NCBI RefSeq assembly: GCF_030273445.1
Contig: NZ_CP120678.1
Span: 721,501-785,500 of the forward strand
DNA length: 64,000 bases
Source: Selenobaculum gibii
Lineage (GTDB): Bacteria; Bacillota; Negativicutes; ICN-92133
Direction of reading: 5' to 3'
Below the pieces are notes generated by a model. That model ran no database searches. It was not told the origin of the DNA and was given only the letters and a program-made list of their open reading frames with translations. This document shows, in pieces, positions 1-64,000 of the stretch (positions are counted from its first letter, which is position 1; every line of letters begins with the position of its first letter). Both the position numbers and the translations under genes were made by a program.

Positions 1-135
<135 letters not shown>

Positions 136-152
136 TTAAAGTTATGTTAGTA

Positions 153-198
153 AAAGGAATGTTGCTAAATTTGATTTGGTCAACATTCCTTTTTTTTA
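153..198 (+). terminator. Rho-independent terminator after the glutamate synthase gene
   Basis: AAAGGAATGTTG pairs with CAACATTCCTTT across a 16-nt loop and runs into eight or more T residues. It separates the upstream gene from the cobalamin region. Confidence 0.9.
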
Positions 199-223
199 TA
201 AAAAATAAAAATAATAGATAATC

Positions 224-252
224 TTGTCAAATCAGAAAAAAAGGAGTATACT
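224..252 (+). promoter_or_regulatory. Sigma-A-type promoter for cobalamin riboswitch 1
   Basis: TTGTCA (224-229) and TATACT (247-252) are separated by exactly 17 bases and lie about 50 nt upstream of riboswitch 1. The -10 box sits inside the perfect palindrome GAGTATACTC, which recurs upstream of riboswitch 4. Confidence 0.75.
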
Positions 253-298
253 CTATTTTTGTAAAGGATAACAAATTTTATCTTAGAATTACATAGGA

Positions 299-493
299 GA
301 AATAGGTGTCGAAAGACTTAATAGGGAAGTCCGGTGAAAAACCGGTGCGGTCCCGCCGCTGTAACAGGGAGTAAGGCTACATGAATGTCACTGGGAGAAA
401 TCTTGGGAAGGCGTAGCTAAGCAATGATCTGGAGCCAGAAGAACTGCCTATTTAACAATCACCGTTAGACCTGCGAGCGATGGGGAGGAGATT
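299..493 (+). ncRNA. Cobalamin riboswitch 1, no gene of its own
   Basis: This leader carries the hallmark elements of the cobalamin family: GGGAAGTCCGGTGAAAAACC, then GGTCCCGCCGCTGTAA, a GGGAAGGC element, and the B12-box-like GAGCCAGAAGAACTGCC whose end pairs back with AATAGG at the 5' side. A second hairpin (AATCACC to GGAGATT) follows and fits the kissing-loop helix P13. It is nearly identical to riboswitches 3 and 4, which precede receptor genes, but no open reading frame follows before the terminator at 541-575 and another riboswitch at 638. It looks like a copy left after a downstream gene was lost or moved. Confidence 0.95.
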
Positions 494-540
494 TCTGAAT
501 TTTATTGACATGTTTTTATGTTAAGATTATTTTGAATTTG

Positions 541-575
541 TAGTCTTCTGTCTATCATAGGCAGAGGACTTTTTT
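541..575 (+). terminator. Terminator of riboswitch 1 expression platform
   Basis: AGTCTTCTG pairs with CAGAGGACT and is followed by six T residues. Equivalent terminators (CTTCTGTC / GGCAGAAG) follow riboswitches 3 and 4, so this is the ligand-controlled terminator of the same design. Confidence 0.85.
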
Positions 576-635
576 ATTTTTTAGATTAGAATTTATATGA
601 TAATGAATGAAAGATTTGACAATTAAATATAAACG

Positions 636-825
636 GGAAACAGGTGAATATTTATTGCTAATTTATTAAAGCAAGTGCAATAAATAAACTTTATGGGAAA
701 GTTCGGTGAGAGTCAAACTCAATTCCAACGCTGTCGCGCAACTGTAAAAGTGAGCTATCGTATCGAAAACCTCTTGCAAAGGGATAGGATAGCAATGAAC
801 TTAAGTCAGAGCACCAACTGTTTCT
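636..825 (+). ncRNA. Divergent cobalamin-type riboswitch 2
   Basis: The core is recognisable: GGGAAAGTTCGGTGAGAGTC, CGCTGTCGCGCAACTGTAA and a B12-box-like AGTCAGAGCACCAACTG. The closing helix pairs AAACAGGTG (638-646) with CACCAACTGTTT (812-823). It differs strongly from the other four copies: the usual GGGAAGGC segment before the B12 box is missing and the middle region is replaced by CTATCGTATCG and GGGATAGGATAGC. It follows riboswitch 1 within 65 nt, and no obvious regulated gene follows within 400 nt. A variant AdoCbl-type aptamer is the most likely reading. Confidence 0.75.
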
Positions 826-919
826 AGCATCCAAGGAGTGTCTGCGCAGTACAGATCTGGGTTATAAAATGAGTCTGAATAAAGTATTTTATTCGGAAAA
901 TTTTCGCTGATGAAAATGC

Positions 920-967
920 GTTGAAAGGAAGAAAGCATTTCTTTATTCTTCAACAGTTATTTTTTCG
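920..967 (+). terminator. Possible attenuator hairpin downstream of riboswitch 2
   Basis: GTTGAA (920-925) pairs with TTCAAC (949-954), with imperfect pairing inside, followed by TTATTTTTT. It could be the expression-platform terminator of riboswitch 2, but the stem is weak. Confidence 0.45.
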
Positions 968-1052
968 TTGAAAAGTGAATTTTTCATTTTGTAAATCCAG
1001 AAAAGTTAAAATTCAAGCATGGTGGCTTCATATAGGGATTCTAACAGGATTA

Positions 1053-1123
1053 AAAATGTGAAATTTTGTCTCGTAAAATGAAAAGAAAATTTTTATTGGC
1101 GATAGAAAGTTTCACATTTTTTA
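1053..1123 (+). terminator. Terminator in the gap after riboswitch 2
   Basis: AAAATGTGAAA near 1053-1063 pairs with TTTCACATTTT near 1110-1120 and runs into TTTT. Between riboswitch 2 and this point I see no credible open reading frame; the longest is the 13-codon ATG at 869. Confidence 0.6.
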
Positions 1124-1275
1124 TTCTAATTTATATAAATAAAAATTAATTTATCATTATTTTAATTTATAGCTAAGTTGATTGTTCTTGTATTAAGCAT
1201 AAGGTAGAAGAGTTATCTTCGAGCAATAGGTGTAAAGAAAGGAAGGTTTTTGACTATAAAAGTCAACGATGTAAC

Positions 1276-1461
1276 GTGAAGAAGATAAAATATATGATTG
1301 AGGAAATTGAAAACAATATAAAAAATAATGACAAAGAAGAAATGATTACCATTTCAGCTCGTCATTATGTTGCATTGCTAAAAGAGTTAAACAAACTGCG
1401 TTTTAAATATGCACAACGGGGTAAAAAAACGCAGAATAAGAAGTTAAGAAAATCAATCTAA
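1276..1461 (+). CDS. Small basic protein of unknown function (61 aa)
   Basis: I do not recognise this protein. It is short, hydrophilic and highly charged: an acidic/lysine-rich N-terminal half (IEEIENNIKNNDKEE) is followed by a helix-like stretch (HYVALLKELNKLRFKYAQRG) and a very basic tail. There is no signal peptide or membrane segment. The GTG at 1276 is one possible start; the ATG at 1294 (MIEEIENN) with a weak GAAGAAG upstream is another, and the good ribosome binding site GGAAGG lies too far upstream of both. It sits between riboswitch 2 and riboswitch 3 and ends about 30 nt before the latter, so its transcript may run into that riboswitch. It may be a real small gene or chance coding sequence. 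Confidence 0.4.
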   Translation: MKKIKYMIEEIENNIKNNDKEEMITISARHYVALLKELNKLRFKYAQRGKKTQNKKLRKSI

Positions 1462-1490
1462 AGCAAAGTTAATAAAAAATAAATAGTGAA

Positions 1491-1685
1491 GAAATAGGTG
1501 TCGAAAGACTTAATAGGGAAGTCCGGTGAAAAACCGGTGCGGTCCCGCCGCTGTAACAGGGAGCGAGGTTACATTTATGTCACTGGGAGAAATCTTGGGA
1601 AGGCGTAGCCAAGCGATGATCTGAAGCCAGAAGAACTGCCTATTAGACAATCACCGTTAGACCTGCGAGCGATGGGAAGGGGATT
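1491..1685 (+). ncRNA. Cobalamin riboswitch 3, upstream of the first TonB receptor
   Basis: It is almost base-for-base the same as riboswitches 1 and 4 over the aptamer (AATAGGTGTC to ACTGCCTATT) and the following AATCACC...GGATT hairpin. It ends about 95 nt before the receptor start, and a T-tailed terminator stem lies between them, so the likely mechanism is transcription termination when cobalamin is bound. No strong promoter is visible directly upstream. Confidence 0.96.
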
Positions 1686-1719
1686 ATGATGCTAGGAGTA
1701 TTTCCTATGCAACCATATC

Positions 1720-1752
1720 AACTTCTGTCAAACGTGGCAGAAGTTTTTTTAT
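1720..1752 (+). terminator. Ligand-controlled terminator of riboswitch 3
   Basis: AACTTCTGTC pairs with GGCAGAAGTT (10 pairs including a G-T) around a six-base loop and is followed by seven T residues, ending about 29 nt before the receptor start codon. Confidence 0.9.
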
Positions 1753-1780
1753 TTATTGAATTTTATAAGTAAGGATGAGA

Positions 1781-4441
1781 ATGAGTAAGATGAAAAGCAA
1801 AAGGTTATATCAAGGCAAAATAAAAAACACACATCGTTATCAAAAAATTGCGGCATGTGTGGTTTGTACGTTGGCTTTAGGTTTTGCTATGCCAAATGGA
1901 ATCGTGTGGGCAGATGAAGCAAAGCAAGAGGCTGATCAGATGAATGAAGAAGTAACAGAAGCAAAAGAACCAGTAGTATTGGCAAGTACAGATAGTGAGC
2001 TAGATAGTTATACGTTAGATACGGTTACCGTTGAAGCAAAACGCCCTGACTGGGAATCAAAATTATCGCCAGGCACAGTGACGGTTATTCGCCCGGATGA
2101 TTATAAGGGCGAGCAGAAAACACTGCCGGAACTTCTCAAAATGGTACCGGGGGTACATGTAAGAGAAGTAAATGGGAAAGGGCAATATACGACAGTCACG
2201 GTTCGTGGGTCAACCTCGGCGCAGGTTGGTGTCTTTGTCGATGGCGTATTATTCAATCTCGGTGGCGATGCGGCGGCGGATATCTCGACTATTCCTGTCC
2301 AAAATGTCGAACGAATTGAAGTATATCGTGGCTATGTACCGGCAAGGTTTGGTGGCACCTATATGGGAGGCGTAATCAATATCGTAACGAAACGCCCAAC
2401 GAAAGCCAATATCGATGCATCCGTTGGTAAAAGTTCCTACGATGGGTTCCAAGGTGCTTTACAGATCGATGCTCCACTAGGTTCTGGCAGTATTATGTTT
2501 GGACTCAATCGCGACCAAAGTGATGGTGATTTTAAATATACGAATAAATCGGTAGATACTAGCCTTTATGACGGATATGTTAAAAAATTAAAAGATTATA
2601 CGCATCAAACCGATGGGAACGGAAAAATACGATTAGATCGGATGGTTTCGACTTTACAAGCGAATGGATATGATACTCTAAATGCTTATTCTGGGCTGAC
2701 CCAAGATAACCTTCGAATAACGCTTGCAACCGATCCTAATTTTTATGCAGCGTTAAATAAAGCGTCGGAACAATTGCGCCCAATTAATAATGCCCATGCA
2801 AATTATATCGGATATTTTAAAAGTTATATTGATAATATAAGGCTTTACCAGAAAGACATAGATTCAACGAGTACAACAGATCGTTGGCGTAAAACGAATG
2901 ATTACAAAAATACGGATGCAATTTTAAAATGGCAGGATGATCATTGGCTGGCAAAATACACTTGGAAGAAAATTGACCGTCATTATCCTTTCCCGCTGAA
3001 TGCGAATTATGGAAATATACCTAATATAGATTTGCCAGGATATCTTGACCCAATCTATAACTACCGTCATCAGGACATTACCAGCAAAGAAACGTTAATT
3101 GGACGGCGTGATACAGTTGGCAATTTAGAATGGGGGTGGAGTGTAAACTATCTCGACCAGACTAAACGCTATGCAGTAGACGATTGGCAGGAAAAAGAAA
3201 AGGTCGATACGACGGTGAATTGGCGTTCGCCAAACTATTACTGGAGCCAATATGACATGGATAAATTAGGCTTTAAAATTGATGGAACTTATAAAATCGG
3301 CGATAAGCATCTGTTCGAGTTTTTAATTGATACTTCAAAAGAAAAGATGGATATGGATGGTTGGCGGTTAAAACAATATCAACAAGCTACGATAAGTGTC
3401 TTTAAACGGTGGCGTACCTATTATGAACAGAAGCTGTTCAATGCCCAGATTCAAGATACGATTACTTTAAACGAGAAAGGTGATTTTTGGTTGACGCCAA
3501 GTATTCGCTATAATCGATCAAATATCTATGGGCTGAGCAATGGTTACGATCAAAACTCCGATCCGCAGAATATTAAATGGCTGCATCAGGCGGATGACCA
3601 GACGGATAGTAAAACAACTTGGCAGCTAGCGCTGAAAAAGCAGGTCAATGACAATTTAACACTTCGTGCAACGGGAGGTACATATTTTAGACTACTGAAT
3701 ATGTATGAAATCGCCGGTGATGGTGCAGGCATTTTACCCATGCCAAATATTGGAGGGAGTGATAGCATTTTTCCTCGCCCGGAAGAGGGGTCACAATGGG
3801 ATTTTTCCGCCATTTGGGATGGACAAATTTTCGGCACGGAAAGCAGCAAAATTCAACTGACGTATTTTGGTCGTGATTCCAAGCGGATGCTGCAGCTAGG
3901 CACCTGGAATAATTTCTTTTTCGTTTATACCAATGCGGCATCGGCAAAAGTGAATGGCTTAGAGATTCAAGCGGATTTATCCTGGAAGAAATGGGACTTA
4001 AACTTGCAAGGAACTTATACGAAGCCGAAAGATGTTATCTATGATTTGAGTAAATTGCCGGGGGCTGGTTATTGGGGAAATAATGGTGTATTCCCTGGTT
4101 ATCTGACTTATCAACCGGAATGGGAAGGAACGATGCGGCTGACTTATCGTCCGAGTACCCAGTGGGGGATTTTTGGTCAACTTCGGTATGTAGATAGAAT
4201 GCGTACTTCTCTCTATAATGATGGAGCTGCTGGAGAACAGTCCTCGTTGACGACTTTGGATTTAGGTGTGAAGTATAAGCCGAATACGAATACACAAATT
4301 ATCATCGGGGTCAATGATCTCCTTAATAAAGCGAATGATATGTATCAAACGAATCCATTTTATCCGAATTGGGAAGCGTCAAATATCCAGTATCCAATCC
4401 AAGGGCGTACTTACTACGCAACTTTGCAATACAATTTTTAA
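1781..4441 (+). CDS. TonB-dependent outer-membrane receptor 1, cobalamin-controlled
   Basis: This is an outer-membrane active transporter that uses TonB energy to import a bound ligand. The N-terminus is basic and then hydrophobic (KIAACVVCTLALGFAMP), with probable signal cleavage near VWA-DEA at about residue 44. A TonB-box-like YTLDTVTVEA lies near residues 76-86. A plug domain follows (GTVTVIRPDDY, VPGVHVREVNG, VTVRGSTSAQVGVFVDGV, NIVTKRPT), then a beta-barrel ending in the aromatic terminus LQYNF. At 886 aa it exceeds BtuB (about 600 aa), the extra length lying in the region after the plug. I chose ATG 1781 because AAGG sits six bases upstream; ATG 1775 and 1790 are alternatives. The riboswitch points to cobalamin or a cobalamin-linked ligand as substrate, but that is inference. 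The plug is near-identical in protein to that of receptor 2, with different codons. Confidence 0.93.
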   Translation: MSKMKSKRLYQGKIKNTHRYQKIAACVVCTLALGFAMPNGIVWADEAKQEADQMNEEVTEAKEPVVLASTDSELDSYTLDTVTVEAKRPDWESKLSPGTVTVIRPDDYKGEQKTLPELLKMVPGVHVREVNGKGQYTTVTVRGSTSAQVGVFVDGVLFNLGGDAAADISTIPVQNVERIEVYRGYVPARFGGTYMGGVINIVTKRPTKANIDASVGKSSYDGFQGALQIDAPLGSGSIMFGLNRDQSDGDFKYTNKSVDTSLYDGYVKKLKDYTHQTDGNGKIRLDRMVSTLQANGYDTLNAYSGLTQDNLRITLATDPNFYAALNKASEQLRPINNAHANYIGYFKSYIDNIRLYQKDIDSTSTTDRWRKTNDYKNTDAILKWQDDHWLAKYTWKKIDRHYPFPLNANYGNIPNIDLPGYLDPIYNYRHQDITSKETLIGRRDTVGNLEWGWSVNYLDQTKRYAVDDWQEKEKVDTTVNWRSPNYYWSQYDMDKLGFKIDGTYKIGDKHLFEFLIDTSKEKMDMDGWRLKQYQQATISVFKRWRTYYEQKLFNAQIQDTITLNEKGDFWLTPSIRYNRSNIYGLSNGYDQNSDPQNIKWLHQADDQTDSKTTWQLALKKQVNDNLTLRATGGTYFRLLNMYEIAGDGAGILPMPNIGGSDSIFPRPEEGSQWDFSAIWDGQIFGTESSKIQLTYFGRDSKRMLQLGTWNNFFFVYTNAASAKVNGLEIQADLSWKKWDLNLQGTYTKPKDVIYDLSKLPGAGYWGNNGVFPGYLTYQPEWEGTMRLTYRPSTQWGIFGQLRYVDRMRTSLYNDGAAGEQSSLTTLDLGVKYKPNTNTQIIIGVNDLLNKANDMYQTNPFYPNWEASNIQYPIQGRTYYATLQYNF

Positions 4442-4529
4442 CTAATTTTACTTGAAGGGAGGTGGTGCCGTTGAGCTAGGATAAGGTGTGTTAAAAGGAA
4501 AATAAAAGAACAAAAGGGAGAGGTTTATC

Positions 4530-5798
4530 ATGAGTGAAAATTTATTTGCGTATACAGCGACAAATGCAGGATATTCTACAGGAACCGCCGGAGCAATTCA
4601 CGGTGACAGAACTGCAGCTTCATCAACGGTGTTTACGGCAGTAAAGAATAAAATTGGGTCAGGTTTAAATGGTGATCCAGCATTCTTTAATTTTTTTGAA
4701 GGAAATAGCAGTCGGTTGGTTTTACGTCAATATACGTATAGCACTACGGACTTAAGAGCAAATCAAATTATTGCACCACAGGGCAATTGGCAAGCTCCTT
4801 TAGCTACGCCAACTTGGTCAGCGGTGGCAAATTTGCACGGTGTAGCAAATTATAGCAGTAGTTGGCTATATGCAACAGGATATGATTTATCAAAAATCGC
4901 GGTTGTGAACATGGGGACCGACTATAGTCAAGACTTTGAATATAGTTTCCCAACAAGTTTTACGAATTTTACGAATCCCTATGCGGATGGTGTTTTTCAT
5001 GGTGAAGCTATGGTTGTAGTTGGTACTTCGCTGTATGCATTGTTTTATGTCAATAAAGGCAGTGGATACGGAACTTATTATGACAGCATTGTAGCAAAGT
5101 TTAACATTGATACCGATTTGGGGGAACTAACTTTTGATAGCTATGTCACAGCAGGAAAAAATTCCTTTACACTGGATTTATATAATAATAAGCTCTATGT
5201 TTGTTCATTGGGTGGTATGCAGAATGCAGGTAGCGGCAATGCGGAAACGAAGCTCAGTATTATTGATTTGAGTAACTTTACCCAAGCTGGAGTTACCCAT
5301 GTGACGATTGACAATCCAACGACGAATGGTGATTTTCGTGATATTTCTATTGTGAATGATAACCATGTGTACTTATTCCTTGGTCACTATGATGTAAGTT
5401 TTGGTAATTTAGTTGGTGGTGTTTATCATACAACATTGGCTAATTTAACAACACCAAGCAATTGGACAAAGATTATTGATGTGAATTCTATGGGGTATCT
5501 ATGGGGGATTCATGCGGATGGTTATCGCTTATGGTTTGTTAAAGGAACGCCAATTGATGTTTTTGATGGAACGCCAACTGCAACAGTTACAGCAAGCAAA
5601 TCATTCAGTATTACCGACATGAGCGATTTTAATGGTGGTAATTTGAACTCAGCTTGCTTTATTGCACCGGATGTGGTTACCGGAGCAGGTAAACTGAAAG
5701 CTGCAGGCGTTTCTGCACCGTCAGCATCCAAATCCCTTGCTTCACATATTCGCTTAGCACGTGAAGCCCGTGAATTAGCAGAAAAGTGTAAAAAATAA
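4530..5798 (+). CDS. Stand-alone propeller-like protein homologous to the autotransporter head
   Basis: This 422-aa protein matches residues about 45-435 of the large autotransporter at 9716-19339. Shared landmarks include RLVLRQYTYSTTDL, ATGYDLSKIAVV, FHGEAMVV, the AGKNSF segment, SLGGMQNAGSGNAE and GDFRDI. The repeated pattern of a short strand, LY-V, and a following V-x-FNI or IIDLS strand suggests a beta-propeller fold; this is inference from spacing. It is preceded by a good ribosome binding site (AAAGGGAGAGG) and lies 88 nt after receptor 1, so the two are probably co-transcribed under riboswitch 3. No signal peptide or lipobox is visible although its homologous domain is exported. The C-terminus is a short charged helix (SHIRLAREARELAEKCKK). 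It could be a partner that binds the receptor's ligand, comparable in role to the propeller lipoprotein BtuG of Bacteroides, but the family is not recognised. Confidence 0.8.
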   Translation: MSENLFAYTATNAGYSTGTAGAIHGDRTAASSTVFTAVKNKIGSGLNGDPAFFNFFEGNSSRLVLRQYTYSTTDLRANQIIAPQGNWQAPLATPTWSAVANLHGVANYSSSWLYATGYDLSKIAVVNMGTDYSQDFEYSFPTSFTNFTNPYADGVFHGEAMVVVGTSLYALFYVNKGSGYGTYYDSIVAKFNIDTDLGELTFDSYVTAGKNSFTLDLYNNKLYVCSLGGMQNAGSGNAETKLSIIDLSNFTQAGVTHVTIDNPTTNGDFRDISIVNDNHVYLFLGHYDVSFGNLVGGVYHTTLANLTTPSNWTKIIDVNSMGYLWGIHADGYRLWFVKGTPIDVFDGTPTATVTASKSFSITDMSDFNGGNLNSACFIAPDVVTGAGKLKAAGVSAPSASKSLASHIRLAREARELAEKCKK

Positions 5799-5841
5799 AG
5801 AGCGTATGCGGTTGATATAGAGTGTTGAAGAGCATTAGGAA

Positions 5842-5887
5842 AAAGTTAGACCTAGGCTTTTTATTTTCTAGGTCTAACTTTATATTT
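5842..5887 (+). terminator. Terminator after the stand-alone propeller gene
   Basis: AAAGTTAGACCTAG pairs perfectly with CTAGGTCTAACTTT (14 bp). The 3' flank is TATATTT rather than a clean T run, but the stem is strong. Confidence 0.75.
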
Positions 5888-5913
5888 AAATGAGAAAGCC
5901 AAGAGGAATAGTG

Positions 5914-6435
5914 ATGAAAAAATGGTTTCTAGTGGGTGCTTTTATTTTGTTGTGTAACATGTTTTTTTCTGTATGTTTAGCAATGGAAGCAAATAAAGAT
6001 TCAGCAATAGATTGGGAAATTAGTGTGAAGGAAAAACTTACACCAGAGGAGCTAGAAGCAATGCGCTGGACGGAGGTATTTCAAAATGAATTGGCGCAAT
6101 ATTTTTTCGAAGTGAAGTCGATTCAACCAGACAGCGCAGATAAAGATCAAATACATGTTACTGTAAAAGCAATCTATAAGGATAAAGCGGTGATTAACAA
6201 TCTAAATGAATATTATCGAAAAGATTTGGAGGAGGAAGATATCATAGCTTGTAGTGAGATGCAGATGATTTTTCAGCTTCATAAAAGAATGTATGCAGTA
6301 AAAAATTTAAAATTGTATAGCTCCAAAAGAGTGCTTATTGTGGAGCAAACGAAAGATGTAAGTTTTGTTCCGGTGCCAGTGAAAACTTTTGCTGATACGA
6401 TGTACGAATTTGTTCGAAAGTGTGTACAAAATTAA
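5914..6435 (+). CDS. Exported protein of unknown function (173 aa)
   Basis: The ATG at 5914 has AAGAGGAA just upstream and opens a clear signal peptide (MKKWFLVGAFILLCNMFFSV, then CLA-ME). The mature part is acidic, contains no transmembrane segment, and holds an ELTP-like amphipathic stretch (KEKLTPEELEAMRWTEVF) followed by alternating strands. I do not recognise a family. A longer in-frame start at 5890 would prefix MRKPRGIV and has no ribosome binding site. The gene lies between the first receptor locus and riboswitch 4, separated from the propeller gene by a terminator. A periplasmic accessory role in the neighbouring uptake system is possible but unsupported. Confidence 0.7.
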   Translation: MKKWFLVGAFILLCNMFFSVCLAMEANKDSAIDWEISVKEKLTPEELEAMRWTEVFQNELAQYFFEVKSIQPDSADKDQIHVTVKAIYKDKAVINNLNEYYRKDLEEEDIIACSEMQMIFQLHKRMYAVKNLKLYSSKRVLIVEQTKDVSFVPVPVKTFADTMYEFVRKCVQN

Positions 6436-6488
6436 TAGGTATATGTTAACGATGAAATATTTAGAAATTTATAATAAATAAAAATAAA

Positions 6489-6500
6489 AGGAGTATACTC
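6489..6500 (+). promoter_or_regulatory. Palindrome GAGTATACTC with -10 box, before riboswitch 4
   Basis: AGGAGTATACTCT at 6489-6500 repeats the sequence at 242-253 upstream of riboswitch 1, including the TATACT -10 box and the T-rich downstream flank (TATTTTGTAA). Unlike the first copy, no good -35 box lies 17 bases upstream (ATAATA). A second possible -35, TTGACT, begins just downstream at 6516. Confidence 0.45.
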
Positions 6501-6544
6501 TTATTTTGTAATAAGTTGACTAATGATACAAAAATATATAACGA

Positions 6545-6739
6545 AGAAATAGGTGTCGAAAGACTTAATAGGGAAGTCCGGTGGAAAACCGGTGCGGTCC
6601 CGCCGCTGTAATAGGGAGCGAGGCTACATTATGTCACTGGGAGAAATCTTGGGAAGGCGTAGCCAAGCGATGATCTGGAGCCAGAAGAACTGCCTATTTA
6701 ACAATCACTGTTAGACCTGCGAACGATGGGAAGGGGATT
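6545..6739 (+). ncRNA. Cobalamin riboswitch 4, upstream of the second TonB receptor
   Basis: It is nearly identical to riboswitches 1 and 3, with a few substitutions (GTGGAAAACC for GTGAAAAACC, CTGTAATAGG for CTGTAACAGG, CACTGTTAG for CACCGTTAG). It ends about 90 nt before the receptor start, with a terminator stem between, giving the same architecture as the first receptor locus. Confidence 0.96.
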
Positions 6740-6773
6740 ATGAAGTATAGGTTTGTTTCCTATGCCCTCATAC

Positions 6774-6804
6774 GACTTCTGTCAAACATGGCAGAGGTTT
6801 TTTT
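6774..6804 (+). terminator. Ligand-controlled terminator of riboswitch 4
   Basis: ACTTCTGTC pairs with GGCAGAGGT around AAACAT and is followed by six or more T residues, matching the terminator of riboswitch 3 in position and sequence. Confidence 0.88.
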
Positions 6805-6830
6805 ATTGAATTTTATAAATAGGGATGAGA

Positions 6831-9692
6831 TTGAGGAAGATGGATAATAAATGGTTATATCAAATCAAAACGAAAAAAAAGCGCCGCTATCAAAATATAG
6901 CAGCGTGCGTAGTTTGTACGTTAGCTTTGGGAGTTGTTACACCAGCTGGGATGGTTTGGGCTGATGAAGCACAGCAGGATATTGAAAAAATATCAAATAC
7001 AGAGAATGAACTGGACGAGTATACGTTAGATACTGTTACTGTTGAAGCAAAACGCCCAGATTGGGAATCAAAATTGTCGCCAGGCACAGTAACTGTGATT
7101 CGTCCTGACGATTACAAAGGTGAGCAGAAAACATTGCCGGAACTCTTGAAAAAAGTTCCGGGAGTACATGTACGTGAAGTAAATGGGAAAGGACAATATA
7201 CAACTGTAACGGTTAGAGGTTCAACAGCAGCGCAGGTTGGGGTTTTTATAGATGGGGTTTTATCAAATTTAGGTGGAGATGCAGCTGTTGATATATCTAC
7301 AATTCCTGTTGATAATGTTGAGCGGATAGAAGTTTATCGAGGCTATATACCAACTCGTTTTGCTGGAACTTTTATGGGTGGTGTTATCAATATAGTAACG
7401 AAGAAACCCACCAAGGCTAATATATCGGCAGAAGTTGGCAAATCCTCTTATGGTGGTACAAGGGCAGCTTTGGAAATAATGAATCCATTAGGTAGTGGTA
7501 GTTTGCTGATTGGAATTAATCATGATGGCAGTGATCAAAATTTTAAATATGAAAATTATGCAGCTGGAAGAAATATATCGGATGTTCAGTTAAGCATAAA
7601 TTCGTTGCAAGAAGACGTTGATGATTTTAATCCGAAAATGATAGATATGTTAACAAGCGGAGGCAAACCGCTTATTTCTATGAGTGATTCAGATAAAGAT
7701 TATTACAAAGCTAATTTTGATGCGTGGATAGAATTTATTAGAAGCACAGGCGATAAAAGCTTAAGTCATGCGATAGAAGATAATGCAAAAAATGTAGCAC
7801 AAAAGTCTTCCATGAGTACTTTTAGACAAACGATGATTGACATGGGGATTAAAGATCAATATATTGCTGCTGGATATCCTGAAACTGGATGGACTAATTG
7901 GTGGGATTTTGCAGGTGAGGATTGGAACTACCATGGTAGTGAAACGGGGATTATAGATGATAATGTTAAGAATCAAATTATTGATACATATGTGCAAAAT
8001 ACAACACCTAAAATTATTGATGAATGGACAACTATTGTTGATCCGGATAAAAGTACGTCATTAGCAAGTTCGAAAGAAGAATTAGAAGCGGCTAAAAAGA
8101 AACTTAAGGCGTTGCAGGATAAAGAAAGATACCGCAGATATAACGATTATAAAAAAGATAGCGCTATGATCAAATGGCAGGATGATAATTTTGTGATTAA
8201 AGGAAGTTGGAACAAAATTCAAAGGCATTTACCTGATAGTTTATGGGGAGATAGTGTTAGCGATGCAGCCACGAATGCATTAGTAGATACAAAAGATATT
8301 TTTTATGCATCAAGTCGTAAACAGGAGCTTGAGAATAGTGAAATTCTTTTACAAAATAGGGCGCAATATAAAAAGTTGGAATGGGGCTGGATGATCGACT
8401 ATCTTCATCAAGATAAAAAATATAGAACGGAACATATGTTAGATTATCCTAATAATTTTAGATGGAATAATATTCCGCTAAGAGAGTGGAGTCATTACCA
8501 ATCTGATAAATATAATGTACAGCTTGATGGGAATTATCAAATTAATGATAATCAGATGTTAGAATATCAATTTAACTTTTCTCATGAAAAGTTAAACATT
8601 AAAGGTTCGTTACTGGATAAAGTTCTTGGTGATGATGTTATAGGAAATATATTAGGACAAACTCGCAATAGATATGAGCAAGATTTATTTAATATGCAGA
8701 TTCAAGATGCGATTACATTGGATAAAGAAGGTACATGTATATTGACTCCAAGTATTCGCTATAATCAATCAAAAATTACAGGCTTTAGTGATGGAAAACG
8801 TTTCCCAGTGAATCAAAGTAATAAATTTCATTGGTTACATCAAGAAGACAGTCAGACGGATGGCAAAGCTACTTGGCAATTAGCGCTGAAAAAAGAATTT
8901 AATGATAGCTTTAGTCTTCGCATGACAGGTGGTACTTATTATAGACTGCTTAATATGTATGAAATTGCCGGTGATGGTGCCGGAATTTTGCCGGCGTCAC
9001 GAGATGGAAGTAGTTCAAGTTTTCCATTGCCGGAAGAAGGGATGCAGTTCGATATTAGTGCTTTGTGGAACGGCAAAACCTTGGGGGCAGATAATAATAC
9101 TACTTTAACTTATTTTTGGCGTGATTCAGATAATATGCTTCAATTAGTGCGTGCAGGTCTTGATTATTGGTCTTATTTTAATGATAGCCGAGCTAAAGTG
9201 CATGGTATTGAGTTAGAAAGCCAATTTAAGTGGAATAAATATTCTTTAGATTTACGCACGACTTACACTAAAGTAAATGCGCAGAAAAAAAATACAGCAG
9301 TTAATTATCCGTATACCGATATATGGATGACTTATCAGCCAGAATGGGAAAGCAGCTTGCGTTTAACTTATACACCGAATAATAAAATATCTATTTTTGG
9401 TGAATTACATTATACAGATGAATATTTTACTAGTACCAGTCGGGATTCTCGTGGTGGCAATTATGCTTATTTGTCGGGGAAACCGGTGAGCTCTTTAACT
9501 GTAATCAATACAGGCGTTAAATGGAAACCAGAGAAGGATTGGCAAATTAATATCGGTTGTAATGACATCTTTAATAAAGGACCTAAACAAAAAATCTATA
9601 GTCCTATTGCCTTTACTGAAGATGGGTATATCAATGCAGAGTTTCCCTTACAAGGAAGAACTTACTATGCAACCGTTAGATATGAATTTTAA
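6831..9692 (+). CDS. TonB-dependent outer-membrane receptor 2, cobalamin-controlled
   Basis: This is a paralogue of receptor 1, with the same architecture: signal peptide (IAACVVCTLALGVVTPAGMVWA), TonB-box-like YTLDTVTVEAKRPDW, plug (GEQKTLPELLKKVPGVHVRE, VTVRGSTAAQVGVFIDGV) and a barrel ending in TVRYEF. It is about 65 residues longer; the added and divergent segment lies at residues roughly 210-440 and is rich in Asp, Lys and Trp, as expected for large extracellular loops. TTG 6831 is chosen because AGGG lies six bases upstream, mirroring ATG 1781 of receptor 1; ATG 6825 and 6840 are alternatives. Codon choice is more AT-rich than in receptor 1 although the plug proteins are almost the same. 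The autotransporter gene follows 23 nt later, so the pair is likely one operon. Confidence 0.92.
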   Translation: MRKMDNKWLYQIKTKKKRRYQNIAACVVCTLALGVVTPAGMVWADEAQQDIEKISNTENELDEYTLDTVTVEAKRPDWESKLSPGTVTVIRPDDYKGEQKTLPELLKKVPGVHVREVNGKGQYTTVTVRGSTAAQVGVFIDGVLSNLGGDAAVDISTIPVDNVERIEVYRGYIPTRFAGTFMGGVINIVTKKPTKANISAEVGKSSYGGTRAALEIMNPLGSGSLLIGINHDGSDQNFKYENYAAGRNISDVQLSINSLQEDVDDFNPKMIDMLTSGGKPLISMSDSDKDYYKANFDAWIEFIRSTGDKSLSHAIEDNAKNVAQKSSMSTFRQTMIDMGIKDQYIAAGYPETGWTNWWDFAGEDWNYHGSETGIIDDNVKNQIIDTYVQNTTPKIIDEWTTIVDPDKSTSLASSKEELEAAKKKLKALQDKERYRRYNDYKKDSAMIKWQDDNFVIKGSWNKIQRHLPDSLWGDSVSDAATNALVDTKDIFYASSRKQELENSEILLQNRAQYKKLEWGWMIDYLHQDKKYRTEHMLDYPNNFRWNNIPLREWSHYQSDKYNVQLDGNYQINDNQMLEYQFNFSHEKLNIKGSLLDKVLGDDVIGNILGQTRNRYEQDLFNMQIQDAITLDKEGTCILTPSIRYNQSKITGFSDGKRFPVNQSNKFHWLHQEDSQTDGKATWQLALKKEFNDSFSLRMTGGTYYRLLNMYEIAGDGAGILPASRDGSSSSFPLPEEGMQFDISALWNGKTLGADNNTTLTYFWRDSDNMLQLVRAGLDYWSYFNDSRAKVHGIELESQFKWNKYSLDLRTTYTKVNAQKKNTAVNYPYTDIWMTYQPEWESSLRLTYTPNNKISIFGELHYTDEYFTSTSRDSRGGNYAYLSGKPVSSLTVINTGVKWKPEKDWQINIGCNDIFNKGPKQKIYSPIAFTEDGYINAEFPLQGRTYYATVRYEF

Positions 9693-9715
9693 ATGAGAGG
9701 AGTGTTTTAGGGTTT

Positions 9716-12700
9716 ATGAAAAAAATAATATCAAGCAAAAAGAAAAATCCTATAGCGAAAAAGAAGTATGCTAGACTTTTAGCAATGGTTTTAGGTGGAT
9801 GCTTAATGACTGGGAATGTTTTTGCTGCAGATTTAGCGGCAGTTGCTTCTTCGGATTACACAAATAGTCAAGTAGGAAAAGTTACAGGATCAAGAGTAAC
9901 TACGCATGTCGATGCGGATCCATCAGCAGGCGTTATTAAAGAGTTAAATGGGGATGCTGGGCTATATGCAATCAATGAAAATGGTGAAAGTAAACTAGTC
10001 TTGAGACAATATACTTACAGCACGACTGAATTAAAACCCAATCGTGTATTGGATGTAAATGGGGATTGGAATAACCCTGATCAGACTGGAGTGATAAAAG
10101 CAGTTGCTAATATGCATGCAGCCGCTTCTAATGGAAAATATTTATTTGCAACAGGATATGATTTAGGTCAAATTGGTGTAGCAGAAATTGCAGGAGGCTC
10201 TTTAAAAGATCAACCGAGTTTAACTGTTAATTTGAAGAATTGCATTAATGACAATTGTAGTGCTGGTTATGGCGCAAAGACTACGGTACATGGTGAAGGT
10301 ATTGCAGTACGTGGGGATAAACTTTACTTAGTTGCAAGTGTTAATTTGGAAGGGGGCTATGACAATTATGACAATGGATATTTATTGCAATTTAATATTA
10401 AAGATAATGGCAGTTTAGAGTTTAATAGTTATACTAGAGTAGGTAAAAATGCAGATCAGGTTCGATTGAGTTTTTATAATGATTCAGTGTTTATCCCGTT
10501 TATTGGTGGGATGCAAAATTATGGGGCAGGTAATGCAGAGTCAAGAATTGATGTCGTCAAAATTTCTAATGGGCAGCTAAATACAACATCCCAGGCTATA
10601 AAAAAACCGGAAAATGTTAAGTGTGATTTTAGAAACCTGAAAATTTTGCCGAATGGGACAGCCTATGTAATGACTTATAATTTAGCTGCGACAGGTAGTG
10701 GAATGGATGCGCATGTTTATAAGACAACTGTATCTAATTTGATGTCAGAAAATCCAAAAAATTGGGAAGAAATTGTTAGTGGTCAGTATGAAGGCTGGTT
10801 TGGTAAGCTGGATGCGGAGTACTATACTAAACGGCTATGGCTGGAAGCCGGCGATAAATTACAGGTATATACTGATGGCAGTACGAAGCCGATTGTTTGG
10901 AATGCGAAAGATTTTTCTACCGATGAGCAATATTCTTTGTTTAACGCAGTTGAAATCATACCTACAGATACTGTAAACGGCGAGCTTGCTCAATTAAAAT
11001 TCATGGCAGATGAAGGATTGACCCAATCGTCACAAACATTGAATAAAAGAGTAAATTTAAATGCAACAAGTAATAGTGGTGACTATAAAAGTAGCATTAC
11101 AGGAACGGCATCCGATGTACAGTATAACGCAGTAACAAATGATAATAGCCATTATCATTTTGATGCGGATAAAACAATAAACTTGGGGCTCGAAAAATCA
11201 GGGGGGAATTTAGATAACAATATATTAGCAGATATCTATGCAAATGATGGCAACGATATTGTAATTGACGCTAGTGCGAATACATTGCAATTGCAAGCTA
11301 AAAACTATATCGGGACTCCGGTAGGGATTTTTGCGGGAAACGGTAAAAATGTAAGTATTGATGCCGGAAAATTAAATATTATTACGAGTGGATATCAAGG
11401 GGGAAATAGTTTAACAAATGCTATTTGGAATGATGCCGGTAAAGATAAAACGAGTACGATTGAAATCAATGCTCCGGTAAATATTTCTATGAGTGACGGT
11501 TTAGGTGGAAATGGAATTGCGATACAAAAAACGGATCGCTGGGGCGAGAAAAGTAATGAAGCAAATGATAGTTCAAAAGTTATCATTCATGGAGATGTAA
11601 GTATTTTAGGTGCAGATAATACGGTGTGGGGAATCCCAATAAACGGTGAAAACGTTTATTCAAGATTTAATAATGCAGGCATTTTAACGGCTGTTGACAA
11701 AAGTGAAGTCGTGATTGATGGGAATGTAGATTTCGCGGTATACGGAAATGGTGTTACGACAAATGCCAAAGATAGTAAGGTTAGTATCAATGGAGGAAAG
11801 ATTGTAGCTCCGTCATCCACGCAATATGGATATTACGCATTATCATCTTATCTTGGTGCAATCAATATGAATACGGGGATAGATGGAAAAACAGTAGGGA
11901 GTAATACGGTAAAACTTGATGGTGATTTATTTGCACTAAATACCGGTACGATAAATCTTGCACTAATAAATAATAATTCTTATTTAAATGGAATCATTGA
12001 TAATGGTGGCACAGCAAATCTATATTTGCAAAATGGTGCTACTTGGTATAATGCAAAACAGAATAATCGCTATGCAGATGATAATGAAGATATAGGTGCA
12101 GGACAGATTAGTCATGTAAGTCGTCTTACAGGTGGAAACACACCACAAAATCGAGGTGTGATTTATCAAAAAGACAGCAACCCGATTACGATCGATAGGT
12201 ATAGCGGAAATACTTTGGCTTGGTATGATCATAATACATCATCGCCAGCTGAAATAATTGGTGGGGCTATTCATATAAAATCGGCAGATTTAGATTCTAC
12301 GATGACTTTATGGACAGGAAATAATGGGATTAATACAGCAGATAGTGCTACAGATAGTGAAAAGGCAACTTTAAATACCGTATTGGATAATCTTGCAAAA
12401 AAACTGGTTTATGAAGGGTATAAAGGTAAGGTTGAAAATAATTTAAAAGGAACAGTTGGTATCGCGGAAGGAATGACATCTTCATCGGCGTTAAAAAGTG
12501 GGGATATCACATTTAGTCAAATAACAGGAGAAGGGAGTTATCAAAGTACAAGTAATCCACCAATACCTACAGAACAGATTACTACATCATTTACTACAAC
12601 TTTGACCGGACTTAAGGATAATGATATCCAATATGTAAATGGCGGCGTGGTTCAAAAAAATGCGACGGGACAAGAGGGATATCGTCTTACGAAAGATAGT

Positions 12701-15700
12701 ACGATTACCGTGAATGATCAGAATGTAACGGCGAGCAATATTGGCTATTATCCGGCAGTCGTTGGAATTTTAGGCAATGGAAATGACATTACCGTTGTTG
12801 CGGATGGGAAATCGCTGGATTTGGATTGTGTAAGCACAACGGGAACCAGTCAGGCAATTGGTGTATATGCGAATAAAAACGTAAATGTACAAGCCAATAA
12901 TTTGAATATTAAAGCGACAGCTCCAGGAAAAACGGCTGCAGGGATTTTTGTCCAAAATGGCGGTCAAGCTGTAATCAATGGAAATGTTGATATGTCAGTC
13001 AAAAACTCTACTGATGGTGATGCGGATGGAATTTATCTTTATAACGGCGGCTCTAAGCTCACAATCAATGGTGACCTTAATATGAAAGGAAACGGTGAAG
13101 GCGATTTAGCCTATGGTGTTTTAGCTGCTGAAAAAGGTGGGTATGGAACAAAGGTATATCAAGCTAAAGGCATTTATATGTACGATAACAGTACTGACGG
13201 TGGGGAAGTAAAGATTACCGGAAAAGCTGATATTGCCGTTAAAGGTACCGGAATCGATATGCGAGGGAGCAAGAACAATAAAATAACGATTGACAGTGGA
13301 AGTATTATCACACCTGAAAGTACGACTGATGAATTTAAAGCGATTGGCATTGCAGCGGGTACATTCAATATGGGAATGACGGATCAAGGAATTGTAAATG
13401 GGAAGGATGTAACTGTCAAAGGGCAAATTTATGCTTTAGAAAAAGGGACGATTAACCTTGGATTAGGTAGTAGTAACTCCTTGTTTGCAGGCGTTGTTAG
13501 TAATACGAACGGTGGCGCTATTAATTTATTTTTAGAAAAGGGTGCTACATGGGAAAATACGCTTAATTCAAAATCAGCTACTTTTAATGGCAGTCATGTC
13601 AATACAGTATCGGGTGGAAAAACAAAACAAAATCAGGGTGTAATTTCTCAAAAAGACAGCAACCCGATTACAATCGATAAGTATAGCGGATATACTACTG
13701 TTTTATATGGGCATGACAAGACAACACCGACCAATATCATTGGTGGAATTTTGACGATAAATAGTGCGTTAGGCGATAGCTTTATCACATTGCGCACGGA
13801 TAATGTAGGATTAAATACTGATTCTGATAAAGCGAATGATAAAAATCTGGTAAGTGAAACGTTAAATGCTTTAGCAAATAAATTGTACTATACTGCCCAT
13901 ACAAATGGAGAAAAAAATCTTAGCGGTATGGTAGAGATTGCTGAAGGGTTAACGGCTGCTTCCGCAAGTAAAAAATCTGGGTCTATAACGTATAAAACAG
14001 ATGGTCAAGGACAATATGAATATACGCAAGCTGTAGATGCACCTAAAACTGATCCTATTACGAAAAGTATGACATTAACTGATGATTATGAAGCTATAGC
14101 CACAGTGGCAAACGCGTATGGTGATAAATATGTAAGTGCATTGTTTAATGGTAGTGAAAGTACATCAAAACAAAATCCAATGGTTATTGATATGGCAGGA
14201 CATAATTTAACGTTGAAATCAGAAAGCCCTGACAAGATTGCAGCTGGTATGTTTGTTAGTGCCAATGATTATATCAATGTAAAAAACAATGATGCTACTA
14301 AAAAATTATCTATCAGTTCGACGATTAATGATACCCGCGGTGCAATGGGGATTCAGTTAGATGGGAATTCTCATTTAGCTATTTCAGGTGCGGTAGATAT
14401 CGATGGCGTATCAACGAATGGGGATAGTGTAACAGGAATTCATATCCAGGGGCAAAATAGTGATATCAAGATTGATGGTCCATTAACGATGAAAAATATA
14501 ACAGCAAAACGAGAACGAGGGAATGGGATCAATGCTGCGGGAATTCGAGTGACGGGGGACAATTCAACTGTTACGGTAAATGATATCGTTGATATTACTG
14601 GGATAAGAGGAAATGGTCTTAATACTGTTGGCGCAGATTCATCAATTTCCGTTAAGGGTGGAACGATTACTGCGGCAGAGGATGCTGATAAATCAAAACT
14701 GTTTTATGCAATTCGCGTAGATAAAGGTACTGTTAGCGTGAATATGAACGGTCAAAATGCCGGAAATACAACGACTAAAATAAATGGTGATGTCTTTGTC
14801 AACAAAGAATACGGTAAAAGAGTAGTAGAATACAGTGGTGGAGAACTTGTTGATTTTACGAAGAACGGTAATCTAAATTTAGCACTTACTGATAACCAAT
14901 CTTTTTGGACAGGTGTTGCAGGGTATTCTATTGATAAAAGTGATTATGGTACTGGCGGATTTACTGCACATGATGCAGGAGATTTCAACTTATACCTTCA
15001 AAATGGCGCTACATGGACAAATCAGCAACAATCAAGTGTTAAACAACAAACAAACAATGAGGCTACTTTCAGTGGTAGTAAGGTAACAAAGTTAACGGGC
15101 GGTACTGATAAAGATCATGCAGGTTTGATATTCCAAAAAGATAATCGTGATATTACGGTTGACAATTATAGCGGTAATATGAAAGTCTTTTATGAACATG
15201 AGTTGAGTACGCCGACAACGATGATTGGTGGGAACATAAAAATTAATCATGCAGCAACGGATAGTGGAATTATTTTTAGTACCGATAATGCAGGAGTAAC
15301 GAATGAAAATAGTAACGCAGTATTAAATGCATTGGCGAATAAGCTATATTATAACGCATATATAAGCGGAGAAAGAAATCTTATTGGTCAAGCTGAAATC
15401 ACGGAAGGGCTTACTTCATCGGCAAAAGCACTCAAGTTAGTTGATATGACATTTAACGAAACGACGGGGCAAGGGGAATATAAAGTACCTGTGATTCCTG
15501 ATAATCAGACTGAAACAGAATTTACGAGGGCGATTACCGGAAATAAAGAAACAAATAGCGAATATGTGGATAGTGGTGTTTTAAAAGAAAACGGAACGTA
15601 TAGTTTTACTAAAGATACAACAATCAATGCGGAGAAAAACCTCATTGCTGCCGGAGCTTGGATGCCTAAGATTAGTTCGGCAATATCCGGAAGTACTGAA

Positions 15701-18700
15701 GCTACATCAGTGCTACTTGACATGAATAATAAAGATTTAATAATTAATGCAACTACTGATACACATACGACGGGGATAACGGCAATTGGCGATGGAAAAG
15801 TAGAAATTGATCATGCCGGTAAAATAACAATAAATACCGAAAGTACGGGTGGTGGGCAGACTGCTGCATTATATACCAATGGCGGTGGTCATATAGTCAT
15901 ACATAATGGGGGAGAAAACCTAGAAGATAAAGTATTGACGGTAAGAGCAAATACTACAAGTATCGCGAACGGTGCAGTAATTAAATCTATGAATGGAGTC
16001 GGCGGCAAAGAATCAAGTATTATTATTGATGGGCTTGTAGATGTAGTGGCAGACGGTAATGGTGATGCGAAAAATGGAAAAGGGGCAAATGAAGGCATCA
16101 GTGCAGTTGCATCGACGATTGAAATTGGTGGAGGTAGTATCAAAGCCGTTAACGGTGCTTGGTGTGCAATTCGTGCTTATGGAGAATTTGTTTCGAATAA
16201 TTACGGCACTGTAAACATCAATGTAGCGAAAGATGAACAGGGAAATATCATTGGAGCAGGCAAGAACAAGACTACGATTGAAGGTGCGATTGTAACAAAT
16301 GGTGGAATGGGAACGAAAGGTAGAGTGAGCATTGGATTAAGTACGCCAGACTCCTATTGGAAAGGTGATTACACAGATGTAACGGGATATGGTGTAACAC
16401 AGGGACAGTTGGGGAATGTGAATTTGTTTATGACCAATGGTGCAAACTGGACAGGATATACGAAAGGAACGATGAATGTTGATATGTCTAGCGGAGCAAC
16501 TTGGGAAGGATATAACGTTGGTGATAACTTCAATTTAAGTCTAAGCGATCAAGCTATTTGGAAAAATAATAATAAGACAGAAAATCCTAGCAAAGTCCAA
16601 TATTTAACTGGTGCTAAAGACAAAAATAAGATTGGCTATATTCAAATGACACAAGATGCTACGGCTAATTTGGTAATAGATAATTATAGTGGAAATACCT
16701 TAGCTTGGTATGATCATAATACAGCATCTCCGACAGAGCTAATTGGTGGTTCGATTACTGTAAAATCGGCAGCACCTGATTCGACAATGACGTTGTGGAC
16801 AGGAAACAACGGTGTTAATACAGCAACGAGTGCAACCGATGCAGAAAAAGAAACGCTGAATACAGTATTAGATAATTTGGCAAAGAAATTAATTTATACG
16901 GGCTATATAGGCAAAGCAGAAGAAAATTTGAAAGGGTATGTCGGTATTGCAGAAGGCATGACTTCATCTTCGGCGATAAAGAATAGTGAAATTAAATTCA
17001 GTAAAACAACCGGTGAGGGAAGTTATGAACATCAAATTACGCCACCGACTCCGCCTATTCCACCGGTAATACCAAGTGAATTTAATACGCCAATTGGGAA
17101 GGATAACGCTAATGATGAGTACAAGGATGTAATGGATGATACCGGAAGGACATATACGTTTACGAAAGATACTAAAGTCGATGTTGACGATACTAAACAA
17201 GTGGCTGACGGTGTTACTGCAGCAGTATATAGTAATAATAAAGACACTATAATTAATGCTGAAGGTAAAAATATTGTATTAGATGCGAATGGAACAGCAA
17301 ATAAATCTTATGGTATAGCTGCTACGGCTGAAAATAGCAATATAAATGTAAATGCGAGCAACGTGACAATTCATACATCCGGTAGCAATGAAAGTAGTGG
17401 GATCTATAGCGACCAGGGAAATGTAAGTATCATAAATAATATTTCAGTTCATGCGAAAAATGGGAATGGAATTTTAGCAAAGGATAATGGGAAAGTTACA
17501 ATTAATGGTGATGCTGATATTACTGTAGATGAAAATAATGCACAAGCAGTTTGGGCTTCTGCCGGCACGGTTGAAATAAAAGGTGATACCACGATTAATG
17601 CAGTTAATAAAACAGCACTGCTAGCCGAGGCAGGTGGTCAAATAAAACTTGATACAACGAATAAACGTGTGAATATCACAGGCGACATTGAAAATCATGG
17701 TGGAAGTATAGCGATTGTTCCAGGGGAAGATTCTGTAATTAAAGGCGCGATAAGAAATACAAGTGGTAATGTAGAAATTAGTTTAGGCAAGGGATCGGTC
17801 TTAGAAGGTGGCATTGAAACCGGATCTACTCAGAAAACTTTTTCGATGATGCGTAATGTATCAGCAGAGCCAATAACTAAACTTTCTTTAGTAGATGGTG
17901 CAATATGGAGGTTTAATGCAGATAAAGATGCTAATGTAAGTGACCTTGTTGGAGGAAGTAAAGGTCATGAAGGAATCATTGAACAAAAGTCTGCTCATGA
18001 GATTACTGCTCATACCTTTAGTGGTAATATGAATGTAAAATATGCTAGTACATATGCTGATGGAAATTTAATGATTAATGATAATCAGGGTAATTTTGTA
18101 ATTAATGGACTAAAAGCAGGTTCGAGTAATAACAGTATTACGATTTCTACTGATAATAATAATGTAAATGCATTGGATAATACTTCATGGGAAAAAACGT
18201 TAAACAGCTTGGCTAACAAAGTGCAATATAATGGCGTAATTAATGAAGATGGACGAGTAAGTAATTTGACTGGTATGGCAACTGTTAATGAAAGCATTAC
18301 TGCACCATCAGCAAAAGCAGAGATATTATTTAAAAATGGGACTGATAGCAATATAATAGATAAAATTACGTTTAATAATGGTTCAAGTGGAACTATCACT
18401 TATGGTGATTATGAAACTGCGGTGATGAGTGGAGTAAAATCTGCGATGACATCAGCTGCTATGGGATGGCGCACTGAAAATAACAATCTCATGAAACGTA
18501 TGGGGGATTTACGGTTATCATCCGGAGATGTTGGAGCATGGGCACGTATTTATAGAGGAAAATCTAGTAGTGATAAAAATAAAACCGATTATAAAGCAAA
18601 TTATAATACTGTTCAAGTTGGCTACGATAAAGAAGTCGATGGAAATTGGCGTGTTGGTACTGCGATAAGCATTATGGAAGGTGACAGCAGCTATCAATAT

Positions 18701-19339
18701 GGAGGTAGCGGTGATGACAAGTCTAAGAGTATTGCACTTTATGGAACATGGAATGGAGAAAAAGGACATTATGCCGATTTGATCTTGAAAGGAACGAAAC
18801 TGACTAATGATTATACGGTATTCAATGCTGATGGACATCAGGTAGAAGGAGATTATGATACTTGGGGAACCTCTATTAGTGCAGAGTACGGTCGTCGAAT
18901 TAAGCAAGATAATGGTTTTTATTATGAACCACAGTTAGAATTTACGTATGGGCATCTTAATGGAAGTGATTATGATGCGACGAGTGACTTCATGGATGTC
19001 AATGGCAAGTATAAGACGATGAATGTAAATCAAAGTAGTATGAATAGTTTGATAGGACGTATTGGGATAGCATTTGGTAGAGAAATGGAGAAAAACAGTG
19101 TTTACGCACAATTATCATATAGTCATGAATTCTGTGGTGATATGAATACGTATTATGATGCTGATAATATGCCAAAAAGTACAAAGCAAGATTTTAAAGA
19201 CAGCTGGGTAACATTCATGTTAGGCGGAACTTCTCAACTCAATGATAAACTTTATGCCTATGGTAATTTCGAGAAATCAATAGGTGGCGACATAAAAACT
19301 GACTGGCGTATTGATGCTGGTTTACGTTGGAGTTTCTAA
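9716..19339 (+). CDS. Giant autotransporter with propeller-like head and five repeat modules (3207 aa)
   Basis: This is a type V secreted surface protein. A lysine-rich extended signal peptide (MKKIISSKKKNPIAKKKYAR, then LLAMVLGGCLMTGNVFA) is followed by a head at about residues 45-435 homologous to the protein at 4530-5798. Residues about 440-2900 form five diverged tandem modules of roughly 450-510 residues. Each ends with the same order of motifs: NLYLQNGATW-like, TGG...GxIxQKDSNPITID, YSGNT, IIGGxIxI, LNxLANKLxY and a GEGSYE-like close. This is consistent with a long beta-helical stalk. The last 290 residues (from GWRTENNNLMKRMGDLR to WRIDAGLRWSF) are an autotransporter beta-barrel with the classical terminal Phe. 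It lies 23 nt after receptor 2 under riboswitch 4. I infer that the head is displayed far from the cell, perhaps to capture the receptor's ligand; adhesion is the main alternative. Confidence 0.9.
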   Translation: MKKIISSKKKNPIAKKKYARLLAMVLGGCLMTGNVFAADLAAVASSDYTNSQVGKVTGSRVTTHVDADPSAGVIKELNGDAGLYAINENGESKLVLRQYTYSTTELKPNRVLDVNGDWNNPDQTGVIKAVANMHAAASNGKYLFATGYDLGQIGVAEIAGGSLKDQPSLTVNLKNCINDNCSAGYGAKTTVHGEGIAVRGDKLYLVASVNLEGGYDNYDNGYLLQFNIKDNGSLEFNSYTRVGKNADQVRLSFYNDSVFIPFIGGMQNYGAGNAESRIDVVKISNGQLNTTSQAIKKPENVKCDFRNLKILPNGTAYVMTYNLAATGSGMDAHVYKTTVSNLMSENPKNWEEIVSGQYEGWFGKLDAEYYTKRLWLEAGDKLQVYTDGSTKPIVWNAKDFSTDEQYSLFNAVEIIPTDTVNGELAQLKFMADEGLTQSSQTLNKRVNLNATSNSGDYKSSITGTASDVQYNAVTNDNSHYHFDADKTINLGLEKSGGNLDNNILADIYANDGNDIVIDASANTLQLQAKNYIGTPVGIFAGNGKNVSIDAGKLNIITSGYQGGNSLTNAIWNDAGKDKTSTIEINAPVNISMSDGLGGNGIAIQKTDRWGEKSNEANDSSKVIIHGDVSILGADNTVWGIPINGENVYSRFNNAGILTAVDKSEVVIDGNVDFAVYGNGVTTNAKDSKVSINGGKIVAPSSTQYGYYALSSYLGAINMNTGIDGKTVGSNTVKLDGDLFALNTGTINLALINNNSYLNGIIDNGGTANLYLQNGATWYNAKQNNRYADDNEDIGAGQISHVSRLTGGNTPQNRGVIYQKDSNPITIDRYSGNTLAWYDHNTSSPAEIIGGAIHIKSADLDSTMTLWTGNNGINTADSATDSEKATLNTVLDNLAKKLVYEGYKGKVENNLKGTVGIAEGMTSSSALKSGDITFSQITGEGSYQSTSNPPIPTEQITTSFTTTLTGLKDNDIQYVNGGVVQKNATGQEGYRLTKDSTITVNDQNVTASNIGYYPAVVGILGNGNDITVVADGKSLDLDCVSTTGTSQAIGVYANKNVNVQANNLNIKATAPGKTAAGIFVQNGGQAVINGNVDMSVKNSTDGDADGIYLYNGGSKLTINGDLNMKGNGEGDLAYGVLAAEKGGYGTKVYQAKGIYMYDNSTDGGEVKITGKADIAVKGTGIDMRGSKNNKITIDSGSIITPESTTDEFKAIGIAAGTFNMGMTDQGIVNGKDVTVKGQIYALEKGTINLGLGSSNSLFAGVVSNTNGGAINLFLEKGATWENTLNSKSATFNGSHVNTVSGGKTKQNQGVISQKDSNPITIDKYSGYTTVLYGHDKTTPTNIIGGILTINSALGDSFITLRTDNVGLNTDSDKANDKNLVSETLNALANKLYYTAHTNGEKNLSGMVEIAEGLTAASASKKSGSITYKTDGQGQYEYTQAVDAPKTDPITKSMTLTDDYEAIATVANAYGDKYVSALFNGSESTSKQNPMVIDMAGHNLTLKSESPDKIAAGMFVSANDYINVKNNDATKKLSISSTINDTRGAMGIQLDGNSHLAISGAVDIDGVSTNGDSVTGIHIQGQNSDIKIDGPLTMKNITAKRERGNGINAAGIRVTGDNSTVTVNDIVDITGIRGNGLNTVGADSSISVKGGTITAAEDADKSKLFYAIRVDKGTVSVNMNGQNAGNTTTKINGDVFVNKEYGKRVVEYSGGELVDFTKNGNLNLALTDNQSFWTGVAGYSIDKSDYGTGGFTAHDAGDFNLYLQNGATWTNQQQSSVKQQTNNEATFSGSKVTKLTGGTDKDHAGLIFQKDNRDITVDNYSGNMKVFYEHELSTPTTMIGGNIKINHAATDSGIIFSTDNAGVTNENSNAVLNALANKLYYNAYISGERNLIGQAEITEGLTSSAKALKLVDMTFNETTGQGEYKVPVIPDNQTETEFTRAITGNKETNSEYVDSGVLKENGTYSFTKDTTINAEKNLIAAGAWMPKISSAISGSTEATSVLLDMNNKDLIINATTDTHTTGITAIGDGKVEIDHAGKITINTESTGGGQTAALYTNGGGHIVIHNGGENLEDKVLTVRANTTSIANGAVIKSMNGVGGKESSIIIDGLVDVVADGNGDAKNGKGANEGISAVASTIEIGGGSIKAVNGAWCAIRAYGEFVSNNYGTVNINVAKDEQGNIIGAGKNKTTIEGAIVTNGGMGTKGRVSIGLSTPDSYWKGDYTDVTGYGVTQGQLGNVNLFMTNGANWTGYTKGTMNVDMSSGATWEGYNVGDNFNLSLSDQAIWKNNNKTENPSKVQYLTGAKDKNKIGYIQMTQDATANLVIDNYSGNTLAWYDHNTASPTELIGGSITVKSAAPDSTMTLWTGNNGVNTATSATDAEKETLNTVLDNLAKKLIYTGYIGKAEENLKGYVGIAEGMTSSSAIKNSEIKFSKTTGEGSYEHQITPPTPPIPPVIPSEFNTPIGKDNANDEYKDVMDDTGRTYTFTKDTKVDVDDTKQVADGVTAAVYSNNKDTIINAEGKNIVLDANGTANKSYGIAATAENSNINVNASNVTIHTSGSNESSGIYSDQGNVSIINNISVHAKNGNGILAKDNGKVTINGDADITVDENNAQAVWASAGTVEIKGDTTINAVNKTALLAEAGGQIKLDTTNKRVNITGDIENHGGSIAIVPGEDSVIKGAIRNTSGNVEISLGKGSVLEGGIETGSTQKTFSMMRNVSAEPITKLSLVDGAIWRFNADKDANVSDLVGGSKGHEGIIEQKSAHEITAHTFSGNMNVKYASTYADGNLMINDNQGNFVINGLKAGSSNNSITISTDNNNVNALDNTSWEKTLNSLANKVQYNGVINEDGRVSNLTGMATVNESITAPSAKAEILFKNGTDSNIIDKITFNNGSSGTITYGDYETAVMSGVKSAMTSAAMGWRTENNNLMKRMGDLRLSSGDVGAWARIYRGKSSSDKNKTDYKANYNTVQVGYDKEVDGNWRVGTAISIMEGDSSYQYGGSGDDKSKSIALYGTWNGEKGHYADLILKGTKLTNDYTVFNADGHQVEGDYDTWGTSISAEYGRRIKQDNGFYYEPQLEFTYGHLNGSDYDATSDFMDVNGKYKTMNVNQSSMNSLIGRIGIAFGREMEKNSVYAQLSYSHEFCGDMNTYYDADNMPKSTKQDFKDSWVTFMLGGTSQLNDKLYAYGNFEKSIGGDIKTDWRIDAGLRWSF
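11030..18415 (+). repeat. Five tandem protein-level repeat modules in the autotransporter stalk
   Basis: Modules span about 11030-12545, 12590-14030, 14060-15490, 15515-17030 and 17075-18415, each 1.3-1.5 kb. Every module ends with a GEGSYQ-, GQYEY-, GQGEY-, GEGSYE- or YGDYE-type segment, and the first four then restart with a Thr/Pro-rich linker. The ends of modules 1 (from about 12196) and 4 (from about 16676) are much closer to each other than to modules 2, 3 and 5; both read NTLAWYDHNT, DSTMTLWTGNNG and TLNTVLDNLAKKL. This points to an internal duplication or gene conversion. Confidence 0.8.
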
Positions 19340-19353
19340 TTTGCAATAAATAT

Positions 19354-19380
19354 AGACAGGGGCTATATTTAGCCTCTGTC
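19354..19380 (+). other. Strong hairpin between the autotransporter and the next gene
   Basis: GACAGGGGCTA pairs with TAGCCTCTGTC around TATT (11 bp). The downstream bases are A-rich, so it is not a textbook terminator; it may be a processing or mRNA-stability element. Confidence 0.6.
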
Positions 19381-19405
19381 AAAATAAAATTTAGGAGTGA
19401 TATTC

Positions 19406-19879
19406 ATGGTAGAAGCAGTACAAGAAGAAATCAAAAAAACGAGTGACCAAATGAATGAGAAAGCAGAAAACTTTCAAAAATTTTTAGAAAAAAATGAAAT
19501 TCATGTGTTCAATGTAGAAGTGATGAACGATGAATTGAAGAGTGTTGTTTTCAGATCGCGCATAGAAGTGAATAGTCAGATGTTACCAATGGGTATTATT
19601 ATTGACGAAAGTATTTTTACGCTTATTCGAACACAAATATTTACCGGTATTGATGAGAAAAAACAAGGGGAAATAGTTGAGTTTATAAATGAAATCAATA
19701 GAGACTTTAAAATTTTTAAATACTATATAGGCACAGATTATAATTTATATCTTGATGTTTGCCTCCCATTTGTTGAGGAAACATTTGATAGTAATATGGT
19801 TCATCTGATGCTAGATATGATAGTAAAACATTTAAAGGATGCTTATCCTAAGATTATGCAGAAAATTTGGGCAGAATAA
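19406..19879 (+). CDS. YbjN-like cytoplasmic protein (157 aa), tentative
   Basis: ATG 19406 is preceded by TTAGGAGTG at a good distance, so the upstream GTG at 19397 is not used. The protein is acidic, soluble and lacks a signal peptide. Its order of elements (N-terminal helix, strands with VVFRSRIEV, a MGIIIDESIFTLIRTQIF segment, a helix with KKQGEIVEFINEINRDFKIF, strand NLYLDVCLP, and a final long helix) resembles the YbjN / type III chaperone-like fold. In that fold the phrase EFINEIN...FKxFKYY is typical. The function of such proteins is poorly known; some modulate stress or secretion. It follows the autotransporter by 67 nt and precedes an OmpH-like gene, suggesting a supporting role in envelope export, which is inference. 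Confidence 0.5.
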   Translation: MVEAVQEEIKKTSDQMNEKAENFQKFLEKNEIHVFNVEVMNDELKSVVFRSRIEVNSQMLPMGIIIDESIFTLIRTQIFTGIDEKKQGEIVEFINEINRDFKIFKYYIGTDYNLYLDVCLPFVEETFDSNMVHLMLDMIVKHLKDAYPKIMQKIWAE

Positions 19880-19933
19880 TAATAGTTTACATAAAAAATA
19901 GAATTTATAATGTATATTAAGGAGCGTTTTAAA

Positions 19934-20359
19934 ATGAAAAAAATATTTTTAGCGGTTATGGTTTCTGTAGTTTGTTTATTTGGACTTGCAAATGGTGGGA
20001 TTTCTAAAGCAGAAGCAGCGGAAAGTCTTGGATATGTTAACTTGCAGGCGGTTTTTGCTGCATATCCTAATATAAATAAAGCAGAGATGACGCTACAGCA
20101 AGAACAGCAAAAATCGCAGCAAGAATATCATTCTAGGGCGGCAACGTTAAATGATGCGGAAAAGATGGCATTAGAAAAAGAATTGAACCAAGCTTTGGCG
20201 AAAAAACAATTGGAAGTCATGGAACCGATTCAAACGAAGATAAATCAAGCAATTGCTAAAGCGGCACAAGCAAAAGGAATCCATCAAGTTGTTAAAGCAG
20301 AAGAAATGCTGTATGGTGGTACAGACTTGACGAAAGACGTTATTGAGATGATTAAGTAA
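19934..20359 (+). CDS. OmpH/Skp-family periplasmic chaperone-like protein
   Basis: Skp-family proteins bind unfolded outer-membrane proteins in the periplasm. ATG 19934 has AAGGAGCG upstream and starts a signal peptide (MKKIFLAVMVSVVCLFGLA, cleavage near AEA-AES). The mature part begins with the family hallmark LGYVNLQAVFAAYPN and continues with a long Gln/Lys/Ala-rich helical hairpin (EMTLQQEQQKSQQEYHS), ending in GGTDLTKDVIEMIK, close to the usual GGxDLTxxVI tail. The length (141 aa) is normal for the family. It lies next to three large outer-membrane beta-barrel genes, its likely clients. A strong terminator follows. Confidence 0.85.
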   Translation: MKKIFLAVMVSVVCLFGLANGGISKAEAAESLGYVNLQAVFAAYPNINKAEMTLQQEQQKSQQEYHSRAATLNDAEKMALEKELNQALAKKQLEVMEPIQTKINQAIAKAAQAKGIHQVVKAEEMLYGGTDLTKDVIEMIK

Positions 20360-20396
20360 AAATAAGAATATAATTATAATAGGTTAAATAAAATGG

Positions 20397-20439
20397 GTCT
20401 CCAGCCATAGAGATATTCTCTATGGCTGGAGACTTTTTC
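20397..20439 (+). terminator. Terminator after the OmpH-like gene
   Basis: GTCTCCAGCCATAGAG pairs perfectly with CTCTATGGCTGGAGAC (16 bp) and is followed by TTTTT. Confidence 0.95.
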
Positions 20440-20465
20440 TATGTGAAAAAATTCGTAGAAAAATG

Positions 20466-20496
20466 TTGACTATATGACCACTATATAGTTTATAAT
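20466..20496 (+). promoter_or_regulatory. Promoter of riboswitch 5 with overlapping inverted repeat
   Basis: TTGACT (20466-20471) and TATAAT (20491-20496) are 19 bases apart, slightly long. The spacer carries the inverted repeat ACTATAT-N7-ATATAGT, a possible operator or a by-product of AT-rich sequence. Confidence 0.6.
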
Positions 20497-20525
20497 GACA
20501 ATCGTTGTTTAAAATAGCATATTTG

Positions 20526-20714
20526 CACAAGGGGTGCCGCAAGGCTTAATAGGGAAATCGGTAGAATCCGATACGGTCCCGCCGCTGTAAGGGGAGCAAC
20601 TTCTATAATGTCACTGGAGAATTTCTGGGAAGGCAGAAGAAGCGATGAACCTAAGTCAGAAGAACTGCCCATTGTAAGATCACCGTTAGACCTGCGACAG
20701 ACAGGAAGGGGATA
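20526..20714 (+). ncRNA. Cobalamin riboswitch 5, upstream of the BtuB-like gene
   Basis: It contains AATAGGGAAATCGGTAGAAT, GGTCCCGCCGCTGTAA, CTGGGAAGGC and the B12-box-like AAGTCAGAAGAACTGCCC, closed by GGGTGCC-type pairing, plus the conserved ATCACCGTTAGACCTGCGA hairpin. It is clearly homologous to but more distant from copies 1, 3 and 4. It is followed by two strong hairpins and, 157 nt later, by the BtuB-like gene. Confidence 0.96.
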
Positions 20715-20747
20715 TTGCGCTATATACTTAGTATATAGCGCAATATT
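20713..20747 (+). promoter_or_regulatory. 16-bp hairpin in the expression platform of riboswitch 5
   Basis: ATATTGCGCTATATAC pairs perfectly with GTATATAGCGCAATAT around TTA, immediately after the aptamer and before the terminator. It has a short TTTT tail of its own and may be an anti-terminator partner or a first terminator. Confidence 0.65.
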
Positions 20748-20750
20748 TTG

Positions 20751-20782
20751 CCCTTTCCCAATCATGGGAAAGGGTTTTTTAT
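20751..20782 (+). terminator. Terminator of riboswitch 5
   Basis: CCCTTTCCC pairs with GGGAAAGGG around AATCAT, then TTTTTT. It ends about 90 nt before the start of the BtuB-like gene, as expected for ligand-induced termination. Confidence 0.92.
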
Positions 20783-20870
20783 TTTGTTTCAGAGGAAGCT
20801 GTAGGACCATGAAAGATTGGCTATAGATTATCCTTTGTATAGATGATGAAAGATAAAAGGGGAAGAGTAA

Positions 20871-22871
20871 ATGTTAAGAAGTGAAAGAAATTTGTACAAG
20901 AAGATTTTTCTTACGATGTTAATGGGGACAAGTTTTGTGCTTAGTGGTGCGGTAGGACATGCGGAGGAAGCTGGGGATGTTGCGGTTAAGGAAGAAAAAC
21001 CAGCAGCAGAAATGAAAACAGCAACGCTTGATGAGTTTACATTAGATGAAGTAATCGTTACGGCGCAACGTATTGAAACAAAAGATTTAGACACACCGGC
21101 AACGACGACGGTAATTACCGCACAAAAGTTAAAAGATAGTGGTGCAGCGACTGTTTTTGAAGCAATTGAGCGCATTCCTGGGATTAATAGCTATTCATAT
21201 GGAAATGGTGGCGGTGATTATGGCGCAATGTATTCGCGTATTAATATCCGTGGGATGGATAAGGGTACGCTTATTTTAGTGAATGGCAGTCCTGTAAACT
21301 TAATGAATTATAATAGTATGATGAGCTCTATTCCAGTAGAAGCAGTAGATCGAGTTGAAATTGTAAAAGGTTCAAATGCCGTTTTATATGGTGCAGAAGC
21401 TATGGGCGGCGTCATTAATATTATTACGAAAAAATCTGGTACAGTTGGCGGAAGTGTAACAGCGCAAACGGGCAATTATAATAAAAACTACTCCGTGGGC
21501 GTAAATGCGGATGATGTTAGTATTTTTTATAAACGCGAATTCTATAATTCTATCGATGATTATAATCCACTATTTGCTACAACAACGAAAAAGACTTCAA
21601 AAGATAAAGGGACGAGAGACTCTATCTTTATGAATTATAATATTAATGATAAATTAACAATGACTTACGCATATTCAGATACAGATAGTACTTATAAACA
21701 GTTTTCCTATGATAATGCTACAAAAGATTGGACGAAGCTTACTAAAGAAAATTTATATTATGATAATAGACAAAATGTAAATTTGAGCTATGATGACACG
21801 GAGAATCAATTAAAATCTACGATTACTTATAATAAGAATAAGCTAAGAGGCTATAAAGGTGCTACAACGAATACGGATTTAAGCAGCATTGATTTTAATA
21901 CGCAAAAAGCATGGGATATTAATGATGGAAAAGATACCTTGGTAGGCGGCATTAATGTACATCGCGAAAGCTATACGCAAAACAAGGGTGCTCATACAGG
22001 TGACTTTGATAGAGACAGTTATGCATTATACCTTTCTTATACCAATCAAATCAATGATAGATTTTCAACGACGATTGGTGCAAGAGAGCATTTTGTGAAG
22101 GGAAATGAGTATGATGATGCACAAAATATCTTTTTACCACAAATACAAACGCTTTATAAAATCAACGATAATACTTCCTGGTATGTGAATATTGGTAAAT
22201 CGTTTGAGCTTCCGGCATCGAATTCACCTTTTTATGGATCGGCTGCTGTATCTACAGCAATTCCATTAAAGCCACAAGAGGGATGGAATTATGAAACTGG
22301 TTTAAAAGTGATTCATGATACGGAGTCTTTTAAGCTAGCAGTTTTCAAAATGGATGTAAAAAATAAATTTAAATGGGTAAAAGAAAACACAGTAATTCCA
22401 GGTGGTGATGAAAATACAAGCATTCAAATTAATCGTGATAAATTTAGAAATACGGGTGTAGAAATGGAATATACGAAAAAGTTGAATGATAATTTGCAAC
22501 TTAATCTAGGTGCTTATTATGGAAATCCGGAAGCAAAAGATGGTGATGGTGATTGGATGCAAGATGAAGCCAGATTACAATTTTCTGCGGGAGCTACCTA
22601 TAAAAAAGATAAATTGACGCTTGATATGGAGTGGTTTGTGACAGCAAAACGCGAAATGGCATATTATAATTACGCAGGTAATACGAAATACCAAGATCAT
22701 AGAGTTCCTGACAAAATTGATTTGAATTTAACGATGCAATATGCTATTAATCCTGAGGATACAATTACCTTGGGCGGATATAATTTACTAAATCGTGAAA
22801 ACCCGATAAATAATTCGGAAAATTGGTCTACTCCTCGTAATTATAGATTAGCTTATACACATAGGTTCTAA
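20871..22871 (+). CDS. btuB: BtuB-like TonB-dependent receptor, probable cobalamin transporter
   Basis: This 666-aa outer-membrane receptor is close in size to BtuB-type transporters. It has a signal peptide (KKIFLTMLMGTSFVLSGAVG, HA-EEA), a TonB-box-like FTLDEVIVTAQR near residue 56, and a plug with TTVITAQKLKDSGA, IERIPGIN, INIRGMDKGTLILVNG and GAEAMGGVINIITKK. Its barrel ends in YRLAYTHRF. ATG 20871 follows GGGGAAGAG at a good distance. A cobalamin riboswitch with its own promoter and terminator directly controls it, supporting corrinoid as substrate; the exact ligand is inferred. It shares little beyond the plug signature with the two larger receptors at 1781 and 6831. Confidence 0.88.
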   Translation: MLRSERNLYKKIFLTMLMGTSFVLSGAVGHAEEAGDVAVKEEKPAAEMKTATLDEFTLDEVIVTAQRIETKDLDTPATTTVITAQKLKDSGAATVFEAIERIPGINSYSYGNGGGDYGAMYSRINIRGMDKGTLILVNGSPVNLMNYNSMMSSIPVEAVDRVEIVKGSNAVLYGAEAMGGVINIITKKSGTVGGSVTAQTGNYNKNYSVGVNADDVSIFYKREFYNSIDDYNPLFATTTKKTSKDKGTRDSIFMNYNINDKLTMTYAYSDTDSTYKQFSYDNATKDWTKLTKENLYYDNRQNVNLSYDDTENQLKSTITYNKNKLRGYKGATTNTDLSSIDFNTQKAWDINDGKDTLVGGINVHRESYTQNKGAHTGDFDRDSYALYLSYTNQINDRFSTTIGAREHFVKGNEYDDAQNIFLPQIQTLYKINDNTSWYVNIGKSFELPASNSPFYGSAAVSTAIPLKPQEGWNYETGLKVIHDTESFKLAVFKMDVKNKFKWVKENTVIPGGDENTSIQINRDKFRNTGVEMEYTKKLNDNLQLNLGAYYGNPEAKDGDGDWMQDEARLQFSAGATYKKDKLTLDMEWFVTAKREMAYYNYAGNTKYQDHRVPDKIDLNLTMQYAINPEDTITLGGYNLLNRENPINNSENWSTPRNYRLAYTHRF

Positions 22872-22879
22872 TTTTATAT

Positions 22880-22915
22880 AAAATGGCAGATATTAAATGA
22901 TATCTGCCATTTTAG
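22880..22915 (+). terminator. Terminator after the BtuB-like gene
   Basis: AAAATGGCAGATA pairs with TATCTGCCATTTT (13 bp). The T run is part of the stem and continues only briefly. Confidence 0.75.
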
Positions 22916-22958
22916 TATCAGTTTTGGCTATAGAAGAGGTATTGTGAGGATGTGAAAA

Positions 22959-23396
22959 TTGAGAAAACAAAAATATAGTATATGTTTTACTGCTTTTTTA
23001 GTCATAATTATTTTTTGTATGACTGCATGTGGAAAGAGTGAAAAAATAGCTGTTACTAATAATTTAGATACTGCCTATGAAGCTGTTGATTCTCAGGGCA
23101 GTGTAATAAAAATGTTTGAAAAACCCAAAAAAATCATGACAACACATTTCTATTTAGATGCAATTGTTTTAGGGATTGTTCCTCCTGAGAGAATGATTGC
23201 TATTTTTAAAACTGCTTCTGATCCAGCTGTATCTTATATGGTAAAAAAAGCTGAAAAAATTCAAAATAATACCAGTGAAATATCTTTGGAAACAGTCGTT
23301 GCTTTAAGCCCGGATTTAATTATTACGCGGGAAGGGGCAGGGGAAGAAATGATACAAAGCTATCGTGATTTGGAAACCCCTGTTTTTGTGGTATAA
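22959..23396 (+). pseudogene. Truncated BtuF/FhuD-like substrate-binding lipoprotein
   Basis: The 145-aa product starts at TTG 22959 after GAGGATGTG. It has a lipoprotein signal (FTAFLVIIIFCMTAC) and then the N-terminal lobe of a periplasmic corrinoid/siderophore-binding protein: a DSQGSVIKMFEKPKKIM segment, GIVPPERMIAI, and the typical SLETVVALSPDLIITREGAG, ending at the strand ETPVFVV. Intact relatives have about 280-330 residues with a second lobe that is absent here; the downstream 85 nt contain no continuation in any frame. It follows the BtuB-like gene, where an intact btuF would be expected. Deletion of the C-terminal half is the simplest reading, so cobalamin passage across the inner membrane must use genes elsewhere. 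Confidence 0.7.
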
Positions 23397-23481
23397 AGGC
23401 TTACGAATGATTTTTTGATTGCACTGATTGGGGTTATGCTGTACAATATTCTAAGTAATTTTGTCTTGTGGAAGGTAATGG

Positions 23482-24039
23482 ATGATGAATTTTGTTGCAA
23501 TAGATTTTGAAACGGCGAATCAATATCGTAATAGTGCATGCAGTGTTGCTGTTGTTGAAGTGAAAAATGGAGAAATATATGATTCTTACTATGCATTGAT
23601 TCGTCCACCGATTATGCAGTTTAATCGAATTAATATAGATATTCATGGGATTACACCGGCTGATGTGAGAGATAAACCTAATTTTTCAACAATATGGAGC
23701 GATTTGAAGCCATGTTTGGAAGGCAGGAATGTCATTGCCCATAATGCGAGCTTCGATATGAGTGTGTTAAAAAGTTGTTTGACTTATTATCAGCTTACGA
23801 TGCCAAATTTTTCGCATTTTTGTACAGTCAGTATGGCAAAAAAGGTTTGGCCGGAATTAGAAAATCATAAACTAGGGACTTTAGGCGATTATTTTCATAT
23901 TGATTTTCAGCATCATAATGCATTAGATGATGCTAGGACCTGTGCTTGTGTTGCACTTCTTGCTGCGAAAAAATTACAGGTAACAAGTTTTCGGGAACTT
24001 ATTACTAAGTTAGGGCTGCCGAATAAAAAGTTTTGTTGA
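23482..24039 (+). CDS. DnaQ-like (DEDD) 3'-5' exonuclease
   Basis: The protein belongs to the exonuclease superfamily of the DNA polymerase III epsilon subunit, which removes nucleotides from DNA 3' ends. The three motifs are visible: Exo I VAIDFETAN near residue 5, Exo II NVIAHNASFDMSVL near residue 85, and Exo III HHNALDDARTCA with the catalytic His and Asp. ATG 23482 follows GGAAGG; the adjacent ATG 23485 is equally possible. At 185 aa it is essentially the exonuclease domain alone. It stands by itself between the lipoprotein remnant and the DUF523 gene, and a repair or proofreading-type role is likely. Confidence 0.88.
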   Translation: MMNFVAIDFETANQYRNSACSVAVVEVKNGEIYDSYYALIRPPIMQFNRINIDIHGITPADVRDKPNFSTIWSDLKPCLEGRNVIAHNASFDMSVLKSCLTYYQLTMPNFSHFCTVSMAKKVWPELENHKLGTLGDYFHIDFQHHNALDDARTCACVALLAAKKLQVTSFRELITKLGLPNKKFC

Positions 24040-24089
24040 CACCCATAGGGCAATCTAATAGAGGATAACTTAGATAAGGGGGAAGCGAA

Positions 24090-24575
24090 ATGATATTGGT
24101 AAGTGCGTGTTTATTAGGTCATAATACAAAGTATAATGGTGGGTCAAATGATCATCCTCTGCTGATAAAATATAATGAGTTAGGAAAATTTGTTGCAGTC
24201 TGTCCAGAGTGCTTAGGAAAACTGCCAATTCCGCATCCACCTTCGGAAATTATTGGCGGCAGTGGAAAAGATGTTTGGACAGAAAAAGCGAAAGTGATTA
24301 GCAATCAGCATCATGTGGTAACGGCAAATTTTATTCATGGAGCAGAAAGAGTTTTAGAAATTGCCAAGCAATATAAGATAAAAGCGGCGATCTTAAAAGA
24401 GCGTAGTCCATCTTGTGGGGTACATCAAATTTATGATGGAACTTTTTCTGATAAAAGAGTTTCTGGTGAAGGGGTTGCGACAGCGTTACTTAGAAAAAAT
24501 GAGATTGCTGTTTATTCAGAAGAAGAGATAACCGAAAAGTTATTGCAAAAGTTGCTAGATGAAAATCATGCTTAA
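24090..24575 (+). CDS. DUF523 protein, TudS-like desulfurase family
   Basis: The 161-aa protein shows the DUF523 hallmarks: N-terminal ILVSACLLGHNTKYNGGSN, AVCPECLGKLPIPHPPSEI and ILKERSPSCGVHQIYDG. The three conserved Cys positions (SACLLG, CPEC, SPSCG) fit ligands of an iron-sulfur cluster. A characterised member, TudS, removes sulfur from thiouracil using a [4Fe-4S] cluster; that this protein does the same is inference. ATG 24090 has GGGGGAAGCG upstream. It is followed by the promoter and T-box of valS, so it ends its transcription unit here. Confidence 0.85.
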   Translation: MILVSACLLGHNTKYNGGSNDHPLLIKYNELGKFVAVCPECLGKLPIPHPPSEIIGGSGKDVWTEKAKVISNQHHVVTANFIHGAERVLEIAKQYKIKAAILKERSPSCGVHQIYDGTFSDKRVSGEGVATALLRKNEIAVYSEEEITEKLLQKLLDENHA

Positions 24576-24588
24576 ATAGGCTGATTTC

Positions 24589-24618
24589 TTGACAAGTGTG
24601 TTATGAAAGCAGTATAGT
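24589..24618 (+). promoter_or_regulatory. Sigma-A promoter for the valS T-box
   Basis: TTGACA (24589-24594) and TATAGT (24613-24618) with an 18-base spacer lie just upstream of the T-box leader. Confidence 0.85.
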
Positions 24619-24631
24619 AATAACATATATA

Positions 24632-24872
24632 AAAAACGATGAAGAGGAGAGTACATTACTGTCGATTGTTTAAGAGAGGAAACTCATGGCTGGAAAGTTT
24701 CTCAATCGTGATAATGGAAAGTAGCCTTGGAGTTGCTGGGCTGAAATAATAGTAGGTTCAGTCGCGAGTGCGGCGTTATTGCAGGATGAGTTTTACAGGA
24801 TGCCTGTAAAAAAAGTAAGGTGGTACCACGAAAGTATGCTCTTTCGTCCTTTGAGGACGGAAGAGCTTTTTA
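24632..24872 (+). ncRNA. T-box leader controlling valS
   Basis: The hallmark T-box sequence AAGGTGGTACCACG lies at 24817-24830, followed by the competing terminator. Upstream is a long Stem I region containing GAGAGTA (the usual AGTA turn) and GGAAAGTAGCC. The GTA at 24721-24723 is a candidate Val specifier codon. The element senses uncharged tRNA, here most likely tRNA-Val because valS follows directly. Confidence 0.93.
24838..24872 (+). terminator. T-box terminator before valS
   Basis: GCTCTTTCGTCC pairs with GGACGGAAGAGC and is followed by TTTTTATTTTT. Binding of uncharged tRNA to the T-box would prevent this stem. Confidence 0.92.
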
Positions 24873-24901
24873 TTTTTGCAAAATCTTGGAGGTTTAATAT
24901 T

Positions 24902-27556
24902 ATGGAAGAAAAAAATATTCCGACTGTATATGATCCACAGTCCTTTGAAAAGAAATGGTATAAATTTTGGGAAGAAAATCAGTTGTTTCATGCGGAAGTA
25001 GAACGTGATAAGAAACCGTTTAGCATTGTTATTCCACCACCAAATGTTACGGGTCAGCTGCATATGGGACATGCACTTGATAACACTTTGCAAGATATTC
25101 AAATTCGTTGGCGCAGAATGCAAGGTTACAATACGCTTTGGATGCCGGGATCAGATCATGCAGGGATTGCTACGCAGATTAAAGTTGAAGAAATGCTCCG
25201 TAACGAACAAGGGCTATCGCGCCATGATATTGGTCGTGAAAAATTCATTGAGCATGTTTGGGAGTGGAAACATCAATATGGCAGTAAGATTACAAAGCAA
25301 TTGCGCAGTCTTGGTGCATCTTGTGATTGGCAGCGTGAACGTTTTACGATGGATGAAGGATGCTCTGAGGCAGTACGTGAAGTTTTTGTTTCTTTATATG
25401 AAAAAGGTTTGATTTATCAAGGACATCGAATTACAAATTGGTGTCCGCGTTGTAGTACGGCTTTAAGTGATATTGAAGTTGAGCATGAGGATAAGCCGGG
25501 GCATCTTTATCATTTACGCTATCAAGTTGAAGGTTCAGATGAGTTTGTTGAAATTGCGACGACCCGTCCGGAAACAATGCTTGGGGATACTGGTGTAGCG
25601 GTACATCCAGAGGATGAACGCTATACGCATCTTATCGGAAAAAAATTGATTTTACCAATCGTTGGGCGTAAGATTCCTGTGTTTGCTGATGAATATGTAG
25701 ATCCGAAATTTGGTACAGGCGTAGTAAAGGTTACACCAGCTCATGATCCGAATGACTTTGAAATGGGGCAGCGTCATGGGTTAGAACAAATCGTTGTGTT
25801 AAATGATGATGCGACTATGGCAGATAATACAGGAAAATATAAAGGCATGGATCGTTATGAATGCCGAAAAGTATTGCTTGAAGATTTAAAAGCTTTAGGT
25901 AATTTGGTGAGCATTGAAGAACACAATCATGCTGTTGGTCATTGCCAACGTTGTCATACAGTAGTTGAACCAATGATTTCTAAACAATGGTTTGTCAAAA
26001 TGGAATCGTTAGCAAAACCTGCAATGGAAGCCGTAACGAGTGGAAAAATTCAATTTGTACCTGAACGTTTTACGAAAATTTATTTAAATTGGCTAGAGAG
26101 TATTCGTGATTGGTGTATTTCTCGTCAATTATGGTGGGGGCATCGAATTCCGGCTTGGTACTGCGATGAATGTGGTGAAACGTTTGTTTCTCGCGAAGAT
26201 CTTTCGGTATGTTCGAAATGCGGTAAAGCCCTTCGCCAAGATGAGGACGTGCTTGATACTTGGTTTAGTTCTGCTTTATGGCCATTTTCTACAATGGGGT
26301 GGCCGAAAGATACAGAAGAACTAAAGCAATTCTATCCTACAAGTGTACTTGTTACAGGCTATGATATTATTTTCTTCTGGGTTGCGAGAATGATCATGAT
26401 GGGCTTGGAATTTAAACAAGAAATTCCATTTAAACATGTATTCATTCATGGGTTAGTTCGTGATTCTCAAGGTCGTAAAATGAGTAAATCTCTTGGTAAT
26501 GGGATTGATCCAGTAGAAGTAATTGAGAAATATGGCGCAGATACGTTAAGATTTATGTTGATTACAGGAAATACACCTGGAAATGATATGCGTTTTTATT
26601 GGGAACGCGTAGAAGCAACGCGTAATTTTGCGAATAAATTGTGGAATGCATCTCGCTTTGTCTTAATGAACTTAGAGGGTTTTGATGCTGCGTTTAGACC
26701 AAAACAAGAAGATTATACTTTAGCTGATCGTTGGATACTAAGTCGTTATGCAAAAACAGTTGCTGATGTCACAAACAATTTGGAACGGTTTGAATTAGGA
26801 GAAGCAGGACGCGCTTTATACGATTTTATTTGGAATGAATTCTGCGATTGGTATATCGAAATGGCAAAAGCACGTCTGTATAATAAAGACGCAGTTACAG
26901 CTCGTCAAACAGCGCAATATGTACTTTGTTATGTGCTTGAAAATACACTGAAATTATTGCATCCGTTTATGCCATATATTACAGAAGAAATTTGGCAACA
27001 TATTCCGCATGAAGGAATTAGCATTATGGTGGCGAAATATCCATGTGGCGAAGAAGAAAAGATTGATGAATTAGCGGAAACTTCAATGAATGCAATTATG
27101 GATACGATAAAATCAATTCGCAATATGCGTGCAGAAGTGAATGTAGCACCTGGAAAAAAGAGCGAAGTGATTTTGACTTTTGCAACGGATGAATTAAAAG
27201 AAGTGTTTATTCAAAATGAGGGGTATTTAAAAGTGTTAGCTGGTGCTGAGCCGGTTGCTATCCTTGAGGCTGATGCACAAAAACCGGAAAATGCAATGAC
27301 CGCAGTAGTAAATGGTGTGGAAGTTTATCTACCATTAAAGGGCCTGATTGATGTAGAAAAAGAAACGGCTAGGTTGAATAAAGAACTTGCTACGCTTGAT
27401 AAAGAATTAGCTAGAGTAAGTGGAAAATTATCTAATGCTGGATTTGTGGCAAAAGCACCAGCAGAAGTGATTGCCAAAGAAAAAGAAAAGCAAAAAGGTT
27501 TTGAAGAAAAACGTATTGCAATTAATGAACGCTTGACTTATTTAGCAAGCTTATAA
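24902..27556 (+). CDS. valS: Valyl-tRNA synthetase
   Basis: This class I synthetase charges tRNA-Val. The 884-aa protein has the HIGH-type motif in [17 protein letters not shown], an editing domain ([19 protein letters not shown]), the KMSKS motif in [17 protein letters not shown], zinc-type Cys pairs (CPRC, CDEC, CSKC), an anticodon-binding domain and a C-terminal coiled coil ([20 protein letters not shown]). ATG 24902 follows TTGGAGG. A longer in-frame start at 24779 lies inside the T-box terminator and is not credible. It is followed 14 nt later by folC, probably in the same operon. Confidence 0.97.
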
Positions 27557-27570
27557 AAGGACTGAAAAAA

Positions 27571-28866
27571 GTGAATTATCAAGAAGCTTTAGCGTATTTA
27601 GATAGTTTGAATACTTTCGGGATTAAATTAGGTTTAGTAAGAATCACGCGTTTATTGAAACTATTAGAGAATCCGCAGAATAAGTATAAAACGATTCACG
27701 TCACCGGTACGAATGGAAAAGGTTCTACAACGGCAATGCTTACTTCTATTTTAACGAATGCGAAAATTAAGACGGGGATGTATACATCTCCGCATCTTGT
27801 TTCGTATACTGAACGCATGCAAATAGATGGAAGCTATATCAGTGAAAATGAATTTGCTGATTGCATTAGGATTGTGAAAGAAAAAGTTGAAGAAATGATT
27901 GCAGAAGGAGAAGAAAATCCAACGCAGTTTGAAGTCATTACAGCGGCGGCTTTCTTTTACTTTGCCAAAATGCAGGTAGAATATGCAGTGATTGAAGTTG
28001 GATTAGGAGGACTTTTAGATTCAACGAATGTGATTATTCCAGAAGTATCTGTAATTACAAATGTTACTTTAGAACATGCGGAGCGGTGTGGTGGAACTTT
28101 AGAAGGTGTAGCAGAGCATAAAGCTGGAATTATCAAAGATGGAGTTCCTGTGGTAACTGCTGCAAAGGGAATTGCACTAGAAATCATTCAAGAAAAAGCA
28201 AGGGAAAAAAATGCGGATGTATTTGTTGCAGGCGAAGATTTTACGAGTGAGTTTAAAAGTTTTGCAACGAATAAGCAATGCCTTACTTTTAACTCTGGAA
28301 TGGTAGGTGTATCGTCTACGTATTGTTTGGGTGTACTCGGCGAACATCAAATTGAAAATAGTTCGATTGCAATTATGACAGCTTTAATTTTAGCGACAAA
28401 TGAAAAGCGAATTACGAGCGAAGGGATGCAAAAGTCTTTATCAGAGGTAAGTTGGGCTGGACGTTTTGAAGTTATGCAGCAAGAGAATGAACAAATTATG
28501 ATTATTGATGGCGCGCATAACAACGCAGGGGCAGAAGTTTTAAGAAGAAATTTAGATAAATATTTTCCTCATGCAGAAATAGTGTTTCTATTAGGTATTC
28601 TTGAAGATAAAGATGTTAGCGGGATTATTCATCATCTTATTCATGAAGAGAATGTAGTCGTTGTGACAAAGCCGGATTCAAATCGTGCGGCTGCACCAAA
28701 GAAAGTTGCGGAGATGATTTTTGCCAAACAGGTAGAAGCAATTGAAGATATTGACGACGCTTTAAAAAGAGCAAAAGAGCTTGCCGCAAATGGAAAGATA
28801 TTGTGCGTAGCAGGATCGTTGTATTTAATTGGTGTGGTTAGATCTCTTTTAATACAACAAGAATAA
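27571..28866 (+). CDS. folC: Folylpolyglutamate synthase / dihydrofolate synthase
   Basis: FolC adds glutamate to folates and in many bacteria also makes dihydrofolate from dihydropteroate. The 431-aa protein has the Mur-ligase ATP motif HVTGTNGKGSTTAMLTSIL at about residue 44, the family motif TSPHLVSYTERM, a GLGGLLDSTNV segment for metal and ATP binding, ERCGGTLEGVAEHKAGIIK, and the C-terminal-domain motif IIDGAHNNAGAE. Translation starts at GTG 27571 after AAAGGACTG. It lies 14 nt after valS, the common Firmicute valS-folC order. Confidence 0.95.
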   Translation: MNYQEALAYLDSLNTFGIKLGLVRITRLLKLLENPQNKYKTIHVTGTNGKGSTTAMLTSILTNAKIKTGMYTSPHLVSYTERMQIDGSYISENEFADCIRIVKEKVEEMIAEGEENPTQFEVITAAAFFYFAKMQVEYAVIEVGLGGLLDSTNVIIPEVSVITNVTLEHAERCGGTLEGVAEHKAGIIKDGVPVVTAAKGIALEIIQEKAREKNADVFVAGEDFTSEFKSFATNKQCLTFNSGMVGVSSTYCLGVLGEHQIENSSIAIMTALILATNEKRITSEGMQKSLSEVSWAGRFEVMQQENEQIMIIDGAHNNAGAEVLRRNLDKYFPHAEIVFLLGILEDKDVSGIIHHLIHEENVVVVTKPDSNRAAAPKKVAEMIFAKQVEAIEDIDDALKRAKELAANGKILCVAGSLYLIGVVRSLLIQQE

Positions 28867-28956
28867 TTTTTGTTTTTCTTCCTATGTGAATTTGGATTCT
28901 TTTCAATTTGCATAGGAAGAAAAATTATCTAAATAAAATCATAAATAGGTGAGTTT

Positions 28957-30186
28957 GTGCAAAATATAAGTGTTGAAAATAAAAAAGAAATGTATCTTGA
29001 TTGGATGATACAAAAATCTATTTTAGCATTAGGGTTCTTTTTGGTATTATCCCCAATGCTGACTACAATTTTTTTGCTTATCGGTTCAAGTGCGTGGCTT
29101 ATCAAACTTTTTTTGATAAAAGAGTGTAATTTTAAGCGCACTATTTTTGATATTCCTATTGCGTGCTTTGCTGGGTTTGGAGCGATTTCTGTTTTTGCAT
29201 CGTTAGATACAGGGTTTAGTTTTTATAATTTTTATAATTTAATGGGACAATATGTATTAGTGTATTATTTATTTGTTCAAAATATTTCTACGATGAAGCA
29301 GATAAAACAATTAATTATAGCTATGTTAATCGCTGGTATAGGAGCAGTTGGTTATGGATTTTATCAATATATACATGGAATAGACATTACGAGTATGTTA
29401 TGGGTGGATGGAGATCAATTCCCAGAGTTAAAAACGAGAGTGTTTTCAACGATGCAGAATCCTAATATTTTTGCGGGGTATCTGCTTGTTATGCTATCCA
29501 TGTTTTTTGGTGTGTTTACAAAAGTGAGCTCACAAAAAATTAAGAGCAGTATGGCTATTTTATTTATTTTATTTTTTGCTTGTCTTACACTGACTTATTG
29601 TCGTGGAGCTATTTTAAGTTTGGCACTTGTACTGGCTTTTTACGGTATCATAAAAAACAAAAGGTTATTTTTCATGATGATAGTTGCGGGTTTAATAGTA
29701 GCCGTCTTTGATACAAGCATTACTGAACGAATTATGTCTGCTTTTAATGCAGACGACAGTTCCTCGCAAATGCGGATGGCGATGTGGGAAAGTACGGTCG
29801 CGATGATTATTGAGCATCCGATTTTTGGTGTTGGTTGGGGTTCCTACTTTATGGTGTATCCATATTATGATTTTTTTATTAATAATCCCGATGTTTTAAT
29901 TGTTCACGCGCATAATATGTACCTTAATATTGCGGCTGAAATAGGATTACTTGGTTTTATGGCTTTTTGCTCTGTTTTATTTGGTGCAATGCATATGGCT
30001 TTTTCTAAACCGCAAATAAGGGAAAGTCAATTATTAAATGGCCTTATGCTGGGCTTTGGGTTAGCTTTAGCCTGTATTGCAGTGAATGGATTTACAGATT
30101 ATGTTTTATTTAATATTGAATTATCAATGCTATTTTGGATAATTAATGCGTTTATTGTGATTATTCAGCGTGAACGACTGGATTAA
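28957..30186 (+). CDS. O-antigen ligase-type polytopic membrane protein
   Basis: The 409-aa protein has about ten to twelve hydrophobic segments and the Wzy_C / O-antigen ligase core. That core has R-x-MWESTVAMIIEHPIFGVG, then WGSYFMVYP, a periplasmic segment with VLIVHAHNMYLNIAAEIGLLG containing the conserved HAHN and E-x-G residues, and an Arg-containing CRGAILSL. Such proteins join polysaccharides to lipid A-core or other acceptors, or polymerise O-units. It stands alone, starts at GTG 28957 after AGGTGAG, and no other polysaccharide genes are nearby. Ligase and polymerase roles cannot be told apart from sequence. Confidence 0.85.
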   Translation: MQNISVENKKEMYLDWMIQKSILALGFFLVLSPMLTTIFLLIGSSAWLIKLFLIKECNFKRTIFDIPIACFAGFGAISVFASLDTGFSFYNFYNLMGQYVLVYYLFVQNISTMKQIKQLIIAMLIAGIGAVGYGFYQYIHGIDITSMLWVDGDQFPELKTRVFSTMQNPNIFAGYLLVMLSMFFGVFTKVSSQKIKSSMAILFILFFACLTLTYCRGAILSLALVLAFYGIIKNKRLFFMMIVAGLIVAVFDTSITERIMSAFNADDSSSQMRMAMWESTVAMIIEHPIFGVGWGSYFMVYPYYDFFINNPDVLIVHAHNMYLNIAAEIGLLGFMAFCSVLFGAMHMAFSKPQIRESQLLNGLMLGFGLALACIAVNGFTDYVLFNIELSMLFWIINAFIVIIQRERLD

Positions 30187-30270
30187 TATTTTTTATTTAT
30201 TGCAGGTTTTTATTTTAGAATTTAAAATAGTAGTGGAGATAGAATCGATTATTGTAAGGAGGCTTGGCAG

Positions 30271-30906
30271 TTGAGACAGAAAGTTGTAATTTCAAAGGCT
30301 ACAATTGACCGCCTGCCATTGTATTTTAGAACGTTAAGGGTAACGAAAGAAGAAGGACGAGAAATTATTTCTTCTGAGGAGCTCGGAAGACGATTAGGAA
30401 TTACGCCGGAACAGATACGGAAAGATTTGGCTTCTTTTGGACAGTTCGGAAAAAAAGGTGTGGGATATTATGTGCATGAATTAATGCGCAATATTGGTGA
30501 AATACTAGGATTAGATAACAATTGGAATATTGCTGTCGTTGGTATTGGACATCTAGGTGCAGCATTAGCTAATTATCAAAATTTTATTACTTTGGGATTT
30601 AACCTAATGGCGTTGTTTGATGCAGATGAAGATGTTGTAGGAACAATTGTAAATAAGGTAAAAGTCGATCATATCAACGATGTCAACCAAGTAGTAAAAG
30701 AACGCAATATTCATATTGGGGTAATTGCTGTTCCAGCACCATTTGCACAAGAGGTAGCAGATAAGCTAGTGACTGCTGGCGTGACTGGGATATGGAATTT
30801 TGCACCGAGAAAAATTGTTGTTCCAGAACATATTTGTATAGTGAATGAAGATTTATCTGTGGGTCTTAGTAATCTCTCTTATCATATAACAAGAAAATTA
30901 CTGTAA
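30271..30906 (+). CDS. rex: Redox-sensing transcriptional repressor Rex
   Basis: Rex binds DNA when NADH is low and leaves it when NADH/NAD+ rises, controlling fermentation genes. The 211-aa protein has an N-terminal winged helix (IDRLPLYFRTL, EELGRRLGITPEQIRKDLASF, GKKGVGYYV) and a Rossmann domain with NIAVVGIGHLGAAL and LFDADEDVVG. The C-terminal swapped helix reads GLSNLSYHITRKLL. TTG 30271 follows AAGGAGG. It directly precedes the propionate operon, and a Rex-like operator lies 72 nt after its stop. Confidence 0.96.
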   Translation: MRQKVVISKATIDRLPLYFRTLRVTKEEGREIISSEELGRRLGITPEQIRKDLASFGQFGKKGVGYYVHELMRNIGEILGLDNNWNIAVVGIGHLGAALANYQNFITLGFNLMALFDADEDVVGTIVNKVKVDHINDVNQVVKERNIHIGVIAVPAPFAQEVADKLVTAGVTGIWNFAPRKIVVPEHICIVNEDLSVGLSNLSYHITRKLL

Positions 30907-30977
30907 ATGAAGGATTTTTGATAAATTTTTTGCAGGATTTTGTAGGATGATAGAGAAATAATATTATTACAGTTAGT

Positions 30978-30995
30978 TTGAACAAAATTTCACAA
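30978..30995 (+). promoter_or_regulatory. Candidate Rex operator upstream of the propionate operon
   Basis: TTGAACAAAATTTCACAA agrees with the Rex consensus TTGTGAA-N4-TTCACAA at all seven positions of the right half and four of the left, overall 15 of 18 with the AT-rich centre. It is the only such site I found between rex and the CoA-transferase gene. A terminator hairpin lies between it and that gene, so the exact promoter it controls is unclear. Confidence 0.5.
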
Positions 30996-31016
30996 GATAA
31001 TCGGGAATTTAAGAGA

Positions 31017-31060
31017 AATACCGTCAAGAATAAGCTATATCTATCTTGACGGTATTGTTG
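31017..31060 (+). terminator. Hairpin terminator between rex and the propionate operon
   Basis: AATACCGTCAAGA pairs perfectly with TCTTGACGGTATT (13 bp), followed by GTTGCTT, a weak T tract. The remaining 200 nt up to the CoA-transferase hold no clear gene, and I found no confident sigma-A promoter. Confidence 0.65.
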
Positions 31061-31270
31061 CTTAGTGGTATGCTTGTGTTTGGAATTATAACTAACTGAT
31101 ATTGCTGGATTAGTATTTTTTATGCTAGTGGTAGCAAAATCTCATATGCGTACGATTTAAAGAGGTGAATCTATAGCTTTATTTCTTAAAATGTAGCAGG
31201 AGAATCAGATTTTTATAAGTAATGAAATGGCCAATTTTTTTTGTTGACCTACCAAGGAGGAAATTTTTCG

Positions 31271-32776
31271 ATGATTGATATTCGCGATCGCGTGCGTAAC
31301 CAAGCACTTCAAGCAAAGATCGTTAGTGCAGAAGAAGCGGCAGCTTTTATTAAGCCTGACATGAACATTGGTGTTAGTGGTTTTACGCCTGCAGGATATC
31401 CAAAAGCAGTTCCTTTAGCTTTAGCTAAAAGAATGGAAACAGAACCTTTTAGTGTTAACTTATGGACAGGTGCATCCGTTGGGAAAGAATTAGACGGTGC
31501 ATTGGCAAAAGTCGGCGGTATTAAAAGACGTATGCCTTATCAATCCAACAAGGATTTACGTGCTGGTATTAACGGCGGCAAAATTGAATATTGTGATCTT
31601 CACTTGAGTGAATCAGCACAGTTTGCTCGTTATGGTTTTATGGGTGGTAAAATTGACGTAGCTATCGTTGAAGTTTGTGCAATTACCGAAGAAGGACATC
31701 TTATTCCTACCACTTCAATGGGGAATACTGCTTCTTATGTTCAAAGTGCTGATGTAGTTATTGTTGAAGTAAATACAACTCAACCATTAGAATTGGAAGG
31801 TATGCATGATGTATATGTTCCACTTGATCCACCACATCGTTTACCAATTCCAGTTGTAAAAGTAAACGACCGCATTGGTACTACATATATTCCGTGTGGT
31901 GTGGATAAAATAAAATACATTGTTCCTTGTGACATTCCAGATGACGTTCGTCCATTTGCGCCATTAGATGAAAATTCACATAGAATGTCTGAACATATTT
32001 TAAAATTCTTCAAAGACGAAATTAAAGCTGGTCGTATGCCGAAAAACTTATTACCTCTTCAATCTGGTGTAGGTAATGTGGCCAATGCGGTAATCAGTGG
32101 TTTTGTTGATTCTGATTTTACTGATCTTGAAGTTTATACAGAAGTAATCCAAGATGGTATGTTTGACTTAGCGGATGCGGGGAAATTAAAATTTGCTTCC
32201 GGTACATCTTTCTCTCCATCTCCAGACGGATTGAGACGCTTCTATGAAAATATAAAAGACTATCGTCAAAAAATGATGCTTAGACCACAAGAAATTGCTA
32301 ATAGTCCAGAAGTGGCTCGTCGCATTGGAATCATTGCGATGAATACGGCAATTGAATTTGATATATATGGTAACGTAAATTCTACACATATCATGGGTTC
32401 TAAAATGATGAATGGTATTGGTGGTTCCGGAGATTTTGCACGTAATGCTTACTTGACTTGCTTCTTTAGCACATCAACAGCAAAAGACGGTGCTATTTCT
32501 GCAATCGTTCCTATGTGCTCTCATGTTGATCATACTGAACATGATACAGATATTTTCGTTACTGAAATCGGTCTTGCTGACGTTCGTGGATTAAGTCCTA
32601 GAGAACGTGCACGCAAAATTATCAACAATTGTGCTCATCCTGACTACCGTCCAATGTTGCTTGATTATTTAGAGAGAGCTGAAAAAGCCACAAAACAAGC
32701 ACATACGCCACATATTATCAATGAAGCGTTATCTTGGCACAGTAGATTTATGGAAACAGGTACAATGAAGAAATAA
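31271..32776 (+). CDS. scpC: Succinate CoA-transferase (acetyl-/propionyl-CoA:succinate type)
   Basis: The enzyme moves CoA from propionyl-CoA or acetyl-CoA to succinate, opening or closing the succinate-propionate cycle. The 501-aa protein belongs to the acetyl-CoA hydrolase/transferase family (Cat1-like). It has N-terminal GVSGFTPAGYPKAVPLALA, the LPLQSGVGNVANAVISG segment, and EVYTEVIQDGMFDLADAG carrying the expected catalytic Glu. Later segments are IMGSKMMNGIGGSGDFARNA and HVDHTEHDTDIFVTEIGLAD. ATG 31271 has AAGGAGG upstream; an in-frame start at 31241 is unlikely. It is the first gene of a seven- to nine-gene operon. Acetate versus propionate preference cannot be read from sequence. Confidence 0.92.
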   Translation: MIDIRDRVRNQALQAKIVSAEEAAAFIKPDMNIGVSGFTPAGYPKAVPLALAKRMETEPFSVNLWTGASVGKELDGALAKVGGIKRRMPYQSNKDLRAGINGGKIEYCDLHLSESAQFARYGFMGGKIDVAIVEVCAITEEGHLIPTTSMGNTASYVQSADVVIVEVNTTQPLELEGMHDVYVPLDPPHRLPIPVVKVNDRIGTTYIPCGVDKIKYIVPCDIPDDVRPFAPLDENSHRMSEHILKFFKDEIKAGRMPKNLLPLQSGVGNVANAVISGFVDSDFTDLEVYTEVIQDGMFDLADAGKLKFASGTSFSPSPDGLRRFYENIKDYRQKMMLRPQEIANSPEVARRIGIIAMNTAIEFDIYGNVNSTHIMGSKMMNGIGGSGDFARNAYLTCFFSTSTAKDGAISAIVPMCSHVDHTEHDTDIFVTEIGLADVRGLSPRERARKIINNCAHPDYRPMLLDYLERAEKATKQAHTPHIINEALSWHSRFMETGTMKK

Positions 32777-32797
32777 AGCAAGGAGGAATTATTAATA

Positions 32798-34444
32798 ATG
32801 AGCAATGAAAATTTAAAAGCTAAACTGGCTGAATATGATGCCAAAGTAGAAAAAGCGACTGCAAAATTCCCAGAACGTGCAAACTTACCGGAGCAACGTT
32901 TATACACTCCACTTGATGTAGAAGGTACTGACTATACAAGTGAAATCGGGTTCCCTGGATCCTATCCTTTCACACGTGGTGTACAACCTACAATGTATCG
33001 TGGCCGTTTCTGGACAATGCGTATGTATGCTGGTTTCTCAACTGCTGAAGAATCCAACAAACGTTACCGTTACTTAATCGAATCAGGTGCTACAGGACTT
33101 TCTTGTGCATTTGACTTACCAACACAAATTGGTTATGATTCCGATGATGAAATCTCTACAGGTGAAGTTGGTAAAGTAGGGGTTGCGATCGACTCCTTAG
33201 CTGATATGGAAATCCTTTTCGATCAAATCGACTTAGGAAAAGTTTCCACTTCTATGACAATCAATGCACCAGCTTCAGTATTACTTGCAATGTATATTGC
33301 GGTAGCTGAAAAACAAGGTGTATCTGCTGATAAATTAAAAGGTACAATCCAAAATGATATTCTTAAAGAATATGCAGCACGTGGAACTTATATTTTCCCA
33401 CCAAAACCTTCCATGCGTTTAATTACAAATATTTTTGAATACTGCTCTAAAAATGTTCCTAACTGGAATACAATTTCTATTTCCGGTTACCACATTCGTG
33501 AAGCTGGTTCAACTGCATCTCAAGAAATCGCATTTACAATTGCTGATGGTATTGCATATGCAGAAGCTGCAATCAAAGCTGGCTTAGACGTTGATGCATT
33601 TGCAGGTCGTTTATCCTTCTTCTGGAATGCACATAACAATGTATTAGAAGAAGTTGCAAAATTCCGTGCTTCCCGTCGCGTATGGGCAAAAGTGATGAAA
33701 GAACGTTTTGGTGCGAAAAATCCAAAATCTTGGATGCTTCGTGTGCATACACAAACAGCTGGTTCTATGTTAACTGCACAACAACCAAACAATAATATCG
33801 TTCGTGTTGCTCTTCAAACAGCTGCTGCTGTTATGGGTGGTACGCAATCTCTTCATACAAATTCCCGTGATGAAGCATTAGCTCTTCCTACAGAAGATTC
33901 CGTAATGGTTGCACTTCGTACACAACAAATCGTTGCTTATGAAAGTGGTCTTGCTGACGTTATCGATCCATTAGCAGGTTCTTACTATGTAGAAGCTTTA
34001 ACCAACAAAATTGAAAAAGAAGCTTGGGAATACATCAACAAAATCGATGAAATTGGTGGCGCTGTTGAAGCAATTGAAAAAGGTTATATCCAAAAAGAAA
34101 TTCAAGACAGTGCTTACAAATGGCAAATGGATGTTGAATCCGGTGCAAAAGTTATCGTTGGTGTTAATAAATTCCAAGTGGAAGAAAAACCAGTTGAAGG
34201 CTTACTTCGCGTAGATGCTTCTGTTGGTGAAAAGCAAAAAGCTAAATTAACAAAAATGAAAGCTGAACGTGATAATGCGGCAGTACAAGCTGCTCTTGCT
34301 GATCTTGAAAAAGCTTGTCAAGATGAACATGAAAATCTTATGCCATATATCTTAGCAGCTGTTAAAACATATGCTACACTTGGTGAAATTTGTGGAGTTA
34401 TGCGTAAAGTATTCGGTGAATATGAAGCGCATGTAAACCTATAA
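32798..34444 (+). CDS. mcmA1: Methylmalonyl-CoA mutase, catalytic (large) subunit of split enzyme
   Basis: This subunit carries the TIM-barrel that rearranges succinyl-CoA to methylmalonyl-CoA by a radical mechanism using adenosylcobalamin. Family features include [92 protein letters not shown] and [15 protein letters not shown]. At 548 aa it lacks the B12-binding domain, which is supplied by the next gene, as in archaeal-type split mutases. It starts at ATG 32798 after AAGGAGG. In this operon it should run in the fermentative direction towards propionate. Confidence 0.96.
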
Positions 34445-34470
34445 TAGCGAGAGTTGGAGGGATAAATACA

Positions 34471-34863
34471 ATGGAAAAACGTATTAGAGTATTAGTAGCA
34501 AAACCAGGTCTTGACGGCCATGACCGTGGAGCTAAAGTTGTAGCCCGCGCTCTTCGCGACGCTGGTTTCGAAGTAGTATATACAGGTCTTCGTCAAACAC
34601 CTGAACAAATAGCAGAAGCAGCACTTCAAGAGGACGTAAATGTAGTTGCAATGAGCATTCTTTCAGGAGCTCATCCTCATTTATTCCCTAAAGTTGTTAA
34701 TTTAGTAAAAGAAAAAGGCATGGAAGACGTACTAGTTATCGGTGGTGGCGTTATTCCTGATGCTGATATTCCAGCACTTAAAGAAGCTGGAGTTGCTGAA
34801 GTATTCACTCCAGGAACTCCAACAAGTGCAATTGTTGACTTTATCAAAGCTAATGTAAAATAA
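34471..34863 (+). CDS. mcmA2: Methylmalonyl-CoA mutase, B12-binding (small) subunit
   Basis: The 130-aa protein is a complete cobalamin-binding domain. It has [20 protein letters not shown] with the D-x-H-x-x-G motif, whose His17 ligates cobalt. [15 protein letters not shown] and [22 protein letters not shown] contact the nucleotide tail, and the end is [11 protein letters not shown]. It lies 26 nt after the catalytic subunit with GTTGGAGGG before the ATG. Its need for adenosylcobalamin links the operon to the cobalamin uptake genes in the first 23 kb. Confidence 0.96.
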
Positions 34864-34926
34864 ATTGCAGTGGATGATGTGCCTCATTTTATATGAGGCA
34901 CATATACCATAAGGTGGTGCGATTCA

Positions 34927-35868
34927 ATGGATATAGCTAAGGAAGTAATCAAGGGTTCTCGGCTCGCGTTATCACGAGCAATTACTGCAGTGGAAAATGA
35001 ATACGACAATGCAGTAAGTATTATGCAGGAGTTATATCCGCATACAGGCAGAGCTTTAGTCATTGGTATTACAGGTCCGCCAGGTGCCGGCAAAAGTACA
35101 TTGACTGATAAACTTGCAAAAGCATGTCGTCGTCAAGGAAAAACTGTCGGGATTATCGCTGTAGATCCAACCAGTCCGTTTTCGGGTGGCGCGATTTTAG
35201 GCGATCGTATCCGTATGAATGAATTAACTTTAGATCAAGGTGTGTTTATTCGTAGTATGGGTACACGTGGAAGCCTTGGTGGCTTATCACGCAAAACTGC
35301 TGATGCAGTAAAAATTATGGATGCTTCGGGAAAAGATGTAATCTTTATTGAAACTGTTGGTGTTGGACAGTCTGAAGTAGATATTGTAAGTGCAGCTGAT
35401 ACAACGTTAGTTGTTTTAGTACCGGGTTTAGGCGACGATATTCAAGCCATTAAAGCTGGTATTTTAGAGATTGGTGATGTATTTGCAATTAATAAAGCAG
35501 ACCGTGAAGGTGCAGATCGTTTAAACATTGAAATCAACATGATGCTTGACTTAGATTCGGATAAAAAACCAGATTGGCGTCCGCCAATAAAACAAACCGT
35601 AGCTAGCCAAGATAAAGGAATTGAGGAACTTTTAGCAACGATTTATGAGCATTTTGAACATCTAAAATCAACGGGGAAACTAACCGAGCGTCGTAGAGAA
35701 CGTACGAAAAATGAGCTTTTATCAATGTTAAAAGCGGATATAGGTCGTTATGTATTACACAAAATTGCTGAAAATGGTCAATTTGATCAATTAATCGGTG
35801 AGGTAGAAAGTCGAAAAAATGACCCTTACACTATTGTAGCAAATTTATTAAAAGATATGTTAAAATAG
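34927..35868 (+). CDS. meaB: MeaB-type GTPase chaperone of methylmalonyl-CoA mutase
   Basis: MeaB (also called ArgK) guards the mutase from inactivation and gates cofactor loading. The 313-aa protein has the P-loop GITGPPGAGKSTLTDKL near residues 48-64, a DPTSPFSGGAILGDRIRM switch segment, IFIETVGVGQSEVDIVSAAD, and the guanine-specificity motif NKADREGA. The C-terminal dimerisation helices follow. ATG 34927 has AAGGTGG upstream. Its place between the mutase and the epimerase is typical. Confidence 0.95.
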   Translation: MDIAKEVIKGSRLALSRAITAVENEYDNAVSIMQELYPHTGRALVIGITGPPGAGKSTLTDKLAKACRRQGKTVGIIAVDPTSPFSGGAILGDRIRMNELTLDQGVFIRSMGTRGSLGGLSRKTADAVKIMDASGKDVIFIETVGVGQSEVDIVSAADTTLVVLVPGLGDDIQAIKAGILEIGDVFAINKADREGADRLNIEINMMLDLDSDKKPDWRPPIKQTVASQDKGIEELLATIYEHFEHLKSTGKLTERRRERTKNELLSMLKADIGRYVLHKIAENGQFDQLIGEVESRKNDPYTIVANLLKDMLK

Positions 35869-35921
35869 AACTAGGAACATGACTTTTGTCGTGTAATATG
35901 TAGATGAAGGAGGATATATAT

Positions 35922-36335
35922 ATGTTTGAAGTTAACAGAGTTGATCATATTGGTATTGCAGTAACTAATTTAGAAGAAGCAAAAAAATTCTATACTGAAA
36001 TGCTTGGCATGAAAGCCACTGGTGAAGAAGTAGTTGAAGAACAAAAAGTAAAAGTTTGCTTTATCCCTACTGGTGATAGCGAATTAGAACTTTTAGAATC
36101 AACTTCCCCAGATGGTCCTATTGCAAAATACATTGAAAAAAATGGTGGCAGAAACGGTATTCAACACGTTGCTTTACGTGTTGATAATATCGAACAAGCG
36201 ATTGCCGATTTAATGGCAAAAGGTGTTCGCATGATTGATGAAAAACCTCGTTATGGTGCTGGCGGATCTAGCATTGCGTTTGTTCATCCAAAAGCTACTG
36301 GCGGCGTTTTAGTAGAATTATGCCAACGCAAATAG
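35922..36335 (+). CDS. mce: Methylmalonyl-CoA epimerase
   Basis: It interconverts the R and S forms of methylmalonyl-CoA between the mutase and the decarboxylase. The 137-aa VOC-fold protein has metal-ligand positions in VDHIGIAVTNLEEAKKFYTE and IQHVALRVDNIEQAI, and a C-terminal Glu in GGVLVELCQRK; YGAGGSSIAFVHPKATGG is also typical. ATG 35922 has AAGGAGG upstream; the ORF extension to 35904 is not needed. Confidence 0.95.
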   Translation: MFEVNRVDHIGIAVTNLEEAKKFYTEMLGMKATGEEVVEEQKVKVCFIPTGDSELELLESTSPDGPIAKYIEKNGGRNGIQHVALRVDNIEQAIADLMAKGVRMIDEKPRYGAGGSSIAFVHPKATGGVLVELCQRK

Positions 36336-36368
36336 TTTACAAACAGCAGATTTTGTAGGAGGTACAAA

Positions 36369-37898
36369 ATGTCTACAGTTCAAGAAAAAATTGAGCTTAT
36401 GAAAGCTAAACAAGAAAAGATTAAACTTGGTGGCGGCGAAGCTCGTATTGCAAAACAACATGAAAAAGGTAAATTGACAGCACGTGAACGTATTGAATTA
36501 TTTTTTGATGAAGGTACTTTCGTTGAATTAGATCAATTCGTTACACATCGTTGCACAAACTTTGGCATGGAGAAAAAATCTCTTCCTGGTGAAGGTGTTG
36601 TTACAGGTTACGGTACAGTAAATGGCCGTCTTGTATATGCATTTGCACAGGATTTCACTGTTGAGGGTGGATCTCTTGGTGAAATGCATGCAGCAAAAAT
36701 TTGTAAAGTGTTAGACTTGTCACTTAAAATGGGTGCTCCAGTTATTGGTATCAATGATTCCGGCGGAGCCCGTATTCAAGAAGCCGTTGATGCATTAGGC
36801 GGTTACGGTAAAATCTTCTTGAAAAATACATTAGCTTCTGGTGTTGTTCCACAAATTTCTGTAATTATGGGACCTTGCGCTGGTGGTGCAGTATATTCTC
36901 CAGCTTTAACTGATTTTATCTACATGGTTAAAAATACAAGTCAAATGTTTATCACTGGTCCAGCAGTTATTAAATCTGTTACGGCAGAAGAAGTTACAGC
37001 TGAACAACTTGGTGGTGCAATGACTCATAACTCTACTTCTGGTGTAGCTCATTTTGCTGCTGAAAATGAAGAAGACTGTATCGAACAAATTCGTTACTTA
37101 TTAAGCTTCTTACCAAGCAATAACCTTGAAGATGCTCCAATTGTAGAAACAAATGACGATCCATCCCGCATGGATGAAAGCTTAAATACATTGCTTCCTG
37201 ATAACCCTAACATGCCTTATGACATGAAAGATGTTATTACTTCACTTGTTGATAATGGTGAGTTCTACGAAGTACATGAACATTATGCGAAAAACATCAT
37301 TACATGTTTTGCTCGTTTTGGTGGTAAATCCGTTGGTATTATCGCTAACCAACCAGCTGTAATGGCAGGTTGCTTAGACGTTAATGCTTCCGATAAATCA
37401 GCACGTTTTATTCGTTTCTGTGATGCGTTTAATATTCCTATCGTAAATCTTGTTGACGTACCAGGCTTCTTGCCAGGGACAGACCAAGAATACGGCGGTA
37501 TTATTCGTCACGGTGCAAAAATGCTTTATGCTTATTCCGAAGCTACCGTACCAAAAATTACAGTAATTACTCGTAAAGCGTATGGCGGTTCTTATTTAGC
37601 AATGTGTTCACAAGATTTAGGTGCTGACCAAGTATTTGCTTGGCCTACTGCTGAAATTGCGGTTATGGGACCTGCTGGTGCTGCAAACATTATTTTCCGT
37701 AAAGATCCTGATGTTGCAGCAAAAACTGCTGAATACATTGAAGAATTTGCAACTCCTTATAAAGCTGCTGAACGCGGTTTTGTTGATATGGTTATTGAGC
37801 CTATGGAGACTAGACCTCGTATTATCACTGCTTTAAATATGTTGGCTAGTAAACGTGAAGCACGTCCTGCTAAAAAACATGGTAACATTCCACTATAA
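36369..37898 (+). CDS. mmdA: Methylmalonyl-CoA decarboxylase alpha subunit (carboxyltransferase)
   Basis: This 509-aa subunit moves the carboxyl group from methylmalonyl-CoA to enzyme-bound biotin, giving propionyl-CoA. Both halves of the carboxyltransferase fold are present. The N-terminal half has [20 protein letters not shown] and [20 protein letters not shown]. The C-terminal half has [40 protein letters not shown] and [15 protein letters not shown]. It starts at ATG 36369 after GTAGGAGG. Downstream are the small subunits and the biotin carrier. A propionyl-CoA carboxylase or transcarboxylase role is possible if the membrane sodium pump is absent from the genome. Confidence 0.93.
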
Positions 37899-37912
37899 GG
37901 AGAAGTTGACTA

Positions 37913-38062
37913 ATGAAAATTGATGCTAAAAATATTAGTCCTGAAGTTGTCGCTGCTATTTCCGCAGCGGTAAATATGATGGTTGGTAATAAAGTTGTCG
38001 CTATTAGCATAAAACGTAGCGATGCTTGGGTTATGGCTGGCCGTCAAAAATTAATGAACTAA
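37913..38062 (+). CDS. mmdE: MmdE/OadG-tail-like small subunit (49 aa)
   Basis: This 49-codon gene lies between mmdA and mmdC and begins at ATG 37913 with AAGGAGAAG upstream. The product reads from MKIDAKNISPEVVAAISAAV to AWVMAGRQKLMN. The pairing of an AISAAV helix with a terminal W-x-x-AGR-x-x-LM tail is the mark of the cytoplasmic tail of OadG/MmdD subunits and of the small epsilon subunit MmdE of Veillonella methylmalonyl-CoA decarboxylase. There it stabilises the complex by holding the alpha subunit. No membrane anchor is present, so it is an MmdE-like soluble form. Confidence 0.8.
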   Translation: MKIDAKNISPEVVAAISAAVNMMVGNKVVAISIKRSDAWVMAGRQKLMN

Positions 38063-38101
38063 GTGTCATTAATGAAAGTTTCTCGTACTGGAGGAATATC
38101 A

Positions 38102-38245
38102 ATGCGTAATTTTAAAGTTAGAGTTGAAGGTACAGAGTTTGAACTTGAGGTGGAAGAGGAAAAATCCGTTCCGTTAGTGATTCTTCATGGAGATCATCAT
38201 GCTTGGGTTGAAGCCGGACACAAAAATTTAATGAATTCGCATTAA
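38102..38245 (+). CDS. Tiny mosaic protein: biotin-carrier-like start, MmdE-like tail (47 aa)
   Basis: ATG 38102 has CTGGAGGAA at ideal spacing. The first half, RNFKVRVEGTEFELEVEEEK, is parallel to the start of the biotin carrier that follows (KKFNIKVNGNAYEVEIEEVK). The second half, HHAWVEAGHKNLMNSH, copies the AWVMAGRQKLMN tail of the preceding small subunit. There is no biotinylation Lys. It may be a further small subunit that bridges carrier and carboxyltransferase, or a recombination product between flanking genes. I know no named family for it. Confidence 0.7.
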   Translation: MRNFKVRVEGTEFELEVEEEKSVPLVILHGDHHAWVEAGHKNLMNSH

Positions 38246-38279
38246 AATTAAGATTTTATCGTTGTGGAGGAATAAAAAA

Positions 38280-38657
38280 GTGAAAAAGTTTAATATTAAA
38301 GTTAATGGTAACGCATACGAAGTTGAAATCGAAGAAGTAAAAGCTGCTCCAGCTGTGAAAGTTGCTGCAAAACCTGCTGCTGCACCTGCAAAACCTGCTG
38401 CAAAACCTGCTGCTGCACCTGCACCTGCTGTTGTTGGTGCTGGCGATACAGCTATCAATGCACCAATGCCTGGTAAAATTGTAAAATTAGTGGCTGAAGC
38501 TGGTAAAGCTGTAAAAAAAGGCGATGTAGTTTTAATTCTTGAAGCTATGAAAATGCAAAATGAAATCTCCGCTCCAGTTGATGGTACTTTAAAATCTATT
38601 AATGTAGCTGCTGGTCAATCTGTAAAACCAGGTGAAGTTTTAGCTGTTATCGGTTAA
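38280..38657 (+). CDS. mmdC: Biotin carrier subunit of methylmalonyl-CoA decarboxylase
   Basis: The 125-aa protein carries the biotin that shuttles CO2 between the subunits. It has an N-terminal strand pair (KKFNIKVNGNAYEVEIEEVK), a flexible Ala/Pro linker made of repeated KPAAAPA units (about residues 22-55), and a biotinyl domain with NAPMPGKIVKLVAEAGKAV. The biotinylation site EAMKMQNEI has its Lys between two Met. Translation begins at GTG 38280 after TGGAGGAAT. Two terminators follow, so the operon ends here without the membrane pump subunit MmdB. Confidence 0.94.
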   Translation: MKKFNIKVNGNAYEVEIEEVKAAPAVKVAAKPAAAPAKPAAKPAAAPAPAVVGAGDTAINAPMPGKIVKLVAEAGKAVKKGDVVLILEAMKMQNEISAPVDGTLKSINVAAGQSVKPGEVLAVIG

Positions 38658-38671
38658 TTCGCTTGAATTTG

Positions 38672-38710
38672 AAAGAAGCCTGCACATGTGTTGTGTAGGC
38701 TTCTTTAATA
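38672..38710 (+). terminator. Terminator after mmdC
   Basis: AAAGAAGCCTGCACA pairs with TGTGTAGGCTTCTTT (one G-T), followed by a short AT stretch. Confidence 0.85.
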
Positions 38711-38728
38711 GAATAAGAAAAATTTTTG

Positions 38729-38758
38729 GAGGAGCCTGTTCATTACAGGCTCCTTTTT
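38729..38758 (+). terminator. Second terminator after mmdC
   Basis: AGGAGCCTG pairs with CAGGCTCCT and is followed by TTTTAG; a back-up to the stem just upstream. Confidence 0.85.
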
Positions 38759-38794
38759 AGTATTTTGATAGTAAATTTTTAGAAGTTTTGTATA

Positions 38795-38870
38795 TAATAA
38801 AGAGTAGATGCAGATTAGGGGGCGTATAAATCATTTTCATTAATGTAGGCAGGGAAATGATTTATTCTTG
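38795..38870 (+). promoter_or_regulatory. Structured leader upstream of nhaA
   Basis: A TATAAT-like -10 lies near 38795, without a clear -35. It is followed by GGGGGCG and an 11-bp perfect stem, ATAAATCATTT (38826-38836) with AAATGATTTAT (38855-38865), around a loop containing GTAGGCAGGG. About 240 nt of AT-rich leader without an open reading frame follow before the nhaA start. A long leader before a Na+/H+ antiporter gene suggests RNA-level control, but I cannot match it to a known riboswitch. Confidence 0.4.
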
Positions 38871-39106
38871 TCGGAAAAGTTTCATTTTATTGTATCTTTT
38901 TCTACTTATATTCTCTATTGAAATATTTCTGTGTATTTAGAGATAAATTAAAATATATGTATATAACCACGTAGTTAATCCTGTTTAAGAATGGAGAAAA
39001 TTCTGATGAGGAGTTTTGAGTTAGTATAGCTAAAGTGATTATTTTAAATTATAAAATGAAATTTATTAATGAATGAATTGTGATTTTGAAGAAAGAGGTG
39101 TATTTT

Positions 39107-40459
39107 TTGAGCGAAAAAAGAAAAAATTCAACTAAGTTTAAAAATGTGAAACGGGTGCTGGTATATCCACTTAAAAAGTTTGTACAAACGAATTCTCTAA
39201 GTGGAAACTTACTACTATTAGCGTTAGTTATGGGGTTAGTGTGGGCTAACTCTGACTATCAACATCAATATCATATATTATGGCATGAAACATACGCAGG
39301 AATAACCCTAGGAGAATATTCTTTAAATATGAATCTTCATCATTGGATAAATGATGGATTGATGACAATATTCTTTTTCTTAGTAGGTCTTGAAATTAAA
39401 CGTGAGTTATTAGTTGGAGAATTGTCTGTAGCACGTAAGGCACTTTTTCCAGTAGCTGCTGCTTTTGGTGGCATGATGGCCCCAGCAATTGTATTTTTAC
39501 TTTTTCAAAGTGCTGGTTCCGAAACCATCCGTGGTTGGGCGATTCCTACCGCTACGGATATTGCGTTTGCAATAGGAATATTATCTTTATTAGGGAATAG
39601 AGTTCCTATTGCATTAAAAGTTTTTTTGACTGCCTTGGCAATTGTTGATGATATAGGTGCTATTTTACTTATTGGAATATTTTATTCAGCTGCTCCAAGC
39701 TGGGGGTATTTATCACTTGCGATAATTATAGTAGCTATTATGTTTTGTTTAAACCGTGCAGGTGTTAGAAATTTACTTTTTTATCAAATTTTATCGGTTA
39801 TATTATGGTTTGTCGTTCTGTCTTCTGGTGTACATGCAACTTTAGCCGGTGTCGTGGCGGCATTTACGATACCAGTACAAGGAAAAATTTCAAAAAAATC
39901 GGCAGCGAAAAAGAGTTCGAAGTTAGCTGACCAATTAAACGATTTAAGTACTTCCTCAAAAGAGGTTCTGGGTGATGCTATGTATCATTCAGTTTTATCT
40001 CAAATGTCAAACTTATACAAACAGGCGGGGACACCTTTGCAAAGAATGGAGCACAGGATTCATTCTTTAGTTTCCTATTTTATTTTACCTTTATTTGCTT
40101 TAGCTAATAGTGGTATCACGATAGATCCAAAAATGATAGGTGGCGTGTTGGATGCTTTATCTTTAGGAATTATTTTTGGACTGTGTATCGGAAAGCCAAT
40201 AGGTATTGTGACTATATGTTGGGTATTAGAAAAGTTGAATTTTGCTGAGAGACCAGATAATATATCTTGGCAGCAATTATGGGCAAGCGGATGCTTTGCT
40301 GGAATAGGTTTTACAATGTCTATTTTTATAGCTGGACTAGCTTTTGACAACGCTTTTTTCTTAAATCAATCTAAATTATCAATTATAATTGCATCGTTCT
40401 TTTCGACAATTTTAGGAACAGTTTTATTATTGAGTTCAAAAGATAAAGTGGAGAGTTGA
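39107..40459 (+). CDS. nhaA: NhaA-type Na+/H+ antiporter
   Basis: NhaA exchanges internal Na+ (or Li+) for protons across the inner membrane. The 450-aa protein has the family segments NSDYQHQYHILWHETYAG, NLHHWINDGLMTIFFFLVGL-E-IKRELLVGEL, PTATDIAFAIGILSLLGNRV and ALAIVDDIGAIL, which contains the paired Asp of the ion site. ASGCFAGIGFTMSIFIAGLAF lies near the end. TTG 39107 follows AAGAGGTG; the GTG at 39080 has no ribosome binding site. It has its own leader and terminator. Removal of Na+ fits an organism whose decarboxylase complex may pump Na+. Confidence 0.95.
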   Translation: MSEKRKNSTKFKNVKRVLVYPLKKFVQTNSLSGNLLLLALVMGLVWANSDYQHQYHILWHETYAGITLGEYSLNMNLHHWINDGLMTIFFFLVGLEIKRELLVGELSVARKALFPVAAAFGGMMAPAIVFLLFQSAGSETIRGWAIPTATDIAFAIGILSLLGNRVPIALKVFLTALAIVDDIGAILLIGIFYSAAPSWGYLSLAIIIVAIMFCLNRAGVRNLLFYQILSVILWFVVLSSGVHATLAGVVAAFTIPVQGKISKKSAAKKSSKLADQLNDLSTSSKEVLGDAMYHSVLSQMSNLYKQAGTPLQRMEHRIHSLVSYFILPLFALANSGITIDPKMIGGVLDALSLGIIFGLCIGKPIGIVTICWVLEKLNFAERPDNISWQQLWASGCFAGIGFTMSIFIAGLAFDNAFFLNQSKLSIIIASFFSTILGTVLLLSSKDKVES

Positions 40460-40541
40460 TAAGGAAAACAAAAGATAGATTTAGAAAAATTAAAATAAAT
40501 TGATGAATGATAAAAACGATTTAAAACAATCGATGGATAAG

Positions 40542-40602
40542 AGAATCACTCCTGCTATTATGTTAATTCTATACATAATAGCAGGAGTGATTCTTTTATT
40601 TT
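40542..40602 (+). terminator. Long terminator after nhaA
   Basis: A perfect 21-bp stem, starting AGAATCACTCCTG and ending CAGGAGTGATTCT, with an 11-nt loop, followed by TTTATTTTT. Confidence 0.93.
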
Positions 40603-40689
40603 TATATATTTCTGGTACTTGTCGACAATGGATTCAGATGAAGTCTAATAAATATAAACTGGTCACTATAATTTAAATGGAGGCAAAGA

Positions 40690-41098
40690 TGAAAAATAAT
40701 AAAAAAGAATTATTTTTCAAAACCATATCTAAGTTCTTTCTTTATTAATGCTCCTTAATGAGATTGTTCCTATTTTAAGTCCTGTTCTTGGTGGGCAATT
40801 GCTAAAAGTTACGGATTGGTCAGGAATATTTGTTGTTTTAAGTGCGATGAGTATATTCATTTTTATCCTTGTTTGGGTTGGAGTCAAAGCGTGTATAGGA
40901 ATCACAACTACGACAAGCTTTTCTTTAGCTATACAAACACAACGAGATGCCGCAGGGAGCGCAGCTGGTTTACTTGGAGTTGTTGCATCTCCATTGATTG
41001 GGCTTGGTGGTGAAATGAATGCTATGCCGATGGGAATTATTCTGCTTGGTATAAATTTTATTGCATTAGATGAACAGATTAAACATTGGATAAAATAG
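40690..41098 (+). pseudogene. Remnant of a Bcr/CflA-type MFS drug transporter
   Basis: ATG 40690 follows TGGAGGCAAAG but reads only 19 codons (MKNNKKELFFKTISKFFLY) before a stop. In a shifted frame a membrane-protein fragment follows: PILSPVLGGQLLKVTDWSGI, IFVVLSAMSIFIFILVWVG, then SFSLAIQTQRDAAGSAAGLLGV. The first part matches transmembrane 4-6 of Bcr/CflA transporters, and the last matches their late AGSAAGLLG motif, so both the N-terminal segments and the middle of the protein are missing. Intact relatives have about 400 residues. The gene is decayed by at least two deletions or frameshifts. Confidence 0.75.
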
Positions 41099-41134
41099 TA
41101 TTTTATTATAATGATGTGGAGAATTAGGAAAATG

Positions 41135-41185
41135 AAATAGATAAATGTCAGAGAAAGTTTTCCTCTGCATTTATCTATTTGCATT
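41135..41185 (+). terminator. Hairpin after the MFS remnant
   Basis: AAATAGATAAATG pairs with CATTTATCTATTT, with an inner CAGAG/CTCTG pairing. T-rich sequence follows (GCATTTTG), so termination is plausible. Confidence 0.65.
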
Positions 41186-41273
41186 TTGTATTTTGTATAC
41201 ATTTTTTAAATTTATGACGAATTATTTATTTTAAGATATAATAAAAACATTACTATGCAACAGGGGGAAAGTA

Positions 41274-42560
41274 ATGGAAAACACAACACTTTTAGCAGGA
41301 ATTATATTTATCGTCATGTATATGTTTATTGTCTCAGAGAAAGTTCATCGTACTATTGTATCCATGCTTGGTGCGATATTGATGATTTTAACTGGTGTAA
41401 TTTCGCAGGAAGCAGCTTTACATCATATTGATTTTAATACGCTTGGATTATTGATTGGTATGATGATTATCGTTGCGATTACTGGGCAGACAGGACTTTT
41501 TAATTATATCGCAATTTGGTCAGCGAAAAAGGCGGAAGCGAATCCAATGCGAATCCTAATTTACTTAGCAGTGATTACTGCACTTTTTTCCGCGTTTTTA
41601 GATAACGTAACAACCGTGTTACTTATGGTTCCCGTCACTATTGGAATTACGAATAAATTACATGTAAATCCCATTCCTTATTTAATTGTGCAAATTATTG
41701 CATCAAATATTGGCGGAACCGCTACTTTGATTGGGGATCCTCCTAATATTATGATTGGGAGTGCGGTAAAGGAATTAACCTTTATTTCATTTATTAATAA
41801 CTTAGCATTGATATCAGCCATTAATTTAGGAGTTGTTTTGGTGATTTTAACTTTTTTGTATCGCAAACAATTGCGCACAACAGATGAATTAAAGGCTGAT
41901 TTAATGTCATTGAATGAAAAAGCTGAATTAAAAAATAAGTTGTTATTAAAAAAATGCTTGTCGGTTTTATCACTGACAATTTTAGGATTCTTTTTCCATC
42001 AGTTGGTTCATGTAGAATCTTCAACAGTCGCTTTAACAGGGGCATTTTTACTTTTATTAATTGCAAGTCGTGATCATAGTTTTATTGAACATGCAATGGA
42101 AAAGGTAGAGTGGACGACAATATTTTTTTTCGTGGGTTTATTTGTTGCAGTTGGCGGATTGATTGAGGTTGGTATTATCAAACAAATTGCTGTATATGGC
42201 ATAGAAATTACAGGGGGAGACGTAGCAAAGACGTCAATGTTGGTTTTATGGTTAAGTGCAATTGTATCGTCCTTTCTTGATAATATTCCATTTGTTGCAA
42301 CAATGATTCCGTTAATTCAAGATATGGGGAATATGGGTGTAAGTAATTTGGAACCATTGTGGTGGAGTTTGGCTCTTGGTGCATGTCTTGGTGGTAACGG
42401 AACAATTGTTGGAGCAAGTGCGAATTTGATTGTTGCGGGAATGGCTGCAGAGGCGGGACATAATATTTCATTTATGCGATATTTGAAGATAGGATTTCCA
42501 ATCATGACTTTAACGATTCTTTTATCGACTTTATATATTTATATGCGTTATTTAATATAA
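41274..42560 (+). CDS. ArsB/NhaD-type ion permease
   Basis: The 428-aa inner-membrane protein belongs to the ion-transporter superfamily. It has two inverted halves, each with a conserved signature: SAFLDNVTTVLLMVPVTIGI with GGTATLIGDPPNIMIGSAV, and SSFLDNIPFVATMIPLIQ with GGNGTIVGASANLIVAGMA. About eleven transmembrane segments are visible. The family includes arsenite exporters, Na+/H+ antiporters (NhaD), citrate and silicate-like transporters; the substrate cannot be decided. No arsenical resistance genes lie nearby, and nhaA is the nearest intact transporter, so cation exchange is as likely as anion transport. ATG 41274 follows AGGGGGAAAG. A strong terminator follows. Confidence 0.85.
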   Translation: MENTTLLAGIIFIVMYMFIVSEKVHRTIVSMLGAILMILTGVISQEAALHHIDFNTLGLLIGMMIIVAITGQTGLFNYIAIWSAKKAEANPMRILIYLAVITALFSAFLDNVTTVLLMVPVTIGITNKLHVNPIPYLIVQIIASNIGGTATLIGDPPNIMIGSAVKELTFISFINNLALISAINLGVVLVILTFLYRKQLRTTDELKADLMSLNEKAELKNKLLLKKCLSVLSLTILGFFFHQLVHVESSTVALTGAFLLLLIASRDHSFIEHAMEKVEWTTIFFFVGLFVAVGGLIEVGIIKQIAVYGIEITGGDVAKTSMLVLWLSAIVSSFLDNIPFVATMIPLIQDMGNMGVSNLEPLWWSLALGACLGGNGTIVGASANLIVAGMAAEAGHNISFMRYLKIGFPIMTLTILLSTLYIYMRYLI

Positions 42561-42564
42561 TCCT

Positions 42565-42604
42565 AAAAAAGAGTGTGCAAATCAATTTTGCACACTCTTT
42601 TTTA
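42565..42604 (+). terminator. Terminator after the permease gene
   Basis: AAAAAAGAGTGTGCAAA pairs perfectly with TTTGCACACTCTTTTTT (17 bp), loop TCAAT. Confidence 0.95.
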
Positions 42605-42709
42605 GAATTATATTAGAAAATATTTAAAATTACGTAGAGAAGAGGCTATTTTTCCTATTTATTTATTTTTTTGGTGATGATATTATAAGAAAATAATTTA
42701 TCTGATAAC

Positions 42710-42736
42710 TAAGGCTAAGACTCCTGCCTTCGATAA
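42710..42736 (+). promoter_or_regulatory. Candidate sigma-28 (flagellar/chemotaxis) promoter before the MCP gene
   Basis: TAAG (42710-42713), a 15-base spacer, and TTCGATAA (42729-42736) match the sigma-28 consensus TAAA-N15-GCCGATAA at 9 of 12 positions with exact spacing. It lies 92 nt before the likely MCP start, and MCP genes are classic members of this regulon. The same bases can also form a GGC/GACTCC...GGAGTT/GCC hairpin, so chance is not excluded. Confidence 0.45.
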
Positions 42737-42827
42737 GAGGGAGTTATGCCATGGGTACAGGCGATTGGTTAAATTATTAGATAAAGTAAAAATGAGTTTT
42801 TATTGGTTTCAAAGGGGAGGGGTTATT

Positions 42828-44495
42828 TTGTTTGCGAAAACATTAAAGGGAAAGTTAATATCAACTACATTGTTGTTATTTTTTATTGTATTGTTTATTA
42901 GTACTTTGATTATTGGAAATGTAGTAAAAGATCAAATGGAGTCTGTCTTGTTGGATAAATCTATGGAAACAGCACAAGAGATTGCTTCAAATCTTGATAA
43001 TATGCTGTTGAACACTACTATTCAAAGTGATGAGTTACAAAAATTTCTTGATGAAAAGGTAAGACAAGAAAACATTGTATATGCGGCAATTATTGATAAA
43101 AATGCAAAAGCTATTGCGCATAGTGATCATCAAAAAATTGGTAAAGTTTATGATGATGAATATACAATAGATGGTGCAGTTAAAGGAAATACAAAAACAA
43201 GTAGATTTTACGCTGATGTTCAACAAGTTTGGACTTATGATATTATGGTACCAATTTATCAAAATGGAGTACAAATTGGTGCTTTAGATATTGGAATACC
43301 TGAAAGAGGCGTTAGTGAAATTATTAATGAAATTATTATGATTCAGAGTATCTTAATTATTGTCTCTTTCATTGTTATAACGATTTTATTATTTGCTATT
43401 TTTAATAAATTGTTTATTCCTTTAAATGAAATTGTATTAATTATTAATAAGATTGGAAAATTGAACCTTATAAAAGATGAAAAGATAGATACTTTTGCAA
43501 ATCAAAATGATGAAATCGGCAGCATTGCAAAATCTTTAGAGAATATGCGTGTGAGTGTTGCAGAACTAGTGAAGGATATAATAGAAAACTCGAATAATCT
43601 TAGCAATTCAGTTGAAGATTTATCTAATACGGTATATGATGTGTCTGGAAAGGTAAATGTAATTACAACTTCAGTGCATGATATAGCAAATCAAATGCAG
43701 GAATCTAGTGCTGCTACAGAAGAAATTACAGCATCCATTGAAGAGGTTGAAGCTAATATTAGCATGCTTTCTAATAAAGCATCTGCCGGTAGTGATATGG
43801 CGGAAGAATGTAAGGAACGTGCAATTAAAGCACAGGAAAATAGTCAAATTGCTATTAATGAATCTCAAGATATTATTTCTAATAAGACTGAAAATATGGA
43901 AAAAGCAATTGAAGCAGGGAAAATTGTAGATAGTATAAAAGTAATGGCGGATACGATTGCAAGTATTGCCCAGCAAACGAATTTACTTGCACTAAATGCT
44001 GCAATTGAAGCTGCAAGAGCAGGCGAACAGGGAAGAGGCTTTGCAGTTGTTGCTGAAGAGGTACGGAAACTTGCAGAGCAATCGTCTAAATCGGTACTTA
44101 GTATTCAAGAAACGATTGAAAGAGTACAACATGCATTTAAAAGTAGTATTGATACAGGAAATGGAATATTAGAATTTCTGAATATTAATGTTCATAAGCA
44201 GTTTGATGCTTATGGCGAAACAGGTAAGCTTTATGCTGATGATGCTGAATTTGTAAGTAAAATGTCAGAAGAAATTGCTATGATGTCAGAAGATATTACG
44301 AATACTGTTAGCGAGGTTAGTAAGGCAATTCAAGTGATGACGGAAAATACACAAATTTCAAATAGTCATACGAAAACAATTAATGAAAATATGAATGAAA
44401 CAACAGTTGCACTAGAGAAAGTATCTAATACGGCATCTAAACAATTAGATTTGGCTAAAAAGTTAAATGATATGGTAAGAAAATTTAAAGTATAA
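42828..44495 (+). CDS. Methyl-accepting chemotaxis protein
   Basis: This 555-aa receptor senses a small ligand outside the inner membrane and signals to CheA. It has transmembrane 1 ([20 protein letters not shown]) and a periplasmic single-Cache-like sensor with [20 protein letters not shown] and [16 protein letters not shown]. Transmembrane 2 is [19 protein letters not shown]; a HAMP region and a long coiled-coil signalling domain follow. The hairpin tip is highly conserved ([20 protein letters not shown], then [18 protein letters not shown]). TTG 42828 is preferred because GGGGAGGGG precedes it; the in-frame TTG 42765 and ATG 42792 lack good sites. No other chemotaxis gene is in the window. 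The ligand is unknown; related Cache domains bind organic acids or amino acids. Confidence 0.9.
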
Positions 44496-44510
44496 GCATA
44501 TTATAATTGG

Positions 44511-44662
44511 CAAGTCACATTATAAAATTCTTTCAGTAAAATTTTATTCGATGATTAGGATTCAGATGGAGTAAAAACTTCATCTGAATCAAGTCTACTT
44601 TATTTTATAAAAGTGTTCCAAGGCTCGGATTATCATCGGATAAATTTTTATAATGTGACTTG
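44511..44662 (+). repeat. 152-bp inverted-repeat element (MITE-like or structured RNA)
   Basis: Terminal arms CAAGTCACATTATAAAA (44511-44527) and its exact reverse complement (44646-44662) enclose a second inverted pair. That pair is TTATTCGATGAT (44544-44555) with ATCATCGGATAA (44632-44643), mismatched only by a G-T pair, plus an inner hairpin GATTCAGATG/CATCTGAATC (44559-44590). The whole stretch can fold into one branched structure, followed by TTTTTATT. It holds no open reading frame. No clear target-site duplication is visible. Confidence 0.65.
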
Positions 44663-44740
44663 TTTTTATTATCTATAAAATTTTTGTAAAAAGAAGCGGT
44701 TTCCAAACTTTTGCGACTTTTTTTAATTGGATAAAGATGA

Positions 44741-44824
44741 TATAATGATACAAGTTATTGGAATCTAGAGGTGATTAAAAAAATAAAAGCTATTTTTCGC
44801 TTGAATAAAAGCGAGATTTTTTAT
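44741..44824 (+). other. Possible short transcript: -10 box and terminator without a gene
   Basis: A TATAAT at 44741-44746 (weak, T-rich -35) is followed 50 nt later by TCGCTT/AAGCGA (44797-44814) with a TTTTTT tail. Only a 23-codon GTG frame without a ribosome binding site lies inside. It could be a small RNA, or the promoter plus attenuator of the DUF4321-maf-radC-mre operon. Confidence 0.35.
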
Positions 44825-44950
44825 TTAACAGAAATTTTTTAGTCGGAGTTTTATAGTCTAGTTTTAACTTTCCTTTGATTTTGTAATGTTAAATAGTAAT
44901 TAGAAATAAAGTTTTGCAGTAAAACAAGCTGAATAGAGGAGGCTTTGAAA

Positions 44951-45214
44951 GTGAAGGGGAAATCTTACTTAGCGATGTTTCTTTTTATGGCAGTAGGTGC
45001 TGTATGTGGGGGATTATTTGGCGATTTCTTAATCACAATTCCACAACTTGCTGAGATGGTAACTCCATTGAGCAGGCAATATACAGTATTTGATTTTGCA
45101 CCTGCTACGATGAACTTATATATAATTAAATTATCTTTAAGTTTTTGTTTCCAGCCTAGCTTTTTTAGTCTTATAGGTGCTGGATTGGGCATTTATTTAT
45201 ATAAAAGATTTTAA
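44951..45214 (+). CDS. DUF4321 small membrane protein
   Basis: The 87-aa protein has two hydrophobic segments: LAMFLFMAVGAVCGGLFGDF at the N-terminus and FFSLIGAGLGIYLYKRF at the end. A short loop between them contains FDFAPATMNLYIIKLSLSF. This layout and the position directly upstream of maf and radC match DUF4321, a small membrane family of Firmicutes with unknown function. GTG 44951 has GAGGAGG at good distance; the TTG at 44945 is too close to it. It appears to be the first gene of the shape and division block. Confidence 0.8.
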   Translation: MKGKSYLAMFLFMAVGAVCGGLFGDFLITIPQLAEMVTPLSRQYTVFDFAPATMNLYIIKLSLSFCFQPSFFSLIGAGLGIYLYKRF

Positions 45215-45244
45215 TGAGAAAAAAGTAAAGTAGGAGGTTTCTAA

Positions 45245-45808
45245 ATGATTTTGGCATCTTCATCACCACGCAGGCAAGAACTATTGCAGCAGATTGGTAT
45301 TAAGTTTGAAGTTATACCTAGTGATTGCGAAGAAATTATGGATGCAGATATTTCCCCAGAGGACTTAGTTATGGGAAACGCATTGAAAAAAGCACGTGAT
45401 GTAGCGTGTAAATCCTTTTATCGTGATGTTGTTCTAGGGGCAGATACTGTTGTGGCGATTGATAAAAAAATTTTTGGTAAGCCTGCCAGCGAGGAAGAAG
45501 CAAAAGAAATGTTATTAACTATCGCTGGACGTTCTCATGATGTTTATACTGGAATTTCTTTAGTTATAAATAACAAAGAGTATTGTGATTACTCCAAAAC
45601 AACTGTAAAATTTACAAAGATGTCAGAGAAAGAGATTCTTGATTATATTGCAACTGGGGAACCTTTAGATAAAGCCGGTGCGTATGGAATTCAGGGAAAA
45701 GCTGCTCAGTATGTTGAAGAAATTCGAGGTTGTTATTTTAATATTGTTGGATTGCCGTTGGCTCTTTTGAAGAGAATGGTCAATGAGGCAGGGATAGAGC
45801 TAAAATGA
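45245..45808 (+). CDS. maf: Maf-type nucleoside triphosphate pyrophosphatase
   Basis: Maf proteins hydrolyse non-canonical or pyrimidine nucleoside triphosphates and influence septum formation. The 187-aa protein begins with the signature MILASSSPRRQELLQQIG and continues with VVLGADTVVAIDKKIFGKP, GRSHDVYTGISLV and a late GEPLDKAGAYGIQGKA-type segment with the catalytic Asp/Lys region. ATG 45245 follows GTAGGAGG. It overlaps radC by four bases, so the two are translationally coupled. Confidence 0.96.
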   Translation: MILASSSPRRQELLQQIGIKFEVIPSDCEEIMDADISPEDLVMGNALKKARDVACKSFYRDVVLGADTVVAIDKKIFGKPASEEEAKEMLLTIAGRSHDVYTGISLVINNKEYCDYSKTTVKFTKMSEKEILDYIATGEPLDKAGAYGIQGKAAQYVEEIRGCYFNIVGLPLALLKRMVNEAGIELK

Positions 45809-46497
45809 AAGAACTTATGGTAAGAGACTTACCAGATATGGAACGACCTCGAGAAAAATTGTTATTAAAAGGGGCGCAGTCGCTTAGCGATGCTGAATTA
45901 CTGGCTATTTTACTACGTACAGGGACAAAAGAAGATTCAGTTATTCGGGTTGCTGAAAAATTATTATCTGTTTATAAAAATGAATCATTAGGTGAGTTTG
46001 CAAATTTATCAGTCAATGATTTTTCTAAAATCAAAGGGATTGGTAAAGTAAAGGCAATCACTGTGCTCGCAGCTTTAGAACTTGGGAAGAGGTTAGCTGA
46101 AGCGCCATCGATAGAGCGCAAAAAGATTACGTCACCTCAAGATGTTGTTAATTATTTTATGCCGAGATTTCGTTATGAAAAGAAAGAACATTTTATTGTG
46201 GTTCTTTTAGATACGAAAAATCATATTTTAGCAACACCTGTTATTTCAGTAGGATGTTTAAACTCATCTATTGTACACCCTCGGGAAGTTTTTCGGGAGG
46301 CGATTGTTCATTTTGCAGCGGCGATGATTTTAGTACATAATCATCCAAGCGGTGATCCTACGCCGAGTAAAGAGGATATTCATGTTACTCATAAATTGAT
46401 AGAAGCAGGCGGATTAATGGATATAAAGGTGATTGATCATATAATTATTGGAGATAACTGTTATATCAGCCTAAAAGAAGAGAGAGTTATAGATTGA
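45805..46497 (+). CDS. radC: RadC/JAB-domain protein
   Basis: The 230-aa protein has an N-terminal helix-hairpin-helix-like region (DLPDMERPREKLLLKGAQSL, FSKIKGIGKVKAITVLAALE) and a C-terminal JAB metalloprotease-like domain. That domain has the zinc-site motif VHNHPSGDPTPSKEDI. The old link to DNA repair is doubtful, and the real function of RadC remains unsettled. The start codon overlaps the maf stop (ATGA). The maf-radC-mreB order is typical of Firmicutes. Confidence 0.95.
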   Translation: MKELMVRDLPDMERPREKLLLKGAQSLSDAELLAILLRTGTKEDSVIRVAEKLLSVYKNESLGEFANLSVNDFSKIKGIGKVKAITVLAALELGKRLAEAPSIERKKITSPQDVVNYFMPRFRYEKKEHFIVVLLDTKNHILATPVISVGCLNSSIVHPREVFREAIVHFAAAMILVHNHPSGDPTPSKEDIHVTHKLIEAGGLMDIKVIDHIIIGDNCYISLKEERVID

Positions 46498-46546
46498 TAC
46501 TAGGGTTAATTTTATTGGTTAAATAGTGAAGGGAGCTAATTTGATT

Positions 46547-47581
46547 ATGTGGGATTTGTTTGGTAGTTTTTCAAAGGATATGGGTATCGATCTAGGTACA
46601 GCGAATACATTAGTTCATATTAAGGGAAAAGGAATTGTTCTTAGAGAACCATCCGTGGTGGCTATTCAACGTGATACAGGAGAGGTTTTAGCAGTAGGTG
46701 AAGAAGCAAAGCAAATGATTGGACGTACTCCTGGAAATATTATTGCAGTGAGACCGTTAAAAGATGGTGTTATTGCAGATTTTGATGTTACGCAAGCAAT
46801 GCTAAAGTATTTCATTAATAAGTCTATGGATACTAGATCTTTGGTTCGGCCACGTGTTGTAGTAGGTGTTCCTTCTGGGGTGACAGAAGTGGAGAAACGT
46901 GCGGTTATTGATGCGACAATGCAAGCTGGAGCGCGTGAAGCTTACTTGATTGAGGAACCAATGGCAGCTGCAATTGGGGCAGGGCTTCCCGTACATGAAC
47001 CTACTGGAAATATGGTTGTAGATATTGGTGGTGGAACTACGGAAATTGCAGTGATTTCTTTGGGCGGGATTGTAACAAGCCGCTCCATTCGCATTGGCGG
47101 TGATGAAATGGATGCGTCTATTGTCCGCTATATTAAGAAACAGTATAATTTAATGATTGGTGAAAGAACTGCGGAGGAAATTAAAATTAATGTTGGAACA
47201 GCGATTGTGCCAATGACGGAAGTTAATATGGATATTCGTGGTCGTGATTTGGTAAGCGGATTGCCAAAAACATTAAATATTAAATCTAGTGAAATTCAAT
47301 TTGCTCTTAGTGAACCAGTACAAAAAATTATTGATGCGGTAAAAAGTACATTGGAAAAAACTCCTCCGGAACTTGCTGCTGATATTATGGATAGAGGCAT
47401 TATGATGACAGGTGGCGGCGCTTTACTTCGTAAATTAGATCTTTTACTTAGTAAAGAGACAGGGATGCCTGTCCATGTATCAGAGGAAGCTTTATCTTGT
47501 GTTGGGGAAGGAACAGGCAGATCACTAGAAAGTATTGAGCTTTTAAAACGTATTGTGATGATGTCTAAAAAATTAAGATGA
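46547..47581 (+). CDS. mreB: Rod-shape-determining actin homologue MreB
   Basis: MreB forms filaments under the inner membrane that guide lateral cell-wall synthesis. The protein has [20 protein letters not shown] (phosphate 1), the phosphate 2 motif [34 protein letters not shown], and a C-terminal [13 protein letters not shown] adenosine motif. ATG 46547 gives 344 aa; the TTG at 46541 is nearer the AAGGGAG site and is an alternative. It overlaps mreC by four bases. Its presence indicates a rod-shaped cell. Confidence 0.97.
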
Positions 47582-48483
47582 GTAGAGCAAGAAAAGATTC
47601 ATATTCTAATAAAAAGATAATTGTTTTATTGACGGTTTTTGTTATTGTCTTTTTATTGATCTTTTCTTCTGCCACAGGAAAGTATCAATTTTTGGCGAGT
47701 GAAAAATTAGTAAATACAGTGCTTGCACCATTTCAAAATGTGATGATGCGCATTTCGACATCTCTACATGGAGCAGGTGCTTCGATATGGGAAATTGCTA
47801 CTGTATATAAACAAAATAAAATGCTAATGTCAGAAAATGAACAGTTAAGGTCTAAGCAAATTGATGCGGATGAAATTTTGGCGGAAAATTATCGTTTACG
47901 CAATATGCTTGCTTATAAACAAGCAACACCACAATTTGATTTGTTACCAGCCAAAATAATTGCACGTGACTCCAGCACATGGACGAAGAGTGTAACAATT
48001 AACTGTGGGTCTGCAGATGGTATTGCAAAAGATATGACTGTTATTACAGAGCGTGGATTAGTTGGCAATATCGCAAGTGTGACGAGTAATTCTGCTATTG
48101 TACAGTTAATTTTGGATCCTCGCAGTGCTGTTGGAGGTCTGGTACAACGTCCGGAGTCAAGAGTTGCAGGAATTATTGAAGGTAATAATAATCAAGCCAT
48201 GGCGAAAATGATAAATATTCCGCGTGATGCGGATATCCAACCTTCAGATGTGATTGTTACTTCCGGCTTTGGTGGAGTGTATCCTAAAGGGGTTTGTATT
48301 GGGACTGTAGAGCAAGTCATCAATGAAGAGGGTGGTCTGCTTAAATATGCTGTACTATCAACGGCTGTTGATTTTAATAAGTTAGAAGAGGTTTTTGTTA
48401 TTACAAAAGCACGTGAAATTGTGCCGCTGCCTAGTACAGTTATGTTGACCAATCAACAACCTGTGGCTGGAGGGGCAAAATGA
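47578..48483 (+). CDS. mreC: Rod-shape-determining protein MreC
   Basis: MreC links MreB inside the cell to wall enzymes outside. The 301-aa protein has one N-terminal transmembrane helix ([20 protein letters not shown]), a coiled coil ([20 protein letters not shown]) and a beta-rich domain with [36 protein letters not shown] and [18 protein letters not shown]. It starts inside the mreB stop region and overlaps mreD by four bases, so mreBCD are translationally coupled. Confidence 0.95.
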
Positions 48484-48968
48484 AACGATTTTTAACTTGG
48501 TCAGGAATTATAATAACAGCGTTAATTTTACAATCTACATTTTTTGCAGTTTTTGCTTATAATGGAATAAAGCCGGATTTGTTATTAATTATTGTTATTA
48601 GTTCTGCTTTGTTATATGGAAAAGATCATGGAGTTGTAACAGGTTTTTTTGCTGGGTTATTGCAAGATTTATCTACGGGAACTTTTTTTGGTGTGAATAC
48701 ATTTTCAAAGATGTTATTAGGATATGGTTTTGGCATAGCGGAAGAGCATGTTTTTAAAGAAAATGCGTTATTACCAGTGGTAGCAATTTTAATGGGTTCA
48801 TTTGTAAACACTTTAATGACGATGATTTTTATGCTATTATTAGGTCATAAGGTTGAATTATCTAATGCTATAATTTCAGTTTTGTGTCCAGTTTTAATTT
48901 ATAATTTGATAATGGCTTTTCCTATTTATAAATTAGTAAATAAAATTGGTACATGGTTAAAAGCATAA
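48480..48968 (+). CDS. mreD: Rod-shape-determining protein MreD
   Basis: This is the small integral membrane partner of MreC. The 162-aa protein has about five transmembrane helices, starting with FLTWSGIIITALILQSTFFA and including the family segment GVVTGFFAGLLQDLSTGTFFG. The conserved KPDLLLIIV and G-x-LQDL motifs are present. It overlaps mreC (ATGA-type junction). A terminator follows 40 nt later, closing the operon. Confidence 0.92.
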   Translation: MKRFLTWSGIIITALILQSTFFAVFAYNGIKPDLLLIIVISSALLYGKDHGVVTGFFAGLLQDLSTGTFFGVNTFSKMLLGYGFGIAEEHVFKENALLPVVAILMGSFVNTLMTMIFMLLLGHKVELSNAIISVLCPVLIYNLIMAFPIYKLVNKIGTWLKA

Positions 48969-49009
48969 TTTTTGTTATAAAGAATGCTGCAATTTTGCTA
49001 AATAAAGAT

Positions 49010-49038
49010 AAAGACACCTTTTTAGGTGTCTTTTATTT
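49010..49038 (+). terminator. Terminator after mreD
   Basis: AAAGACACCT pairs with AGGTGTCTTT around TTTT, followed by TATTT. Confidence 0.88.
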
Positions 49039-49058
49039 GAATATAGGAGAGAAGAATT

Positions 49059-50876
49059 GTGATAGCAAGAAAATTTAAAGGCCGCATGGAAGGTTTAGCT
49101 GTTATTGTTTGTTTAGTTATATTTGCGTTGCTTTCCAGATTGGGGTATTTACAAATTGTTGAGGGTGAATACTATAGCAAGTTAGCTGACGGAAATCGAA
49201 TTCGATTGATTCCTGCAATGGCTCCCAGAGGCTTATTTTATGACCGCAATGGAATTTTAATGGTATCAAATCGTCCAGGTTTTACAGTATCATTGTTACC
49301 ATTGTCAGGACCGGTATCGGATGATGTGGTAAACAAACTATCTGTACTTTTGGGTGTTACGAAGGAATCCATTTATGCTAAAGTCAAGCAACATACAGCG
49401 TTTGATCCAATCCATATAAAAAGTGATGTTGGACCGGAAATTGTAACGGTAATTGAGGAGCAAAAGGATGAGTATCCGGGGGTTGTAATTGAGATACAGC
49501 CAATTAGAAATTATGTGAATAATGATTTTGCAGCACATATTTTTGGTTATGTAAGTGAAATTAATGATACGGAGCTTGAAAAAAAGAAAAGTGATGGTTA
49601 TAAATCTGGAGATATTATAGGTAAATTTGGACTGGAAAGAGTATATGATAAGGAGCTTCGTGGTATTGATGGCGGTGGGCAGGTTGAAGTCGATGTAACG
49701 GGCAAACCTGTTCAAGTTTTAGGTAAAAAAGAGCCAGTTCCAGGCTGTGATTTAACATTGACAATTGATGAAAATATTCAAAAAGCAGCTGAAAAGGCGA
49801 TTGATGAGCAACTTCTTTATTTGCAGACAAAAGGTGGACGACCAAATGCAAAAGCAGCAGCTGCTGTAGTTGTGAATCCACAAACTGGGGAAGTCTTAGC
49901 GATGGTTAGTCGCCCAGCTTTTAATCCAAATTTATTTGCTGGTGGAATTTCAACTAAGGATTGGAATTTAATTAATAATAACCCAAATCATCCACTGGAT
50001 AATAAAGCAATAACAGGAGAATATCCACCAGGATCAACATTTAAAGTTGTAACTGGGGTAGCAGCTTTAGAAGAAAATAAGGTAACGCCAGAAGAAAAAA
50101 TATTAGATACAGGAAAGCATTGGATTATTCCAAAGGTCAATGCTGAAGGTGAGGCTTTGGGCTGGATTAATTTCCAAGAAGCTTTGTCTAAATCAGATAA
50201 TGTTTATTTTTATGAGATGGGAAATCGATTAGGAATTGATTTGATAGAAAAGTATGCGAGGATGTTTGGGCTTGGAGCTAAAACTGGCATTAATTTACCA
50301 TATGAAAGTGAAGGGTTAGTTGCAAACCGCAAATATAAAGAAGAGGTTTTTGAAGATGATTGGTATCTATCGGAAACTTTTGATGCGGCAATTGGGCAAG
50401 GGTTTAATTTAGTTACACCATTACAAATTGCCATGCTTTATAGCGAGATTGCTAATGGGGGGATACGTTATAGACCATATTTAGTAAGCAAAATTACTGC
50501 GCCTGATGGAACGGTGATTAAACAATTTCAATCCGAAAAACTAGGGCAGTTAACTATTTCACAAAAAACGATGGATTTAATTCGTATTTCTTTACGTGAT
50601 GTTGCACGCGAGGGCGGAACAGCAGGGCAAATATTTAAAGATTTTCCGGTTCCAATCGCAGGTAAAACGGGTACTGCCGAAAATCCACATGGCAGTGATC
50701 ATGGTTGGTTTGTTGCCTATGGACCTTTTGATAATCCACAATATGTCGTTGCCGTAATTGTTGATCAAGGTGGATTTGGTTCAATGTCAGCCGTACCAAT
50801 TGGTAAGAAAATATTAGAAGCGGCATTTCATATTGACAACAATCCAAAAGAAAATCCTGTAGTTATAGGCCAATAG
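49059..50876 (+). CDS. mrdA: Penicillin-binding protein 2, elongation transpeptidase
   Basis: PBP2 crosslinks peptidoglycan during rod elongation together with RodA. The 605-aa protein has one N-terminal transmembrane helix (AVIVCLVIFALLSRLGYLQI) and a dimerisation domain beginning at RLIPAMAPRGLFYDRNG. Its transpeptidase motifs are PPGSTFKVVTG (active Ser near residue 326), SKSDNVYFYEMG and GKTGTAENPHGSDHGWFVAY near residue 534. GTG 49059 follows AGGAGAGAAG. Position between mreD and minC is standard for Firmicutes. Confidence 0.95.
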   Translation: MIARKFKGRMEGLAVIVCLVIFALLSRLGYLQIVEGEYYSKLADGNRIRLIPAMAPRGLFYDRNGILMVSNRPGFTVSLLPLSGPVSDDVVNKLSVLLGVTKESIYAKVKQHTAFDPIHIKSDVGPEIVTVIEEQKDEYPGVVIEIQPIRNYVNNDFAAHIFGYVSEINDTELEKKKSDGYKSGDIIGKFGLERVYDKELRGIDGGGQVEVDVTGKPVQVLGKKEPVPGCDLTLTIDENIQKAAEKAIDEQLLYLQTKGGRPNAKAAAAVVVNPQTGEVLAMVSRPAFNPNLFAGGISTKDWNLINNNPNHPLDNKAITGEYPPGSTFKVVTGVAALEENKVTPEEKILDTGKHWIIPKVNAEGEALGWINFQEALSKSDNVYFYEMGNRLGIDLIEKYARMFGLGAKTGINLPYESEGLVANRKYKEEVFEDDWYLSETFDAAIGQGFNLVTPLQIAMLYSEIANGGIRYRPYLVSKITAPDGTVIKQFQSEKLGQLTISQKTMDLIRISLRDVAREGGTAGQIFKDFPVPIAGKTGTAENPHGSDHGWFVAYGPFDNPQYVVAVIVDQGGFGSMSAVPIGKKILEAAFHIDNNPKENPVVIGQ

Positions 50877-50966
50877 TGACATTTTCCGTAATATAGGCAG
50901 GAGTATAGCGGAAAATAGCGAATAGGTATTAATTGACATAGTATGCAGGTGAAAATAGGAGTAATG

Positions 50967-51590
50967 ATGAATAAAGACGTTGTATTTAAAGGAAGCCGAA
51001 CAGGACTTCAATTAGTTTTGAATGAGAATGTAGATTTTTCTGATATTTTAATACAATTAAGAAATAAATTAGAGTCTGCAATTGGCTTTTTTGGAAAAGG
51101 CACTATAATTCATGTTAATTCCGATGTTTTTAATGAACAAGAACAAATAGAGGTAGAAAATTTATTGAGTCAATATGGAATGACTTTGGAAATTTTGTCA
51201 CCTCAAATTGAAAATTACATCATCGAGCCGGAACAAAGTATGGCTGATCATGTTATGGTTATTGAACAAACCGTTCGTGGTGGACAAGAAATTATCTATG
51301 ATGGATCTATTTTGGTAAAGGGAAATGTGAATCCTGGGGCGCAAGTAATTGCTGGAGGAAATATTGAAATCGAGGGTACTTGCCGTGGACTTGTTCACGC
51401 TGGGGCTTATGGTGACATGAATGCTATGATTACAGCGCGTCGTATGCGCGCTTTGCAAATTCGTATTGCAAGTTTAGCAGCTAGGGCACCGGATAATTTT
51501 GAGGAAGTCGATCATCCCGAATGTGCGCGGATTAAAAATGGAGAAATCGTTATTGAATCAGTAAAAGAGCAGGAGGATATCTATGAGTGA
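50967..51590 (+). CDS. minC: Septum-site-determining protein MinC
   Basis: MinC blocks FtsZ assembly away from mid-cell. The protein has an N-terminal domain (VVFKGSRTGLQLVLNENVDF, ELRN-type segment) and a C-terminal beta-helix: TVRGGQEIIYDGSILVKGNV, NPGAQVIAGGNIEIEGTCRG, LVHAGAYGD. ATG 50967 is chosen because AGGAG lies five bases upstream; the ORF extends to ATG 50943 without support. It overlaps minD by eight bases. The coexistence of minC, minD and minE indicates an oscillating Min system. Confidence 0.94.
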   Translation: MNKDVVFKGSRTGLQLVLNENVDFSDILIQLRNKLESAIGFFGKGTIIHVNSDVFNEQEQIEVENLLSQYGMTLEILSPQIENYIIEPEQSMADHVMVIEQTVRGGQEIIYDGSILVKGNVNPGAQVIAGGNIEIEGTCRGLVHAGAYGDMNAMITARRMRALQIRIASLAARAPDNFEEVDHPECARIKNGEIVIESVKEQEDIYE

Positions 51591-52371
51591 AGTTATCGTT
51601 ATTACATCTGGAAAAGGCGGCGTAGGAAAGACTACGACTACAGCAAATCTAGGTGTTGGTTTTGCGCTAAGAGGTAAGAGAGTAGTGCTCATTGATACGG
51701 ATACAGGTCTTCGAAATCTTGACTTGTTATTAGGCTTGGAAAATCGTATTATGTATGATTTGATTGATGTAACAGAAGGGCGAGTGCCATTTAAGAAAGC
51801 TTTAGTACGTCATAAAAAGCATGATAGTTTGTATTTGTTGCCTACATCCCAAACGAAGGATAAGGCTGCTGTGAATCCAGAGCAAATGACAGCATTGTGT
51901 AATGAGTTGGCAAAAGATTTTGATTACATATTAATTGATTGTCCTGCTGGTATTGAGCAAGGTTTTAAAACTGCAATTGCAGCTGCTGATCAAGCAATCG
52001 TTGTTACGATTCCTGAAATTTCTGCTGTTCGTGATGCTGATAAAATTATCGGTGAACTTGGAAGGGCGGAAAAAGGCGATATCAAACTTATCGTGAATCG
52101 GATTCGCCCGCAAATGGTGAAAAAAGGCGATATGCTTGCAATGGAAGATATAGATGAAATTTTATCTCTTGATTGTATTGGGCAAATTCCTGATGATGAG
52201 TTGGTGGTTACTTCAACAAACAGAGGAGAGCCAGTAATTACAAATCCTGTTTCAGTAGCAGGGCAGGCATACAAAGATATTGTTGGACGTCTTTGTGGAG
52301 AAAACATTCCATTTAGTCCGATTGTCGAAGAAGGTTTTTTCGCGAAGCTAAAAAAAGTATTTAAACTGTAG
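51583..52371 (+). CDS. minD: Septum-site-determining ATPase MinD
   Basis: MinD is a membrane-associated ATPase that carries MinC and is released by MinE. The 262-aa protein has the deviant Walker A motif VITSGKGGVGKTTTTANLGV at the N-terminus, VVLIDTDTGLRNLDLLLGLE, YILIDCPAGIEQGF and the C-terminal amphipathic membrane-targeting helix GFFAKLKKVFKL. ATG 51583 overlaps the minC end and follows GCAGGAGG. Confidence 0.97.
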   Translation: MSEVIVITSGKGGVGKTTTTANLGVGFALRGKRVVLIDTDTGLRNLDLLLGLENRIMYDLIDVTEGRVPFKKALVRHKKHDSLYLLPTSQTKDKAAVNPEQMTALCNELAKDFDYILIDCPAGIEQGFKTAIAAADQAIVVTIPEISAVRDADKIIGELGRAEKGDIKLIVNRIRPQMVKKGDMLAMEDIDEILSLDCIGQIPDDELVVTSTNRGEPVITNPVSVAGQAYKDIVGRLCGENIPFSPIVEEGFFAKLKKVFKL

Positions 52372-52383
52372 GGAGGAAAGGAT

Positions 52384-52659
52384 ATGTTAGGTGCTATAAT
52401 GAAGATGTTGGGTAAAGATAGCAAATCGTCAAAGGATATTGCCCGAGAACGGTTACGCTTAGTTTTAGTACATGATAGAGCAAGTGTTACTCCACAGTTT
52501 ATGGAAGTACTGAAAGATGATATGATTAAGGTTATTTCAAATTATATGGATATTAATGAAAAAGAGATGGAAGTAAATTTTACAAAAGACGAGTCATCTG
52601 TAGCACTTGTTGCAAATATTCCAGTAAATAGAATGAAACATCAATGTTATGACAAATAA
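52384..52659 (+). CDS. minE: Cell-division topological factor MinE
   Basis: MinE stimulates MinD ATPase and drives pole-to-pole oscillation. The 91-aa protein has an amphipathic N-terminus (MLGAIMKMLGKDSKS), the MinD-binding segment ARERLRLVLVHDRASVTPQF and the dimerisation domain with LKDDMIKVISNYMDINEKEM. ATG 52384 follows GGGAGGAAAGG. A terminator closes minCDE right after it. Confidence 0.94.
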   Translation: MLGAIMKMLGKDSKSSKDIARERLRLVLVHDRASVTPQFMEVLKDDMIKVISNYMDINEKEMEVNFTKDESSVALVANIPVNRMKHQCYDK

Positions 52660-52667
52660 ATAAAATC

Positions 52668-52704
52668 AAAAGTTGAAATGACGGACGTTGTTTCAACTTT
52701 TTTT
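52668..52704 (+). terminator. Terminator after minE
   Basis: AAAAGTTGAAA pairs with TTTCAACTTTT and continues into further T residues. Confidence 0.92.
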
Positions 52705-52734
52705 ATGGAAATTTATTTTATGAGTTACTTTATC

Positions 52735-52763
52735 TTGTAGATGATTTTAGGAAATGATATGAT
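52735..52763 (+). promoter_or_regulatory. Promoter for rodA
   Basis: TTGTAG (52735-52740), a 17-base spacer and TATGAT (52758-52763) lie 49 nt before rodA. The -10 overlaps the 14-bp palindrome TATGATATATCATA (52758-52771). Confidence 0.65.
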
Positions 52764-52811
52764 ATATCATAAATAGTGTGATTTTGTATAGGGAAGGTAT
52801 GTAAAAGGTAA

Positions 52812-53918
52812 ATGATTAGTCAAAGATTGCTTCGCAAATTGGATTTTACGTTAATTATTGTTACGTTACTTATTGTTGGGGTGAGCTTAATTACTATTGG
52901 TAGCGCGACACATATTAATACTCCGAGTGAAGATCGGTATTGGTATGTACAAAGGCAAGGCATTTTTGCCATGATGAACTGTTTATTTGTATTTTTTCTT
53001 TTGCATTTTGATTATAAAGAACTACAAAAGTATGGAAATCATTTGTATATTTTTAATTTAGTTATGTTATTGGCGGTTATGTTGATTGGACATTCTGCAT
53101 TAGGTGCACAGCGTTGGATACAAATTGGTCCAATTAGTTTGCAACCGTCGGAGTTTTCAAAAATTATTATGATTGTTTCTTTAGCAGCAATGCTCGATCA
53201 GCGAATAGGAAAGTTAAATACTTTTAAAGATTTGTTGCCAGTAGCTGCGTATGTAGGCCTTCCGTTCTTACTTGTGTTAAAGCAGCCAGACTTAGGGACC
53301 TCATTGGTTTTCTTGGCAATTTTATTGGGAATGACATTTGTTGCGGGGATTAATCTTCGGCTATTGATGATTCTATTTGGAGCAGGTGTTGCTTTAATGC
53401 CGATTTTTTGGCACTTTTTAAAAGAGTATCAGAAAATGCGAATCATGGTATTTATGGATCCAAATGTAGATCCATTAGGGTCTGGCTATCATATTATCCA
53501 GTCGAAGATTGCAATCGGTTCTGGGATGCTATTTGGCAAAGGATTATTTGGTGGAACGCAAAGTCAATTGAATTTTTTACCGGAAAATCATACGGACTTT
53601 ATTTTTGCTGTTATTGGTGAGGAGCTTGGATTTATTGGGGCAGGAATAGTGTTACTTTTATATCTAATTCTCTTATATCGAGGCGTTAAAATCGCAAATG
53701 AAGCCCGTGATAATTTTGGTTCGTTGCTGGCTGTTGGAATTACCTCGATGCTGACATTTCATTTGCTAATTAATGTCGGTATGACTGCTGGAATTATGCC
53801 GGTTACAGGTATACCATTGCCTTTAATGAGTTATGGTGTAAGTTCGCTTACCACAAATATGCTTGCGATAGGAATTTTATTGAATATTTATATGCGACGG
53901 CAAAAGATTATGTTTTAA
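52812..53918 (+). CDS. rodA: SEDS-family peptidoglycan polymerase RodA
   Basis: RodA polymerises glycan strands in partnership with PBP2. The 368-aa protein has about ten transmembrane helices and the SEDS motifs GAQRWIQIGPISLQPSEFSK, LVLKQPDLGTSLVFLAIL, GSGYHIIQSKIAIGSG with LNFLPENHTDFIFAVIGEE (carrying the catalytic-type Asp), and GIPLPLMSYGVSS near the end. ATG 52812 is preceded by AAAGGTAA. It has its own promoter and terminator, apart from minCDE. Confidence 0.95.
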   Translation: MISQRLLRKLDFTLIIVTLLIVGVSLITIGSATHINTPSEDRYWYVQRQGIFAMMNCLFVFFLLHFDYKELQKYGNHLYIFNLVMLLAVMLIGHSALGAQRWIQIGPISLQPSEFSKIIMIVSLAAMLDQRIGKLNTFKDLLPVAAYVGLPFLLVLKQPDLGTSLVFLAILLGMTFVAGINLRLLMILFGAGVALMPIFWHFLKEYQKMRIMVFMDPNVDPLGSGYHIIQSKIAIGSGMLFGKGLFGGTQSQLNFLPENHTDFIFAVIGEELGFIGAGIVLLLYLILLYRGVKIANEARDNFGSLLAVGITSMLTFHLLINVGMTAGIMPVTGIPLPLMSYGVSSLTTNMLAIGILLNIYMRRQKIMF

Positions 53919-53923
53919 AAGGG

Positions 53924-53970
53924 AAGGTGTTACCCATACGGTGAGAAGATGGGTAACACCTTTATTATTT
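53924..53970 (+). terminator. Terminator after rodA
   Basis: AAGGTGTTACCCAT pairs perfectly with ATGGGTAACACCTT (14 bp), followed by TATTATTTTT. Confidence 0.93.
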
Positions 53971-54028
53971 TTGAATTTGGTATCATTTCATTTAAAGTAC
54001 CATATATTTTGGTACGGGGGTGTATGTA

Positions 54029-54766
54029 ATGCCGAAAAAGTGGAATGATTGGAAAAGTTATTGGGATAATGAAGAGGATTGGATGTATGCTTATGATGAG
54101 GAAAAACCATATAAAAAGGATCTGAAAAAGATTGCGGTTGCTGGGTCTGTTTTTATTGTTTTTTATGCCATTCAGGCATTCCATAATCCAACTGGAGAAG
54201 TTCTTAAAGAGTATACGAGAAATGTTCTGGAGTGGAAAATGGATTTTAAAGAAATTACACAGGGCGTTCAACAACATTTACCAAGTATTGATTCTGATAT
54301 ATTAAAGCATGCACAAGCGGTAATTGCTCGACCGACAAATCCTTACCAATATATGAATATTCCGGTAGAAGGAGAAATTGTCTCTAACTTCGGTTGGAAA
54401 GATGATGAAAAAGGCAAACCGCAGTATTGGCAGGATGGAATTGAGTATAAAGTACCTTTTGGAACGAAGATTAAAGCAAGTAGTACTGGAAAAGTAAAAT
54501 CTATTGCTCAAACTGAAGAACGAGGAAAAATGGTTGTTTTGTCTCATGCAAACGAGATTGAAACGGTATATGGATATTTAGAAGATGTAAAAGTAAGTGA
54601 AGGAGATCGTGTGACGCAGGGGCAAATCATTGCTACAAGTGGAAATAAAGTGCATACAGAAGAGCCAATGTTGTATTTTGGTATGCGTGAAAAGGGAATA
54701 TCTGTTAACCCAAGTGATAAGGTAAGACTTAATTCAAGTCAAGGTCTAAATTCATCTGAATCCTAG
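54029..54766 (+). CDS. SpoIVFA-like protein with degenerate M23/LytM domain
   Basis: The 245-aa protein has an acidic, Trp/Tyr-rich cytoplasmic start and one membrane helix (IAVAGSVFIVFYAIQAF). The C-terminal LytM fold reads GEIVSNFGWKDDEKGKPQYW, VPFGTKIKASSTGKVKSI and VKVSEGDRVTQGQIIATSG. The metal ligands of active M23 peptidases are missing: the H-x-G-I-D site reads QDGIEY and the terminal H-x-H reads MLYF. So it is a binding rather than cutting domain. A degenerate LytM protein directly before an M50 protease is the arrangement of SpoIVFA-SpoIVFB in spore formers, where SpoIVFA anchors and regulates the protease. ATG 54029 follows GGGGGTG at seven bases. Confidence 0.75.
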   Translation: MPKKWNDWKSYWDNEEDWMYAYDEEKPYKKDLKKIAVAGSVFIVFYAIQAFHNPTGEVLKEYTRNVLEWKMDFKEITQGVQQHLPSIDSDILKHAQAVIARPTNPYQYMNIPVEGEIVSNFGWKDDEKGKPQYWQDGIEYKVPFGTKIKASSTGKVKSIAQTEERGKMVVLSHANEIETVYGYLEDVKVSEGDRVTQGQIIATSGNKVHTEEPMLYFGMREKGISVNPSDKVRLNSSQGLNSSES

Positions 54767-54953
54767 CTATATTTATTTAATGATTGAGAAAATCACCCGT
54801 GCCCTATTAATATAATTCCCATTTCGCGAAGAGGCGAGCTTGTAATAGCGCGGAGTAATTTTTCATGTTGAATCGCTTATCTCGTTAGATAATATGGTTA
54901 GTCATTGAATAGAAGATTGACATTTAAAAATATGATAGGAGCGTGTATCTAGT

Positions 54954-55838
54954 TTGCGAATTGGCAAGTTCAGCGGTATTATTGTAAAAATAAATCGCTG
55001 GTTTATTTTTTTACTAGCACTATTTTGTATCACTGGATTAACGCAGCAAGTTTTAGTAGCTTTCATTAGTGTTTTTGTACATGAAATTACTCATGTTATT
55101 GTATCCACTTATCTTGGAGTGAAAGTACAAGAAGTTGAACTTTTTCCGTTTGGTGGAGCGGCTAAAATAGAGCGATTGTATGAAACATCGCGTTGGAATC
55201 AGTTTTTGATTTTTGCAGCTGGGCCTATGATGAGCTTGACTCTAGCTGCTATTTTTTATGGAATAAATTTATTATATAGTCATTCATTGTTACAAGAATT
55301 GTTTGAAATGAATTTTATGCTAGGTTGGTTTAATTTAATTATTGCGACTCCATTAGATGGTGGCAGAATGTTACAAATTTTCTTAAGTGGATCGGTAGGG
55401 TATGTAAGGGCGGGAAAAATTTCTCTTTTTATTAGTCGATTTATTTGTTTAATATTTTTAGGTAAGTTTATTTATGATTGCGTATTTTTGGATATCATCA
55501 ATTTCTCAATTCTTTGTGTAATCATCTTTATTATTATTGTAGCAAATAAAGAGAGTAAGGTTGTTCAATATAATATTCTGAAATCTATCATGCGTAAAGA
55601 AGAAAGGTTAGCTGATGAAGGCTGTAGCGAATCAATGACATATACCGCTTTACATACTATACAAGCAAGAGATATAATAAAGTGTTTAGCGCATACGCAA
55701 TACCATATGGTTTTTGTTATTGATTATGCGCATCATTTACTGGGGACTTTAACGGAAGTTGAAATTTGGGAAGCTTTAGCGAGAAAGCGTAGCGATATAA
55801 CATTAGGCGAAATTTTGCTTGCAAAAGAAGGGACATAA
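54954..55838 (+). CDS. SpoIVFB-like M50 intramembrane metalloprotease
   Basis: This is a site-2-protease-type enzyme that cuts within or next to membranes. The 294-aa protein has VFVHEITHVIVSTYLGVKV with the HExxH zinc site, LFPFGGAAKIERLYE and ATPLDGGRMLQIFLSG with the third metal ligand in the LDGG motif. About six transmembrane helices are followed by a partial CBS-like tail (TIQARDIIKCLAHTQYHMVF). TTG 54954 is about ten bases after AGGAGCG. In Bacillus the homologue SpoIVFB activates sigma-K; here the substrate is unknown, and the neighbour at 54029 is its probable partner. The 170-nt gap before it shows no recognisable gene or clear promoter. Confidence 0.85.
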   Translation: MRIGKFSGIIVKINRWFIFLLALFCITGLTQQVLVAFISVFVHEITHVIVSTYLGVKVQEVELFPFGGAAKIERLYETSRWNQFLIFAAGPMMSLTLAAIFYGINLLYSHSLLQELFEMNFMLGWFNLIIATPLDGGRMLQIFLSGSVGYVRAGKISLFISRFICLIFLGKFIYDCVFLDIINFSILCVIIFIIIVANKESKVVQYNILKSIMRKEERLADEGCSESMTYTALHTIQARDIIKCLAHTQYHMVFVIDYAHHLLGTLTEVEIWEALARKRSDITLGEILLAKEGT

Positions 55839-55980
55839 GTCCCTAAAACTTCAAAAAAGCAGGATTTTTTTTGTCTTTCAAGAAATTTATAAAGCTATAG
55901 TAAAAATATTCCGCAAGGGTAAACTAGATAAGTCAGATACAGTAGAAAAAGATATATGTTTTATGGAGGTTATAATTTTC

Positions 55981-57843
55981 ATGATAAAACTTACCCCTGC
56001 TGTGATTAATTCGGTAACAAAACCGGGGCGATATACAGGCAATGAATTGAATATGGTGAAAAAAGAATTACAAGATATTGATTTTCGTATTGCATTAGCT
56101 CTGCCAGATGTATATGAAGTTGGGATGTCTAATCTCGGTTTAAAAATTTTATATCAAGTATTAAATAACCAATGTAATATTTATGCAGAACGTGTATATA
56201 CTCCTTGGGTAGATATGGAAGAAAAGATGCGTGCGCAAAAATTACCGCTATATTCGTTAGAAACATTCACCCCGATTAAGGAATTTGATATGATTGGATT
56301 TTCCTTGCAATATGAAATGATATATTCAAATGTGCTTACGATGCTTGACTTAGCACAGATTCCTTTGTTGACAAGTGAACGTAAGGAAGAGGATCCATTT
56401 GTTGTTGGTGGTGGACCTTGTGTTTATAACGCAGAGCCAGTTGCCGATTTTTTTGATTTTTTTGTGATTGGCGAAGGGGAAGAAGTTATTATTGAAGTAG
56501 CAAATGCTTTCATTTCATGGGAAAAAGCGGGGAAACCAGAAGGACGGAATGGGTTTTTAAAACGTGTTGCAACGATTGATGGTATTTATGTTCCATCATT
56601 ATATGAAGTACTGTATAACGAAGATGGAACGATAAAAAAGGTGAAATCGTTGACGGATGAAGCAAAGCCAGTGATTCAAAAGCGTTTAATTAAAGATATG
56701 CGCCAAAGTGCGTTTGCCACAAAACCAGTTGTACCATATATTGATGTTGTTCATGATAGAATTATGTTGGAATTGTTTCGTGGCTGCACACGGGGGTGTA
56801 GATTTTGCCAGGCTGGTATAGTTTATCGTCCAGTACGCGAAAGAACGAAAGACGAATTGGTTGGTTTGGCAAAACAAATTTCTGAAAATACCGGATATGA
56901 TGAAATTTCCTTGACTTCACTAAGCTCCGCGGATTATTCTTGTCTACCGGAACTCGTGGATGATTTGATGGATGAGTTGAAGGAAGCTGGGGTAAGTATT
57001 TCGCTTCCTTCACTTCGTATTGATAGCTTTTCCATAGATTTAGCACATAAAGTGCAACAAGTTAGAAAAAGTGGGCTGACTTTTGCACCGGAAGCAGGTA
57101 CGCAAAGGATGCGTGATGTGATTAATAAAGGTGTTACGGAAGAAAATTTAAAAGAGGCTGTAACAGCGGCTTTTCGTCAAGGGTGGACAACCGTGAAGCT
57201 TTACTTTATGATTGGGTTGCCAACAGAGACGGATGAAGATGTCATTGGAATTGCGCAGCTAGCACAAAAAGTTGTGCAATGGTATAAAGAAGTCAAAGGG
57301 AAACGTGGTGCAAGGGTAACGGTAAGTGTCTCTTGTTTTGTACCGAAACCACATACTGCTTTTCAATGGTTTGGGCAAAATACGATGGAGGAATTGGAAC
57401 GAAAACAACGACTACTAAAAGAAAACATAAAAGATCGGGCAATTAATTTTAGTTATCACGATGCCAAGACCAGCTATTTAGAAGGAGTTTTTGCACGAGG
57501 TGATAGACGACTTGGAAAAGTATTGCTAGAAGCATGGAAGCTTGGAGTAAAATTTGATGGTTGGTCAGAACATTTTAAATATGAAACTTGGTTAGAAGCT
57601 TTTAAAATTTGTGATGTTAATCCAAATTTTTATAATCAACGGGAACGGGATAAGGAGGAAATCTTACCATGGGATCATTTAAGCAGTGGCGCGAATAAAG
57701 AGTTTTTCTTAAGGGAATATAAAAATGCCGTTAGTGAAAAGTTTACGCCGGATTGTCGCCATGATAGATGCAGCGCTTGTGGTGTTTGTCAGAATTTAAA
57801 TGTTCAAGTAATAGACTGGAAGGAGGATGCAAGGAATGTGTAA
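55981..57843 (+). CDS. B12-binding-type radical SAM protein (TIGR03960 family)
   Basis: The 620-aa protein has an N-terminal B12-binding-like region (ALALPDVYEVGMSNLGLKIL, IGFSLQYEMIYSNVLTMLDL, DPFVVGGGPCVYNAEPVADF) and a radical SAM core with the cluster motif FRGCTRGCRFCQAGI. FAPEAGTQRMRDVINKG follows, and the C-terminus has a Cys-rich end (CRHDRCSACGVCQN). It belongs to the family annotated TIGR03960, usually beside a DUF2344 partner and RNase G, as here; its reaction is not established. ATG 55981 follows TATGGAGG; the longer reading from 55819 overlaps the previous gene and is not needed. Confidence 0.88.
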   Translation: MIKLTPAVINSVTKPGRYTGNELNMVKKELQDIDFRIALALPDVYEVGMSNLGLKILYQVLNNQCNIYAERVYTPWVDMEEKMRAQKLPLYSLETFTPIKEFDMIGFSLQYEMIYSNVLTMLDLAQIPLLTSERKEEDPFVVGGGPCVYNAEPVADFFDFFVIGEGEEVIIEVANAFISWEKAGKPEGRNGFLKRVATIDGIYVPSLYEVLYNEDGTIKKVKSLTDEAKPVIQKRLIKDMRQSAFATKPVVPYIDVVHDRIMLELFRGCTRGCRFCQAGIVYRPVRERTKDELVGLAKQISENTGYDEISLTSLSSADYSCLPELVDDLMDELKEAGVSISLPSLRIDSFSIDLAHKVQQVRKSGLTFAPEAGTQRMRDVINKGVTEENLKEAVTAAFRQGWTTVKLYFMIGLPTETDEDVIGIAQLAQKVVQWYKEVKGKRGARVTVSVSCFVPKPHTAFQWFGQNTMEELERKQRLLKENIKDRAINFSYHDAKTSYLEGVFARGDRRLGKVLLEAWKLGVKFDGWSEHFKYETWLEAFKICDVNPNFYNQRERDKEEILPWDHLSSGANKEFFLREYKNAVSEKFTPDCRHDRCSACGVCQNLNVQVIDWKEDARNV

Positions 57844-58534
57844 GATTCGCAGTGAAATTACTAAAGGAGAAGAAATTCGTTATATTTCTCATTTGGATTA
57901 TGCTTCAGCGGTTGAGAGAGCAATTCGCCGGACGAACTTACCAGTTGCGTATTCAGAAGGGTTTAATCCCCATATGAAAATATCTTTTGCATCAGCGCTT
58001 GCCGTTGGTGTAACAAGCGATGCTGAGTATATGGATGTTGAATTTAAAGAACCTATTTATGTGAAGGGGTTCTGTGAGACAATGCGTAATCAATTACCTC
58101 CAGGCATTGAGTTGTTACGTGCAGTTGAAATTGTTGATAAACAACCTGCTTTGATGGCGATTGTGAATTCGGCGGTTTATCAGGTTTGTCTTCCATATGA
58201 TTGTGATTTTTCAAAAATTAAAAATGCTGTAAAATCTTATAATGAAGCAGAAATGATGATGTTTACAAGATTTTCTCCTAAAAAAGGGAAAAAAGAAATT
58301 GAAATAAAACAATATATGGAAAGACCGATTTGTGTAATGACGAAGGGAACAACAGCTATCTTGGATATGTACGTTAAGATTACACCTATGGGCAGTATAA
58401 AACCAGGAGAAGTTCTACAGGCCATAGCCGAAAAATTTGACTTCCCAATATATCTTGAAGATGTATTGATTCACCGCAAAGGAATTTATGCCAATGGGTC
58501 AACACCAATTGACTTATTGATCAATGAAAAATAG
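57836..58534 (+). CDS. DUF2344 (TIGR03936) partner of the radical SAM protein
   Basis: The 232-aa protein begins CKIRSEITKGEEIRYISHLD and continues with the family motif RTNLPVAYSEGFNPHMKISF and ALAVGVTSDAEYMDVEF. In some bacteria it is fused to the radical SAM protein; here the two overlap by eight bases, which supports a joint function. That function is unknown; a role in modification linked to ribosomes or RNA is suggested only by the neighbouring rng and rplU. ATG 57836 has AGGAGG nine bases upstream; ATG 57827 lies within that site. Confidence 0.88.
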   Translation: MCKIRSEITKGEEIRYISHLDYASAVERAIRRTNLPVAYSEGFNPHMKISFASALAVGVTSDAEYMDVEFKEPIYVKGFCETMRNQLPPGIELLRAVEIVDKQPALMAIVNSAVYQVCLPYDCDFSKIKNAVKSYNEAEMMMFTRFSPKKGKKEIEIKQYMERPICVMTKGTTAILDMYVKITPMGSIKPGEVLQAIAEKFDFPIYLEDVLIHRKGIYANGSTPIDLLINEK

Positions 58535-58584
58535 AAATACATAAGTAAATAAAAGTTTACTTAAAAAGGTTTGGAGAGAATGAA

Positions 58585-60027
58585 ATGAAGTCTATTATCG
58601 TGAATGTTGTTCCAGAAGAGACGAGAATGGCGATATTAGAAGAAAATGAATTGATGGAATTGTCAGTAGAGCGGAACTTACATGACCACATTGTTGGAAA
58701 TATTTACAAAGGGAGAATTCAAAATGTCTTGCCGGGGATGCAGGCGGCTTTTGTTGATATTGGTTATGAAAAAAATGCTTTCTTATATATTGGTGATGGC
58801 TTACCTAAAGACGCTGTGAAGTCAATTTCAAAGAATGAAACATTTCATGTAGGACAAAATGTTTTAATTCAAATTGTAAAAGATGCGATTGGAACGAAAG
58901 GACCACGAGCGACAACTCATCTGACTCTGCCCGGACGCTATGTTGTCTTAATGCCGACAGTAGATTATATCGGAATATCAAGACGAATTGAAGAAACTGA
59001 TGAACGGGAAAGGCTAAAAGCCGTTGCTGAAAAAATTTGCCCTTCAGGTATGGGGATGATTGTTCGTACGGTAGCGCAAGGCAAAAGTGAGGAAGTTCTA
59101 GAAAAGGACATTCATTACTTGGCGAATTTATGGCAGTCAATTACGGCACGAAGTAGAGTATCAGGCGCATTGACACTTTTGTACCGCGATGCGGATTTGG
59201 TCATTCGGATTGTTAGAGATTATTTATCTTCAGATGTTGAAGAGTTAATTATTGATCATCAAGAATCATATCAAAGGGTTTGTGATTTGCTTCAAACGAC
59301 TCCCGAGTTACTAGAAAAGGTTAAGCTGTATACAGGGCGAGAAGGGGTTTTTAAACATTACTCTATTAATGAAGAAATAGAAAAAATGGGAAAGCGTGAA
59401 GTCGAATTAAAATCAGGTGGTTCAATTGTTATTGATAAAACAGAAGCTTTAACAGTGATTGATGTCAATACGGGAAAATTTGTTGGTAAGACGAATTTAT
59501 CTGATACCGTATTTCAAACGAATATTGAAGCTGCCGAGGAAATTACAAAGCAGATTCGATTGAGGGATATTGGCGGAATTATTATTGTTGATTTTATTGA
59601 TATGGAAACGGAAGAACAGAAGCAGACGATCCTTAACGTGTTAGAAGAAAAAGTAAAAAAAGATCGAACGAAAACAAATATCGTAGATATAACAAGTCTT
59701 GGTTTGGTTGAAATGACAAGAAAGAAATCTCGTAAGAGTTTTGAAGGAATGCTCTATAGTACTTGTCCATATTGTGAAGGCAGAGGCAGGGTAAAATCAC
59801 CAGAGACGGTTAGTATTAACATAAGCCGTGGACTAAGAAGAATTCATAAAAAGAAAAATGCCAGTCATGCTTATTTAATTCAAGTACACCCACAAGTAGC
59901 AGAAAGTCTTTTAGAAACGGATATCTTAACTAGGCTAAAGATTGAATTAGGATGTACAATAAAAATAGAAGCATTAGCGAGCCTCCATCCAGAGGTTTAC
60001 TCCATCTTGCAGTTGGATGAATTATAG
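58585..60027 (+). CDS. rng: Ribonuclease G/E family endoribonuclease
   Basis: RNase G/E cuts single-stranded AU-rich RNA in mRNA decay and rRNA maturation. The 480-aa protein has an S1-like domain (HIVGNIYKGRIQNVLPGMQA, AFVDIGYEKNAFLYIGD), an RNase H-like region, and the DNase I-like catalytic segment TALTVIDVNTGKFVGKTNLS with GGIIIVDFIDME providing the Mg2+ Asp residues. The zinc-link motif is TCPYCEGRGRVKS. It lacks the long C-terminal scaffold of E. coli RNase E, so it is the short RNase G type. ATG 58585 follows TTTGGAGAG. Confidence 0.94.
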   Translation: MKSIIVNVVPEETRMAILEENELMELSVERNLHDHIVGNIYKGRIQNVLPGMQAAFVDIGYEKNAFLYIGDGLPKDAVKSISKNETFHVGQNVLIQIVKDAIGTKGPRATTHLTLPGRYVVLMPTVDYIGISRRIEETDERERLKAVAEKICPSGMGMIVRTVAQGKSEEVLEKDIHYLANLWQSITARSRVSGALTLLYRDADLVIRIVRDYLSSDVEELIIDHQESYQRVCDLLQTTPELLEKVKLYTGREGVFKHYSINEEIEKMGKREVELKSGGSIVIDKTEALTVIDVNTGKFVGKTNLSDTVFQTNIEAAEEITKQIRLRDIGGIIIVDFIDMETEEQKQTILNVLEEKVKKDRTKTNIVDITSLGLVEMTRKKSRKSFEGMLYSTCPYCEGRGRVKSPETVSINISRGLRRIHKKKNASHAYLIQVHPQVAESLLETDILTRLKIELGCTIKIEALASLHPEVYSILQLDEL

Positions 60028-60028
60028 A

Positions 60029-60057
60029 TTGACAAGCAATTTTTTTTATGATAAAAT
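60029..60057 (+). promoter_or_regulatory. Strong sigma-A promoter for the rplU operon
   Basis: TTGACA (60029-60034), a 17-base spacer and TAAAAT (60052-60057) form a near-consensus promoter immediately after rng. Confidence 0.92.
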
Positions 60058-60063
60058 TCTACG

Positions 60064-60152
60064 ATGTAGGCAATGTAATTGCTTTCCCAAACCGCATGGT
60101 GAGGTCTTGATAAACAGAGTTTTCTGTACCGTAATCAGCGAGTATACATATA
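60064..60152 (+). ncRNA. Probable ribosomal protein L21 leader
   Basis: The 5' leader of rplU contains conserved-looking segments: GGCAATGTAATTGC, AACCGCATGGTGAGGTCTTG, GTACCGTAATCAGCGAG. They can form several short helices before the ribosome binding site. Firmicutes carry an autoregulatory L21 leader in this exact place, and the ACCGCATGG and ACCG-AATCAGCG parts recall it. Identification is from memory of the family and position, not a covariance search. Confidence 0.6.
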
Positions 60153-60165
60153 GGGAGGTGTAATG

Positions 60166-60477
60166 ATGTACGCAATTATTCAAACTGGTGGTAAACAATA
60201 TCGTGTTGCTGAAGGCGATACTTTATTTGTTGAGAAAATTGAAGCTAACGAAGGCGACGTAGTAGAATTTGATCAAGTTCTTACTGTTGTTAAAGATGGC
60301 GAAGTTGTTGTTGGTAAACCTGTTGTTGCAGGTGCTAAAGTAACTGCTAAAGTTGAAGCTCAAGGTAAAGGTAAAAAGATTTTAGTTTTCAAATATAAAG
60401 CTAAAGCTAATTATCGTAGACGTCAAGGTCATCGTCAACCATTTACAAAAGTTACTGTTGAAAAAATTGAAGCTTAA
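60166..60477 (+). CDS. rplU: 50S ribosomal protein L21
   Basis: The 103-aa protein begins [20 protein letters not shown] and ends with the rRNA-binding basic part [20 protein letters not shown], full length for L21. ATG 60166 lies seven bases after GGGAGG; ATG 60163 is adjacent. It is the first gene of the rplU-prp-rpmA operon under a strong promoter and probable leader. Confidence 0.98.
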
Positions 60478-60480
60478 GTT

Positions 60481-60822
60481 ATGGTAAGGCGAAGCGGTGT
60501 AGAAATAGAAATATTTCGCAATGCATTAGGTCTTGTAGTCGGATTTTCGGCAAAAGGGCATGCTGGAACAGCAAAGCATGGCAAAGATATTGTTTGTGCG
60601 GCTATTTCGGCATTAACGCAGACTACTGCGTTAGGACTGGTGAAGCATTTAAATCGGGAGATTGATCTTCAGCACGCAAGTGGTGATATGGTTGTCCGTT
60701 TAAAAGCAAAGCCAGATGCATTGACGAATGCTGTTTTTGAAACGATGATTCTTGGGTTAAATGAGATCGAAAAAATAAATCCGCAAGGTGTGCATATTTT
60801 AGACGCACAGGAGGTGAAATGA
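60481..60822 (+). CDS. prp: Ribosomal-processing cysteine protease Prp
   Basis: Prp removes the N-terminal extension of ribosomal protein L27 in Firmicutes. The 113-aa protein has the catalytic His in [20 protein letters not shown] and the catalytic Cys in the same segment ([12 protein letters not shown]), the family signature. It starts three bases after the rplU stop and overlaps the rpmA start, so translation is coupled. Its substrate is the next gene. Confidence 0.95.
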
Positions 60823-60824
60823 GT

Positions 60825-61115
60825 ATGTTTAATTTTAATTTACAGTTGTTCGCTCACAAAAAAGGTGTTGGTAGCACCCGTAACGGACGTGATAGCGAAT
60901 CTAAACGTCTTGGTGTAAAACGTCAAGCTGGTACCGTTGTTACCGCTGGCAGCATTTTAGTTCGCCAGAGAGGTACTCACTTCCATCCAGGTCAAAACGT
61001 AGGCATTGGTAAAGATGATACCTTATATGCTAAAATTGCTGGCAAAGTGGCTTTTGAACGTAAAGGTCGTTTTGATAGACAAGTTAGCGTTTATGCTGTG
61101 GAAGAAGCTATCTAA
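60825..61115 (+). CDS. rpmA: 50S ribosomal protein L27 with cleavable N-terminus
   Basis: The protein has the pre-sequence MFNFNLQLF followed by [20 protein letters not shown], the normal L27 start. The LQLF-AHKK junction matches the Prp cleavage site known from Firmicutes, where mature L27 begins at Ala. Rest of the chain ([20 protein letters not shown]) is standard. ATG 60825 is ten bases after AGGAGG; ATG 60819, four bases after it, would add two residues. Confidence 0.97.
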
Positions 61116-61122
61116 TAAAACA

Positions 61123-61157
61123 TTACCTGCGGCTTTAAGTCGCAGGTATTATTTTTA
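61123..61157 (+). terminator. Terminator after rpmA
   Basis: ATTACCTGCG pairs with CGCAGGTAT (plus a G-T pair) and is followed by TATTTTTAT. Confidence 0.88.
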
Positions 61158-61232
61158 TCCGATAATGGTGTAGTTGATGAGTAAACTCTTTCGTGAGAAA
61201 ATGTTAGTTATCGGCAATAAAAAACGTTATTG

Positions 61233-61289
61233 TTTTGTGATGTATAAAAAGCTGGTAGAGTGTTTACCAGCTTTTTATACATCACAAAA
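61233..61289 (+). other. Perfect 25-bp hairpin downstream of the rpmA terminator
   Basis: Bases 61233-61257 are exactly complementary to 61265-61289, with a 7-nt loop GAGTGTT. The right arm contains GCTTTTTATAC internally. It may act as a second terminator in either direction, or as a processing site ahead of the Spo0B-like gene. Confidence 0.7.
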
Positions 61290-61353
61290 AGGAGTTTTAT
61301 AGGAAAGAGCAGAATCAAAATCATATGTATGGGATATGAAGGAGGCTGTTGCT

Positions 61354-61590
61354 ATGGAAAAAGAATTGAAGAATCAAGTTGTATGTGATGAAATTGTACT
61401 TGCATTAAGAAAGCAGCAACATGATTTTATTAATCATATTCAAGTTATTCAAGCTTACCTACAGATCGGTAAATTGGATAGAGCTTTGCGTTATTTAGAT
61501 GGAATTGCACATGACGTTGGTGCTGTAGATCGTATTATAAACGAGTTAAACTGCAAGAATATGTGCCGGGCATTGAGTAATAAAAAATAA
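61354..61590 (+). CDS. Short Spo0B-like protein (four-helix phosphotransfer half)
   Basis: The 78-aa protein contains the Spo0B/DHp-type helix KQQHDFINHIQVIQAYLQIG with the phospho-accepting His, then KLDRALRYLDGI. In Bacillus, Spo0B (about 190 aa) relays phosphate from Spo0F to Spo0A and has a C-terminal ATPase-like domain; that domain is absent here. The gene sits between rpmA and obg, exactly where spo0B lies in Bacillus, which supports homology. ATG 61354 is eight bases after AAGGAGG. It may be a phosphotransfer protein reduced to its helical dimer, or a decaying relic. Confidence 0.75.
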   Translation: MEKELKNQVVCDEIVLALRKQQHDFINHIQVIQAYLQIGKLDRALRYLDGIAHDVGAVDRIINELNCKNMCRALSNKK

Positions 61591-61663
61591 AATTACATAT
61601 ATTAATGATAGTTAGCCTAAAATACAGGATTTGTGAAAATGTTTATTTAAAAAGGAGATAGTA

Positions 61664-62935
61664 ATGTTTATAGATAGAGCGAGAATTCAAATAAAAGCTG
61701 GAGACGGCGGACATGGAATGTCAAGCTTTCGCAGAGAAAAATTCGTTCCTAAAGGTGGTCCCAGTGGTGGCGACGGTGGCCGTGGGGCGAGTGTTGTTCT
61801 AAAAGTAGATCCTAATATGAATACTTTGATTGATTTCCGTTATAAACGTAAATTTGTTGGAAAAAATGGAGATAACGGCGGTACGAAAAATTGTTATGGA
61901 CAAAATGCTGAACCTTTAGTGGTTAAAGTACCTGCAGGCACAGTAGTAAAAGATGCTGAAACAGGTGAAGTATTGGCGGATTTAACGGAAATTGACGAAG
62001 AAGCAGTATTAGCTCATGGTGGGCGTGGTGGACGTGGTAATGCAAAGTTTGTAAATAGTGTAAATCGTGCCCCAACTTTTGCTGAAATGGGTGAACCAGG
62101 AGAAGAAAGAGTTTTACAACTAGAATTAAAACTTTTAGCCGATGTTGGTTTGGTAGGTTATCCGAGTGTTGGGAAGTCCAGTATTATTTCTATGGTGTCA
62201 GCTGCGAGACCTGAAATTGCAGCATATCACTTCACGACATTAGTTCCTGTGCTTGGTGTTGTTAGCCTTGGCGAGGGACATAGTTTTGTTATGGCAGATA
62301 TTCCAGGACTTATTGAAGGTGCCCATGAAGGTGTTGGTTTAGGACATGACTTCTTACGGCATGTTGAGCGAACAAAGATTATTTTACATGTAATAGATGT
62401 TTCTGGAATAGAAGGGCGCGATCCTATAGAGGATTACCATCGAATTAATAAAGAACTTCGTTTATACAATGAAAGATTAGCAAAACGTCCACAGATTATC
62501 GCGGCAAATAAAATGGATATTCCTGAGGCAAAAGAAAATTATGAGAAATTAAAAGCTTTTGCAAACGAGCAAGGGATTGAAATCTTCCCGGTATCCGCAG
62601 CAACGAATGAGGGATTAAAACCATTAATTGAGCGCGTATCACAAATGCTCGATGAATATGTAGAAGAGCCGGAAGCAATTGAAGAAGTTAAAGTTTATCA
62701 GGCAAAACCTGATGATGAAATTACAATTTCGCGTGATGAAGCAGGTGATTTTGTCGTTAAAGGGAAATATATTGAAAAACTAGTTGCGATGACGAATTTT
62801 GAGAATGATGAAGCGCTGCAAAGATTCCAATATATTTGGCGTGTAAAGGGCATAGAGGATATGTTAAAGGCGCATGGGGTAAAAGAAGGCGACACCGTTC
62901 ACATCGGTACAATGGAATTTGACTATAAAGAATAG
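61664..62935 (+). CDS. obg: GTPase Obg
   Basis: Obg is an essential GTPase of late 50S ribosome assembly. The 423-aa protein has the glycine-rich Obg fold (IQIKAGDGGHGMSSFRREKF, GGPSGGDGGRGASVVLKVDP), the G domain with LVGYPSVGKSSIISMVSAAR, DIPGLIEGAHEGVGLGHDFL and NKMDIPEA, and a C-terminal OCT domain (EITISRDEAGDFVVKGKYIE, LKAHGVKEGDTVHIGTMEFD). ATG 61664 follows AAAAGGAGA. Confidence 0.97.
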   Translation: MFIDRARIQIKAGDGGHGMSSFRREKFVPKGGPSGGDGGRGASVVLKVDPNMNTLIDFRYKRKFVGKNGDNGGTKNCYGQNAEPLVVKVPAGTVVKDAETGEVLADLTEIDEEAVLAHGGRGGRGNAKFVNSVNRAPTFAEMGEPGEERVLQLELKLLADVGLVGYPSVGKSSIISMVSAARPEIAAYHFTTLVPVLGVVSLGEGHSFVMADIPGLIEGAHEGVGLGHDFLRHVERTKIILHVIDVSGIEGRDPIEDYHRINKELRLYNERLAKRPQIIAANKMDIPEAKENYEKLKAFANEQGIEIFPVSAATNEGLKPLIERVSQMLDEYVEEPEAIEEVKVYQAKPDDEITISRDEAGDFVVKGKYIEKLVAMTNFENDEALQRFQYIWRVKGIEDMLKAHGVKEGDTVHIGTMEFDYKE

Positions 62936-62946
62936 GAGCGATTTAT

Positions 62947-63258
62947 TTGATAAGAAACACACTAACGGGAAAACAAAAGAGGTTTTTACGTGCGATGGGA
63001 TCGACTTTAGATCCAGTTGTACAGATTGGTAAAGGGGGACTTGTACCTTCGATTGTGACAAGTGCCCTGGATGCTATTCAAGCACGTGAATTGATTAAAG
63101 TAAAGGTGTTGCAAAATTGCCTTGAAGACCCTAGAGCTGTAATTGAAACGCTTGCGGATCGTACGAATACGGATTTAGTACAAATTATCGGTCGAAATGG
63201 TCTTTTATATAAGAAAAATTTTGAAAAAACCAAAATTGAACTCCCAAAATCGAAGTAA
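62947..63258 (+). CDS. yhbY: CRM-domain RNA-binding protein YhbY
   Basis: YhbY-family proteins bind pre-50S ribosomal particles. The 103-aa protein is a full CRM domain: LTGKQKRFLRAMGSTLDPVV, QIGKGGLVPSIVTSALDAIQ, ARELIKVKVLQN, and VQIIGRNGLLYKKN with the GxxG-like loop. TTG 62947 follows TAGGAGCG. Gene order obg-yhbY-proB is common in Firmicutes. Confidence 0.94.
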   Translation: MIRNTLTGKQKRFLRAMGSTLDPVVQIGKGGLVPSIVTSALDAIQARELIKVKVLQNCLEDPRAVIETLADRTNTDLVQIIGRNGLLYKKNFEKTKIELPKSK

Positions 63259-63273
63259 ATAGAGGTAGTTTCC

Positions 63274-64000
63274 ATGGATACAAGAGCTGAGCTGAAAAAA
63301 GCAAAACGTATTGTGATTAAAGTTGGTACAAGTACGTTAACTTATAGTACAGGAAAATTAAATTTTTCAAGGATAGAAAAATTAGTTCGTGAACTTTCTG
63401 ATTTAGCAAACCAAGGAAAAGAGATTATATTAGTTACGTCTGGTGCCGTTGGTGCAGGAATGGATCGGATGGGACTTAAAGAAAGACCTAAAACGATTCC
63501 TGAAAAGCAAGCATTAGCTGCAGTTGGGCAAGGCATTCTCATGCATACATATGAGAAAATTTTTGGTGAGTATGGACAAACTGTTGCACAAGTTTTATTA
63601 ACAAGGGAAAATTCTCTGCAGCATCATCAATATACACATTGTCGAAATGCATTATTGACGTTATTGCATATGGGAGTTATTCCAGTCATTAATGAAAATG
63701 ATGCGGTGGCAGTAGAAGAATTGAAAATCGGCGATAATGATACTTTATCAGCAACTGTTGCAACTTTAGTTGATGCAGATGTGTTAATTATACTATCGGA
63801 TATTGAGGGCTTATATACAGCAAATCCGCAAACCGATAAAACGGCAAAACTTATTTCAGAAATAAAAGAGATTACACCGGAGATAGACGCTCTCGCTGGC
63901 GGGGCAGGATCTAAGCTAGGTACAGGTGGTATGTTTACTAAAATTCAAGCGGCTAAAATTGCTGGTAATGCTGGTGTTACTATGCTGATTGCATCAGGCA
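63274..64000 (+). CDS. proB: Glutamate 5-kinase, N-terminal part
   Basis: ProB phosphorylates glutamate in the first step of proline synthesis. The first 242 codons are present and run off the right edge. Visible motifs are [78 protein letters not shown] and the ATP-site [23 protein letters not shown] 63274 follows AGAGGTAG. A C-terminal PUA domain may follow outside the window. Confidence 0.96.

Follow-up and report, generated by a model that had tools for sequence, protein, structure and literature searches.

Probable corrinoid capture units pairing TonB receptors with a BtuG-like propeller domain under cobalamin riboswitches in Selenobaculum gibii

Two neighbouring loci in a 64,000-nucleotide stretch of Selenobaculum gibii DNA (contig NZ_CP120678.1, positions 721,501 to 785,500; hereafter the window, in whose numbering positions are given) probably encode capture-and-import units for corrinoids, the vitamin B12 family, that would work like BtuB-BtuG of Bacteroides while displaying the capture protein differently; we place the probability of this reading at roughly 0.77. 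In the Bacteroides system BtuG2 caps BtuB2 and a loop of the receptor releases the vitamin (PMC10404256), and BtuG has been reported to be exclusive to Bacteroidetes (PMC6143338). Searches of the open-licence literature gave no account of a system of this kind in Negativicutes.

The original prediction, made from the sequence alone, was that the two loci share a cobalamin riboswitch, a terminator, a TonB-dependent receptor and the same domain, and the RF00174, terminator and Pfam calls, together with the alignment of the two domains described below, confirmed it. In locus A, on the plus strand, a riboswitch (1479-1657; Rfam RF00174, 98.6 bits) and an intrinsic terminator (1720-1745) are followed by the receptor TB1 (1775-4441, 888 aa), the domain protein DOM_A (4530-5798, 422 aa) and a 181-aa exported protein of unknown family (5890-6435), which recurs beside standalone DOM genes and has relatives in the collected loci L050, L051, L058, L061 and L063. 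Locus B, on the same strand, comprises a riboswitch (6534-6711; 99.4 bits), a terminator (6774-6799), the receptor TB2 (6825-9692, 955 aa), a 3207-aa autotransporter (9716-19339), a 160-aa protein (19397-19879) and an OmpH/Skp-like periplasmic chaperone (19910-20359; PF03938), which likely serves the barrels of this locus. In other loci, too, the autotransporter gene is followed by small ORFs similar to the 160-aa protein, by visual comparison of their N-termini.

Two or three riboswitch copies stand ahead of the locus A operon, the additional ones, both on the plus strand, being a copy at 287-465 (98.6 bits; 92% identity to that at 1479-1657), which is followed by an intrinsic terminator at 542-570, and a weak and possibly degenerate match at 624-836 (31.6 bits, cut-off 31.5). 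Such upstream clusters of two to three cobalamin riboswitches, often with no intervening gene, were seen both here (287-836 and 1479-1657) and in L053, L055, L059, L063, L089 and L094. A further RF00174 riboswitch (20515-20686) begins a third riboswitch-receptor unit (20515-22871), which lacks the propeller domain; behind its receptor a short ORF (22959-23396) resembles, by eye, the N-terminal part of a BtuF-type binding protein and is perhaps truncated. In the whole S. gibii genome seven of the nine TonB plug genes closely follow one of the 14 cobalamin riboswitches, a distribution that suggests a heavy investment in corrinoid uptake. Given that riboswitch linkage of receptors is common in this genome, it is the linkage of the domain that is the distinctive part.

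Both TB1 and TB2 contain a TonB plug (PF07715) and barrel (PF00593) above cut-off, and the best PDB matches of each are E. coli BtuB (E 4e-19 and 9e-17, respectively). The two receptors share 71% identity over their first 266 residues and 41% beyond, a pattern that would fit a duplication after which the outward-facing parts diverged. TB1 scored below the cut-offs of the BtuB equivalogs TIGR01779 and NF007926 (107 against 599.7 bits, and 94.1 against 836 bits).

The domain common to DOM_A and to the autotransporter head, DOM_B (about aa 39-422; 9830-10981, plus strand), is about 385 residues long, and the two sequences align with 31% identity over some 400 residues at E 5e-56, so that their resemblance is not a matter of chance. 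When DOM_A was searched with phmmer against 177,635 PDB sequences, BtuG1 was the only one below E 0.5 (E 2.2e-5); the family profile likewise found BtuG1 alone in the PDB (E 9e-7), and a profile of the standalone forms only also matched it (E 5e-6), the alignment spanning only about 80 residues, or one blade, with the motif VG[KR]NA...KLYV...GG. A profile built from the autotransporter heads only gave no BtuG match among PDB sequences; its top rows were retinol-binding proteins, which we judged to be chance, so that a BtuG origin of the heads on their own found no support in sequence. The heads are joined to BtuG by sequence through DOM_A. The degenerate-pattern scan used a 7-sequence alignment, one of 20 sequences being too diverse.

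The shared domain has no family in Pfam, NCBIfam or PHROGs. For PF16819 (DUF5074), the Pfam family of BtuG, the best place in this genome is DOM_A, at 16.6 bits and below the curated cut-off of 27.2, and no lipobox was found, DOM_A having no signal peptide and the autotransporter heads no conserved cysteine; on both counts we did not file the domain as BtuG.

A propeller fold had been proposed for the domain with the proviso that it was unproven, and the AlphaFold (AF2) models, built with 14 aligned sequences, gave a propeller and not an unrelated fold: the strands of both can be read as seven blades, at mean pLDDT 86.6 and pTM 0.88 for DOM_A and 85.8 and 0.85 for DOM_B. When DOM_A was realigned by VIA its best 11 entries were all BtuG1, BtuG2 or BtuG3 (Z 24.8-26.2), as the proposed likeness of the locus A protein to BtuG would have it, with the next propellers following from 24.7 and other seven-bladed propellers lying within 1-2 Z of BtuG. 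In Foldseek, E. coli YncE ranked first for DOM_A and BtuG chains took most of the 16 highest places. For DOM_B the top Foldseek match was BtuG2 with cyanocobalamin (E 1.3e-7), and in VIA BtuG1 led (Z 26.0) with lactonase-type propellers tied; XusB-ferrichrome propellers were also among the fold matches. Because other propellers score so close, the fold by itself establishes a propeller, and the kinship with BtuG rests on sequence and context. The presumed ligand face was modestly more conserved, top against bottom loops (permutation at loop level, p 0.07; for the 45 most conserved residues, a cut-off set post hoc, Fisher p 0.014), which is only suggestive.

The domain is present in 29 of 380 Negativicutes genomes, with named matches in Selenomonas, Megamonas and Sporomusa, and outside the class in Candidatus Adiutrix and another deltaproteobacterial bin. 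Where the domain itself served to fetch the neighbourhoods, 36 of 44 domain ORFs adjoin a TB1/TB2-like receptor on the same strand, and in 27 of these 36 a cobalamin riboswitch lies no more than 2.5 kb upstream, against a chance expectation of about 0.7% given the riboswitch density of this genome; six more domain genes, from neighbourhoods fetched by the receptor, were left out of the 44 because their choice was not independent. The co-occurrence of riboswitch, receptor and domain anticipated by the original prediction is thus conserved across Negativicutes. In termite-gut Adiutrix the order is riboswitch, domain, receptor, and in one genome (L068) the domain gene itself has a riboswitch directly in front of it. 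A 391-aa companion protein of Megamonas had no relative in the S. gibii genome.

Receptor and domain also vary together. Over 38 pairs their distance matrices correlated at r 0.84, where 2000 shuffles gave at most 0.33. When partners were swapped within the nine genomes that hold two pairs, r fell to 0.59, and every single swap lowered it, in some genomes slightly. At the level of sequence, this co-variation argues for a pair-specific interaction beyond shared genome ancestry.

The autotransporter of locus B consists of a signal peptide, the DOM_B head, a long passenger stalk (about aa 440-2939; 11033-18532, plus strand) with at least four spaced copies of a motif of about 60 residues, and a C-terminal beta-barrel (aa 2941-3185; 18536-19270, plus strand; PF03797, E 2e-41), and so has the terminal barrel and N-terminal signal peptide of a type V autotransporter; the heads have a hydrophobic N-terminus and, as read from the sequences, AxA-type cleavage. 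The stalk is predicted to be a beta-helix. By type Va topology, a straight beta-helical passenger holds its N-terminal head well away from the membrane. On such a stalk DOM_B should be distant from the membrane, which would leave three options, that the stalk bends, that it is cleaved or that it serves neighbouring receptors; how a head on a stalk of about 2,500 residues serves a membrane receptor is a puzzle that the locus raises.

In a maximum-likelihood tree, a quick one with several long branches, the 22 autotransporter heads all fell into a single clade (support 100), whose neighbours are standalone forms lacking a signal peptide, and most heads adjoin a receptor upstream, the exceptions being mainly tandem autotransporter copies or contig edges. 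Autotransporter display thus appears from the sequences to be only one arrangement, which arose once, the common form being standalone and usually without a signal peptide. The proposal that Negativicutes display the propeller by type V secretion therefore held for the layout of locus B and failed as a general form.

In some genomes the two kinds of barrel are fused. In a broader search for the receptor, ORFs of 1430-1850 aa turned up in which an autotransporter barrel precedes a TonB plug and a TonB barrel; Pfam confirmed the double barrel in seven loci, most of which have a distant standalone domain next to it and cobalamin riboswitches nearby (L086:3741-8141, L087:4618-9879, L089:3494-8827, L091:1702-6096, L092:4251-8534, L096:4587-8981 and L069:3554-7945; 1427-1777 aa). 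Given that locus B of the window encodes its autotransporter barrel and its TonB receptor in separate adjacent genes, the Rosetta-stone argument would have it that the two barrels probably work together.

Signal-peptide calls come from inspection of the sequences and a scan for hydrophobicity rather than from SignalP. DOM_A has none: only eight open codons precede its ATG, which has a good ribosome-binding site. Of the original picture of paired surface proteins, display of the locus B head on its autotransporter remains the likely layout, and DOM_A cannot yet be called a displayed surface protein. Most standalone forms, among them those of the window, Sporomusa, Megamonas and Adiutrix, begin directly at the first propeller strand; two lineages of relatives have a signal peptide and one has an autotransporter signal, and standalone forms with a signal peptide require two changes on the tree. 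DOM_A ends in a conserved C-terminal helix, and most of the forms without a signal peptide (4530-5798 in the window, and those in L053, L056, L061, L062, L065, L083 and L084) have the C-terminal tail K-S-[FLM]-A-x-[HQ]-x2-LA-x2-A[RK]. A search of its own genome found the DOM_A tail nowhere else, so no general export signal could be named. Genes for S8 subtilase or C1 papain-type peptidases, again with no obvious signal peptide, lie near standalone domain genes (L050:6580-7554, L062:10719-11693, L061:13355-14281).

One could imagine that the TonB receptor, or the fused double barrel, exports the propeller that has no signal peptide and imports the corrinoid that it has caught, a two-way TonB gate that we regard, by analogy, as a long shot. 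The export half has a precedent in Oar/PopC of Myxococcus xanthus, where a protein without a signal peptide leaves the cell through a TonB-dependent transporter (PMC6434023); in contrast to DOM_A, PopC is a protease, and the domain layout of Oar differs from that of TB1.

The domain also occurs in a prophage of one Sporomusaceae-like genome, in a tail-fibre gene (L066:8296-9711, minus strand) that comes just after a gene for a lambda-like central tail fibre J (PHROG 31, E 3e-156); the product of the tail-fibre gene fuses a tail module of 80 residues to a domain copy with 60% identity to that in the host's own operon. Such a propeller would plausibly let the phage dock on the receptor, and its presence in a tail fibre suggests that the phage exploits the same docking as the host protein. 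Two scans of viral contigs and a tblastn search of 50,697 phage records gave no relative of the domain. A plasmid search found one, on pSPTER of Sporomusa termitida (L098, 37065-55949), where OmpH, a long TonB receptor, the domain and a C1 peptidase lie together; this relative, the one annotated example looked at, is labelled 'hypothetical protein'.

Several other readings must be weighed against corrinoid capture at the surface. The propeller might capture another ligand of a TonB system, such as a siderophore, haem or a corrinoid-like metallophore, with only its expression tied to cobalamin, much as XusB serves ferrichrome. TonB receptors are versatile, TB1 is far below the BtuB family cut-off, and XusB ranks among the fold matches; against these stand the cobalamin riboswitches ahead of most operons in many genera, and in L068 ahead of the domain gene itself, the BtuB best matches of the receptors, and BtuG1 as the sole PDB sequence relative. 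We consider another ligand quite unlikely. That the head of the autotransporter serves as an adhesin, or is a generic propeller sharing an operon with the receptor by happenstance, is less likely still. Giant autotransporters of Negativicutes are known as adhesins, as in Veillonella parvula (PMC7549365), and DOM_B taken alone has no sequence match to BtuG. However, the standalone partner of the paralogous receptor is a homologue of the head, all the heads form one clade beside the standalone forms, and an upstream receptor adjoins most of them.

DOM_A raises a separate question, since a protein with no signal peptide could be a cytoplasmic corrinoid-binding or storage protein. The same lack in most standalone relatives across many genomes would fit such a role, as would the neighbouring peptidases that also start with no obvious signal peptide. 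On the other hand, the lineages of relatives that do have a signal peptide or an autotransporter signal, the outer membrane receptor as the partner in co-variation, and the use of the domain outside the cell by a prophage tail fibre all speak against it, and we hold a cytoplasmic role to be unlikely, though the least so of these alternatives.

When corrinoid is scarce, a cobalamin riboswitch lets transcription pass its terminator. Under corrinoid capture at the surface, such read-through in both loci would supply the outer membrane with a BtuB-like TonB receptor and a partner seven-bladed propeller. We infer that the top face of the propeller binds the corrinoid and that the propeller, docked on its cognate receptor, hands the corrinoid over for import with TonB energy. 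In locus B a type V autotransporter would display the propeller at its N-terminus, with a long protein stalk in place of a lipid anchor; in locus A the propeller would act as a separate protein made without a signal peptide. If the domain is BtuG-like in diderm Firmicutes and Adiutrix, propeller-assisted capture of B12 is more widespread than Bacteroidetes, and such a propeller can be displayed by type V secretion as well as by a lipid anchor.

Comparison with known systems brings out both likeness and difference. Like BtuB of E. coli and Bacteroides, TB1 and TB2 have a TonB plug and barrel under riboswitch control, and their plug region best matches E. coli BtuB in the PDB; BtuB has about 600 aa, however, whereas TB1 and TB2 have about 890-955 aa and divergent barrels far below the BtuB equivalog cut-offs. 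The protein of locus B shares its signal peptide, long passenger and C-terminal PF03797 barrel with type Va autotransporters, and differs from them in its head, a BtuG-like propeller whose gene follows that of a TonB receptor under cobalamin riboswitch control. XusB of Bacteroides fragilis (PDB 9hqk), a surface propeller of a TonB system, resembles DOM in overall fold, but it is a lipoprotein with a siderophore ligand, and no XusB-DOM sequence match was found. The closest counterparts are BtuG1, BtuG2 and BtuG3 of Bacteroides thetaiotaomicron (PMC6143338, PMC10404256), which are likewise seven-bladed propellers encoded beside a BtuB-type TonB receptor under cobalamin riboswitch control, and to which the standalone form of DOM has a weak but specific sequence match; unlike BtuG, DOM has no lipoprotein anchor, takes the form of an autotransporter head or of a protein without a signal peptide, occurs in Negativicutes and Adiutrix, and is known here from sequence and models.

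Follow-up and report, generated by a model that had tools for sequence, protein, structure and literature searches.

We found that the 152-bp nested palindrome behind a chemoreceptor (MCP) gene of Selenobaculum gibii is most likely an old transcription terminator, represented by the outer arms, that was entered by a tiny gene-less mobile element. The element is repeated, has sharp TTTAT borders and covarying helices, leaves no 5-bp target duplication, is matched by near-exact empty sites and is shared across bacterial classes. We infer that the enzyme moving it is of the Y1 kind and that it takes a single-stranded route. Taken as a whole, it seems probable that a terminator-like hairpin was invaded by a PATE-like, transposase-free element on which a Y1 enzyme acted in trans, and that the copy found here is a deletion derivative of a two-hairpin element. 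An earlier note, made from the letters alone, was thus partly supported: it was correct to suspect a mobile element and incorrect on its borders.

The palindrome and its insert

The window is the whole 64,000-nucleotide stretch that was analysed. It contains three element sites, and the features concerned are as follows.

42697..42807, plus strand: module A type of element copy at the 5' edge of the MCP frame (model R1, 34.8 bits, E 1.6e-6)
42765..44495, plus strand: MCP (chemoreceptor) reading frame, named by sequence appearance
44511..44662, plus strand: whole nested palindrome, a terminator-like hairpin with a 104-bp insert
44511-44527 and 44646-44662: outer arms of the palindrome, identical at 17/17 bases
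44543..44547, plus strand: left-border TTTAT of the insert (target pentanucleotide)
44548..44603, plus strand: short (B-only) element copy, with its own right-end TTTAT at 44599-44603
44559..44590, plus strand: hairpin B, with 14-nt arms and a 4-nt loop; helix 5, covarying, of the 55-copy alignment
44607..44644, minus strand: inverted remnant of a second copy, resembling the start of module A by eye
44647..44651, plus strand: right-border TTTAT of the insert
54717..54913, minus strand: third, diverged copy (model R1, 34.8 bits, E 1.7e-6)

The three levels described in the earlier note were all confirmed. The perfect 17-bp outer repeats are indeed perfect (88% match when extended to 24 nt), the second, inner inverted pair (44543-44555 and 44632-44644) matches at 12 of 13 positions, and the arms of the third hairpin (44559-44572 and 44577-44590) are 93% complementary over 14. 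The folding-energy analysis that the note had proposed gave -53.8 kcal/mol for the 152 nt versus -22.4 (standard deviation, 3.6) for shuffled sequences, a z value of -8.7, and none of 200 shuffles folded equally well. The expectation that a mobile element should have further genomic copies was borne out for the core, whereas the whole 152-bp unit fully matched only itself in the 2,679,003-base genome. Counting its match to itself, the unit gave 36 BLAST matches; the 35 further ones (E ≤ 0.001) involve parts of it, mostly query positions 45 to 95, and lie at 34 places, one of which was matched on both strands. A covariance model raised the count to at least 85 matches (E ≤ 0.01), with 150 of 948 candidates scored and with some places matched on both strands. 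The sole exact genome matches of the outer 17-mer were its own two, and when up to three mismatches were allowed it had 13 forward and 12 reverse matches, no more than its reversed sequence used as a control (13 and 15). The outer arms are thus confined to this locus, and it is the core that recurs around the genome.

Within its TTTAT borders the insert of 104 bp consists of the short element copy and the inverted remnant. Model R1 matched positions 44521-44604 with 48.4 bits (E 7.5e-10), and on the minus strand a model match of 24.5 bits covered 44544-44644, a span that also includes hairpin B; read on that strand from 44644, the remnant starts TTTATCCGATGA. TTTTAT flanks the block on both sides, which might reflect either one composite insertion or two events. 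The copy looks decayed, and the block presumably arrived by the same route as the other copies. The absence of an obvious target duplication, as previously remarked, had been judged at the wrong borders, the two border TTTATs lying inside the outer arms. Likewise, the structure is not a miniature inverted-repeat element in the strict sense, because the full element is without terminal inverted repeats and the 17-bp arms belong to the host hairpin. The suggested choice between a mobile element and a transcript-ending RNA falls away, as both are apparently present, one nested in the other.

Excision of 44548-44651 with one TTTAT kept joins CAAGTCACATTATAAAATT-loop-AATTTTATAATGTGACTTG, followed by TTTTTATT, and the joined 75 nt of flanks (-23.9 kcal/mol) form an extended hairpin that is followed by a T-rich tail. 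We infer that the outer arms were once a working terminator. A terminator scan with a loop limit of 8 did not report the palindrome hairpin. It could be argued that the whole structure is an ordinary long terminator of the MCP gene whose palindromic arms grew by local mutation, without any mobile origin. Its position 15 nt after the gene, which stops at 44495, its T-rich tail and the uniqueness of the outer arms in the genome would agree with this, but the core aligns with a family that occurs throughout the genome and has sharply defined TTTAT borders. Local mutation is thereby refuted for the core and holds only for the outer arms, and as an account of the whole palindrome it is exceedingly improbable.

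The module A copy overlaps the listed 5' edge of the MCP frame, so that the MCP gene has element copies at both ends; translation probably starts further downstream than the listed TTG. Between this gene and the open reading frame ending at 42560, we also observed a 19-pair hairpin (42563-42605) that is terminator-like on both strands. In relatives, no MCP match was detected around maf in any of 29 loci, each taken with at most 1.5 kb of DNA on either side of maf (three loci were shorter); maf was present in all 29, with orf89 in 28 and radC in 26.

Anatomy, spread and fold of the full element

An iterated profile over 30 loci revealed that the core in the window makes up only the right half of the repeated unit. 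In full, the element measures about 130 to 150 bp and carries two subterminal hairpins, without terminal inverted repeats and without a gene. It starts 3' of TTTAT, and its right end carries a TTTAT of its own, so that the typical borders read unrelated flank, TTTAT, CCGATGAC... through ...TTTAT and unrelated flank. The order within is CCGATGACTAA..., module A (a branching stem that encloses a hairpin), GGATAAG, module B (a hairpin ...CAGATGGAG...CTCCATCTG...), AAGTCT, a few bases and TTTAT. By eye, the left end CCGATGACTAA... and the right end ...TTTAT are not mutually inverted in the 55-copy alignment. Full copies measured about 109 to 167 nt in a set limited to 175 nt, and the longest composite found was about 236 nt.

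Among 56 parsed copies from loci not chosen by pattern, TTTAT stood 5' of 45 and ATTAT 5' of 6. In a larger set of 98 parsed full copies, which includes loci L095-L165, chosen by a pattern requiring a left TTTAT, 75 had TTTAT at both ends; none of the remaining 23 had a non-TTTAT pentamer at both ends, the combinations including ATTAT/TTTAT (5 copies) and TTTAT/TTGAT (4 copies). Right-end counts in the flank-composition and 56-copy sets were made with patterns favouring TTTAT-like ends, and some tails of the 56-copy set were unparsed. No 5-bp target duplication was seen in the 98 copies, and a 4-bp TTAT duplication is just conceivable. Beyond the pentanucleotides, the flanks are AT-rich and of roughly even composition. 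Tandem copies in Desulfosporosinus (L146 and L165) have one TTTAT in common. Some copies are missing module A or module B; judged by eye, the missing module seems to have been deleted between short direct repeats (GACTAA and AAGTC).

Two further observations concern module A. An optional stretch of it, TATACCC..GGGCACAGG, occurs also inverted in the apical loop at L111 and L112, as if it were a separate sub-element. Besides, a composite of about 236 bp (L232, 9550-9785) has another palindromic stretch in the module A loop, with about 30 matches in the Pelosinus genome G005, some of them partial.

In the own genome, 31 copies were checked, namely that of the palindrome and the 30 best of the 85 matches. 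All of them fall between open reading frames of at least 100 amino acids, a rule by which 88% of the window is coding. The neighbouring genes, compared by arrangement, were co-directional for 21 copies, divergent for 7, convergent for 1 and undetermined for 2. Outside this genome, one query found copies in 13 of 40 genomes of the class, and a Pelosinus query (E ≤ 1e-10) in 34 of 120, the own genome being counted in both cases; the 34 belong to 22 of 64 genera. A pattern scan of named genomes yielded 71 stretches, and some genomes hold dozens of copies. The carriers are Sporomusa malonica, Sporomusa acidovorans, Sporomusa silvacetica, Pelosinus fermentans JBW45, metagenome-assembled genomes of Massilibacillus and Pelosinus, and others, as well as two members of the Clostridia, Desulfosporosinus sp. 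PR and Syntrophomonas wolfei subsp. methylbutyratica. Pelosinus belongs to the Negativicutes, and the best Desulfosporosinus-Pelosinus pair is 93.2% identical over the whole element, suggesting that the element may have been transferred between the classes. In a drawn tree, the copies grouped mostly by host. Nine own-genome copies in the alignment were at most 73.5% identical to one another; from such sequence comparisons, the family looks mostly old in the own genome and young elsewhere. Neither viral contigs nor phages matched the element, and 72,556 plasmid records showed no similarity to two element queries.

The fold is conserved. For the alignment, 104 full matches were reduced to 82 by similarity, and 55 rows were picked to cover the hosts, mostly from those; standard pairs occupy 94.3% of 2185 cells. 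The covariation check proposed earlier was positive: 21 of 40 pairs had changed on both sides versus a shuffled mean of 10.1, and none of 500 shuffles reached as high a count, where the shuffles ignore relatedness and kinship alone, according to the tool, rarely inflates this number. When partners were slid by one to three columns, pairing fell to 28 to 43%. Covariation is seen in helices 2 to 4, close to the left terminus, and in helix 5, close to the right one. The outermost helix (TTATCC with GGATAA) is nearly invariant, with no double change and no covariation support, as expected of a sequence signal. One hairpin B position (alignment columns 118/136) is not Watson-Crick in 41 of the 55 copies (25 non-standard and 16 G-U), and the pairs adjoining it covary. 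Y1 transposases read mismatched hairpins, of which this position is reminiscent.

The strong fold, the covariation and the intergenic location of all 31 checked copies would also suit a structured RNA (an attenuator or a small RNA) that duplication has spread and that is retained because the RNA itself has a role. Covariation is, however, expected just as much of a DNA hairpin to which a transposase binds, and the varied arrangement of neighbouring genes, the Rfam search, in which no family exceeded its cut-off for the copies queried, and the presence or absence of copies between genomes 95 to 97% identical all speak against an RNA, which we regard as very unlikely. Sub-threshold matches to miRNA families in Rfam were taken as chance hairpin likeness.

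Filled and empty sites in Pelosinus

Pelosinus genomes that are 95 to 97% identical differ by whole elements. Over 20 kb of G055 compared with G005, four element insertions are missing in G005, one of them a composite of about 236 bp. The empty sites hold a single ATAAA (TTTAT in the element orientation) at two places and a single ATTAT at one, with a deviation of one base at the fourth. The empty site of element E3 reads CAATTATAAAAG and the filled one CAATTAT-CCGATAAC...CTTCTTTAT-AAAAG; thus, the left pentanucleotide is the ATTAT of the target and the right one the TTTAT of the element. Element E4 is empty in the more distant G054, as judged by direct junction, and E3 is empty in more distant genomes, as judged by gap lengths; since both are missing there, a gain is pointed to. 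A gain is probable for E1, the outgroups gave no polarity for E2 of G055, and E5 is common to G055 and G005. In JBW45, the element at L156 is absent from G052, G053 and G056, and gain and loss are both possible, because the more distant G035 keeps an eroded copy at the same place. The empty sites in relatives that the earlier note had called for were therefore seen, in Pelosinus and elsewhere than at the palindrome locus, and, judged by them, the element was recently active in this genus. Recent activity may also be judged for Sporomusa malonica by copies 96 to 100% alike.

The same comparisons contained sequences of other kinds. G005 alone has an extra stretch of about 140 bp (L258, about 15718-15859) that bears no relation to the element; it adjoins a CTTCCGAATAT hairpin, is bordered on either side by CAGCATTTTCT and is another small mobile repeat. 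An 83-bp stretch of another kind is missing in G005.

Candidate mobilizers and similar known systems

Transposition of the IS200/IS605 type is marked by insertion 3' of TTTAT or ATTAT, by hairpins near both ends in place of terminal inverted repeats, and by a right pentanucleotide carried along with the element. On the favoured reading, the element would have entered the AT-rich terminator-like hairpin behind the MCP gene at a TTTAT of the 3' arm. An IS200/IS605-type transposase of the Y1 (HUH) kind, supplied in trans, would recognize the element hairpins in single-stranded DNA and cut after TTTAT at each end, and the element strand would be joined to the 3' side of another TTTAT or ATTAT. Of the two pentanucleotides, the left would then be that of the target, and the right one would move with the element.

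The transposase with matching ends that the earlier note had suggested looking for was absent from the Y1 loci examined. Nine genomes, one of them entered twice, gave 45 PF01797 matches, from which 30 loci (26 distinct) were taken and joined by three own loci; none of these 29 distinct loci (33 scanned by profile) had the element ends within flanks of at most 1.5 kb, which might be too short to reach the distal end of a long element. The profile was built from 51 elements of 110 to 165 nt out of 55 cut out for this purpose, and its sole match was a decayed copy near the broken IS200 of the own genome. This IS200 was rejected as a source, the copy lying about 300 nt away and not at its end. The IS200/IS605 loci L166, L168 and L169, read by eye, had no matching end, and none of the Y1 genes examined was framed by the element in an arrangement of the RAYT type. 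The own RAYT-like Y1 genes were rejected as movers, since two carry ends of their own, of the GACGGTTCTTTTTGTC and GGGGACGTTCCTTTTTTGTC types. Sequences of these types lie near the RAYT-like genes at L092 and L093 of the own genome, with similar ones near an insertion sequence of P. fermentans (L168), and are a separate repeat family.

The replication-strand bias expected for IS200/IS605 was absent, with 63 of 131 copies in four genomes co-directional with the fork. The sample comprised 53 of the 85 own matches (at least 40 bits), 35 of 93 in G005, 15 of 62 in G023 and 28 of 54 in G050 (apparently the same assembly as G033), the last three being the listed matches of 8-kb queries that cover the element. 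The GC skew of the sampled loci was consistent with an origin near coordinate 0. Another IS605 set is likewise described as lacking this bias, with 10 of 22 (PMC7290912).

The same mobile element may instead be moved by a TTTAT-specific recombinase other than Y1, as loosely proposed for bcr1 of Bacillus cereus. The lack of a Y1 partner among the loci examined and of a strand bias favours this, as does the copy-bearing draft genome of Desulfosporosinus sp. PR, which had no PF01797 match over the cut-off. The hairpins at both element ends, the differing left and right pentanucleotides in 23 of the 98 parsed copies (an IS200/IS605 pattern) and the E3 site, with the left pentanucleotide of the target and the right one of the element as in IS200/IS605, argue against it, and we hold it to be a possible but tentative alternative to the Y1 enzyme.

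The anatomy fits a PATE, which would make the mover a candidate Y1 enzyme. PATEs are described as too short to hold a gene, with palindromes close to their termini but without terminal inverted repeats, and as causing no target duplication (PMC3119063). The window element shares these four features with the PATEs of Haloquadratum walsbyi, together with many copies and deletion derivatives at direct repeats. The palindromes of those PATEs resemble the ones of IS605-type transposons, whereas no such transposon was found for the window element, whose copies, unlike those of PATEs as described, are common to two bacterial classes (PMC3119063). TTGAT, ATTAT or TTTAT is the stated insertion target of IStrons of group A (IS200/IS605), among them those of Megasphaera and Megamonas (PMC4227781). 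Insertion 3' of such pentanucleotides, subterminal palindromes and the absence of target duplication are thus shared, but IStrons and IS200/IS605 encode transposases and group A IStrons end in TCAG, while the window element is gene-less and ends in TTTAT (PMC4227781). REPINs with their RAYTs are also non-autonomous hairpin DNA with tandem clusters; in contrast to the two unlike hairpins found here, a REPIN pairs a single kind of REP with its inverted copy, and REPs occur next to their RAYT (PMC3116915).

The closest in size and TTTAT habit is bcr1 of the Bacillus cereus group (PMC6542083, PMC2267715), which is 147 to 167 bp long, tied to TTTAT, intergenic and MITE-like, with a conserved predicted structure (PMC6542083, PMC2267715, PMC3446304). 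It is reported to be confined to the B. cereus group (PMC6542083, PMC2267715, PMC3446304). The plasmid records searched above include bcr1 copies, yet none resembles the element. Among the open-licence papers listed for repeats of these bacterial groups or for elements with TTTAT, none describes this family, judged by titles and the opening lines of abstracts. We have filed the element as a new family of a known kind of gene-less repeat, bcr1 being compared by description only.

Short repeats that carry no gene usually stay within a single genus or species group, bcr1 being an example. Copies 93% identical across the Negativicutes and a genus of the Clostridia contrast with this usual confinement. 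It is conceivable, though we consider it unlikely, that TTTAT-bounded hairpin elements of the Bacillota, perhaps including bcr1, form one class that is moved in trans by an enzyme other than the usual TnpA and crosses classes without an autonomous partner. The empty and filled sites offer a tractable set for testing the movement of TTTAT-bounded repeats such as bcr1. Besides, the element accounts for the striking palindrome of the window, and where these genomes show a long palindromic "terminator", it may be a composite produced by insertion.
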